From Nymphaea colorata (taxonomy: Eukaryota; Streptophyta; Magnoliopsida; Nymphaeales; Nymphaeaceae): a DNA stretch of 64,000 bases. The stretch is taken from NCBI RefSeq assembly GCF_008831285.2, contig NC_045140.1, positions 20,582,370 to 20,646,369 of the forward strand, in the 5' to 3' direction. The position numbers were made by a program, and so were the translations under genes. This document shows, piece by piece, positions 1-64,000 of the stretch (position 1 is its first letter; the number at the start of each line of letters is the position of its first letter). The notes beneath the pieces are model-generated. The model searched no databases, had not been told where the DNA came from, and saw only the letters and a program-made list of their open reading frames with translations.

Positions 1-1
1 G

Positions 2-790
<789 letters not shown>

Positions 791-2427
791 ATTCTTTCTT
801 TCTTCTTGCTCCATTTGACTTTTCGTTTATTACAGATAGAGTGAGGAATTTATATTTGGTGTTTCCAAATACGTTGTTTATGGCTTATAGCTTGCCTAGT
901 TGGAGATGTTGTGAAATCCCTCTTCTGCCTAAGCTCATTTAGCCATGTAATATTATCGAAATGTTTGCATTGTATACTGTTGATGTAAGAATCGTTTGGT
1001 AATAGTTGACATTTACATGACATGAACCAATAATGAAGGCAATGTTTGCTGATTTTCTTTTTCTTTCTGCATGTCTTCTGTAAATATAGTTTTGAATGCG
1101 CATGTGCGTGAGACCTAATGTTTAGTAACCATTGCTTGTGTTTGCTTCAAATGTGAGTAAGATGTGTGCTACTTTCTGCTCCGATATCTATAATGTTTGT
1201 AAGCTTTTTCCGGGTTCTGCATGCAACAATAAGATGATCATGGGGATGTTTACAGGCGATCGTCCCTTCGCTTTTCTGTGTTCTTCGTGCAATACGCACC
1301 TGCTGATTACTGTCGTTCTAAATGCATCTTCCATTGTAGATGGTCTACTGATGTGCTTATGAGTAAGTTGCATGCATCCCGGATCTTGATAATCACTGCA
1401 ACCTTCGTTGGTTGAGCATTCAGCAACAAAGTGATTGTGTGGCATAATCTTGTGGAATGGCAAACTCATCCTGCAAATGAGAGATTTTCCTGTCAACCTA
1501 ACTGATGAGATCATGAGAGTGGTGGTGTTTGCGGATGGAAGTTCTCCAATTTCCTTATGAAAATTTGACGGAGGAAATGTGATTCACTTTAGCCGAGTTA
1601 CAGTCGCTACTTATCTCTCAGTTCCAACTGAAATCCTTTTGCCGTAAAGCCATGGGCAAAAAAGTCGCCCATCTTGCCAGTTTTCTGCTAAATGCTTGAA
1701 GAAACTTCCCTTTTCCTTACAGGAGAACAAAGGAGAAGGGTGAGCATGGGTAAACCTGGATGGCGGGGTAAGCTTAAGATCTTCAAGTTGAAAGATGGTA
1801 AGGAGTTCATTACCCAGCATGCGTCTCCACTGGCGAGAGACTGTCTAACCCAAACTCCTCAATCACAAATAAATATTTAGACATCTTCTCTTTCCACTAG
1901 TTCTCTTCATATACAGAGCCTTTTTCTCGTGCGAAAGTGGTAAAAGTCTCGTTCATAAAAGCAAGATGCCAGTCTTCTCATGAAAACGGAGCCAACCCAT
2001 CCATCTCCTACTGTTGTGGATGTCTCTTTCAAGAGAAAAAAGCTTTTCATGGATGTGGTCCATAATGGATGCAACTCTCTGGAAGCAATGTCCTACCGCA
2101 CCTTGGACAATCAACAGGTACAATGCACGGGGTAACTTGTGTATTTGAAGTGCTCGAGAAAGCAGAAAGCGATGTTTTACTGCACCTTGGCAACAAACAA
2201 ATAGGTAAAAGTGCATGAAGCAACGGATGTAATTTGTCAGGAAAATTGTCAGGGAGCCAACGCGGTTGATGCTCTGTGGATAGAGTTTGTCGTCTGACAT
2301 GTGTCTTCTGCTTTTCGCTTTTGTCTCTTTTTGCTTTCAACAGCTTTTATACTTCACAAGGAATTCCAAGTTGGTAACTTGGTAAGCGGAAGAAAGAGGA
2401 AGAGGAGACGGCAAAGGGAAAAAGGTT
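791..2427. other. GGPPS 3' UTR and spacer
   Basis: The first 250-300 bases after the stop are T-rich and probably form the 3' UTR; the poly(A) site cannot be fixed. The rest holds only short chance reading frames. A weak internal repeat of about 40 bp around 2090-2215 (both copies contain ctgcaccttgg or the close variant ccgcaccttgg) is the only structure seen. Confidence 0.5.
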
Positions 2428-2433
2428 AAAAAA
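2428..2433 (-). terminator. RNA polymerase III T-run terminator of tRNA-Asp
   Basis: Six A on the + strand (six T in the transcript) begin six bases after the tRNA 3' end, the usual Pol III stop signal and spacing. Confidence 0.8.
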
Positions 2434-2439
2434 TAGATA

Positions 2440-2511
2440 CGCCGTTGCCGGGGATCGAACCCGGGTCACCCGCGTGACAGGCGGGAATACTCACCACTAT
2501 ACTACAACGAC
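2440..2511 (-). tRNA. tRNA-Asp (anticodon GUC), nuclear type
   Basis: The reverse complement folds as a 72-nt tRNA. The acceptor strand GTCGTTG pairs with CAACGGC with one T-G wobble, and the discriminator is G. The D arm reads GTATAGTGGTGAGTATTC (A box). The anticodon stem-loop CCGCCTGTCACGCGG carries GTC. The T arm reads CCGGGTTCGATCCCCGG (B box). There is no intron and CCA is not encoded, as expected of a nuclear gene. All arms are paired, so it looks functional. It stands alone; no second copy was noticed. Confidence 0.97.
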
Positions 2512-4120
2512 TTTGATGCTCCTTGGTAACCAGTTTTACTTCAAGGCCCATTACTTCCGCTTCCCTTTGCCGATGCAAATGGCAGACTTGTGTTGGTTTT
2601 TCCTCGACTCTCCATGTATCTAACGGATCCAAAATCCAATCCATTTGGAATATCACAGCAACACTCAGAACAAGTAGTAGAGAGGGAGAGAGAAGGGGCC
2701 CGTGGCCAAGTTTGTGCCCAGCTAGTCAAATGTTCATTTCAACTCATTAAGCAAGCTCCAAACACTCTACAAACAATAAGAAGAGGCTAATCACATCCTA
2801 TGCACTTGCCATGTTACGAAAGTATGGAGATTCATATCCATCAAATTCGGCAAGAAGAGAGTCTCTCATCAAAATTTTATCTCTAAGTTGCAGTGGTGGT
2901 TTTCATCAAGCTTCAAGAAGGGACGGATTATGAGTTGTTGGCAAGTGTGGTGTAATATGGAAGCTGTGGACCGTTAGGAACAAGAAATTTTTTGAAGGAG
3001 AACCCTCCCGCTTGGATGATTTGGCAACAATGGTGTGAGCATGCAGATTGTGTCGGTCGTTTCCACTCGAGAGTTAAATTGATTAGAAAGAAGCTTTCGT
3101 GGACACGCGCGGGTTTTTTGGTGGATGACTGGCCTAACGTGCAAGATAGGGATCTATGCATTTGGATTTCAACAATGTCTATGAAGCTAAATCGGCATGA
3201 ACTTCTTTATTGTTTCTGACAACAAGGCATGGTTAAATCGGCTGGGTCGCTTTTTTGAAGGAAGACGTGTCCCCTTTTTTGGCTTTTCTATGGTGATAAG
3301 ATGTTTGTGATAGATTGACTGTTCCCCGAACCAACCCTTCTTGCTATGCTCTTTAATACTGTAAATTCCAGATAGCTTTACTGGTCATGCCTCATCTTGT
3401 ATAGCAATTTTTGCAATTGTTTTTGCCTAATAAAAGGTGGGAGGCCCATTCTCCAGCAGGTGTTTTTTTCGAAACCTCCATACACCAAGCCAAGTTACGA
3501 TTCTTCTAGTGACAGCCATACGTGCGTATAATTTCTAACAGTCTGTATTTTGCAGCTTTTAATTGGCAAACAGTTGGTATCTTATTGCTTGCAATTCTCA
3601 GTGTGGTTCCGCGTATATGATTAATAAGTTTCCTTTCATTTTTCTAGCTCTGGAAACATATACGAGTTGCTCTGAGCTCGTGTAACCTCCAAACGATGCC
3701 CCACGGATCCAACACAGATACTACCGAGATACTAGGTCCTGAGGCCAACGATGGCATTCTTCCATAATGGAAACAGAAAATTTTTATATGCCCTCTACTT
3801 ATCTGAATCGGAAAGCAATCGCAAGCGTACGAGAAACTGAATGCTTGAGAATGCATTTAGTGCATTTCTGGAGGCATAATCTAGTACAAGTCAGCCTAAC
3901 CCCAGCTTGTTTGTCAAAAAATAAAAAAGAAAACTTCCGTGTGATACATCCTGACAGGTTTATGCTACTGTCAGTCTGTCACTCATTTCGGCATGTTACG
4001 AGACGGGCATAACTTAAGAGAAGATCTGCAAGAAGAACCTGGACTGCTTCCTGGAGCTGTAAATCACCACCTCAAACACCACGCTTTCAATGTTCCAGTC
4101 AACACCTTGTGGCTCATCTA
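2512..4120. other. Spacer between tRNA-Asp and the METTL4-type gene
   Basis: No gene supported. It contains a possible LINE remnant (separate entry). Roughly 3,650-4,120 would be the 3' flank or 3' UTR of the minus-strand methyltransferase gene. Confidence 0.5.
2885..3465 (+). mobile_element. Possible decayed LINE (non-LTR) 3' fragment
   Basis: One frame near 2950-3030 reads VIWKLWTVRNKKFFEG, which resembles the IWK.RN...FEG block common near the C-terminal end of plant L1-type polyproteins and related RNase H-like remnants. The frame is closed by a stop after about 30 residues and coding-like sequence continues in another frame (CRSFP..., VKLIRKKLSW). A segment ending in taataaaaggtgggaggccc at about 3,445 could be the old 3' end. 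No target-site duplication was found. Assignment rests on one short motif; a chance frame is possible. Confidence 0.3.
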
Positions 4121-8910
<4,790 letters not shown>

Positions 8911-8941
8911 CCCTCACATTCGAACTCAGCGGGAAATCCCA

Positions 8942-8949
8942 CTTTTATA
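8942..8949 (-). promoter_or_regulatory. TATA-like box before the METTL4-type gene
   Basis: The minus strand reads TATAAAAG about 32 bases before the ATG at 8910. If used, the 5' leader would be only a few bases long, so it may be a chance match or point to a later start. Confidence 0.35.
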
Positions 8950-9141
8950 CGATGAATTCGGGTTGGATCTAACGCGGTTGACAATTGCCGGGAAAACAAG
9001 GTCCGGCGGTGACGAGGTATAACACCGTTTAATCGGTTGCTCTCAATTTCTCGTTAATGTTATTTAAATTTATTTTTCCCGAGTTTTTATACAGAACTCT
9101 TGAAAAGCAAATCATTTGGATGCGTTAAATACTTTGTCACC

Positions 9142-9211
9142 AACCTGTTAAATTCCTCTTCTCCTTTCTATCGATAAACCTGTTAAATTCCTCTTCTCCT
9201 TTCTATCGATA
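9142..9211. repeat. Perfect 2 x 35-bp tandem duplication
   Basis: The unit begins aacctgttaaattcctcttc and ends ctatcgata. The second copy starts at 9177 with no mismatch, so the duplication looks recent. Confidence 0.9.
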
Positions 9212-9889
9212 CTAAAAACGTCGTCAAGATAGTGTTTTTACTAACTTAAAATAACGCGATAGATTGATGTTTAAAACGGGGAAGTTAATTGCATCATATT
9301 TGCGATGCGTCCGGTTTGAGTTCGGTCCAAGTCTTCAAGAAGCAAATGCTGCTGTTAGAATTAGTTTTTTCAGCGGATCAGAATCAGCATCTTTACTTTA
9401 TTAGATCAATTTAAATTACTTTTCATCCAAAAACCAATAAAAAAAAATACAAGAAAGTAATTGAAAATATTAATAAATAATAAAAGTTCAACAATGCATG
9501 GCATGTGGTTCCATTAGCGGGGTTTGCCCTGATTTGATTAGAATAAACCAATTCACCCTCTCTTTCAAGTTTTACCTGATGTTGCCAATCATCTACCAAG
9601 TTTGTTTTGACAGATATTGTGATTCACTTTGCATATTGGAAAGTGATCCCATTTTTGTTGTAAATACTATCTCCATTTTTTGTTAATAAATTCCGAGGCA
9701 AACCCCGAGCATCAGTTCTCCAGACCACCCAAGGATTTAATCCAATTACTTTTATGAAGCAACCGCCTTGCCACACAGTGCGCTACAACTTTTGGGGCGC
9801 AATATTCTTTTGCCTTTGGATATGAACTCGGTTCACTTCAAAAATGAGAAGTCGAAAGGCCAATGATTAGGGATGACAACAGATCGAAT

Positions 9890-10290
9890 AGATCCTTAAT
9901 CATATCCGACTTTTTTTATATTCACATATTTGGATTCAAATTTGAATAAAGAAAATTCGTATCGGAATCCAAATCCAAAATCTGATTTTACAATCCAAAT
10001 CCAATCCGAATCCGATTTTTATATTTATATCCGAATCCGAATTTTAAAACGGTCAATTTTCAAAATTTAATAGCATTTGATATAGGATATTTGTCTAAAA
10101 ATGAATCTGATCTGAACCTATATCCGAATCTGGTCGAATATTTATGCATATCCGAATCCGATTGGATGTCATTTATTAAATCCAAATTCGATCCGATTTC
10201 TTAATTGAATATTAATTTTTTTTTTTTCATATCCAGTTTTTTTGAGATCGGATATCCGATTCAAATCGGATATATTAATATCCCTTCCAA
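9890..10290. repeat. Degenerate ATCCGAATCCGAT-type low-complexity repeat
   Basis: Variants of (a)tccgaatccgat, tccaaatcc and tcggatat recur on both strands over about 400 bp. No fixed period, terminal repeats or coding content were seen. Such blocks occur inside old plant transposons, but the family cannot be told here. Confidence 0.6.
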
Positions 10291-11489
10291 TGGTGAGCCT
10301 CCAGTTAGTGAAGTGTTGTACTAACGCCATCGCCTTAGGTGCTAATGCTGAGGCAAGGACGCTCCATGTTATCTTTATATAAAAAGCAATCAACCGAGTT
10401 CTGGACCGATCAGCGCACGGTGGGGTTTAGGTCCACACTGATCTATAGTATTAGAAAAACCAAGTAGGTTTGGAGAACCAGATCTGATCGATTTTTCCTT
10501 TTCTAAACATTCTGCATCAGAAAATTGCAGACCTTAGTCCAAGATTTGATCAAACTTCAGTAATGGAACAGGAGTAAAGATGGATCCAGCTTGGACCTCC
10601 ATCTGAACATGAGATCTGGATCATCTCCATTGTACCGTCTGGGTCAGGTTGGGGCCGAACCGAACACATCGACACCCCAGTTGCAATGTTTTGTTACGGA
10701 CGGTAAAGTGCAATCGTGGTTCCAACTCCACCATTCATTCAACTTGGGACCATGGTGGTTGCAACAACTCAACTATTTCAGCCACCTTTTATGTTTAGGA
10801 CCGCTCGACTGAGAGATGCTCGGCTGATAACCGCCTTTATACGACTTACTTCTCTACCGTTCTCATGAAAAGCGGACCATTTCTTAGTTCCATCTACTTT
10901 TGAACTTAACCATGCTCTTTCCTCTTCCATAATTTCCAAGAGCGCGTTACAAGAAAGCGGGAAGAACCATTCATGATACGAACTGTAAGCAAATTTTATT
11001 TTCGTATGGATATATCAACTCTTTTCGTTCCTAATTTTCTGGGTTTTATTATTCTTTTTCTCATACTTCTGTCGAATTAAGTTGGTACCATGTAATTGGT
11101 TGATATTTTTTGTGGTTGATATTTGCTCATTCTGCATGAATTGAAGAAACATTGATCTTCTGTATTTGATCATGAGGGTTAAGAATCATGAAGAAACCCT
11201 GTTGATTGCATGGACAACCTTATCCGAAAGAGGAAATCATCCAACTGATCACAATTTTGTTTGATAGTTTGGCTAGACAAATCTCCGGGGTACGAAGTTG
11301 GCCAATATCTTTTGGCAGCTGAATTCCGAGGAAAAGCAAACAAAATTCCAGCAAGGAAACAAGATCAGAAATTATTAGAACAAACAAAATAACTTGTCTT
11401 GGTGCAGGCACATGGGTGTCAGAGTCGTTGTCTACGCGCGCACATGCACATATGTATAGATTAAAGAGAGGGAGAGAAACATTTACGCA

Positions 11490-11491
<2 letters not shown>

Positions 11492-11548
<57 letters not shown>
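11492..11548. repeat. (TA)n microsatellite
   Basis: An uninterrupted TA run of about 57 bp. Confidence 0.95.
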
Positions 11549-11550
<2 letters not shown>

Positions 11551-14487
11551 GGCAAGTGGGGCTGTGTTTGAACATTTGATTTCACATTCAATTTTATAGA
11601 ATTGTAATTATCCGTATAGGTTTCCATGTCTCTTTTCCTCTTTTCCACAGCAAAAAAGTGATCTCTCTCACTCTAGCCAGATTCTGGTATCAAATCATTC
11701 AAATTGAAGAGTAATTGGACGACAATGGGGCCTGTTTGAGAACAGTTCAATACTTAGTCCGACGCAATTGCCACTAGAAGAATTGGTTTACTGTCAAGGA
11801 AATAAAAGATGTCGAGATTGTGATGGTTAGGAATCTGCAGCGTTCATTAGTTCAGAGTCCAGACCCTTTAGACAACCATTAAATTTTTTATATAAGCAGT
11901 AACAAGACGTACAAGACAAACATGATACCTCTAACACTTTCTTCAGAACAATCAATCTTCGTTTTTTACAATTATATCTGAAAAATGTGGCCACAACACA
12001 ACCCAGTAACCTTCCAAAACTTTTCTAGCTCTAACGTCTACTGTCTGTCATATCTATGATCTATATACTGCGATAGTTGTTTCTTATCTGTGCTTGAAGG
12101 AGACCAAGCAATACACAAATGCTAGGAGTGCCCAACAAGTTCTTGAAACTTCAACTTTTAGAAGGAAGTGCCTTGAGAAAATGTAAAAATTTTGCAAGAT
12201 GGACGGGGAATCTAGTTTCCTATTGGATTGAGCACTTCCCATTAGCTGGTTTAAGTCTCCAATTTATAGTTTTCTCATGCACCTGATTTCTCAGTCCTGG
12301 ATTAAAAATAGCATTGATCAACATCACAACATGAGATAACAGACTGATTCTATTCTTCCCGTTTCACTTGCCTCCTCCAAAGTCCAGTTCACTTTCATGG
12401 ACAGACGTGGGAGTAAAGTGTTCCAGTAGTTCAACAACAAGGAAGAACTTACGATGCAGTGCCTAGGAAAGACGAAGAGAATAACAGTGCATCGACCTCC
12501 AGTCACAGTTGGTAATTTAAGATTCACTACTCTCTCCATATGACTGGTCTGTGACATGTATGTGTTTCAAATGAGTGCCTTATACATGCAACACCGTCTG
12601 TCTACATCAAAAGAAATTTTTTGTGGTTCATACCTGCTTTTGAGTGCTAGTGATCATTGCTTCAGACCGTGTGTCTGGTTTAGTAAGACTGAAGAGGGAT
12701 TTGATGAAGCTAAATGCACCTTTTCCAATATACAGTTCCCATTTAATCAAATAGAATTGATGAAAAAAGGAGTTATTAATTCGTGTTGCTTAATATATAC
12801 AATGTTGATTATGTTTCACTTCTAAGATACGTGAAACCGAACAAGTGGAAAACCATTACACATTCTTAACTAAACATCAATCCATATGTTTATCTCACAC
12901 TTGGTGAGAAATTCAAGGATATGCATAAGGATAAAGTACATTTACGTTTATTCAAATGCGTAGGCGAATGTCATGATCTTTCTGTCCACAAGGCATTTGC
13001 AGGGAAACAGACCCTCAAGATTAGTGCCTCAACAAGCAGAGCAGAAACCAATTTTTTGTGTATTTAATCACTATGGTGCAAATTAAAGCAATTGAAGAGT
13101 CATCATTGATGGGCATGGTATTGCACAGTGGAGCACAGATATGAAGCAACTTGCCCTAAACGAGACCAGAAATCTATGATCCAAAACGATACATCCCTTA
13201 GTGGATCCATTCAATTAGAATTCAGATGTAAATTAGGTGACAGCATGACTGAAGAAGGAAAATGAAGCCGTGGCACACCGTTTGAAAGACCAAACATTGC
13301 CTATCTAGGTCAAGGTGCAGCATAAAATTCACTCCCCCCCTCCCCATCTTTCAAAAAAAAGTCGTTGCTTACAAGCCCATCTATGTATAGGAAAACTAAA
13401 AGTTGCAAATTTTCACTTACCTAAGAGGTCATGTCCTAGTTGTAATTGTTCTCTCCAATTTCAGGTACCTTCAGCTTGTGGTCATAGACAGACAGCCTTA
13501 ATAATTCCACAATAGTAGCTGAATGTTATTGCTTCTAAGCTTATTTGCAGATGGAAAAGATGAAAGCTGCAATCTCACACTGAATAATGAGGCCATATCC
13601 CAACTCTCTGTTTCCTCCAAGTGCAAAAATGATTGACGGGATTTGCACATTGCTACTTATCTTCAGAGTTTCACAAGAAAAATCCAGTTGTCAATCTTTC
13701 CCTCTTGGGTATGGGTCACCAATTGGCGGACACACACATGTTCCTCTCTTGAAGGGCATCTACAACATTCTGGTCCTTTTAGGGTTTTAAAGGAGGGTCA
13801 TTCGAGTAGAATCAGATGGTAGCTAAAAGGCAGATTCATGTTTTGCAACATTTTGAGGCCATATTCCTATCTAGAAATACTGAAGAGATTATATCCCTCA
13901 GAGGGATTATCGTGAAAAGAAAGAACATACATTTTCTTGCTTTTCTCCTTGCCTCGTTTATCCTGTGACAGAGGAACACATGATCCTTCACAAGTTGGTC
14001 CCCCAAATTAGAAGATTTATCTCACACGATTTCTTTTCATGTTTTAGGTTTTGAAACTTCTTTCTTTTAAAGTTTGCCTTTAACATATATTTTCAGGAGC
14101 CGTCAGTCTACAAGAACAAGCATCACAAAGAATCATGTCAACAGCCCCATGCTTGGTAATGAAAAGAAGCAATTTAGATGTGATGAAGCATAAAAAGTTG
14201 GAGATGCAGCAGGCAAAGACCAAGAACAAGCAAAAACAGGATAAGTTCAGTACATTATGCATATTACTTGCCCAACAAATAACACAAAAATTCAAAGTAG
14301 CTCATAATTGGAAACAAGAACATTATTACAGTTGTCCAAGACAACCTTGGATATATATTTAACTTCATGACCTTTATGCTTAAATAACGCAGTGAGATCT
14401 CATGCATGGTAGCTGCAGTACCTCAATGTGTGGGGCAAATGAGGAAGAAGATTGCATTAGAACCAAGATATATTGGGAGCATCATCT

Positions 14488-15609
14488 TTAGCCTGGATTT
14501 TTTATAATTCTCTGTATGACCACTGTTCTTGCCCGCAATATATCCCTGCTACATCTATCTGCCTGTTGTTCCAGATCTTCGATACTCTTCATAAATGCTG
14601 CCAATCTCTTCTTTATCTCATCAATCCTCAAATTAATTGCATCCTGCCCTGCATTCTCCCGTAGGGAGAAATCAATATTCTGCAATATCGATTCTAGCTC
14701 ATTTTCTAGTTTACCAATGAGGAGACGAATATTGTCAAGATCCTTGATAGCAATATAAGTTCCTGTTTGCATTGAATGGATGAGCTCTTTCTGCCCTTTA
14801 ACAGCATCCTCATAGCGTTTCCATAAAGAATCAACCCATTTCCCCATTGATCCTAAGGGTATCGAAGTAGCAGATGCCAATGCTGCAGCAATAGGAGGAG
14901 CGGACATGGCTGCAGCAACGACTGAACAGATTAAAACAGCTGCCAAGGCAGCCACAAATATAATGGAAGACACTCTTCTCCACACTTTCACTCTTTTTAG
15001 CTTCTTATCAAGCTGGCTCTTCCGTGCCTGCAACTTCTCCAACATCAAAACTTGTTGTGTATAGACAGATTGGAAAAGTTTAAAGAATTCTTCAGTAAAC
15101 GGGCTCTCAGCAGCCCTAAAGCTTCTCAGTTCCTCTAATGTCCTCTGGTACCATCCTTCTTCTGTTTCATGAGACTGCTGTAGAGAGACCTGGATTATCA
15201 ATTGGCTATCTCTGGCACGTTTCAAGCAATTTTCAAGTGATGTGCAGAAATCTAGTGTCTGCAAACTGTTGTCAAAGTACTCCTCAACCAGGTCAAAGAG
15301 ATCTTGACTGTTCCAGATATCCTTTCTACACTCCAAAATCACTTTAACAACCTCTTGATTCATTTCAAGGAGACATCCAGTTATCTCCTTCAGTGAATCA
15401 AAAGAAAGAGCTCTAACCTCAACCCCGTTAGCTATACTATTAATTGCCCGGTTGGTACGCACTTGCAATGTACTATCAAATGTCCGCAGGGTTGGATCAA
15501 GCTGGCAAGCAGCTTCATAAGAATTCAGTTCAGATGCAATGTGTAAATTGCCATTGATCGGAATGTTCTGAGGTGGTTCCCCTCCCCTTTTGCTAAATTG
15601 GCTTCCCAT
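14488..15609 (-). CDS. UPF0496 (DUF677, At14a-like) family protein
   Basis: A single coding exon of 373 residues. The start chosen is the ATG at 15609, giving [10 protein letters not shown], which fits an N-myristoylation signal (Gly2, Ser6, Lys7) and matches the family's usual length; the frame opens 11 codons further upstream without an AUG. Visible features are [19 protein letters not shown] near the N-terminus, the [19 protein letters not shown] block, a long helical stretch, then a basic [11 protein letters not shown] followed by a hydrophobic alanine-rich segment (about residues 220-260, one or two membrane helices) and a C-terminal coiled-coil-like region with heptad-like LIGKLENEL. 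The family is plant-specific and poorly understood; At14a members were described as plasma-membrane and cytoplasmic proteins with integrin-like features. Function here is not inferred further. The frame is intact. Confidence 0.9.
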
Positions 15610-16640
15610 TGAAGCAAAATAGCCTTGTTGCAGCCTCTTCACTCACTGTCAAAACAATTATAAGAGAAAAAAACCATCAGTTTGAAGCTCCTTTGCAGCT
15701 TGGTAAGATAGCAATTTGAATTTAGAAGATGTTCGTTACAAACTAATTGCTTGGTCTTGAAATCACATCCGAAAGAAAAAGGATGTTCTTGAACACCTTT
15801 TCCCCCTTTTCTTTACATAGATTACAAAAGGTTTCAGGAAAAGACCTACACAAAAATCTCAAGCAACATACAACCTAATTCCTGATAATGAGCAACCGTT
15901 CGATGTCAGGTGCTTTTTGAGCTTACTTTCAGTTGAACAACGTCGCCATTTGAAAAAATGCCATAACCTCAATGTTCAATAACTTCACAACCACACCCAC
16001 CACAAAACACCCCCGACACCCACACCCCCCCACCCAACAAAAAAAGAAAAAAAGCCACCAACATCCCAAAAAAAATTGAAAAAACGATTGGGGGGAATGA
16101 CTGAAGAATCATGCAACAGAGTTTTAAAAAAAAAAAATTGTGTATAATTGTTCAATAAATAGATGCCCTATGAAATGGAAGAATCCAAGGACCAAAGCAC
16201 ATTCACAAACCGAAGATCGCGATTCAACCCCCAAAAAAAGCATCGATTAAGGATTAAAAAAACACCTCCAACGTGAATCATGCAAATCCAGAAAAGGGAA
16301 ATTGCAGCTATCACCAGCATAGAGAAATAGGAAAATGAAAGAAGACTTACGAGTCTGTAGAGCTCAAGGCAGATTGGTAATGGAAAGTAGTAGTGCTGAA
16401 AAAATAAAATCAAGATGAGGAAGAAAGCAAATGCAACTTTCAGAGCAATGTGGTAACACAGAGGATGATACGAGAGAGAGAAGGAGATATACAGGAAAGC
16501 AGGCGGTGGAGCTCAGGGAAAAACTTGCACGCATAGAGGAAAAAGAGGAGAGAGAAAAGGGGGAAGGAATGCACGGAAATACCTGAGCAAGCAACTCTTT
16601 CTCTGCCTGCCACCCTCACACTTTTAACGCGGGAAGCAAG
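15610..16640 (-). other. 5' leader of the UPF0496 gene with a likely 5' UTR intron
   Basis: On the minus strand CTC|GTAAGTCTTC at 16351/16350 is a good donor, and TTTTGACAG|TGAGTG at 15646/15645 is a good acceptor 36 bases before the ATG, giving a 705-bp intron. The upstream leader (about 16351-16640) is pyrimidine-rich on the minus strand (CTTTCTCTCTCTCG and similar). The transcription start is not fixed. Confidence 0.6.
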
Positions 16641-18875
16641 GGTCAACAGGAGCCCCACAAAGAAGCGAACAGCTAACAGAAGCTACACCACGACACTCCT
16701 CACCTCCCCTCTCCTCCTCTCACGTATCGCCATTATCAAACATATGCACTTCTCACGACACGGGTTCCCTCTCTCACCAAATATTCTGCTTCAGCCCGAA
16801 ATGTCCAGCACCATTTTCCAACTAGGGCATTTTCAAGATCACAAGCCACTTAACTGTTACATGTAGAAGAAGTGTTTTAGAAGAAAAACTTCTCATACAT
16901 GTCCAAATTGTTGGCTGCAACCGAAATGCAAACTTAAGTTTCTGAGCTTCCCATAAGAAAAAGTTTACGTCGTTTTCCGTGATTGCTTAAGAGCCTAAAC
17001 CCGAGGCTTGAGATTATCCTCAGAAAAGCCCAAAGATTTTAGGTTCCCAAGGTAGGTGGTTTCATTTTTTTTTCCAAAACTTTAGACTGATCCCCATATT
17101 CAAAGCCTAGTCAGTCATGATCCTTCAAGGTTAGAATCCGGTAACAAAACATGTCCAAGTTTAGGTGAAGAAGCAATCTAGTCAATGTCTTACCATAAAC
17201 AGTGATAGATCTTGGGTAGTTTATGAGCAAAACTTGAAGTCCGTATGAAAATTATCTCAAAATGTGTGGGAGAAAGTACATTTCCGGAAAGCGACAATCA
17301 GCAATGCATCTTACCAGTGGACCTTGACTTACCTAACCAAGCATGGACGATCATTCTCGGACTCTTCCGGATTCAATCCAATCCGACCCTTTAAGAGAGC
17401 CCTGCTGCATGGCTTAATGAAGCCATTTCTCTACTGGAGTTGGAGCTCTCAGCAGGGAGGCGCGTGCCTATCTGCACAGACCTGGTCAACACGGACCGGT
17501 TGTGACGCGATTTTTTCCATACCTGAAATGGATCGCCGACCCAAACCGAATGCTACCAGGATTAAGGATCCGAATACCCGAAGAGGATATTTTTGTTATA
17601 TTTGAAGGTTTATCGGCCCAAAAGTAGGAGAGTTGGCGGGTTGGCAGGGTCGACGAAATTGCTTCGGACACGTGTCGGCGGTTACTAGCGGTCTCTTTGT
17701 TACTCACGTCATAACGACGTCACGATCTAACGGCAGGAAAGTCTTTCGTGGCGGCCAACCAAGCTTCAAAATTTCAAAATCAGTCCTCATCCATTCCCCC
17801 TTTTTTTTTAATTCGTCTTCATTTTTGCCAATTTTATTTTCACTGTGAGTAGCCAAATATATATTTTTTACTTGGACGTTACTTCACAATCAAGGTAATT
17901 GATTGTCTTTACTAAGGTTCAAAGCATTAACTTTTCGTATTGGAAATAATAAAGTCAACAAACTTAAACCATCAAGGTCCGTACTAACTGGTATTTTTAT
18001 ATCTGATGATTGGACAAGCTTTACAACAAGATAGAACATAGGAGGTATAAAGGTATGACATTTAAGGATTTTGTGTTGAATGTGGTTTCCCTAAATAAAC
18101 ATTGAATCTAGTATTTCTATTTGCTCATATGAGATTAAAGTGCAAGTTCTTACTTTCCCATCTACTTTTCAAATTTGATTCAAGGCGTAAGTACTTAAAC
18201 TTGTACTTCCGCAAAACCAGAAATTTTAGCTAATAGGCACTAATAGTTTAAATTTTAAACTTTTACACTTATATATAAATAAGTAAACGTTAAGAGGGGA
18301 AATGCATATATAGGTATGGCAATTTACGTGGGCTGGTGTGGGCAATTGCCCACATGATCAGCCCAAACCAGAGCTACAAATTTAACTTAGGAATAAGCAT
18401 GTTTCTGAATATACCCGACAGCATAAATCAAAACAGAGCTACAAATTTAACTTAGGGTGGGTATAAATTCCGAGGCAGTAGATGGTTTTTAGGCCAAATG
18501 TTTTTAAAATTTTAACCAATCAAGTAACCTTTTGTGTGAGAAACTTAAGAATATAGACTATGCAAATAAATGATAACCACAATGACATGTTGACGTCTCC
18601 CCCAAGAATAACCTTCCTTAAAAGAGATGGTTGTCCTCTTTTCTCACATGCTGCATTTTATGGGTATGATTAAGACCTAGAAAGATAGCACTACGCATAT
18701 AGAGATTGTCGTATAAAACCTTTCAAGGGCTCCATTGTTCGCCCTACTATATATTCATTCATACATATATATATATATATATATGTAATTCTCATCTGAT
18801 TTATGCAAATACGTACAAGCAACGAGACCTTTTATTCATTATCACGAGCCTTACAGGCTACTAATATTATTCACC
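16641..18875. other. Spacer
   Basis: No gene supported. It includes promoter sequence of the UPF0496 gene near 16,650-16,800, one of the dispersed palindromes (18337-18354), a 25-bp direct repeat (cagagctacaaatttaactt at about 18368 and again about 66 bp later) and a TA run near 18,765-18,785. Confidence 0.5.
18337..18354. repeat. Dispersed perfect palindrome TGTGGGCAATTGCCCACA
   Basis: A perfect 18-bp inverted repeat. Close variants recur at 37019-37038, 38383-38404 and 58815-58834, and a weaker one near 36,393. Confidence 0.75.
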
Positions 18876-18939
18876 TTAGATCACTGCCAACATCATAGAC
18901 AATGCAGACGTTAGATAGGAGATCCACGTTTCGATATAT

Positions 18940-19216
18940 AAATGCTTAATTGCTTTAACTAAAACACCAGACTTCTTCTTCATGTAGTCAATGAAGTCGC
19001 AAATTCTCTCGGGCTCTGGCAGCGTCTTTGAAACGCTTTCTCTCTTCATGCATCGATCCACCCACTCCACGATCGTCCTGGATCTATCTTGAAGCCGGCC
19101 TTGAACCAGCAAGAGAAGGCGACGAGGGCTATGTCCACGAAGCCAAAGGTTTCGCCCTCAAAGTAGGGCTAGTTCCCCTTCACACTTGTCCTTTGGGATT
19201 GTCCAAAATATTTCAG
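18940..19216 (-). pseudogene. Truncated tau-class glutathione S-transferase pseudogene
   Basis: The minus strand carries only the C-terminal part of a plant GSTU: PYFEGETFGFVDIALVAF, equal to the family's FGGETFGYVDIALVPF helix region, then, in a different frame, WVDRCMKRESVSKTLPEPERI, equal to the family's [21 protein letters not shown], ending near DYMKKKSG. An in-frame stop lies just before PYFEG, and the frame changes between FKAGFK and the WVDRCM block, where several residues are also missing. The N-terminal thioredoxin-fold domain with the catalytic Ser is absent. It is therefore a dead fragment of a host detoxification gene. Confidence 0.8.
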
Positions 19217-19303
19217 TGGCAATAGAGTTCATCCGTTTGATTATATCCAAACGCCAAAGATGATCGGCACCATCAAGCAAAACTTTGTACATGTCGACAC
19301 ATT

Positions 19304-19304
<1 letters not shown>

Positions 19305-19346
<42 letters not shown>
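19305..19346. repeat. (AG)n microsatellite
   Basis: An uninterrupted AG run of about 42 bp just upstream (on the minus strand) of the GST pseudogene. Confidence 0.95.
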
Positions 19347-19348
<2 letters not shown>

Positions 19349-19639
19349 ATAAATGAACTAAGTTACAACTGTTAAATGATTGAAAAAAAACACAAAAATA
19401 ACATATCCATGAAACCGCAAAAAAAATGGCATGTGGCTACAATCATCACAATGAATAAAAAGACAAATAACATATGGCAACAATTTAAAATTTGAGAACT
19501 TTAGCTGCCCCGTTTGTCGCTTCACTTCCTTTAATTGCTCCACCAGACACGTTAACTACTCAAGTACTACTCCATTACAGTGTTGTAATTGGTAGCACAT
19601 TCCTCCAGTAAACTATAGTTGTTAGCTTATCATTCCCCC

Positions 19640-20165
19640 GCAATTTAAGCATTGCAAAGATTGGATATGAAGGCTTCAAACAATATGGTAGTAAGCGGTT
19701 TTGTGAACCCATTTGCTATTTGTGTTCTCCTCAATCTGAATATTGTCATTTTTGATATGATTTCTAACAAGGCGGAAATTAATTTCCACAAGTTTCAGAT
19801 CTTGTATGACTGAATAAATGGCTGCATTGGAGGATCCTGTCACGTTCATTTTCAAGATATTTATGCAGCCTAGAGTACCAAGCACAAGGTTCTTGTTTAG
19901 GCCATAAATGGCCTTATTCAGTTTGCGTATGTAATCTGGTCTTTGTACACTCTAAGTTGATACACATACACTTTTTCTTTGGGGAACCTGTATGAGAAGG
20001 TGTTACTAATTAAATAAGCATCACACCGGAAGGCTTCCACTAAAAAAGAATGACCTAAGGGTACATGCCGGTTTTTCCCTCTCAACAAGTCCATTTTGCT
20101 ATCGGGTGTGTAAGTGAGCATGCATCCATCCCAATATTTCTCAGGCATATGATACCTGCCCAATG
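19640..20165 (-). mobile_element. Ty1/copia retrotransposon fossil (internal fragment)
   Basis: Minus-strand remnants in polyprotein order: an integrase-region piece (MPEKYWDGCML and LRGKNRHVPLG, about 20,163-20,060), a reverse transcriptase trace (LNKAIYGLNK, compare copia KAIYGLKQAPRAW, about 19,920-19,890) and an RNase H-like tail (DLKLVEINFRLVRNHIKN, about 19,815-19,750). The pieces are much closer together than in a whole element, so it is a heavily reduced, broken copy with many breaks. No LTRs were recognised. It looks old. Confidence 0.7.
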
Positions 20166-20543
20166 TAGTTCATCTGTACAGTCCCAACATTATTCCCTTG
20201 GTGTTATAGTGCTGTTATTACTGCTGTATTAACTGTGTAATTGGATAATAGCTCCAATCTACCAAGGAAAGAGAAGGTTCAAAGTTCTTGATCAAGTGCT
20301 GTCTGCTTTGAGAGAACTTGACTGCATGTTGGGTTGCAAATATGATATGGTAAAAGGAAATTGATTAGTATATCTACACATCGTAAATACCATTAAACAT
20401 AGTGTTACTAATCACGTGCAGCATGCTGAATGATTAAGACATACAAACATAGGAAAACAGTCAGACAAATCCAGACATGTCTACTCGAAGACTAGGAACA
20501 CCATTTTTAAACAGAAAGGTAATTACGCAACTAGATACCGTAC

Positions 20544-21094
20544 CTTTTGTTAAACCAAGCTGTTCCAGTGATCTTGTTTTTAGTAAGATAGCTTCAAGCA
20601 AGAGACTCACAGAATGCATAGAGATTGTATTTTTTTGCACCTTCTGGCTTTTAAATCGAGCTTTTTGACGCTGGACCTTATCAGCTATAGATTTAGTCAT
20701 CTTGGGTATCAAACTTTGTATTATCAATCCCACGGAACACCTGGAGAGGAGCAGCATAGTTACCTCTCTGGTACTCCAGCCGTCCCAATAAAGCACGCGC
20801 TTCCTGCACAGGAAAATGAGATTAACGAATATTAAAAACAACCATCTATAGAGCCGTCAAGAGGAAAATAAAGCACCAAGAAGGGGAAGAAAGGCACCTC
20901 ATAGTTCAGTGAGAGGGCTTCCGTCAAAGTAGTTTCAACCTCTTCGACATGATTATCCTCAAACTTGGCATCCCAATCCAAAGTCCTGGAGAAAAGGCCA
21001 CCAGCCGAAAATCTCTCGTCGTTAAAGATTCTGGGGACAGAGGAGGCTCCACCTCCTGAAATTTGAACTGCTCGCCAGAGCATGCACACAACAT
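20544..21094 (-). pseudogene. Truncated NPG1/NPGR-type TPR (calmodulin-binding) gene, pseudogene
   Basis: Exon 1 (21094-20898) starts MLCACSGEQFKF, the hallmark N-terminus of No Pollen Germination-related proteins, and ends VEEVETTLTEALSLNYE. Exon 2 (20803-20544) continues EARALLGRLEYQRGNYAAPLQVFRGID, then ARFKSQKVQKNTISMHSVSLLLEA. The 94-bp intron between them is kept with good GT-AG sites. Exon 1 is 197 nt and changes frame after TTRDF; adding one base would make 198 nt and restore phase. Exon 2 changes frame after GIDNTKF. Family proteins are about 700 residues with many TPRs; nothing past about residue 150 was found, and a copia fossil follows within 400 bp. Intron retention indicates a DNA-level duplicate or a decaying original locus, not a retrocopy. 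Splice-donor-like sites at about 21,900 and 21,732 suggest the old 5' UTR exons also survive. Confidence 0.85.
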
Positions 21095-23266
21095 GATGCT
21101 CGTTCTAAGACTGCTTTCTATTATTGTTCACCCAAAACAACAGTTTGTGACGTTCCTTCAACCATTTCAAGAAGAGAAAGGTGCTGCTTATGTTGTCATG
21201 CACAAACGTCGTTCTGTAAAAGAAGCCTCCCGTCTGGTGAAACAGATTCTGACGAACGCATGGATAATCGGCCTCGAGTTACTTTATTTCCCAACCAAAT
21301 TCAATCAAGGAAGACAGGAACCTTTAGAAGACCAAAATTGAGCAAACAAAGGAGAAAATCCAGAACTGCCACCAAAGGTAAAATCCAGAAACTACCATCC
21401 GACAAATTCAAATTGAATAGACAGGTCCAGACAAACAATCAATCAAAGTAAACGCAAATTTCTCGGAGATCAAAAGAACTAAAAGGACCATCTCCAAGCA
21501 AGCAGCTTGGGAAAAGGAACAAGATACGACAATACTGCATCAAGATGCAGCAAACAGAACGACCACAAATAGAACAGGAACAGGCAGACGAAATCAAGAT
21601 ACATTGTGATCAACTTCTCGCATCGGTCTTCCACTAAATAGACCCAAACAGCGCAACCACCAAGACCAAATCGAAGAATCACCACAAAAACGAAGCGCCA
21701 ACCGAACCAAAACCGAGAAATCCAAGAATACCTGCAATTCACGTCGGTGGCAACGATAAAACAGACGCGCCAAGTCAGAAGAAGGACCAGCAAATCGAGA
21801 TTTCGCGATCACTACGGCAGCGAGAGGAAACAAACAAAAGGATGGCAGCAAGAAGCAGGGAAAACACCAACATTTAAATGATGTGAAATGAAAGACATAC
21901 CACTGAAGGGTGGAATGTCAAGTCCTGGCGAATTGCTTCTTGGGGAACCTCCTCAGCCCCTCCTTGGTTAGTGCTATCGGCGTTCTTGATTTTCTGTTTT
22001 GAACCTTTTTAACTGCAATTCCTCCACGTTGCACATGGTGCGATGATTGCACAAGTTGCCTCCTCAACGGTGGCTGCATGTGACAGTTTTTTCTCTGAAA
22101 AGACAATTATGCTCATATAATAGTTTATAATTCAACATGGTCATTTATGTATTGCTGGAAGCAAGTGTAAAGGCTTGACACATAATTTCAAATTATCACA
22201 TTGGTCAAGATGGGTGTTTTAAGTTTTAATGATCATGTTCTTAACAAGTTTGAGTTGTTCTAGCTCTCATCGGGAAATATAAGTGATTAAGTATTCTTCT
22301 CCTAGCTTATTTATGCAAATCGAACCACATGTTTGTCATTGACTTGGTCATATTTCTTTGAAGCAACTAAAGTTCGTCATATATCTTCAAAGCAGCAACA
22401 TTAACGAAAAGCTTTGGTGGAATAATGAAATGCTTGGGCTCTGACCAAGGTTTGGCTCCGGCTTGGGCTGCGGCTTTGGGTCAAGGTTCGGTCGAAACTA
22501 GGTTCAGTTCTAATGAAGGTTTTGGGAGAGCTTTGGATGGGAAAATGGTTATGGTTACGAAGCGGGTGTTGGCAGGACAGAGATAGAAATTTTTCATAAA
22601 GAGGGTCCAATTAAAGTTTCTAAATTTTGACACGAGCTTAAATATAATTTTTTAAAACATTTATATACGACAAGAAAAAATTTTAACATATAAAAGACCT
22701 CTCAAAGTTTGGAAGAATAATAAATAAATCGATTTTTTGGAAAAAACCGGTTTGAGTTGTGGCCGGTTTTGAGATCCAACAATTTAAAGTTCAAAAGTCC
22801 CATTGTACGTCTATTGTAATCCTTGTCTAAGAATGGGAGGTTGGTTTATTATGGCTTAAGCCTACTGTCTGATGAGGCCTCAAGGTCTTTAAATTTTCTT
22901 GCCTTTGGGGTCGTACGCTGTGTCCGGACTTGGGTGGTAAGGACCCAGCTTCAGCTGGACGAAGTGCACCTCACCTGTAACGGTTTACAAGAGTAGCTGA
23001 TCCAATTCGGCTCATCAAATTTAAGCATTCCTTGGAAAATTCGGCTCATCAAATTTCAAAATCAACTTTGTAAATATTGTTGTTGGCTCGGCATTGGTCT
23101 TCCTGCTGATAGGACATATTAGCTAGTAGATATTGTTACGGATCGGTGCTTGTTACTATTTTTACTTTTTTTTAATAATTTAAATATAATTTGTTCGTAA
23201 TTACTTTAATAAGATAACAAGCAAAAGTTAAATAAACATATTTTTAAGTTTGGAAGGAAAAACAAC

Positions 23267-23311
<45 letters not shown>

Positions 23312-23480
23312 AAGGAAGACTGCGACTGAATAAGTCGAGCTGGGTCTACCTCATTATACTTTACCATCATATGAAATGCGCGAGAAATGCTGCTTTCAAA
23401 TGAAATTAAATCCAAAATTCAAATGATCGCTGGAGCGGTTGGTCATCCAATAATGGAAGTAACCGTTGTTTGATTGCTTT
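21095..23480. other. Old 5' leader of the NPGR-type pseudogene and spacer
   Basis: On the minus strand CAGTG|GTATGTC (about 21,900) and TTGCAG|GTATTC (about 21,732) look like donors of former 5' UTR exons. The remainder holds no gene. Near 22,430-22,560 there is a short G/C-biased stretch with repeats of ggctttgg and ggcttggg. A TA run lies at 23273-23308. Confidence 0.4.
23273..23308. repeat. (TA)n microsatellite
   Basis: TA run of about 36 bp. Confidence 0.95.
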
Positions 23481-23499
23481 TAGTTGCCGTTGATCGTGG

Positions 23500-23648
23500 T
23501 CGTCCAGAAGTTTCCTTTCCGTCTCTTGCCTCTCCCGCGCTTCCAGCCCTCAACCCACGACCGCTCGCTCTCCCGCCGGCGCTTTCCACCACCACCGCTG
23601 CTCGCTCTCCAGCAGGCAACCTCCACCACCACCGTCGTGCCCCGAAGG
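23500..23648 (+). other. Putative 5' UTR exon with splice donor
   Basis: A C-rich, locally GC-rich stretch unlike its AT-rich surroundings ends in CCCGAAG|GTAAATGCC, a good splice donor, followed directly by a 39-bp CT run. It has the look of the first exon of a plant gene. The next coding candidate in the same direction begins at 26157. Confidence 0.45.
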
Positions 23649-23654
23649 TAAATG

Positions 23655-23655
<1 letters not shown>

Positions 23656-23694
<39 letters not shown>
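23656..23694 (+). repeat. (CT)n microsatellite
   Basis: CT run of about 39 bp starting seven bases after the putative intron's GT, so it would be at the start of intron 1. Reading frames through it (RERERE, SLSLSL) are meaningless. Confidence 0.9.
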
Positions 23695-23696
<2 letters not shown>

Positions 23697-26156
23697 CCCT
23701 GTGCGTCGTCCATGGCGAGGGAAGGAGGCTGCTCATGAGGGGGATGGGTTGGCGGACTGTGACCCTAGGCAGCGATTATTTTCTGGGATTTTTTTAACCT
23801 TCCTGACCCATTCATCCATCCGCAGTGAATGGCAATTTGCGAGCGAGGGTTTTAATCGAGGAGTCTCGATTCATCTCAAGCTGCATTATCTACGGTAATA
23901 GGATATCTCTCACTCACTCTCCCCCTCCGTCCATCTCTCTTTATTTCCTTGTTTCTTTCGCTTTTTCTATCTTTCTCTCCGATTAATGCCGTGCATTGCA
24001 TGCACTTGCTCCGATTGCCAAAGGCTTCGGGTGTCGTTTCACAAACGAACTTCTTCTCATTCTTCTTAGTTAAGATACTGTTGTCAATTTGTTCTCCACA
24101 AAACTAGGGGCTTCGTTTGAAATCTCAAAGGTTTTCATCTGTAGGCCTTTGGAAAACATGAGTGACTAATTAAATCGTGCAGACAAATGTCCTTACATTC
24201 CTATACATACAGAAATTAAAATATGTTGATTCTTTCTCTGTTATTTTTCCAGACTCTAAATATTGTAAGCTACCTTGAGGGTTTTCTTCCCAAAACTTCA
24301 AGATCGGTGGTTTCATGGAGTTGAAGTTTTAATTGGTTGAAGTTAGGTAAATAAGACTTCAGTTCCATGAACTTCATTGGTCTTGAAGGCCATACGGTTT
24401 ATGGAAATTAGTTTACAAGTTAATCAGTGAAGTGCTTTGTTTAATATATCTGTTTCATAAATATGTTTTGTGTATAAGTTTTACATATAAGTTATGTATT
24501 TCCTTATTGCTTTATAAATAATATGTAAGCTGGTTAACTATTTTGATTAGTGTGTTATAAGAATCATGCTTTGTTCAGCTCCTTTTCCCTGTACGTTTGC
24601 TCTCTATCTTTTGGCCTGACAATATGAACATATTATCTTTATGCCTTACAATATGCGCACATAATCTGTTTTATTGTATTTCTAATTTTGTTACATGTGA
24701 TGTGTTATGTATTTATGTATCTTCCTACTGTATAAGGTTATTATGATTTGTATTCCTACTTATTTTTTGTTTGAAAATATTTCACCTCACCTCTTCAGAT
24801 GTTTCAGTAGAATAACTTTTTTCCACCTACAGTCCAATTACTGAAACAATTGAAATAACTGAGCCCTTCCATTCATTAATGGCAGACATTCAGGAAAAGG
24901 AACTGAAATGTGTATGTTCATGAAAAGCGTCTACAAACAGTAGTCAAACCAAAAAATAATCATACTTAGGCTTTTCTCAATTTCCATTTCCTTTTGGTCC
25001 CTTATTGTGCATCTTGCCTATAGAACCGTAAGACTAGGTCGTGATCTATTTTTATATAGATTATTACATTTTATGGGATAAAATTATTGATAAATTTAAC
25101 CATTAATATGATTAGTTTCTAACATTGATTGTGTTAGCTTTATCCATTTTCCAGCTTATCATCTCACTGCATAAGATACTCTTCATGATGTCTCCTTGAA
25201 GTGGACAAAGGACTTAAACCATACAAGTAAATGGTCACTGACTCACTGCTATTGACTAGAAACTTATTCCATTAAAACGTCCAATTCAATTCAATGGAGG
25301 CCTTAGTGGGTCATGGCCAAACGTATGTTGTTCAGCAATTATGGTTCAAAACATCAAATTCTTGGCTGATGGATTGTGATCTTAAGATACAAAACAGCAA
25401 GTTTAGGCAGTAATGGTCTTTTTCTTCAATATTATAATAAACTCTCCCTTTTTATACACTTCTTTAGTTCTCATAAATTTATTTTTTAATTTATGGTCAC
25501 CATTCAAACTGATTTTATCTAATATTGGCTATCTTACACTGCATTTATTTCCCGTGTATCTATGGGATATTTCTGAATTTCTATATTTACTGTTTTGTTC
25601 CAAAGGAACAAAAACTGGGGAAACAACACAAAGGAAATGTTGCCCTTATTAACAATCTCTCTTTGCTACCAGTAAATATGATTTATTCATGCGGTTTTTG
25701 TGGCTTTTTGTAATGCCCTTCTTTTAAGAGGATCAATTCTTTTGGACTAACCTCATGAATGAAGGTTCCTTGAGTTCTATTAATTTGATTGAGACAACAC
25801 TATGATTTTGATGTTCCACATGTAGCAACTTGTACAATATGTCTCACCTTCCTTTCATCCTCTTTCATACTTTAGTTGTTTATTGGAGGTGAAATGGTTG
25901 CTTTTCAATATGAATGGCTCTTTAGGCTTCAATACCCACTGACTGGGCTTCAGTTACACATGTCCTCCTTTGTGTTGACATGATCATGATGTTTCATGTG
26001 CCTCTCCTTATCATCCAACCGTCACTTACTGATATATTCAAGGAGTTTTAATCGTAAATCTTAAACTCTTAACCTCTAATGTGCCTTCTAAAAATAACTG
26101 TAGCACTTAGTTGTCAACTTTTCTACTTTTTTAAAGTCTTGTCCTTATTCTTCTAG

Positions 26157-29100
26157 ATGGATGCTGCAGCTTCCAATAAAAGTACATTAAAAAAAGGAGG
26201 TCAAGTATCTAGAGGTTGAGGAACAAGCTTTCTTGTACGTGTGGAGGCTCTGAATCAAAGATTGTTTTACACAACAGCGGTACAGCTGCTTGCGCCTCTA
26301 GCATGCTATTTTTATGCTCTAGGCTCGAGATATTCTCTGTTCTAATTGGTAGCTGATATTCAGGTTTTATGCTTTCACTTGTCTGCAAAATTTTTTGTGT
26401 CTTGAAGTTTTATCTCCTTTTCCAGGTTAGAGGATTTATTTTGCTTTATTTAGTACAATTATGTAGATATTAACAGTTTGCAGATCACCATAACATGGCA
26501 TGGTAGCAGTTACAACTTTCTTTTGCCTTTTAAATGAAGTAAAAGGTTGGTAACCTGTGAAGTTATGCTGCTATAGCTGCTTTCAATCTGAAAATGCTTT
26601 CAGTCGCTTTTGTAGTTATATGAAAGTGTTATTGATTGCAGGTTAATTTTTAAATTTTGCTGCTTGAGTGTTTGTTATTGTTGGTTGTCCATGTATATTA
26701 AGCTTCTGTTGTTTCATGAGCTGTTCATGGTTAATTAGTGACACAACAGCTGGTTTATCGTTGTTAATGCATGACTAATTGTGATAGCTAATAGCAACGA
26801 ATGCATCATTAATTCCGTCATTACTGTTAGTGGCGCCATTCATGATGAAGAGTTGGCATCACTGATGACATTTAGTGAAGCATGTTGTACATCACTAAAT
26901 GCTATTTTCTTGTAGTGAAGTTTAGTAGGTGTTCGACAAGTGCCATATATATTTATAAATTTTGTGCATTTTAATGCAGTTTCTTGAGCATAAATAAACA
27001 TTTTTAAAAACTCTTGTGCACATTTATATACTCATGAAAGGGTTGTGCTTTTTTAGATTTTCATGATTTTTTTTTACCAATGTTTGTGTTACCAACGCCA
27101 AATTTTGTTGATGCTTCATAAACTTCTATAAAGATTTAACTTTTTTTGACCGTTTATTAGAAAGTTAAAATGAATTCATTACATGAATTTTGGCAAATGC
27201 CCTTGTATATTTATGAGCACATAAATAATAACGTTTTTTTGGACTTTCAAGACTTTTTGTTAACGTTTGCAATTTTTTTTTGAAGTTGAATTACTGAATT
27301 TTTTTCTTGATTTGCCATTTATGACTTTCTAGTGTTTTGCAAACTTTTCTTCACAAGTCTTCTAATGTTTTTGCAAATTTTTCGTAAATAAAATGTCATG
27401 ATATATCAACATTTACGACATTTTAAACCCATGATTACATATTATCTTGGATGAAAGTTGCACATTCTTTCTTGAATTTGATATTTTCTTGTCTTTTATA
27501 AAATTTTTCTTAATTTCTCAAATATTTTTTGCGAACCTTTATCGAACAAATGTCATGATTTACCACATGTAACAATGGTTTTAGAAATTTATGGATGTTC
27601 AAATTACTTTTGTCAGGAAACTTATGAGAATGATTCTTAAATGACTTAATTAAATATTTTAATTAACATTCAAGTCTTTGATAAAAGTTTTAAACTTTTT
27701 CCGAATCTTTGTGTGATATTTTATATGGTGTGCACAAGTTTTCTTACATGTTGATACAAACCTAATATTTTACACATTAGATAAGAACACTTATCTAAGT
27801 TTAACAAACACTTATCTAAGTTCAACAATTTTTAAATCAGATAAGACCACTGATCTAAACCCAAAATTAGATTGAAATCTAATGATTTTTGGATCAGATA
27901 AGGCCATGATTCAAGCTTACAAACATATCTTAATTCAACAATTCCTGAATCACATAAGACCAGCGATTTATACCTATGACAAGATAATTCAACAATTTCG
28001 ATACCAGATAAGACCATCGATCTGGTAGCACAGTTGAATCTAAATCTTAGAGTTTGTAAGATAGACAAAACCACTGATCTTAATCCAATAATTCCAGGAT
28101 CACATAAGACCATTGATCCGAAGCCACAGTCATATCCAAGTCAACAATTTGCAGATAAGATAAGACGAGTGATCTTGATACAAACCCAATTTTTTACACA
28201 TTAGTTAAGACCACTTATCTAAGTTCCACAATTTTTTGATCAGATAAGACCACTGATATATACACAAAATTAGATTCAAATCTAAAGATTTTTGGATCAG
28301 ATGTGGCCCCGTCCCGTCCATCAAGTTAAAAATGTCAATTGGATGCAATTGACATAAATGACTAACTGATTGACACAACCAATGCATGGCCAACATGATG
28401 CATCGGTATCATGGTCAGTTTTATGAGGTTATCTATGATCTTCTCGTTATGAGCGCAAAAGATGCAATGAATCTTGTTCAACAAGATGAGAAACAGTCCC
28501 GTGAGACCTGGGAACTGATTAAGGAACTTGATGAAGCAATATCCCTACCATCAAGTTGAAAACAGTCCCGTGAGACCTGGGAAATGTTCAAGGATCTTGA
28601 TGAAGCAGCGTCTCGTCCATCAAGTTAAAAATCTCAATTGGATGCAATTGAAATAAACGACTAACAGATTGACACAACCAATGCATGGCCAACTTGATGC
28701 ATGGTGTAATTGTCAGTTTTAGGATGTTATGTGTGATCGTCTCATTATGAGCGCAAAAGGTACGATGAACCTCGTCCAACAAGGGGTTAAATAGTCCCGT
28801 GAGGCCTCGAAACTGCTCAAGGACCTCGGAACTGATAGACACAACCAATGCATGGCCAACATGATGTATTGGTATAATGGTCTGTTTTAGGAGTTCATGT
28901 GTTATCATCTCATTATGATCTGAAAAAATGCGATGAACCCTTTACTACAATAGAGTAAATAGTCCCGTGAGACCTGGGAAATGTTCAAGGATCTTGATGA
29001 AGCAACGTCCCGTCCATCAAGTTAAAAATATCAATTGGATGCAATTGAAATAAATGACTAACAGATTGACACAACCAATGCATGGCCAACTTGATGCATC

Positions 29101-32100
29101 AGTGTAATTGTCAGTTTTGGAATGTTATGTGTGATCTCATTTTGAGCGCAAAAGATATGATGAACGTCGTCCGACATGGCGTTAAACAGTCCCGTGAGAC
29201 ATGGTAACTGCTCAAGGATATTGTTGAAGCAACGTCTCCTCCATCAAGTTAAAAATGTCATTTGGATGAAATTGGAATGACAGACCGATTGACACAACCA
29301 ATGCATGGCCAACATGATGCATCGGTATCATGGTCAGTTTCATGAGGTTATCTATGATCTTCTCGTTATGAGCGTAAAAGATGCGATAAACCTTGTTCAC
29401 AAGATGAGAAACAGTCCCGTGAGACCAGGGAACTAATCAAGGAAGTTGATGAAGCAATATCCCTACGATCTAGTTGAAAATAGTCCCGTGAGACCTGGGA
29501 AATGTTCATGGATCTTGATGAAGCAACGTCGCAATCGCCAAGTTAAAAATCTCAATTGGATGCAAATGAAATAAATGACTAACAGATTGACACAACCAAT
29601 GCATGGCCAACTGGATGCACGGTATAATTGTCAGTTTTAGGATGTTATGTGTGATCGTATCGTTATGAGCGCAAAAGGTACGATGAACCTCGTCCAACAA
29701 GGGGTTAAATAGTCCTGTGAGGCCTCGGAACTGCTCAAGGACCTCGGAACTGATAGACACAACCAATGCATGGCCAACTTGATGTATTGGTATAATGGTT
29801 CGTTTTAGGAGTTTATGTGTGATCATCTCATTAGGATCCGAAAAGATGCGATGAACCCTCTACTACAATAGAGTAAATAGTCCCGTGAGACCTGGGAAAT
29901 GTTCAAGGATCTTGATGAAGCAACGTCCCGTCCATCAAGTTAAAAATATCAATTGGATGCAATTGAAATAAATGACTAACGGATAGACACAACCAATGCA
30001 TGGCCAACTTGATGCATCAGTGTAATTGTCAGTTTTGGGATGTTATGTGTGATCTCATTTTGAGCGCAAAAGATATGATGAACGTCGTCCGACATGGCGT
30101 TAAACAGTCCCGTGAGACATGGTAACTGCTCAAGGATATTGTTGAAGCAACGTCTCCTCCATCAAGTTAAAAATGTCATTTGGATGAAATTGGAATGACA
30201 GACCGATTGACACAACCAATGCATGGCCAACATGATGCATCGGTATCATGGTCAGTTTTATGAGGTTATCTATGATCTTCTCGTTATGAGCGCAAAAGAT
30301 GCGATAAACCTTGTTCACAAGATGGGAAACAGTCCCGTGAGACCATGGAACTGATCAAGGAAGTTGATGAAGCAATATCCCAACCATCAAGTTGAAAATA
30401 GTCCCGTGAGTCCAGGAAAATGTTCAAGGATCTTGATGAAGCAATGTCACGTCCGTCAAGTTAAAAATCTCAATTGGATGCAAATGAAATAAACGACTAA
30501 CAGATTGACACAACCAATGCATGGCCAACTTGATGCATGGTGTAATTGTCAGCTTTAGGATGTTATGTGTGTTCGTCCCATTATGAGCGCAAAAGGTACG
30601 ATGAACCTCGTCTAACAAGAGGTTAAATAGTCCCGTGAGACCTCGGAACTGCACAAGGACCTCAGAACTGATAGACACAACCAATGCATGGCCAACTTGA
30701 TGTATTGGTATAATGGTCCGTTGCGTCCGTCAAGTTTATGTGTGATCATCTCATTAAGATCTCAAAAGATGCGATGAACCCTCTACCACAAGAGAGTAAA
30801 TAGTCCCGTGAGACCTGGGAAATGTTCAAGGATCTTGATGAAGCAACGTTCCATCCATCAAGTTAAAAATATCAATTGAATGCAATTGATATAAATGACT
30901 GACAGATTGACACAACCAATGCATGGTCAACTTGATGCATCGGTGTAATTGTCAGTTTTAGGATGTTATGTGTGATCTCATTTTGAGCGCAAATGATATG
31001 ATGAATGTTGTCCCACATGGGGTTAAACAGTCCTGTTAGACCTGGGAACTGCTCAACGTTTTTGTTGAAGCAACGTCTCCTCCATCAAGTTAAAAATGTC
31101 AATTGGATGAAATTGAAATAAATCATTGACAAATTAAAAGAACCAATGCATGACAAACTTGATGCTTCGATATAATGGTTAGTTTTAGTATGTTATGCGT
31201 GATTGTCTAATTATGAGCACAAAAGATACTATGAACCTCGTACAACAAGGGGGTAAGGAGTCCCGTGAGACCTGGGAACTGCTCAAGGATCTTGATGAAG
31301 CTGCATCCTTTCCATCGAGTGAAAAATGTCAATTGGAATGACGGACGACTGATTGGCACAACCTATGCATGGCCAACATGATGCGTTGGTGTCATGGTCA
31401 GTTTTATAAGGTTATCTATGATCTTCTTATTATGAGCGCAAAAGATGCGATGAGCCATGTTCAACAAGATGGGAAACAGTCCCGTGAGACCAGGGAACTA
31501 ATCAAGGAAGTTGATGAAGCAATATCCCTACCATCTAGTTGAAAATAGTCCCGTGAGACCTGGGAAATGTTCATGGATCTTGATGAAGCAACGTCGCAAC
31601 CGCCAAGTTAAAAATCTCAATTGGATGCAAATGAAATAAATGACTAACAGATTGACACAACCAATGCATGGCCAACTTGATGCACGGTGTAATTGTCAGT
31701 TTTAGGATGTTATGTGTGATCGTATCGTTATGAGCGCAAAAGGTACGATGAACCTCGTCCAACAAGGGGTTAAATAGTCCTGTGAGGCCTCGGAACTGAT
31801 AGACACAACCAATGCATGGCCAACTTGATGTATTGGTATAATGGTCCATTTTAGGAGTTTATGTATGATCATCTCATTAGGATCCGAAAAGATGCGATGA
31901 ACCCTCTACTACAATAGAGTAAATAGTCCCGTGAGACCTGGGAAATGTTCAAGGATCTTGATGAAGCAACGTCCCGTCCATCAAGTTAAAAATATCAATT
32001 GGATGCAATTGAAATAAATGACTAACGGATTGACACAACCAATGCATGGCCAACTTGATGCATCAGTGTAATTGTCAGTTTTGGGATGTTATGTGTGATC

Positions 32101-33397
32101 TCATTTTGAGCGCAAAAGATATGATGAACGTCGTCCGACATGGCGTTAAACAGTCCCGTGAGACATGGTAACTGCTCAAGGATATTGTTGAAGCAACGTC
32201 TCCTCCATCAAGTTAAAAATGTCATTTGGATGAAATTGGAATGACAGACCGATTGACACAACCAATGCATGGCCAACATGATGCATCGGTATCATGGTCA
32301 GTTTTATGAGGTTATCTATGATCTTCTCGTTATGAGCGCAAAAGATGCGATAAACCTTGTTCACAAGATGGGAAACATTCCCGTGAGACCAGGGAACCCT
32401 TGTTAGCGATGGCTAACGCTTGGTCTTTTAATCTTTTGTAGATTGTTATTTAATTTTTTATTTATTTTTTAACGTTCCTCAAGAAAAGTAATTTCTTTTC
32501 ACTGGTTGTTTAATTGTGTGGGAATTTTTCAAATTTTCTACGACTTCTTTTTATAGTTTATGAGAATGTATTACTAAATGACTATTCAATGCGTTGTGAG
32601 CCTTTCATGGCTTTGATAAGATATTGGAATTTTTTTCTCAAATCTTTAGTTTGAATTTGTATGTCTTGCCAAAAGTTATAGATTTTGGAAAGTTGATTTT
32701 TTAGTTATTTATTATAAAAGTAGCGAAAACTCTTTTGACTCTTGTGCATATTTATGTGCTCATGAAAACAATTGGATGCGTGAATGATTCTGTAGACATG
32801 AAATTGGAAACGACATGAGCACGTTCTTGTATTACTTTGTTATCATGTATTAAAACTTACTTTCTATTTAATGTTATGTCAACAGCTTTTTTGATAGAGT
32901 TTTTACTTATTTCCTTCTTTCTGAATAGTGATAAACATTTTTCAGCTTGTTCTTGTTTCTCACATTTAGTGTCATATTGGACTCTTTGTGACCATGTTAT
33001 CAACACACTCTTTTCTCATTGGTTCCTTTGTCTCTTATGCTCAAATATGTGCATGAGTGTTGGTTTTAGTTCAGTCCTATGGAACTTTCCTTCTGCTGTT
33101 GAGTTTTATGAACACATGTATCTTCACCAAATTGTCTATGTTTTCTAGGGCAATGACATTTTCATCAATTTTCCTATGCCCTAGATTAGAATACATATGT
33201 TTTAGTTCACTATGTTTTAGATTAATGTACAAGAGAAGGAAAAAAAAAGGTTAAAAACCATGACAGCTGAAGTTACTAAAATCTCCTCTATAAACAGGAA
33301 GTTTTGGACTCCGAAACTCTGCTTTTACAAATATTAGGGGTGCTAGGAAGGCTCAACAGGAGGCTATAGTTCTAAGGAATTCAGGACTCACTCATTG
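26157..33397 (+). CDS. Candidate exons of an unrecognised gene (partial model)
   Basis: Exon A (26157-26214) follows a good acceptor (TTATTCTTCTAG) and starts at once with ATG: MDAAASNKSTLKKGGQVSR plus one base, then AGAG|GTTGAG. Exon B (33298-33397) follows ATAAACAG and in the matching phase reads GSFGLRNSAFTNIRGARKAQ, QEAIVLRNS. Phase 1 to phase 2 fits, and the composition (basic, charged, no stop) is protein-like. The intron between them would be about 7.1 kb and would contain the CACTA terminus and the whole satellite array. The 5' UTR exon near 23.5 kb fits as exon 1. The donor of exon B is uncertain (33397/33398 GTTTAT or an earlier site), and I could not connect it in phase to the candidate at 34048. 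The family is not recognised. Short exons can arise by chance, hence the low confidence. Confidence 0.35.
26740..26917. mobile_element. CACTA (En/Spm-like) transposon terminus, orphan
   Basis: Bases 26904-26917 read attttcttgtagtg, the reverse complement of CACTACAAGAAAAT, the well-known terminal inverted repeat of plant CACTA elements. The 170 bases before it carry subterminal-style repeats (catcactgatg, catcactaaatg, gtcattactg). The element should extend to lower coordinates, but no matching CACTACAAG end was found upstream, so this is a fragment or a truncated non-autonomous copy. No transposase sequence was seen. Confidence 0.6.
27750..28310. repeat. Short-period repeat block (gataagaccactgatct motif)
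   Basis: The motif gataagaccactgatct or a close variant recurs about every 45-60 bp (near 27782, 27840, 27896, 27956, 28005, 28103, 28158, 28205, 28243). In addition, about 150 bp at 27751-27905 (tgatacaaacctaat ... ggatcagataaggcc) recurs as a diverged direct copy at 28171-28309. The second copy runs straight into the satellite array. Confidence 0.85.
28309..32398. repeat. Satellite array with higher-order repeats (about 229-bp monomers, 918-bp higher-order unit)
   Basis: About 18 monomers, each with cacaaccaatgcatggcc or a close variant. The landmark agtcccgtgag (or variant) lies at 28495, 28564, 28793, 28961, 29188, 29413, 29482, 29711, 29879, 30106, 30331, 30400, 30629, 30802, 31029, 31259, 31478, 31547, 31776, 31925, 32152 and 32377. 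The spacing pattern 69, 229, 168, 227, 225 (sum 918) occurs twice exactly, from 28495 and from 29413. The third round is 69, 229, 173, 227 and then carries one extra monomer (230, 219), and the fourth is 69, 229, 149, 227, 225. Equivalent monomers in successive units are nearly identical, while neighbouring monomers differ much more. The array ends abruptly inside a monomer near 32,398. Minus-strand frames of 62-106 codons recur with the same period and are by-products of the repeat. Confidence 0.95.
32399..33297. other. AT-rich right flank of the satellite array
   Basis: No gene. The stretch around 32739 (gactcttgtgcatatttatg) resembles the left flank around 27010 (aactcttgtgcacatttata), so related AT-rich sequence lies on both sides of the array. 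Confidence 0.5.
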
Positions 33398-34047
33398 GTT
33401 TATCTTTTGCTTTTTGTTTGACATATTTGGTTGCTTTGTCTTGGCCATTGTTTTTGGGTCATACAAGGCTCCTTACTTATTATGAAGCTGTCCTTCGGTA
33501 AGTACAGTTCCTATTATTTTATCTCCTTTTCTACTTATTATCACATTTCGCTTTTGTTAATTTTTCCTTGTCATTTTTCTTTCTTCAGTAGATGTTTTAT
33601 AATTATATCCTGTCTTTTTGTTTCCTGGCATTTAACTTTGTACTTACCCTTGTTATGTGGATCCAAGATTGTGTGCAATGTCCTTGCTGGAGGACCGGTT
33701 ATATTTAAGCATCAACTATGTTTTGTGTGGTTCAACAAAAATAATGTTTTGCTGATTAGGGCTAGGTTATCACTTAAGCTGGTGTTAGTGTGGTAAAAAA
33801 AAACAAACACGCTCTCAGGTGTTAGTTTGATGAAAGACCTAAAATGTTCTCAAGTAAAATCAATTTTAAGTTTATTAATTTGTATTGATCTCTACAAACG
33901 TACATATTTGGTTGCTTTATACAAAAATTTACTTTTGTTTTTAGCTGTATCGAAACTAGCTGTATTTCAAATATCTTTGGCTTTTTGTGTTTCTGAAATT
34001 TTCATTGCTATATTCAATGGCAGCATTTGCTCTCCACGCATCTGCAG

Positions 34048-34208
34048 GAAATTGAATCCCTTCGCTCTGTTATTCCTAAGTCACTATTGCGTGTTTTGTC
34101 TGCCGCATGCAAGGCATTGTTTGATCGATGCTGCATTTCCTTATTCCTTATAAGGTCGTGCATCGTGGAACTCTTGGATGAGAATAAACACCTTGTGTGC
34201 TCACAGGT
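34048..34208 (+). CDS. Possible exon of an unrecognised gene
   Basis: After the acceptor-like CATCTGCAG the frame reads EIESLRSVIPKSLLRVLSAA, CKALFDR and continues to VELLDENKHLVCSQ before a donor-like ACAG|GTACTC at 34208/34209. It is helical and protein-like in composition. The family is unknown to me. It could belong to the candidate gene at 26157-33397, but the reading phase I inferred there does not join directly, so a missing exon or another donor would be needed. Confidence 0.25.
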
Positions 34209-37018
34209 ACTCTTCTATCTCTACTTTCTATGGAATGTCCGGAACGAGATTGAGTTGCGTGCACGAAAACAAAGTGGAGGTATTTTTGAAATCTTTCTAT
34301 TAAGTAGAGGACATTTTAGACTTTTTCTTTTTAAATACTTTTTTATCCTTGTGAGTAGTTTTTTTTTTTAATTTTAATGGGCATTTTGGCCATTGCATAC
34401 CCCACAGGGGTGTGCACGTAAATAGGTTCACTGAATTTTCCCAACCTACCATTTTTTTTCTAGATTCTGTAAATTTAGCACTGTAGGTAGCTTTGAAACT
34501 ATTTTGAAGATTATCAAAAGCGACATGAGTAGTTGTAGACTGTAAAAGAAAGGAAACTGATCAAATCTCAGTCAGTATTCTGCTGCTCGAGAAAGTGCTG
34601 GTAGTACTACTACTAACTTTTGATTTAAGGATAAGTAAGTAGCTCAACCATTTTAGGTGCCTAAGATGAACCTTCTACTTGTTATAACGCATCAAATCCA
34701 TCTAAATCTTGTTTGATGGTGCACCGACCGCACCGACCACAGCTTATGCTCATTTTTTTGTTAGTGTATATGGGGTTTACTTCAGCGCTCTTTTCATGAG
34801 GCAAGTCCATTCTGGCCAAAGGTTCGTTCATAAGATATAAATATGGGTCAGCTCGTCGTGTCTCCTTCAGAAAGTCTGAATGTGGTTTAGAGAAGTTAAC
34901 TGGGGTCATAAACTTGAGAAGTTCGTAGAGCAGTCTCGTTTACTAGGCCTGCGAGCCGATCACTGAAGCATCTTTTGAGGAAGTGATAGATCTATACTAT
35001 ATCTAAATATTGCATATGTGCTTAAGCGATTGTCACAGAAAATGCATTCAATTTTTGAAGGAAAAGTGTTTTATTTGTGAAATATGAAGCCCAAAAAATT
35101 GCAAAAAAGAAAAATCCGTCTTTTTAAAAGATTCTAAAACAAAAATAAGGCCAAAAAATATGTTTCTTTGGTGTTTTGTTTGGGCGTCTTTTGCATTTTT
35201 ATACTTTTTAAAAATTTTGCCGATTTTTTTTAGAGATTTATGTGAGAAAAATAACTTTGGCGTATCATTAGAGAAAGACCTTTTACATTTCTTAAATGAT
35301 ATTTATGAGAATTAATTTGCAATTTGTGAGAAGAATCTTTGTTCCGGAGAGGCGTAGTTCACTTTCTCAAACTAGCCAAAATGAGAGAAGAGTAATTTTT
35401 TTTTTATAGGGATCGCATCTTTTCCCAACCATGGGTAATAACAGCAAGTATGTTTTGTGGGTATGCCAAACTTTTAAAAAAATGGAATTGTATGTTATAA
35501 TGCTCTATTCTGATTTTGTCTTATTATAGATCTCCTATAAATTAATCAGTATTACCTTGACACTGTTTTGGTTGTGTAACAAAGTACACGAAAGTCCGAA
35601 CTTGAACTCTAGAGCTCCATTTGTGTTTAAGGGAATGTTCGATTACCAACTGTCTTAAAGTCACAAATTTTAGGTGGCAAAAGATGGATCGTGGTGCAAC
35701 AAGCTAAGGATCTGTTGGCTAAAAGTGATTATTTTATATTGGCAAACTTAATGTAAGGTAGAAAAAGAAGAGTCTGATCTCAAATTCATTTCTCACATCT
35801 AAATAATGGGGTTTCAGTTAGATGTAAGTTTGATTTAACATGTTTCTCTTTGGAGTTTCTTGAATAATCCAAGTTTAAAGTTGGACTACAATTAAATATT
35901 GTTAAAACAAAGTGATACAAGATATTGAGTCCATCCGGCTGCTGGATGTTACCAGATGCATCCTTTAGTGTCTGCCCTCAGTTCGTAGCTAGCGGGCCTC
36001 ATCTTCTTGGTTGTCGCACTAATAGATTTCTTACATTTTTTTATTTTTGTGAGAACTGGGACTGGTTATCGGTTCTGCTCCTCAGATGGGTCATGAATTT
36101 AGGTGGACTACTATGCATGTTTCATTATATTGTTAGAACTCATGTTATACATGATAATCATCAAATTTTCAAGAGAAAATTGAAATATTTAAACGTATTC
36201 ATATAATGGCGGTGAGTTAGTGATCATTAATCGTGAGTTTTTATTAATAAGAATCTTTCTTTTGCTGCCCCGACGCTTATGTTTGAAAAATATATGTACG
36301 GAAAACATGAACTCCATTTAAGGGAATATCTTTTCAAGTCTTTTTGTTGATGGTAAACAACAATAATTAAATAACATCTTTGTTGTGTTCAAGTGGGCAA
36401 CTGCCTACGGTAGGCCACATTTAGCTTCTCCCAACTGAGGGGTGTAGCACAATTGGTTGACGAGGTGGTTTACTTCAAAGGTGATTTGTGTTACAATTAT
36501 GCCTCAAGACAGCAACACATCCTATTATCATCGTCACAAACAATGCGTTTCTTTTGAAAAAAATCACACACAATAAATAAGTCAGATGTTTAAAACTTTT
36601 AAAATTCCCGTTTTCTAAAAATGGCAAAACAAGAAAATTTCCAAAAAAAAAACGTGCTTTTTACGTTTTTTCCCTTTTTTTGTCTTACTATTTTTTTTCA
36701 AAATTTTTAATGCCAAACTCCTTGTTTTCTTTTTTTTAAAAAATTTTTTTATTTGTTGCAGACTTCAATGTTTTGTATGTTTGTGTTATTAGTTTTTCAA
36801 TTATTTCGATTTTTATGTTATTTTATTTTATATTTTAAAAAATTAATCGTATTTTTTAGGCTTTTTCATGCTCGTCATATTATGCCTACCAAGAACTTAG
36901 TCTTGTGAGAAAGTATTTTGTGACCACCCCTAACATTAAAAAAAAACATTATCAAATGAAATAGACAAACAAATTGTATTGGGTGAATTCACATGTAAAT
37001 AAGCAATTTTATGGGACT

Positions 37019-37038
37019 GTGTGGGCAGTTGCCCACAC
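37019..37038. repeat. Dispersed palindrome copy (GTGTGGGCAGTTGCCCACAC)
   Basis: Same family as 18337-18354, with one changed base pair at the centre. Confidence 0.7.
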
Positions 37039-38382
37039 ATGCCCACGTGTATCTCTACCTTTGCTTACTCTTGCTGAGCAGGTGAATTTGACAAATAGAC
37101 ATTTTAATTCACATGAAACTGCACGCAGAAGTCATCTATTGGTCTAGCAATTTGAGTGATTTACGTTCAATAGTCACATGAATGTATTCCCTGTTGACGT
37201 CCTTTTATTTTAACAGAACTTCCCATTGTCATATGCAAGTAATCTCTTGAACTCTCCAAAGCAGCATTAAGGTCCCTTGATACTGCATCAGCCAACCCAA
37301 GACTATAAGCCACTTCTGGGTTCTCTCTCTCAATCATGGCCTCTCTTCAAGACAGCCAGCCTTCTTCCACAATACAGGAAGCGATTACTGTGCCGTATGG
37401 AACATCTCCTGTAATTTGCAGTCTCCAAAAACACCAACAGGCAAGCCTTTAAGGTAATGCATCTTTGACTGTGTCCAGGATAGAATTGCACTACTCGGCA
37501 GCCTCTGTCAAATCACAAACAGAAGGTGAGTCTTCTATGGTTCACATTCATTGAATTCTGAAATCAACTTACCCAAAAGAAAAAAGAAAAAGCAAAACGT
37601 GTGAAGTTTATAGAAAACAAAAACTGAGAAAGAGAACAAAAACATGCTTACAAGCATTCATAGGAATTGTCAACATATTTATTACCACATGAAATTTTGA
37701 AGTTAGGCAATATATAATCAATTTGTTCGTTTAACTCTAATAGTAACGTTCTTTTACAACGGAAGAAAGTTGAAACTGTCTAGACCGTAAAAGGTTACAT
37801 GAAAAGAAGGAGAAAAGCATTTATTTGAAGCGTCAGTATAAAAAATGCAATAAAGAGGAAAAGATATGGAAAGAGAAGCAAGCCGCAAAAAAGGAAAAAA
37901 AGCCTCCTTACACGTGTATGTACTGCTCCGCATTTGAATCACCACACAATTGATCAATGTCAAATTATCAATGTGCGATGAAAGCACATTCGATGGCAGA
38001 GTCGGAAACTTTTGGCCAAGACGGACTAACTCAAAAAATGTTGAACCCTTCAAATATATAGTAAAATGATTGAAAGATTGCGTGGTGATCTAGGGGAAGA
38101 AAATTTAATTCAATCTGGTAAGGGTCATTTTATATAGAAAATCTGAATATGATTAGCAATTGAATCCAAATTTATGTAAGAACCCGCTACCAAATTCAAC
38201 AGAAATACAAATCTAATTTTATGCAAGAATTACAAATTCAGTTTTGCATTTTGTGTATATGAATTTGAGTTCTACTCGGAAAGTTTTTTGAACATGACGA
38301 TTTCATCAATAGAAGCGCATCATTATCACGTCCTTTCATAAGCCTAGTGACGTCAGGTAGGGGCCGGGGTAGGTGTTGGTAC

Positions 38383-38404
38383 TGTGTAGGCAATTGCCCA
38401 CATA
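38383..38404. repeat. Dispersed palindrome copy (TGTAGGCAATTGCCCACA)
   Basis: Same core as 18337-18354 with one mismatch in the left arm; preceded by gtaggtgttggtactg. Confidence 0.65.
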
Positions 38405-41400
38405 AACCCACAAAAAAATAATTGTTTTATATTGACACCTCAGAACAATTTTTCTCCTTTACATATTGATGCCTCTTAACCAAAAAAATCTTAGTTTCCC
38501 CATGCAAATCCTGGTAGGGGCACAATTAGAGAGCACAACATAACTTCCGCTGTGATCTGATAAAATCCAGGATAATTCAGAAACATTTGCCTATAAATGA
38601 AACTGAACTAGATAACGGAAGAACAATGAAGATTTGACGCGTTTCCTGAGAAGTTTCACATTCATTTCATCTAAAGCCTTGCTGAATCTAAAGCAAGTGT
38701 AGTCGTATTGAAATTGAATTATATCTCATTGTTGATGTAAGAAATCTTTAAACAATATCAACCTTTTGTGAAAAAAAAAATAAAAATCGGTGGAGAAAAC
38801 ACCACCTCTCAATGCATCTACATAAGATGAACAAATGAACAAACAAAAAATCTTAAAATAAAATGATGACTTTTGTGAAAAAAAATTGGAGAAAACAGCA
38901 TAGTTCAGTTGATGCTTATGCACAAGAATCCAAGATAAACAAATGAGATAAATCATATTGAAAAACGAAAGTTTAACTCCACTATGTTTTGCTTTTATAG
39001 TCTTTGAAGCAACTTATTGGTCACTGATTTGACGCATATTTTACGTTTTTATATGAAACAACTTGCGAGTTCATTTTTTTCTTGTCAAAAGGTTTCCTAG
39101 AAAAAGCAAAGTGCACTTTGCATCTCTGAAGCTTATCCCTACGCTCATGTGCATGTATGTTTTTTTTTTTTGCTTAAAAAGAGCACCTTTGCTGCCAAAC
39201 AAAAGCCTTTTTTTTGGGAAGTATGTGAATATTAGAATTTCACTGTTACTATATATTTTTGTTGGTATATGGGAATACTTTTTCCAGAATAGGTGGTGAA
39301 GCTATTTTTTGGCTTATGACAAAATTTCACAGAGTTTTGCCTGTTTGTTTGAGGATATTTTGCCGAGAATAGCCTGTCACGGTGAGAGAAGTTTTCTCTC
39401 TCTCTCCCTCTTTTTTTTCCCCATTAAACCGTCAAACAATCATCAGAATAAGGAAGTGGGTGGGAAAATATTGTGCTGCCAGCTGCAAAACTGAGCATTT
39501 CTAACTTCTCTTTTTCTTTTATTGGCTCGCATTATTGAATCACATCTAGTGCTGATATCATATTGTGCCTTGAAAGAAAAGTTGATTTTCCAATCTCATC
39601 TTTCCTAGCCATTGCTTTCAATATCAAGATCAAATTCCAGGAAAATTTTACTTTTACTTGAAGCAAACAATCCCTTGGGTATTTGATTTCCCCATGTCAT
39701 CTCCCTACAAAAAATTATAGGATTTAAAGCAGGATCTAAAGTGTTTTCGAATTCAATCGGGTACCGAACATGATCTGATTCAGTGGGCGGAGCTGGATCC
39801 GAATAACTTGGTTTAGGGCTTTACTTCAATCATTCAGTGTCCCACAGACTGGGGTTCACCCAAAAGCTGGATTCTCTGTCACCAGATCCAGATTCTGTTT
39901 TATAAGCTTCTAATTCCGAACCTGAACCTAAACCAAGGGCTGATCACGTTGGATGTTCTACTGCCTAGAGCGGAACCAAACTTGACCCATTTGTATTATT
40001 GGGTCAGCTTTGTGGCAAATCTTCTTTTTCTCTCATATTGGAGAATTTTATACTGTCGGATGATTATGAAAATAAAAATATGTCATTAAAAGCGGGAAGA
40101 ATCATTGATAAAACGACCATAGACTATTGTTAGATAAAAAAATGTTACTAATGCTTATATCATAACAGTTTTTTAGCGACAGATTTTTAATTTTTAACCA
40201 CTGAGCAACATGAAACCCCACTACATAAAAAAAAAAAAAAAAATAGCTGCCTCCTGAAAGAGTATCACGCGGATTCTGCAACTGTGGCGCCCACACTCCA
40301 CTTGCTAGTAAAGAATCCAAAGCAGGAAGCAGGATGATGTGCAATGCGTCTTGGGTCCCGTTTGGATGCAACTAAGATCACGTTTGTTCATGACCTTCGC
40401 AAGTTCAACTGGTAGTGAAATCGTGATCCTTGTTTTTAAAATTTTTAAGCAACGACTTACAAAACGACGGTCAAATCCGGGGATCTGCCGCACTTTAAGC
40501 CATGTAAGACCATTAAAACGCCGACATAATGAGTTGCAGATTTTTACCCGTTAAAAAGAAAATTAGGGTGGCCCTTCATATCGTTTGCCGGTAAATAAAC
40601 GCATGTATTCTAAATTTCTGGCGTTTCTCCTTTAATTAAGGTTCCGCGATATCTTTCCTTTGCCGATATTTACCGAGATCCGCAGCCGATGGTTTTCCGT
40701 CCTTCCCGCTTCTTATGATCAAACCACTTGCAATGCAGCTCTGCCTCGTCAATGAACGGCGCCAAAGGGTGGCATTATTTGATTAGCATCCGATCAGATC
40801 GGACGGCTGGCGTAGCTGCCTATCTGCATCTGACGGGCAGCGTTTAGACTGGGCCCGGGACTTGGGCGATGGACGGTCGAGATCTCGTGTTCGAGCAGAA
40901 GTCGGCATGGCGGGAAGACGAAAATCGAGAGGACAAAGAGAAGCGGAGACTGGGTCCCGCCAATGTGGACCTCTCCGGATCAGGATAAAATTAACCCCAT
41001 CCACGCGGGACCCACCCTACCGGGGGGTAATTTTTCCACCGAGGGCGCGGGCCCCGCCTGCCTAACCCTGGTGCCTAACAGGAAAACCTTCTGCTTCATT
41101 GACAAAATTACCCCGAACGTTCCATCATCCCCGTCTCCGATCCATTTACGCGTCTCAGTAAAAGGACTCGCCGTTTTTCTCCCCCTCCCCGTCCGGTTAT
41201 ATTTTCCGCAGCGGCTGTCTCAATGCCGCTCGTCTATGGATAAAAATTTGTTGTGCGTTATTTGCACGGGTGTTTGTCTGTCGTAAGCTAACTCTAACTC
41301 TCTGTTTGATAAATCACAGATAAGATTTTGGCGAAAAAAAAAAACTTAATAGCTGATAAATAGGTACATGATGGTGGTCATTACAAAGCAATCCAAGTCA

Positions 41401-42616
41401 TATCTCTTCCAAGCATTTGATCAAACACTCACAGCGCATCTCCAACATCACCGTTCTCTACATGAAAAGCCAGCATTGCTGCCAGCAATACATCCTTGTT
41501 TTCTCTTCCCTAAGGTAAGTAACCAATCCATAGTTTTCAACGGTATTTAAATTTCATGCTAAGATCGTAGACTATCCAATGCAAGCTTAAAAAAATACAA
41601 AATTTTGAAGTCTGACAACAAAAACAAGTTTAACAGTGTCTTGAAATCAATTTTGTTCTTTTTGGAAGAAAGACTACTTTTGAGAATCAAAGTTGCTGTT
41701 GAGGAAAACCATTATCGTGCACGTGGCAGCAAATTAAGTGACCCTACGGAGGAGGCCCAAAGCCCGGGAAGACAGGACCCGTCTGATCAGCCGATTGTTC
41801 ATTCGCTGCACCTATGGAATCTTCTAATCCCGCTCAGCATGAAGCTCGGACGACTGCTGCTGCTCTTGCGTGTGAAGAAGAGACAAACTCAGAGAAAGAG
41901 AGAGCGAGGGAAGAAGAGCAAATCTGCTTTGGTGGTGGCGGAGCTGGGTCGAGCGGCAGCGTGGGTGGTGGTGGAAGGAGCGCTGATGCTACAAGTGGCT
42001 GCTGTGAAAAGGAGATGAGATGAGAAGATGCAATGTTTTTCTTTCCACAGACAAACGTTCGCAGAAACCCCCTTTCAAGCACGAACAAGTCGTTCGCATG
42101 TGATGTTGAGAAACGTGGACTCCTACCCACTAATGTTTGTGTTTGTGGCATTCAAACGCCCCAAGCGTTAGACTGTAAGGTCACGATGTCGACCCAAGTT
42201 CAGGCGACCCTTTAAAAAATGTGAAAGTGATGGAGAGAGAGTCGCCGGCCGAGTCGTTCGACGGGTACCGAGTCATCTCGCGGGCCCACCAAATTAATAG
42301 ACACGGTGACAGTTGAAGGGCATTATCGGTCATTGCACAGAGGGGGGAGTGCTCTCCCGCCAGCGATTCCCGCCATCATTAAGGGCCTTCTGCGGGGCCC
42401 ACCGAGAGCTGGGAGCGCAGTGGGCATGGGGTCCAGAGCTGACGTGGTCTTTTCTGATTCGACCAAACACGCTCGTCGGGATTCAGGAAAACAAGCATAC
42501 AAAAAAACACAACCCCCACTTCTGCCATCACTTTCTCTCTCTCTCTCTCTCTTCTGCTCTCATTCTCTGATTTTCTTTCTTCCGCTTGCTTTTTTGTTTT
42601 CTCAAATTTTTTTATT

Positions 42617-43533
42617 TTGTTGGTCTTCGATGATCTCTCGATTGTCTTCGTCGAAGATTATGATGACGATGATGGCCGTGATCTTGAGGGTGTCGATGGG
42701 AATGGTGGCCGGTCCAGGCCGATTAATCGCCGAGTAGGATCGGCGGATCAAATTCCCAGTAGGATCGTGGTTCTCGGGAAGCAAGGGGATCGGGGTGGAA
42801 GGAATGCAGCAGGGGGAGAGGGAAGGGGAGCAGGGGGTGGTGGTGGTGATGGTGGAGTGGCGGGACCGTGGTCGAGCGGCGGCACAGCTGCGTCATCGAC
42901 GGTGCAGCAGAGCAGCAGCGGCTGCTGCTGGGAGGAGGGCAGCGAGGAGGAGCTGTCCGTGCTGCCGAGGCACACCAAGGTGGTGGTCACCGGCAACAAT
43001 CGCACCAAGTCGGTGCTCGTCGGCCTCCAGGGCGTCGTCAAGAAGGCCGTCGGCCTCGGTGGCTGGCATTGGCTCGTATTTTCTCCTCCTTTTCCTCATC
43101 TTACTTGAATTTTACATTATTTGATCTCCAGAATTTTCTGTTTTTTGCTTTACGCTTAATTCATTCGCGGGAAAGGGGATTATGGTTTTGGATTTGGTGA
43201 TGTTGGTAGAAATTCGGAGGAGTGACTCGAGATTCGATTTCAAATTTCTTTCTTTGGCTTGTTTCGGGGGATTTTCTTCCACAAACCTGTTTCTTGAATT
43301 AGGGGCAATGCGTCGAACCTTTTATTTTTTATTTGTTTTTGAAGGTCTAATCTTCGAGTATTTTGCAGCAGTCTTGGTTATTTTTCTCATTTTGATAATT
43401 AAGAATTGAACGTGCAATTCATATTTTACGGTTAGTTATTCTTCTACTTGAATTAGTGAGAACGATCCGCCTTGTCAAGTAATTATATCGGCTTCTAAAT
43501 TTTTGTCCGAACGCCTGCACACACACACACACA

Positions 43534-43624
<91 letters not shown>

Positions 43625-46613
43625 CTGAAATCCTCCGTTCATCTAGCCCTCCGTCCAATCACGACCCGGATTTATTTCTGTTAGGTAGGATTGGTGGTGT
43701 CTTATGGCATGCATTCACGGGCTTTTTTTTTTTTATTGGGGATGATTAATTTTTTTATATTCTGGGGGTTATCAATTTCGCACTACATTTTTATTTAATC
43801 CGTGTGTTTGGTGGTTATTGGATGTAGGATGAATTATGTGTGACGATGGTTGTTTATTTACTTGGTTTAGGTATTGGTTGTCTTTTTCCTTTCCTCATGA
43901 TGGTCCATTTTATGTTTTAAAATTGGCAATTAATTACTTGAAATTTTTCTTGGTGGATTATGGTACGAGTTTGCGTTGTTTACAATAAGTGAACCTGTCG
44001 TGCTGCTGTTTGATATTGTATTCTATTGGTTATAATGCGAGCGCAGGGTTAGTCTTCCCTGCGTTTTTCAATAGTGAAAAGTGCGGGTCTATTTGAGTAA
44101 CTTCCTCTTGGATAATTCCATACCTTTACTCTATTTCCCCCCGTTTTGTAGTCTGGGATATTACACATTTTGATTTTGATCTTCTTCATTTATTTGGTTT
44201 TTGGCTTCCCTTATCTTGTTAGCTGCACAATTCTCCAACAACATATTTTAATTGAAGAAAAAAACATTTTTTTATTTGCATGTTTAGGTGATTTGTTGAG
44301 GTCTATTCTGTGTTGGTCAACTTCTCCTGTCCGAGTTTCAACTTTTTTTATTTTTTTGTCAGAGTTATGGATTGCAAGATATGGACTAGGTTTTCTTTTC
44401 CTTAGTAGATAAGCATGTGATGATCCTCTTTCTCTGTGAACTATTTTCATATTTTGTTGCATTGTCTCTGATTTTTTTTCCTTCTTTATGGAGGGTTCTT
44501 TTTTATGGTGCTCTGCCTTCTTTTGCATGTGCAAGCAATTGGCACTGGTTGCAATTATGTGTCATAGAGACGATCTTGTCTGGAGTTATTTCTCTTTCAT
44601 GATCTACACAAAAAATTGCCTGACGGTCATCCATTTGGTATATTTTGTAATCTTTTGTGATCTTGTGGGGACCAGAGTGATACCTGGGCCCCTGATTCAA
44701 TTGCGAGCTTGTTTGTGACCTGGCCATTATAAACAGAGAGTTTGTGGTCATTGTGTTCTCTCGGATATCATGTTCTCCCTCTCACTCTTTCTATGGACTG
44801 CTGAAGTCAAATTTGCATCATTGTCATTCTGATGGAACAAGTAATAGTTAGTCAATTAGCAGGCTCCATTTTTTCTTATGTTTCTTTCCTTTTGCATTTG
44901 CCTTTTTTGGTCTGCCCATCCAAAACCAGGATGAAGCTGAGCTTCTTAGAATTCTTTTAATTTTTAATTATTTTTAACTTTAAATTTAAGGTTAAATTGT
45001 TGGAAATTGTTGAATCATTTGAACTCTCTGAGCAGTCGAAGGCTTCTTTGCTTTTTTGTTATATTTCCAATCCTTCTTCTCCTTTGTCGGTTGATTTGCA
45101 ATGTGATATTCTTGGGCAATTTTGTGACACTTGACCAATATTGTTTTCTGAAAAATTGCAGGTTCTCACTAATGGTATAGAGGTGAAGCTGCAGAGAAAT
45201 GCTCTTAGCGTGATTGAAGCCCCTACTGGTCATGAAGAGGATGATGATGGTGAATATGACAATGCACAGTGGCAGTGCTCTGACCTTGGTATATTTCATG
45301 TTTTTCCTTTTTTTGTTATTATATGAACTATTTCCTTGTACTTTTGTATTGCCATCTTATCAAGGTTTTTTATGCATGGTCTGCCTCCATAGAATTTGGT
45401 CTTAGCCGCTTAGGAGTGCCACCAGAAAGCTGCTGAAGTAGTCTCATAAATTATATGTTATTGCTTCAAAAAATCATTCGTAAATCTAGTTCGAGCCTCT
45501 CATTGAATATATAAATCGAATATATAAATGACATTGACCTGTGGCTGGTTTTTGTTTTATGCTGCATGAGTAATTGCACCAGTTATCATTTGTTTTGTCA
45601 TGTCAACGTGAATCTGTTGAATGGAAAATGACACTAATTCTTCATTTCTATCTTGCAATTGTGCCATGAGAAGGTGTTTTAAGTTTTAACTTGTTTTTTG
45701 ATTAAGAAGATGCCTAGTGGAAGCCAAACTTTTTTTTTAGCCATATCTTATCTGTGGTCTCTAATGTTTCATAATTGTCTTGCTGAAACAGCTGCAGTGT
45801 GGTCCTTTCTTTCTTTTGTCAAATTGTGGCCAACTGTTTGACTTGTTTTTGTGCATTGTGCTGGGCAGTTAATTCCTTACATAAATGATGATTGCCTGTC
45901 TGCCCATATTTTAGTCATCCGCTCACTGTTTTCATCTGCTTAACAGCATCTGATGACACTCAAAGGTACCAGAGGCCAAAACAGAGGCAGCACAAGTCTT
46001 CAGGATCTGCACACAAAGCAGTGAGCAAATCTAGTTCGTTAGATTCACATTCTATGGGTTCTTTGTCACCACCTCGTGGACCAACGGTAATATGTTGCAC
46101 GTGAAAATGACTTACACTTATTCCGTTGTAAAATGCTGATATAGTTTACTGCAGAATGTTGACCTAAGCAAACTAGAAACGACTGCCTTGTGGAGATATT
46201 GGAGGCATTTCAATCTTGTGAGTGTCTTGCTTTGTCTCTATGCGTTATTTTAGAGGACATTGGATATGCCGTTGTCCTTTTCACCTGATGTCATGCTAGA
46301 GTTGATTGTTATTATTCATCATTGCTAGGTGGATTCAATACCTAATCCATCAAAGGAACAGCTGATTGATGTTGTTCAGAGGCATTTCATGTCTCAGGTA
46401 TGGCTGCCCTCATAGTTCATGTTTTTTACAAAGGAAAAAAAAAAAGAACGAAAAGATGGTTGATTTCTTCTGAAAGGTATGTGATTTGGTTTCAAAGCTC
46501 TAATTCATTGTGGAAACCAATTGCTGCATCCTCGCTTAAAGCAATTGGATGAGATGCAGGTCATTGTTGGATTTGTTCATGCTGCGAAGAGGTTGAAGAC
46601 AGTCTGCAATTAA
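42617..46613 (+). CDS. AFR2: SAP30-like histone deacetylase complex subunit (AFR1/AFR2-type), 6 exons
   Basis: Exons: about 42617-43075, 45162-45288, 45947-46086, 46155-46217, 46329-46397, 46542-46613; all GT-AG with matching phases. The product is an acidic and glycine-rich N-terminus, the conserved block LPRHTKVVVTGNNRTKSVLV, GLQGVVKKAVGLGGWHWL|VLTNGIEVKLQRNALSV (nucleic-acid or lipid-binding-like domain), a Ser-rich linker, then the Sin3-binding domain LWRYWRHFNL, IPNPSKEQLIDVVQRHFMSQ, QLDEMQVIVGFVHAAKRLK and a TAA stop. In Arabidopsis, AFR1 and AFR2 belong to a Sin3-HDAC complex that represses FT and other flowering genes, in the nucleus. Start problem: the frame is open from 42458 but has no AUG before the conserved block; 42617 is a TTG giving (M)LVFDDLSIV and is only a working start. 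A non-AUG start, an upstream exon (the first AG after a 115-nt AG-free tract is at 42655-42656) or a sequence error are possible. Confidence 0.9.
43518..43621. repeat. Compound (CA)n(TA)n microsatellite
   Basis: About 20 bp of CA followed by about 84 bp of TA, inside intron 1 of the SAP30-like gene. Confidence 0.95.
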
Positions 46614-48892
46614 TCATTTGTTTCCTAGAGCTGATCAGGCTTACACCAACTAACTAAGATTGGTATTCAGTGTTCTGCGATTCCACTCTCTGTAGTTATC
46701 TATGTATGATAATTGTATGTTTTCCTTTCTCGGGAACTCCTTTTGGCAACAGAACTGCAAAATGTACTGTCTAGAGTTTGTAATATATCGTATACATAAG
46801 ATATATGTTCCCATAGATTCTGGCACTTGAATGTTTAAAGGCACCAGGTTGATGAATCTTAATGTTCACTTGTTCAAATTGGTAATCTTGTGCAGAGCAA
46901 TTCGGAACAGCAGATGTGTAAGAGGATCAGCAAAGAACAATAACCATGGTATAATTATTAATAATAGTAATACCGTTACCTTAAGTACTGTTAAGAAATT
47001 ATGCCAAACAATCTGAAACTGCTTTGATGGGTTGAATTCTTTACTTTTTTTTGAGTTGTTCATTAACATTACGTGGATATAAGGTTATGCAAAATGAGTA
47101 CGTTGCTATTCTTTATGGAATCGGCGCGGTGCAGGGTCGCATGTTAATTTAGCGTTCTTCATGGGGGACGTGATTCGTGAATGGCTTGGGTGTAATTGGA
47201 TCTTCGATTCTGACCTGACTTCAAGTAATTGGTTCCTGTAAGAAAATACACATACAATTGGTAACCGGTTGGACGTGATTCGTGAATGGCTTTGAGTTCA
47301 GGTAGGCTTTTCTATTTTCAATGGTGGAACTTGAGTCGGATTGTGAATCAAATTAAGCATCAGGAGGATAGAATATATGAGTCCGGTCTGGTGGCATCTT
47401 CAGATGTTAATGGGTTGATTTAAAAGTTTGGATCAGTCCCTAATGTTCATATCCAAACGGATCAAATGAAGCTTAGACTTGATCTTTTCTGAAAGAAACG
47501 ATCAAATATTCCTTATGTAGGTAACGTCACTTTCTTGGATGAAGCTCATCGTTGCCAAATAGGCTAATAATCGCGATGGATGAGCTACTTTTTGCCTTGC
47601 CGGTGCCTTTTGGTCAATCGGAATGTAAATTATGTTCTATGTGCCTTTGCGTCTGGTTCTCAGGGCGTGTTTGACTGCCTGAATAAGATTTTCACAGCGT
47701 GAAGATATCTTCACCATATAAGACTCATTCAAACACAAATTTAAAAGGCCATGTTCTCTAAAATGTCGTTGGCCCTCCTGCACTTGGATTTACGCCCCCA
47801 AAAGCATATTCGGGGAGATCAAACTTGCTTCGATGTCCATAATTGAGGTCCCATGGCTTCTCATCCCTCTGCATTGAAGAGAAGTGCCGTGGTTGTCGGT
47901 GTAATTCGCAGACACCACTCAACCAACAAAATATCTTGTTCACAAACATGGACAAATAGGAATGTAGGCCCCTTGAGGCATGTGGATTTTTTATCATTTG
48001 ACTCGTACATGAGTTGGGAGCCTTTGGGTAGCGACCAGATCATTAATCTGCCCATTTGAAAAGCTTGAGATGCTAAACACTGAGATTTGAACTAGCAACT
48101 GGCCGCCTACCAACCATTGGCCCAATTAATTGTATCACATACCTTGGCGCAGCTCAAATGCAGTTGATTCAAGAACTATGCGATCAGCTGTTGAGCAAGG
48201 CGTTAGTTGTTGGTGCGTGAACAAGAAAAAGAACCAAGAGATCAAATTTCCATCGCTGCTTGGCACATATTTAAAATCCGTAGATCTCATGTCGATTACT
48301 TTTACTAATATGTCAAAAGATCAATGGCATAATCTACGGCTCATCAAACTAAGGATTTTAGGTCTATTAGATCTTCACTTAATATTCTTATCTTACTGCT
48401 TTGCATTAATAAGATCAAAGAGGAGATGGTCTGATCTTAAATCCACTTTTCTCAAATCCTTAGAATTTCAAATCTGAGGCTATCAAATGCGCCTAAGCGT
48501 TAGACGAGGTAAGAACATGCTTGCATTACTTGTAAAGTTAAACTAACCCGAATCAAAGCACAAAAATTTTGCGAAGAGAGGTAATTTTGTATATTACTAT
48601 TATACTTTATTGTTTTTCATTCTTAAAACTTTTCTTCATTAGTTGAGAACTTATTATTATTTCTTAAAAACTGAATTATGATTATTGTTTGCTTAAATGT
48701 GAAACCGCTTTTTGTAATATTTTCCAAGCTTAATCCGGTTCGTCCCGATGACTTTCTCTTATCCCGCCCATAAGTATACCGAGACTTCGAGAGTGAGTAA
48801 CGGATTTAACAAGCCGCGACTGTTCAGACCGTCCATCTTGAACCCGCAATGCGACGATCGTCCATGAAGGAGCTTCACTCAGAAATTTGAAG
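46614..48892. other. SAP30-like 3' flank and spacer
   Basis: The first 200-300 bases are probably 3' UTR. The rest holds only short chance frames. Near 47,265-47,300 the phrase gacgtgattcgtgaatggct repeats one at 47,168-47,187, a small direct duplication of 20 bp. Confidence 0.5.
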
Positions 48893-49576
48893 ATGGCGGC
48901 AAATGAGGGAGAACTGCCGGATTCCCTCTCTTCCCGCCCCAGGAGGTGGATATCTCTAATCGATTCACTCCATCCTTGTAAGTTGTTTTCGGAATTCCAT
49001 CGATTTATTCCTGTTTCTCGTTCTCATTCCGCGTGACCTAGGGCCTTTAGATAATCAAATATTGGATCTCCTCCTCCAATGAGATGATCTTCGCGGTTTG
49101 TGCAGATTTTCGGAATTGTTCCCTGGGGTTCTTGGTTGAACGCCCCTGGTTGTATGAGATTTCTGCTTCCTATCCAGGAAACCTTCTTGATTATTTTGTT
49201 CGATGTGGAATTGAGTTTCCATGGTCGGTACAAGCCCGTTCACTTAATGTCATCTCGATTTTCGGTGGTCGGTGATGCTAAGATTAGGATATGGTTCTCA
49301 GATGGGAGTTTAACCTTCGAGATTGTTTTTGTTCAACGTGGTATTGAGTCTCCACGGTAGGTAGGAGCCCTCTCACCTAACCGCGATCGTGGTTCCCGTG
49401 GTCATTGATCCTGAGATTAGGGTTATGGTTCCTGGGTGGGATTTTCTTCAGGATCGTCGGGTTTACCTTGCTATGTTACTGTAGGATGTGGAGTACGAAA
49501 CTGTGTAGAAAAGTGTTATGCTAGACCGGTTAGAGGTTCATATTTAACAGTTTTAATTATTTCCGTAATTCTCGAA
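48893..49576 (+). promoter_or_regulatory. Leader of the PPR gene with 5' UTR intron and short upstream reading frame
   Basis: An ATG at 48893 opens MAANEGELPDSL and runs 28 codons plus one base to a donor CATCCTT|GTAAGT (48977/48978). Candidate acceptors are TTCTTCAG at 49450-49451 and TTACTGTAG at 49483-49484. Joined to either, the frame closes at once with TGA. So this is best read as an upstream ORF in a spliced leader, not the N-terminus of the PPR protein. Confidence 0.5.
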
Positions 49577-52500
49577 ATGAGTGGTACTGTATTCGTAGTT
49601 CGAAGGCTCTTTAGTGCTTGTGCTTCTGTTTCAACGGAACGATCACGCTTTCTGCGGCAATTTAGGCACAAGAGGCTGGATGAATCACGAAAGAAAGAAC
49701 TCGGAATGTCTAAGTTGAGTATGAAAGAGAAGGAGGTGAAACCCATAGTTTACATGAGGACCATCATTGTAGGAGTATCAAGAATTCTTAGATATTCGAC
49801 GTGGGAATCTGCAAAGGAAGAGCTGGAGAAGCTTTGCTTGAAATGGGATTCATACACAATTAATCAGGTTCTCAAAACGCACCCACCTATGGAGAAAGCT
49901 TGGCTCTTCTTCAATTGGTGCTCACAGCTCAAAGGGTTTAAGCACGACCAATTCACGTACACGACGATGCTGGATATATTTGGGGAGGCAGGAAGGATTG
50001 AAACTATGAAACAACTGTTTCATCAGATGGCCGAAAAAAGATTGAGGATTGACGCGGTTACATATACTTCGGTCCTGCATTGGCTCTCAAAGTATGGCGA
50101 CATTGAAGGGGCGTTAAATATATGGAAGAAGATGAAATCTGAGGGTTGTTTGCCGACTGTTGTGTCGTATACGGCGCTGATGAAGGTCCTTTTCGACAAT
50201 GGCAGGCCAAAGGAAGCAGCTGCAGTATATAAGGAGATGATCGAAGCTGGCTGCTCTCCTAATTGCTATACATATACCATTTTAGTCGAATATCTGGCTG
50301 GGTCCGGTGAGCTTCGTTATGACACTTTCTTAGTTTCTTGGATTTGTGGTTTACTATATAATTCTCAAAAATCGTACGTGTGTATAGTTTGTTGCTAACA
50401 GTCATGCTATGAATTGCTTGCATTTATCTCTTATTATCTACGTTGTGAGACTAGCGACAGATTCCTGTACAGTTACTCGGAAGCTTGCAATGCTCTTCAG
50501 GTAACAGGTCAGACTCGCAGTCCAGGACTACCAAAACACGATGAGCTAGCGATCTGAGCCCTGCCAGGTTGAAACGTGAAAGATAAGACTTATCCATTCA
50601 TCTTGAACTGATGAAATGAAAGAACTAAAGTTCTCCAAAATAGTGATCGGAAAACAGCAAATTGGGTCATTTAGGACAACTACAAAGAATGTAGTTTTTC
50701 ATCCTATTTTGCTCAGATTAAAACCCTCTATGGTTTTCGTGCAGTCCCAATGGATGCATTTCTGGTGCGGGATTGTTGAATTCTTATGTTTAGTTTGTGT
50801 AAGTAAAATATCTTCCACTATATCTGCTCTAGTCTCGAATGTTCCTGATGGAGACTTCAGCTGTAGCTGTTGTTTCCATGCCCCTTTTAATTGTAAACTT
50901 GAATAACTATTATCTTTGTTTATCATCTGGTAATGCAAAATGTCATTTCTCCTTTGTAATTGTAGGTGGTTGTTGAAAGAACAAGGCACAAAAAATGGTC
51001 TTTGGACTTGATATCTATAGGAATATAGACATGCAAATTGGATTATCTTTTACTATTGTGGATTCTATAGCTGTTACTTACATGTTGTGCTGGGGTTGTG
51101 CAGGTCCATGCTTATGCATGTATTTTTCATGTGTTTGCATGTTGATGAATGTAAATGTGCATGTATGCATTCATGTAGGTAATGCACGTCTGAACATGCC
51201 ATTTATTTTTCTTTCTATTTTTATATTGAAAATCAATTAAGTTATTTTCTGCAATATTTCCACACTACCAGTATTTAAAGTTCATCTGCTTCTGTCACTT
51301 TCCATTTGGAAGTGGTGGTAGATAATACTATTTCAGTTACCATTTTTTTACTTTTAGGTAGACTAGTTGCTCCATCTTATTGGCCATTTTGATGTCTGAT
51401 GCATTCACATTGAAGCATATCTGAGAGTTTTTCCAAGTTGTTCACACGTCAAAGCTATGTCAACAGATAGTTTCACTTGGCTTTCACATCCTGCATTGAC
51501 ACTAATTTTTTGGACACAGAGATACCTGAAAACACAGAAAAACTCATTATGTATACCGTATGATGACTTATCATTAGCACCAAGAATTTGCACATCCCTT
51601 TTCTAGTGCTTCTCCTGGCTGTTTGGTTTTTGCCTGCATCTGCACCACTTAAAAATTAGTGTATTCGGATAGCTAGTGTGCTTACACGAGCTTTATTTGT
51701 TCAGAATTTTATTTTAATTCAATATTTTAATGTATATAGGTAAATTCAAGGAGGCATTTGACATCTTATGCAAAATGCAAGATGCTGGGGTACAGCCTGA
51801 CAAGGTTACTTGCAATATTCTTGTCCATAAATGTTCAATAGCAAGGGAAATGTTTGTTCTGATTCAAACTCTTCAGTATATGAAAGAAAATTCACTTGTT
51901 CTTCGTCGACCCATGTATTTGGAAGCATTGGAGGCTTTGAGAAGTTGTGGTCAAAATGATGAACTGTTAAATGAAGTCAATCCCCATTTCTGCCATGAAG
52001 GCTTTGATGATTGTAGATGGGATCTTTCTCCAGACCCTCAGCATTATGCAGACAGGGGAGTTCTTATAAACTTAGTGGCAAAAAAGAGTTTTGTTGCAGC
52101 TGAGTATTTACTTGAGGGGATGATGGAGAAGAATATCCAGTTCGACACTAAGCTTGTCAGCTCTATGGTGATGGATTTCTGTTCAAACCATCATCCATCT
52201 GGTGCTTTGGTGGTGTTGAAATATAGCTCAACATCTGGCTTGCAGCTTGAAAGGGATGCATATATCTGTATGATTGGGCTTTTTATTAGATTGAGTTTAT
52301 ATGGAAAGGTAATGGTAGTTACTGAAGAGATGCTTAGAAAGGGTGTTCATTTTGGAACATATCTTGTAGCTCTTCTGATTTATCAGTTTGGATGTGCTGG
52401 AATGCCTGATTTGTCTGAAAGGCTTTTTTATGCATTACCTTGTGAACAGAACACTGCTACTTATACCGCTCTGATGGATGCATTTGTTAAATCTGGAGAT

Positions 52501-52731
52501 TTTGACAAAGCTCTTACTCTATATAAAAAAATGAGCAAAGAACGGGTTCCTATCACATCTGGAACTCTTCAAGTTCTGCAGGTTGGTCTAGAAGGCCCTG
52601 TCTGGTCCCATGGCAATGGAATCTACAGACAACTGCAAAAATTGTTGCCGGATCATGGTCACCTGCAAGATAATATTCTGTGGGAGCAAAGACTCTGCAA
52701 TGTATTATTTGATAATGCTGGTAACCGATAA
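49577..52731 (+). CDS. Pentatricopeptide repeat (PPR) protein, At2g01390/EMB3111-like, 2 coding exons
   Basis: Exons 49577-50306 and 51740-52731, joined in phase across TCCG|GTGAGC and TATATAG|GTAAA, give 573 residues; the Arabidopsis homologue as I recall it is of similar length. The start is the ATG at 49577 because it yields MSGTVFVVRRLFSACASV, a plausible mitochondrial presequence; the frame also opens further upstream (ATG 49436) but with no targeting character. The signature KTHPPMEKAWLFFNWCSQLK precedes P-class PPR motifs of 35 residues from about residue 126: FTYTTMLDIFGEAGRIETMK, VTYTSVLHWLSKYGDIEGAL, VSYTALMKVLFDNGRPKEAA, YTYTILVEYLAGSGKFKEAF (spans the intron), then more diverged repeats and TATYTALMDAFVKSGDFDKA near the end. 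No E/DYW tail. P-class PPR proteins bind organellar RNA for stability, splicing or translation; the homologue was reported as embryo-essential. The RNA target cannot be read here. The frame is intact. Confidence 0.93.
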
Positions 52732-55700
52732 GGTGAATGACTTGAATCCTCGTTGTGGAGCCATGATCAGTATATCTTTTAGTAAGTTCCCTGGTCAATG
52801 GAAGAGTATGTATTACTTGTTAAATGTGGTATCAACTAAATGGAGATGCATTGAACTCTGATCGGTGGGGCCTTTGCTGCACATTATGCCTTTGCTGTTT
52901 CAATTTCCGTTGGACCAGGCTCCGTACCAGGTAATGGAATGAAAGTCGTGATTGTTTTTTCTTTTGCATGACAATGCATTACCACTTTTATGATAAGACT
53001 AGTCTTTTTCATGAGGGTCTTCAATGATTTGTTGATCCTGTATTTGTTACCTTCAGCTTATTGATGAGTATGTTGACCTGCTCACACAATAGCATGTATT
53101 CCTCTCTCTGATGACTGTCAACTAACACTCGTGGTTGGTTTTTTTAATCAGTGTTGAGTAGTTGTTGAAAATTAATATGGAATTTTGTGTTAATTGATTG
53201 TCTCATAGCATGTAAATACAGATAAACATAAATACAGTTTTTTAATTGTACTTGCAAACATTTTCTTATTGTTTTACAGATACGTGAGAACTTCAGGTTC
53301 CGTAGAGCACTGCTGAGTCCACCACATGGGAATTATTATTTTGCAGGCTAAGTAAGCATTAATGTCTAACGTTCTCAATTCCGTAGTATTTCCTCTCAAC
53401 TGTTTCCTATCTATTTGACGCATCACATAGTTATTCTTTATCCATTTTTCCTCTATATCCTACACATATTAGTTTTAGTGTTGAAGCATTTATAGGTTAC
53501 ATATTTACTCTTGCTCCCATAAGGATAGTTCCCTGTTCTCGCCTATGTACATGGGATAATAAAAAGTGAACCTCTCTTAGTAGCAGGATCTGAAGGAAGT
53601 ATATGAAGACTGAACAATTTCAATGTGCCTTGCTTGCAGATAGTTCAAACTTCAAACTCATGGGAAATAGAGCGACTCTGTAAGACAATATGTTGGGTTC
53701 TGAAAGCGGACTTATGATACCTGTGGATTTTGTGTCTTGATGGAATCGTACATCTATCCATGTATCCTAGACAAGAATCAAAATATTGGTTAACACTCTT
53801 CAACGCTGGAACGAAGGGCTGTACATGTCAAGTTTATAATTAAATCTGTTGCAAATTCAAGTTGAACATGACCGTGAATTGCGCATTGTCATCAATATTG
53901 GTTCCACGACCACCTAATCCATCAGCCAAGGTTACTTTCATTGCCAACACATCTGGACGAAGCTCCAATACGAAGCATGAAGTATAGCTGATGGCATGCT
54001 TGGTACCTGATTAGCTTTTTACCATTAAATTTTAGCCTGTAAACTTTTGTGTCGTTAAACTAGGATTTAGAAATTAAGAATTTACCCATAGCTTTTTAGA
54101 TGTCGGCAACTTTTTTGCCCCTTGTTTTCTTCATTCGTCCCACCTTCTGTTAATCCGCAATGACTTCTCTTTCCTATCATTTTGCTTTCCAATGTGCGAG
54201 CTCGTCCACTTTTCCGTATAGCCTCTCCTCTTACATTGCAAATACTCGGCTTCTATCTTTTAGGTAAGGCATGAGCTAATTATAACGGCAAATTCATTTC
54301 ATGGACCAAATTTTGTGCGCATCTCAGACTTTGATGTGCATTAGAAATTGCCCGGCAACTCTGATGATACCCGTTTGATCGTTCGGGTTTGTGCTTGCCT
54401 CTTATCTCACAACAACTCGGACTATATTGTTAGTATAATGTCAGAAGACTTCACGTAATATGAGAATTCGTGAAAACTCTCGTCAATCAAATAGACTAAA
54501 TCAAAATGCTCAAAGCTATGTGATTTATCTACTAGGTTTATAGTGCTTATTATATGTTCTGCTAATTTCGAAGAGTTGAACTTTCCATGTGTGTGTGCGT
54601 TTGTGTGTGCCTGCACGAGCGTCCATGCACCTCTCCACTTCCAAATGGGGCTCGCACCACGTATGAAGGGGCCTGAACGGTCAACCCACTAGCAAAGTCA
54701 AGTTGTACACCCAACTCCCTCCTGTTGGTTCCTAGTATGTTTGTCTTGAGGTGGAGGGGGCACCCAGTAGCTCGTGACTACATTAAAAATATTACATTTG
54801 TTTTATTAATTGGGTGGGTGCATTTCACACTCATCTCCCGACATGGCATGGGCCACAGTTGGTCGAACGTCGAGAGGTTTAGGCTGTATGCTGCCTTATT
54901 TCCAGAAGCTTAGACTCATTGTTATTGGGCTGGCAGTAGCAGTCAAATCATGTGCATGCTTTCTTCATTGTCTCCTCAAACTAATAGGCACGTTCGCATG
55001 TCAATCGGAAGAAACAAACTTGCATGTTCCACTGACAAGGCCAGCCATGACAAAATCCCCCTCAGGGAAAAGGAGCTAAGCTTTCAAGTGGAGATGGTCT
55101 TGCGATTTTGCTTCCGTGACTTGTTACTGATAGCTTTGGTGATAATATCGATTTGTGGCTAGTGATGTTATTAACAGCAATTTTCTTCAATGTCCAGTTA
55201 TTAGCTCTTGTTTTTTCAGATTTCTCCCCTAACATACAGACAAACCTATATATTTATCGTCGAACTTCTATGAAAAGCTATGCAATAGCGTCTGTGTTTG
55301 CTATACAAAAAAGGTACCAACTAAATGTTGCCCTGTGGTTCGGTCATGGGTGGTATTTGCACCATGTAATAGCCTGCATTGATGTTGTTGCCATTAGTCA
55401 AAGATATGAGGATTATATCAGAAGCACCTGTGAACATCAAAAGATATTTCATGGTGGTACCGTTTCCCATTAAAATTAGAGAGATTTTTCAAGGACTCCT
55501 TGTTTTAGAAATATATATCATGATTCTTAAGTGTGGAATTTTTTTTTTTGCATTCCTTCTTATATATATTACAGTTTATGTAGTGACTTCTTAGGCGCAC
55601 ATGCATACATACAAGCACCTATTATATTCTTTCACTGAAAAACGAGTTCTGGAAAATATCTCCTGATTTTTCTATCGGATGTTTTTCCAGATGTGACTAA

Positions 55701-58700
55701 GAAGCAGGAAGAATACAGGAGAATCTCCCATTTGCTGAAAAGTAAAACCCCAAGATGGTCTGCTTTACATAAGGTATATGCTTCCATAAGTAAGTAAACT
55801 TACTCCGCTGTTTGTAAAGAATATAGAGAAGTGTTACTGTTGCTAAAATCTTGAGCTTCAAGAACGTCTTTATGGCCAATCCCTTAACCAGGGGGTGAGT
55901 GCTGTTGATGGCAAATATAGATATGCCTTTTGCTGATAAAAATTCTCACTAAATATCAACAGCGGCATCAATTTTCTATCCATGATTTCATCTTTTCAAA
56001 AGCATCGAATCTTATCCTGGAGAGCTAATTCTTGCACTCCGATCGGAATCCCACCACAGGAAGATCGGCCACTTTTCACGAACTTGGCGTAACGATATCA
56101 TGGACAGTGCCAGGGCCTTCTTACGGCTGCCATGTTGTTAAATGCATGAACAATCAACGTAAGATATGTAATAGTTACCTAAGCCAACGGGGAATCAAGT
56201 GTCGTGTATAATGTACTAAAGCATAAATGCCTATCTCATTATCAGATTTTGACAGTATCCGCATGGAGAAAGCTTTACTGGGGGGAAAAAGGAGATGGTG
56301 GATCAAGTAAGCTCTCTCTCTCTCTTTCTCCCTCTCTTCATTGACATCGCGTAAGGGAAACCTGTGCCTAAACTTTTCGAAGATGGTGACAGATGAAGAT
56401 CACTATCTTGTGGCGCGGAATGGGAGGAAATTGACATTCCTCTCCCTGAAACTTGGGTTGGGATATTTTCTTGGATATGATTTCTACGTAGGGATGAAAG
56501 TGGTTCGGATGCAGTTGGGTGCACCCAAAAAACAGAAAAAAAAAAAGAAAGAAAAAAGATAGAAAAAGAAAAAGAAGTTTGAACGTTTCCACATGTGACA
56601 GACTTGGATCTGCATTGGTGTAGGTGGAATTCAGATTTTTGACTACCCACAAAAATCAAGGCTTTTTTGAATAAAAAAGAAATTAAATTGTCTAATAAAA
56701 TTGAAATTTAAGTCAAATATTAGATAAGAGGAAGAACTATCGACACATCCAATTTCTCGGACGGTGCAGATAGACCCATAAGTGGGGATGGTTTGGTGAC
56801 CCAATTATTGACCACTAGATTGCCGATTCGTGACGCTAGAAAGCTATAGGAAACCTCCAAATTAACATTACGAAATTTTCTCACAACGTTGAAGGGCAAT
56901 GAAAGGTACTGCTGGGGTGGAACCTTTGGGAGTCCTGCTGTCATGGACGAAGATTTAGGTGAAGAATCTTTGAACCCCGGAAGGGCTACGTAACAAATGG
57001 AAAATTGGGGAACGATGACTCTTTGTTTCATTTAAATTGGAAGCTCCTACACTCTGCGGAGATCAGAAAGAACCTCAAAAAGAGAGAACAAAAAAAACTT
57101 TGAAACGGGAAATCTAGAACTCAAACAATGTGTCTTTTAGTCCACGAAATGGACGAAGTCAGGAAGAACGGTGGGGAGACGCAATTGTTTTGATCTGAAG
57201 GGTAGCACGATTCATTTTAGATTTTTCTTCCATTTTCTGCTTTTAGTTTCCATGTTAATCATATTTAACGTCGACCAATGTCAACTATTGGCAGTGGAAT
57301 CCATCGTAAAGGACAACACACTGTAAGCAACATCCCTCTCAATCATTACGGTTCCTTGAACATTCAAAGAGGAGGGAGAGAGAACAGCTTTCAGTGCATG
57401 CTCACTTGTATAAACATTCCACAGTTTTCTTTCTCTTTGCATCTGATCTTCTTCAACTAGCTTTGTCATTCGATCGATAATTTAGCAGTAGAGTTGCATA
57501 AGGTCTGCATGCAGTATGCGTCTCTTGTCCCTAATTCAACTGGTAAATATTGAAATATATTTAGCCAGTCGGTATCTAGTTCATTTTTTCCAACTGTATC
57601 TTTCTGCACCAAAAAATCTCTGATCCATATACGTCCACATCTTGAAACGTTTCTCAAGCTATATCAAGAATCAAAGCAAACGGCCGAAATTGGTAAACAA
57701 GAAAACACTTAAGCCACTGTATCTCTTACACATTCACATTCATTATCAATAATTGACAAATGATTAACATCACATTTATCACTCGACCAAAGCATGTCTA
57801 GTCGTTAGGAAACCATAACAGCTTATAATGCATTACTTTTGGTGTCTATAAGATATGGTTTTTTCTGAAAGTAGGCGCGCAAGAGGTGTTCTCTGCTCCT
57901 CCACGTTTATCCACGCAAAGAACCAAGTAGGAGCAACTCGCGATTATTCTGCCTACTAAATTTGCTATGTTGTTACAACATTGCTTCTAGTTAATTTTTT
58001 AATTCATCTAAGGAATATGCAAGTATCAAAATTCGCCCTTGCTTCATTATTACTTTAACAACTAACTCTGAAACAGATTGATCTCGAAGGACATGATTGT
58101 AAGGAGCCGGTGGGATGAAATTGTTAAGTGCCCAAAAAAGTAGGGGTGAATGTAGGCGGAAAAAACAAAAGATATAGTGTAGAACAACAGGAATTTGTGA
58201 AGGAAAACTGTTTAGCAATAGTATCTGCAGCAGAATATTCTTCATAGGAGCTCATCATGTTAAATGACAACTTACATATTTTAATAATTACACTCAACTC
58301 CGCTAATTCAACGCCCCGTCTTTAATATGCAGCACATGCAGCTGTAGATGATGTACCTAACGTCCTTATAAGTTTGGTGAACACTCGATGGCAAGCCCAC
58401 TCAGTGTGGCCCGGTCTTTGGAGAGTCCTTAGAGCCCTTAAAGGGAAAAGACCAGACCCTTCACTCTCTACCTTTCCGCACCATTCAACTAGCTAGGGCT
58501 GCAAAATGAGTTAAGTTGGCCCGGCTTCACACGGAGAGCTTGAATCTAAAAGTGAGTTCATTTTGTTACAAAAGTCTAGCTCGAGCTAGCTAAGCGCAAC
58601 TGGTTTAATTTCGTTGCTGCTGAAGTATGTTCATCAATTAATGTTATTAGACAAAGTGTTTTCCATTAAATGGGTGCACTGTTAGTTTATTAGGACCCAT

Positions 58701-61295
58701 TGCCTACTAGAATCAACTTATTAGCGGGTCCGGTAAATTTTACATCACAAATTTTCTTTTTTCAGTTGAAATAAAATTGATTTATGTTCAATAAAAACCA
58801 AACATGTGGACAGGTGTAGGTAATTGTCCATACATCCTAATACAAATCTCTTATTAACATGTTAGTTAACCTCAATTTTTTTTTTATATATTTACATATA
58901 AAATACCTCCCAATAAGGTCAAAATACGTCTAGCTCTACCACGGAAGCAAACATGACTGGGGCATCATTAATGAAGAGAGAGACCCAAACACGCAACTCA
59001 CATGTATACACAAGTGTGCCAGTCAATTTTCTAAAAGTAATGAATATTCTGGCCATTTGTAAAAAGTTTTTTTTTCTTTTTTTTTTTTCAGTCATTCTAT
59101 TTTGTTATAGGGCAGGAGCCAAAAAATTTTCATGACGGGGCCGAATTGAAGTTTTAAAATTTTGATGAGTACCGAAATATCATTTTTTGAAATTTTTTTT
59201 ATAAAAAAAGTGAAATTTTCTAAAAGTTACATATAATTTTTTTTAAAAAATTTTTGAGGTGGGACCAAAGGCCATACAAACCATACCTTGCTCATTTCGA
59301 GTCCAAAACATGCGATTCTCTTATTCAAACATGTAACCATCTTCTAGGAGAAGGACAAGAAAGTCGTTTTCATGTAAATCTATAGCAATATTTACAAATA
59401 ATTTAAGTTGTACATAAAGGCACATTTTAAAGGTTTTCTTTGTTCTATCCATGCACGTCAGTCTTTCTTTCCACTCTAGAAGGGATCTAGATGCTTCTCT
59501 AGAAAGCACAAGTCCATGACAAGTAAGAGGGAGAGGGGCTACTCCCCAACCAAACCAGGGTCTCCAATGAAGTTACATTTATTTTAAGAATTCAAGACAA
59601 AAAGATTACTGACTTATTTGGATTGGATTTGTCTTTACACCAACCGTTCTTCCAAAATAAGTAATTATATTTTTTATGCATGAATCATAAATAAATGTCT
59701 AAGGCATTATGGAATGCTCAATGGATCCGATCAATCTTACTATCGACCCGAAATCTAAATCCAATTGGCCGGTGGGAGTAGGAATTTGAAATTGGTGGCA
59801 AGCAACCTTCATGTCTCTGCAACTGTGGATGGGGTAGATGCTATTTATTGAATAAGATAGTACCGCTACACCTTAAATATTAAATTCTCCATCACCTTCA
59901 ACTTGAAGATGCTAACTCCAACTCACGTCAATGCCGACTCCAACTTTGAATGTGGGCTTGCGATCGAGAACGCGTTCCTACCACATACTCCTGTTTGAGC
60001 AATCAATTTCGGGGCCCCTATGCTGTTAAAAAAGAAATCCAATTACATTGGAAAATATCGGCATATTTTCCTCCTGTAGTGTCCACCATCACTTTGGGCA
60101 TATTCGTCCCTTATGCATGCATGCAGCAGCGTATTGGGGTTGTTAATTCTTTGTTTGATTGTCAGATATTTGTTGTTAGTTTTCATCTTTCTTTCTCTTT
60201 CCTTCCCTTTACAACACAAGGGAGGCGTGGGCGTGGAGTTGGCTCCATGCGGGCAACACCATGTGCACCCAATATTGTGCTTTCAGTTTCCAATAGACAG
60301 GGAAAAAGCGACCCAAGCGCCCAAATGCAAGGGATTCTCCAGAGAAGTAGTTGTCAAGGGTCGGGTCGTCGAATTGGCACGTCGCCATCGCCTGGTCAAC
60401 CCTGGGCTCCTTTCCGTTTACCAATTCAAAGCCAGCCAAGCGCAGTAGGCGCGAACACTGCTGTGGACTCGAAAGCCGCATGAATAGAATGGATCTGATC
60501 TGCCCTGAAGTCCAGAATACTGATCTGGATCTCGTGGAGTAACAGCTAACAGCCAGACCGGACCCGGACGGTCCCTACCAGACCGGGATAGGCATTGAAC
60601 TGGAGATAGCGCAGACACCTCAGCCGACGATAGCGGACACGTTATTACCGGAAAGAAGCGCGAGCGAACACGGATTTTCCTCCCCAGTTTTTTTTAATCC
60701 GAGCCGTTGAGTGTCCACACAATTCGTGACCATCCGCCGTCCGAGTAGATGACACGTGGGAGCTGCTCGGCCGCGCGAGATACATGTCCACGTCACCAAC
60801 AGCTACGACTCGGGAAGACCGATACGAGTTCCCCATGCGGTCGAGGGCAGTCCCGTCATTTCGGCGGGTCGGATATTCCCGTTTGCGGTTTGCCTACCGA
60901 TGGTGAGCTGCACCCCGTGAACGGTGAACTTCCCCGGGAAAGACCAGCCTGTCCTTCCAACGCCAGACGTAACGGCGTTAACGGGGACAAGCTCGACCTT
61001 GTGGAAAGTTGGGACGGGTAAGATCGTCACGGACGCGGGACCATTAACGCTTCTGTGCCCTAATAAGGATGACGGCGTTTCGAAGGGAAACGTCTGTTAG
61101 GGTTCGAGAAAGACGGATCGGGATCTCGCACTCTTGGCTCAGCTTTTAGGCTCTGCCCGTTTAGGAGAGAGAAACATTTTCCTGCCGTCATGGGGAGAGG
61201 AAAAGAAAATTAAAATAAAAAAGAAAAGAAAAAGAGAGATATAGCACCTCTCCGGCTTTCCCTCTTCCCCACGTCGTGCCATCTCTGTGGACGGC
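52732..61295. other. Long spacer between the PPR and MCU genes
   Basis: No gene supported over 8.5 kb. Frames of up to 177 codons (59,950-60,483) show no family motif. A minus-strand frame of 103 codons at 56,720-57,031 is protein-like in composition but not recognised. The stretch 59,100-59,280 (ggggccgaattgaagtttta, then T/A-rich) resembles a common plant dispersed repeat and weakly matches 22,610-22,690. A palindrome copy lies at 58,815. A CT run lies near 56,310. Around 60,750 ACACGTGG is a G-box/ABRE-like site, too far from the MCU gene for a firm link. Confidence 0.5.
58815..58834. repeat. Diverged dispersed palindrome copy (tgtaggtaattgtccataca)
   Basis: Same architecture as 18337-18354 with changes in both arms; the surrounding caggtg...catcc also resembles the other copies. 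Confidence 0.5.
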
Positions 61296-61303
61296 TATAA
61301 AAG
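61296..61303 (+). promoter_or_regulatory. TATA box of the MCU gene
   Basis: TATAAAAG, 105 bases before the ATG at 61408, which predicts a start of transcription near 61,325-61,335 and a leader of about 80 bases. The leader is C/T-rich. Confidence 0.7.
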
Positions 61304-61407
61304 AGGGATCAAACAAATCTCCGTTCGCAATTCGAAGGGAACCCGCCTCCTTTTGAGGAGAGTTTTCGAACCTCTTACTCTCTCTTCTCTGCCTGTGCGG
61401 ATCTCAA

Positions 61408-63481
61408 ATGGCGACCGCTCGCAGGGTTCTCCGGCACGTCGTGGATGGAGCGAACCGAGCAGCGGCCGCCCGATTCCACCCCCAATTCAACATTCCGGCG
61501 ACCTCCTCGCCGGTCTTGGCCGACCGTTGCATCGCCAAGCACCCGATGGACGCGACCAACTCCAGCGAGAACCTCAAGTTCCGCCGCTTCTCGCAAGCCG
61601 CGACGTCGACGGAATCCTTGGCCGGCCGGTTCAGCGATCGGTTGATCCAGAGCCTGGGTGGCCTATCGATCAAGGAACGCCTCCGTATCAACGGTGTCGT
61701 GCCGCCATTGCCGCCGTCGCCGCCGCGGATCACCGTCGAGGAGGCTAGGAAGCTTCTACAGGTTGCGCAGATGGAAGCCCTAAAGTCGAGGGTGAGGAGC
61801 ATAGAGAAGGACTGCATCTCCTACGATGAGTTCCTGCAGATCTGCGAGGAATGCACCGTCGGTTCGAACCACGGCGGAGCCAAAGACCTCGCCAAGAAGA
61901 TGGATGAATCTGGAACGGTGATCGTTCTGGGAGACAACGTGTTTCTTCATCCTGAGCAGGTATGACAAGATTCTACGTTTCTTTTCCAATCTTTCCGAGG
62001 TTATTTTCTTAGTGCCTCACTTTCTTCACCATTTTTTCTCCTTTTTCTGACAGATTATACCGAAATTAGGGGAAATGTACATGGAATTTCTTTTCCGTTG
62101 TTTCTTAGTTCATTTAGTTCCTTATGTTGAAGTTTATTTTCCTTCGAAGGATTTTAATATTTCGAGAGCAAAATTTTTACTTTTTCAGGACTCGAATTAG
62201 AAGGGAGAATCGTTGGCGTTCCCTGTCTCCAGTATGGCGGATTCTGGTCTCCGTTGAACGTATACGGTCTACTGCAGCCAACGATCCCCCAGAACCTTTT
62301 ATAAGTTAACAAAAAATTCTCCAAAGAGAAAAAAAAAAAAAACACTAACTTCTTTAACACGGTCAAGCTAAATTTATTTTCTGTTCAGCTCTTCTTATCG
62401 GAAATTATGAACTCATTGCTTCAGCAAAACTTGGAGTCGAAAAAAGTGAGAGGTTTGAGGAAACGAAAAGAATTTTGCCATTTTCTGAATATTGAAAAAG
62501 AAAGAGGTAGTCAAACCTAGAATGGTTTTTCATTTGTAAAGGCTACAAGAGAGCGGCGCTCTCATGAGGCAGATATCATGGTACCAGCTCTTCACTGTAA
62601 AAAGGTCTAAACTTCACCGGAGAAAAAAAGAAACATGGATATGAAGAATTTCCACTTGGAGTTCTTCGCTCTGTGTTGAATGGGGCCCTACAGTGGGCGA
62701 TGGAATTATCCGGTCGGACGGCCCAGGTGGTATATCATAATGGTAGCCCAGAGAGGTGATTAATGCAAAGTACCTCCCCCTTCTTGGGCAGGATTTGTCT
62801 CCATTTTTTGGGCTGTTCTGTGTAGGACTGATGCATTCGTGGTTAGATTATTGTTGTTCTTCCTTTATTTAATGGTTCCAGAATTAGGGAAAATAATATG
62901 AAATTAGGTAGTTTTTTCTTTTTCTCACTGAGGAAGAAGGTAGAAAGTAGACGGTGAATTTTCATGGCTTGCAGGTGGCGAGGGTGCTGGAAGGCGTGAT
63001 GCCAGAGGCGTGGTACGGCGGGGACAAGGCTCGCCGGTCGGAGCTGGAAGCCATGGAAAGGGAGAAGGAGGTGATCGACGCGGAGGCGGAGAAAGGGGTG
63101 AGGCGGGAGCTGTGGGGCGGGCTGGCCTACCTGGTGGTCCAGACGGCTGCCTTCATGAGGCTGACCTTCTGGGAGCTCTCTTGGGACGTCATGGAGCCCA
63201 TTTGCTTCTACGTCACCTCCGCCTACTTCATGGCAGGTTATGCTTTCTTCCTCCGAACCTCCAGAGATCCCTCCTTCGAGGGTTTCTTCGCCAGCAGGTT
63301 CGAGTCCAAGCAGCGGCGTCTCATGCGCCGCAAGAACTTCGACCTCGCCCGCTTCCACCAACTCCGCCGCTCCCTCCGCCCTTTCTCCCCCTCCACCACC
63401 GCTCAGCAGGCTCACCATCATCTGGATGGGACCCACCACAACTCGCTCTCCCATTCGTTGCTGGACGGTGTCGTCCGCTAG
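61408..63481 (+). CDS. MCU: Mitochondrial calcium uniporter (plant MCU), 2 exons
   Basis: Exons 61408-61959 and 62975-63481 (CAG|GTATGA, TTGCAG|GTGGCG, phase 0) give 352 residues; plant MCUs are about 330-360. The N-terminus MATARRVLRHVVDGANRAAA is an amphipathic, Arg-rich mitochondrial presequence. Residues about 70-180 form the N-terminal domain and coiled coil, with ITVEEARKLLQVAQMEALKS and ISYDEFLQICEECT. TM1 (about 230-249, LWGGLAYLVVQTAAFMRLTF) is followed by the selectivity-filter motif W254-D-V-M-E258-P259 (DIME motif as DVME), then TM2 (261-278, CFYVTSAYFMAGYAFFL). The tail is basic and His-rich. As a pore-forming subunit it would carry Ca2+ across the inner mitochondrial membrane, gated with MICU. 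Both acidic filter residues are present. Exon 1 is GC-rich compared with its surroundings. The frame is intact. Confidence 0.96.
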
Positions 63482-64000
63482 CAATCGGAATTTTTTTTTC
63501 TTCACTTGCTTTCATTTTCTTTTTTCTGATGGCGTCCCTGATGTGTGTCTCTAATTACAAACATACGATAACCACCGCACTGTCGCCAGGAACAGTTTTG
63601 GTTCTTTCCTTTGGTTTGTGCCGTTTTGAAGAGTTCATGAGAACATCCCTTCGTTTAGGAGTATTGTAGATTTACTATGTACAAATATATGAAGACTGGG
63701 AGTAAGTGTAACCCAGAATATTATTCTGCTCATTCTTTTGTTGATTCTTGGCAATCAATTTTATATGTGGCTGGCCGTGGAGGAAGGATGTTGGCTTTTC
63801 CTTTTAGAAGCAAAAGAGATGATACAGTGCCGATTATTTTTCCAATAACTGAGAATTCAAAGCACCTTTGAAACGGTGAGGAAAAAGAACCTTTTTGCTC
63901 CGCGATTCGGCGGAATGAAATTATTAATCGTGGAGAAATAACATTTTCAAAGTAACTTTTTACAGAAACTGACTTAATTAAGTCTAGATTTTTCTCGTTT
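63482..64000. other. MCU 3' UTR and downstream flank
   Basis: Probably 3' UTR to about 63,720; nothing else recognised to the window's end. Confidence 0.5.

What the first reader, a model, noticed from the sequence alone, without database searches (positions are those of the whole stretch)
28309..32398. Satellite array with true higher-order structure in a gene-bearing region
Landmark spacings of 69, 229, 168, 227 and 225 bp recur as a block of 918 bp: twice exactly, once with a 5-bp change plus an extra monomer, once with a shortened 149-bp step. Equivalent monomers in successive blocks are nearly identical, for example 29,212-29,400, 30,130-30,318 and 32,176-32,364, while adjacent monomers are much more diverged. 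This is higher-order repeat organisation, known mainly from centromeric satellites, and it implies recent block-wise amplification. The truncated 69- and 168-bp monomers are frozen parts of the block. Finding it in a 4-kb array among ordinary genes is unusual.
Basis: seen in the sequence. Interest (0 to 1): 0.75.

Follow-up and report, generated by a model that had tools for sequence, protein, structure and literature searches.

The report
Satellite array with higher-order repeats
A 4-kilobase stretch of repeated plant DNA is organised in repeating blocks of distinct units, as centromere satellites often are, and related arrays elsewhere in the same genome use the same pool of units in different block orders, which makes it a useful natural series for studying how such block structure arises.

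Summary
Window 28309-32398 is a head-to-tail array of a ~230-bp monomer with true higher-order repeat (HOR) structure: same-class monomers in different blocks average 94.5% identity, different classes 80.3%. Its '69-bp monomer' is really a step inside a 299-bp hybrid of two monomer classes; its '168-bp' monomer lacks about 62 bp.

The array is not alone. The window's genome (407.8 Mb, fits Nymphaea colorata) shows about 99 kb of this family in the stretches I fetched, on chromosome-size contigs C3, C5, C9 and three small contigs. Flanks on both sides of the window array belong to a dispersed, in places tandem, duplicated unit. All 12 arrays with at least 8 monomers have HORs, of five kinds: (DG)n, (FEE)n, (ACGD)n, (BDAC)n and the window's A*GIJ, built from related monomer classes.

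Best reading: unequal exchange and conversion within a dispersed, apparently non-coding unit produced different HORs at different copies. I found no sign of protein coding or rDNA; a centromere role could not be tested. A new satellite family of a known kind.

The parts
28309..32398 (+). 230-bp satellite array with HOR (.A.GIJA.GIJA.GIJMA.GIJA); strand given as that of the monomer model
   Evidence: spacing; nhmmer pieces; classes. The blast-merged extent is 28293-32398
28372..29290 (+). HOR block 1
29291..30208 (+). HOR block 2
30209..31138 (+). HOR block 3, the most diverged
31139..31355 (+). extra monomer (class M, single)
31356..32254 (+). HOR block 4, with the 149-bp step
32255..32397 (+). 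start of a fifth block, cut off at the right junction
28372..28669 (+). first hybrid monomer A* (299-bp step): head of class A (model 1-190) joined to tail of class I (model 120-229); others at 29291, 30209, 31356
   Evidence: model coordinates; head 94.2% to A and 81.0% to I, tail 95.4% to I and 81.7% to A
28671..28837 (+). first shortened G monomer (168-bp step, model stops at ~159); others at 29589, 30507, 31654
27748..28308 (+). diverged remnant of a second tandem repeat ('B'), made of ~39-bp units in other copies
   Evidence: matches; 39-bp period in L032 and L031 and ~390-bp period in L028
20300..27795 (.). left part of the dispersed unit (homology in pieces; true left end not found)
32397..37600 (.). 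right part of the dispersed unit (homology in pieces; true right end not found)
32397..32398 (.). sharp right junction; in the other copies fetched here a stretch lies to its left that the window lacks
   Evidence: 4 of 4 copies fetched across it

Best explanation
A satellite family of ~230-bp monomers sits inside a dispersed, partly tandem duplicated, apparently non-coding unit of at least 17 kb. The monomers belong to classes about 80% identical to each other (A, B, C, D, E, F, G, I, J), related classes recurring at different copies. Because neighbouring monomers are too unlike to recombine well while equivalent monomers one block away are 92-100% alike, unequal exchange and gene conversion keep working at block length. 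In different copies this fixed different blocks. In the window two out-of-register joins went into the block: an A/I hybrid (+69 bp) and a G monomer short of 62 bp, so 299+168+~230+~223 gives 918 bp. A deletion later brought the array directly against the right flank. Shown: structure, classes, shared flanks, hybrid. Inferred: exchange as the mechanism, order of events, the deletion.
For: HOR in 12 of 12 arrays with at least 8 monomer pieces (not independent, see against). Lag identities: C3a 96.2% at four monomers against 80.3% at one, 83 pieces; C5 95.9% at two against 77.9%, 61 pieces; C9a first part 94.8% at three against 82.2%. Class strings. Shared flanks. Window class A monomers are 90.5-93.7% identical to class A elsewhere and window G 88.5-91.7% to G on C3, so A and G are older than the split of the copies. 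Hybrid monomer; the 69-bp step was seen in the window array only, among the ten fetched regions scanned. Uneven identity along block pairs, from 89 to 100% per 100 bp in blocks 2-4, as exchange or conversion tracts would leave.
Against: Mechanism is inferred: no reads, no individuals, no crossover data. The 12 arrays are not 12 independent cases: six have the BDAC kind and three the F/E kind, and their flanks are often 99% identical copies, so there are five kinds. The F/E arrays outside C9a are irregular. The fetched part of the C3:20.03-Mb array (7 pieces) shows no HOR, 79.9-81.6% at lags 1-4. Window block 3 is about 8% off the others, so part of the HOR may be as old as the dispersal. Copy C12 is in the array-bearing clade of the flank tree but has no 230-bp monomer in 21.5 kb.
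Confidence: 0.8

Rival explanations
1. The HORs are made elsewhere (a large centromeric or other heterochromatic array missing from the assembly) and pieces are exported to the arms, for instance as circular DNA reinserted.
For: Arrays run into contig ends and gaps: C9 ends inside an array at its last base, C29 begins and ends in one, N runs occur in two of the fetched stretches. So much array may be missing.
Against: Arrays come with the same flanking unit rather than in random places. The window's block was seen nowhere else in what I fetched.
Confidence: 0.12
2. The array is an internal tandem repeat of a transposable element (as in Ogre-type LTR retrotransposons) that spread by transposition.
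For: Dispersed unit with arrays at corresponding places. Vondrak et al. (PMC7004042, passages seen) report satellites arising from tandem repeats in Ogre elements.
Against: 29 open stretches from the unit and its surroundings, one of them given twice, gave no Pfam family at its curated cut-off; no long direct repeats flank the array in the window's self-comparison with the array masked. The unit occurs tandemly, for example three copies 10.8 kb apart at C3:20.07-20.10 Mb, which looks like segmental duplication.
Confidence: 0.12
3. The monomer is a coding exon: a 36-codon frame runs through it.
For: The frame has no internal stop in 6 of 10 class consensuses.
Against: Diversity by codon position is 0.166, 0.175, 0.189, third-position excess p = 0.33, same as outside the frame (0.166); 4 of 10 classes carry stops; no Pfam match for two peptides of it.
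Confidence: 0.02
4. The blocks are an assembly artefact.
For: No reads were available.
Against: Blocks differ by 2-9% with block-specific indels; no N in the window; other loci show other, equally regular HORs.
Confidence: 0.03

Closest known systems
Alpha-satellite-type higher-order repeats of centromeres (recalled)
   Same: Diverged monomers fixed in multimers, with different multimers at different places from related monomer types.
   Different: Short arrays (4-19 kb seen) tied to a dispersed duplicated unit; no centromere evidence; about 0.02% of the assembly seen.
Euchromatic or dispersed satellite arrays (Tribolium castaneum, PMC5844308; review PMC10048060; listing and abstract start only)
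   Same: Satellite sequence in arms near genes.
   Different: I did not read whether those arrays carry locus-specific HORs.
Retrotransposon-derived satellites of Lathyrus sativus (PMC7004042, passages)
   Same: Short arrays embedded in a dispersed unit; the passages also report HOR patterns that differ between arrays of one satellite (FabTR-2).
   Different: No retrotransposon domains found here; FabTR-2 is not one of that paper's Ogre-derived satellites.
Nymphaea minuta 'Cen-42' tandem repeat (PMC13254204, passages)
   Same: Tandem repeat in the likely host genus.
   Different: The name suggests a 42-bp unit; no sequence was available to compare with the 230-bp or the 39-bp repeat.

Membership tests
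Satellite DNA with HOR organisation | head-to-tail tandem monomers of one family | tested here: met
   23 pieces, one strand
Satellite DNA with HOR organisation | equivalent monomers of different blocks more alike than neighbours | tested here: met
   94.5% against 80.3%; lag 5 is 0.894 against 0.786 at lag 1
Satellite DNA with HOR organisation | HOR specific to locus | tested here: met
   five kinds at different loci, though six arrays share one kind
Centromeric satellite | CENH3 association or centromere position | not testable with these tools
   no ChIP, FISH or centromere map
Centromeric satellite | megabase-scale abundance | tested here: inconclusive
   about 99 kb in fetched stretches, a lower bound; arrays end at gaps and contig ends
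LTR-retrotransposon tandem repeat (Ogre type) | gag-pol domains beside the array | tested here: inconclusive
   selected open stretches only, no family at cut-off
LTR-retrotransposon tandem repeat (Ogre type) | array between two long terminal direct repeats | tested here: not met
   none in the window's self-comparison; other copies not tested for it
rDNA intergenic-spacer repeat | rRNA genes in the unit | tested here: not met
   Rfam: one tRNA-Asp in the window, none in 42,000 of 45,085 bases of contig C29
Protein-coding repeat | third codon positions more variable | tested here: not met
   p = 0.33

The most novel reading that the evidence does not exclude
The genome holds a natural replicate experiment in HOR birth outside centromeres: one ancestral pool of monomer classes inside a duplicated unit was turned, at different copies, into at least five different HORs (2-, 3-, 4- and 4/5-mers and a hybrid-bearing block). 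HOR formation would then be an intrinsic outcome of exchange in arrays of ~20%-diverged monomers and need no kinetochore.
Probability: 0.5. Interest if true: 0.6.

Novelty: new member of a known kind. Interest (0 to 1): 0.45.

Why it matters
HORs are best known from centromeres, where arrays are huge and hard to assemble, and where one cannot easily separate recombination from selection by the kinetochore. Here arrays of a few to about 20 kb, on recognisable flanks of measurable age, carry different HORs made of the same classes. If the loci prove non-centromeric, models of HOR origin can be tested on small, spannable arrays.

Tried and rejected
Looked for: terminal inverted repeats around the array (23 weak pairs, none convincing); long direct repeats (none flanking the array); rRNA or other RNA; protein domains (one search identified ordinary genes in 5 of 10 window stretches: DUF677, MCU, two PPR, polyprenyl synthetase; nothing at cut-off in 29 entries); solved structures for one open stretch, 33997-34368 (none). 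That stretch occurs only three times in the genome and is interrupted by stops in the two other copies, so I do not call it a gene. Considered and dropped: coding repeat, rDNA spacer. An apparent A* junction in five other loci at up to 5 mismatches was inspected in two of them, C200 and C29, and is an ordinary monomer there. Papers on Nymphaea satellites: searches listed nothing describing this repeat; only the top rows were shown. HOR literature: searches, listings only, apart from PMC7004042, PMC7015852 and PMC13254204 (passages).

Full report
What was checked. The array shifted by 918 bp matches itself at 0.555 of positions without gaps; stretches elsewhere in the window give a mean of 0.262 and a maximum of 0.284. 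With a monomer model built from a regular array on C3 (230 positions), the window array falls into 23 pieces on one strand. Lag identities for the window are 0.786 at one piece and 0.894 at five. Same-class pairs average 94.5%, different-class pairs 80.3%; the classes were made by clustering, so the regular order .A.GIJA.GIJA.GIJMA.GIJA and the spacing are the independent evidence. Order shuffles reached the window's periodicity in 4 of 2000 trials, weaker than the 0 of 2000 for each of three other arrays because the window pieces are cut unevenly and few.

Anatomy of the block. The 69-bp step is not a monomer. The stretch 28372-28669 covers model positions 1-190 and then 120-229: its head is 94.2% identical to class A and 81.0% to I, its tail 95.4% to I and 81.7% to A. 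The tails of the other three blocks are 91.7-92.7% to I. So a 299-bp A/I hybrid was formed once, with a few shared A bases at the join, and was then multiplied with the block. The next monomer (G) stops near model position 159 and is about 62 bp short. 299, 168, about 230 and about 223 add up to 918, close to four full monomers by coincidence of a gain and a loss.

The genome. The window lies at G000:C3:20582370-20646369 of a 407,766,735-base, 783-contig assembly. The monomer search gave 208 matches, a lower bound from 39 of 669 candidates scored, on C3, C9, C29, C200 and C453 in the rows shown. Fetched stretches add C5 and another array at C3:20.03 Mb. Array extents in the fetched DNA sum to about 99 kb, roughly 0.02% of the assembly. 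The small contigs C29, C200 and C453 have flanks about 99% identical to each other and to C9, so they may be redundant or unplaced copies.

Five HORs. C3:1595001-1613807 is (ACGD)n: 83 pieces, 96.2% at lag four against 80.3% at lag one, with one A scored as the near-identical F. C5:2350725-2363999 is (DG)n: 61 pieces, 95.9% at lag two against 77.9% at lag one. C9:11504001-11510048 is (FEE)n, 94.8% at lag three against 82.2%. C9:11510149-11515688, C9:24955206-24963261, C200, C453 and both ends of C29 are BDAC with BBDAC or other variants. Two further C9 arrays mix F and E in threes and fours. The window is A*GIJ. All 12 arrays with at least 8 pieces peak at a lag above one, but six share one kind and three another. 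Against the reading: the fetched 7 pieces of the C3:20.03-Mb array show no HOR.

The surroundings. The left flank (26216-27407) has 58 matches, the right flank (32399-33600) 38, and the pieces 20300-22700 and 35400-37600 have 59 and 46, some of the last from more widespread short repeats. Left and right flank often recur near each other: C1, C2, C5 (twice), C6, C9, C10, C12. In one distant copy, C5:4.473 Mb, pieces matching window 27088 and 32579 lie 36 bp apart with no 230-bp array between them (no monomer). A tree of 602 flank columns and 11 copies puts that copy and C6 apart from nine others with full support; eight of the nine carry the array and C12 does not. Relations within the nine are mostly unresolved. 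At C3:20.07-20.10 Mb the unit's left part recurs at 10.8-kb steps, with window 37.2-37.6 kb lying next to window 20.3-22.1 kb at the middle copy, so the unit can be tandem. I found no end of the unit, no transposon feature and no domain at cut-off in 29 entries.

A second repeat. Between left flank and array lies 27748-28308, a decayed tandem repeat. Its relatives have a plain 39-bp period on C5 and C6 and a ~390-bp period on C12. So tandem amplification, in one case with a longer multiple period, happened in this unit with two different sequences.

Right junction. In 4 of 4 copies fetched across it the right flank starts at window 32392-32397; those copies share with each other DNA to the left of it that the window lacks. 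I infer a deletion in the window copy.

Mechanism and timing. Monomer classes A and G recur at other loci at 88-94% identity while classes differ by about 20%, so these classes are older than the copies. The best nearest matches for I and J elsewhere are only 86-88%, so their kinship is less clear. Blocks inside the window are 91-98% alike. Blocks 1, 2 and 4 share J monomers at 99.5-100%, so part of the amplification is recent; block 3 is about as old as the dispersal or older. Unequal exchange and conversion at block length explain this and the hybrid monomer; that step is inferred.

Verdict. HOR satellites and arm-located satellites are known kinds; this family seems undescribed as far as searches 24, 42 and 98 can say. 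The possible value is comparative: several HOR kinds from related classes in small arrays.

Noticed in passing
window 27748-28308; L032:302-1992; L031:3219-5484; L028:5557-8499: A second tandem repeat of 39-bp units in the same dispersed unit; on C12 it has a period near 390 bp, as if ten units had become a block.
   Followed up: partly
L021 (G000:C9:25174001-25178754): The C9 contig ends at its last base inside a 230-bp array, so the true array there is longer or the chromosome end is unresolved.
   Followed up: no
L024, L025, L026, L014 (G000:C29:14641-35550): Contig C29 has array at both ends and, between them, a stretch of about 8.1 kb repeated directly about three times at 98-99% identity.
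   Followed up: no
G000:C2:15791057-15807463: Eight pieces of the left flank recur at about 2.26-kb steps, an apparent tandem array made from part of the unit itself.
   Followed up: no
window 28447-28557 and equivalents: The monomer contains a 36-codon frame, open in 6 of 10 class consensuses but without codon-position bias.
   Followed up: yes
window 33997-34368: An open stretch with a protein-like look occurs three times in the genome, interrupted by stops in the two other copies; no Pfam or PDB match.
   Followed up: partly
window 14488-15642, 49421-52728, 62951-63478, 5-787, 2440-2511: Ordinary neighbours: DUF677, PPR, mitochondrial calcium uniporter and polyprenyl synthetase genes, and a tRNA-Asp.
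   Followed up: yes
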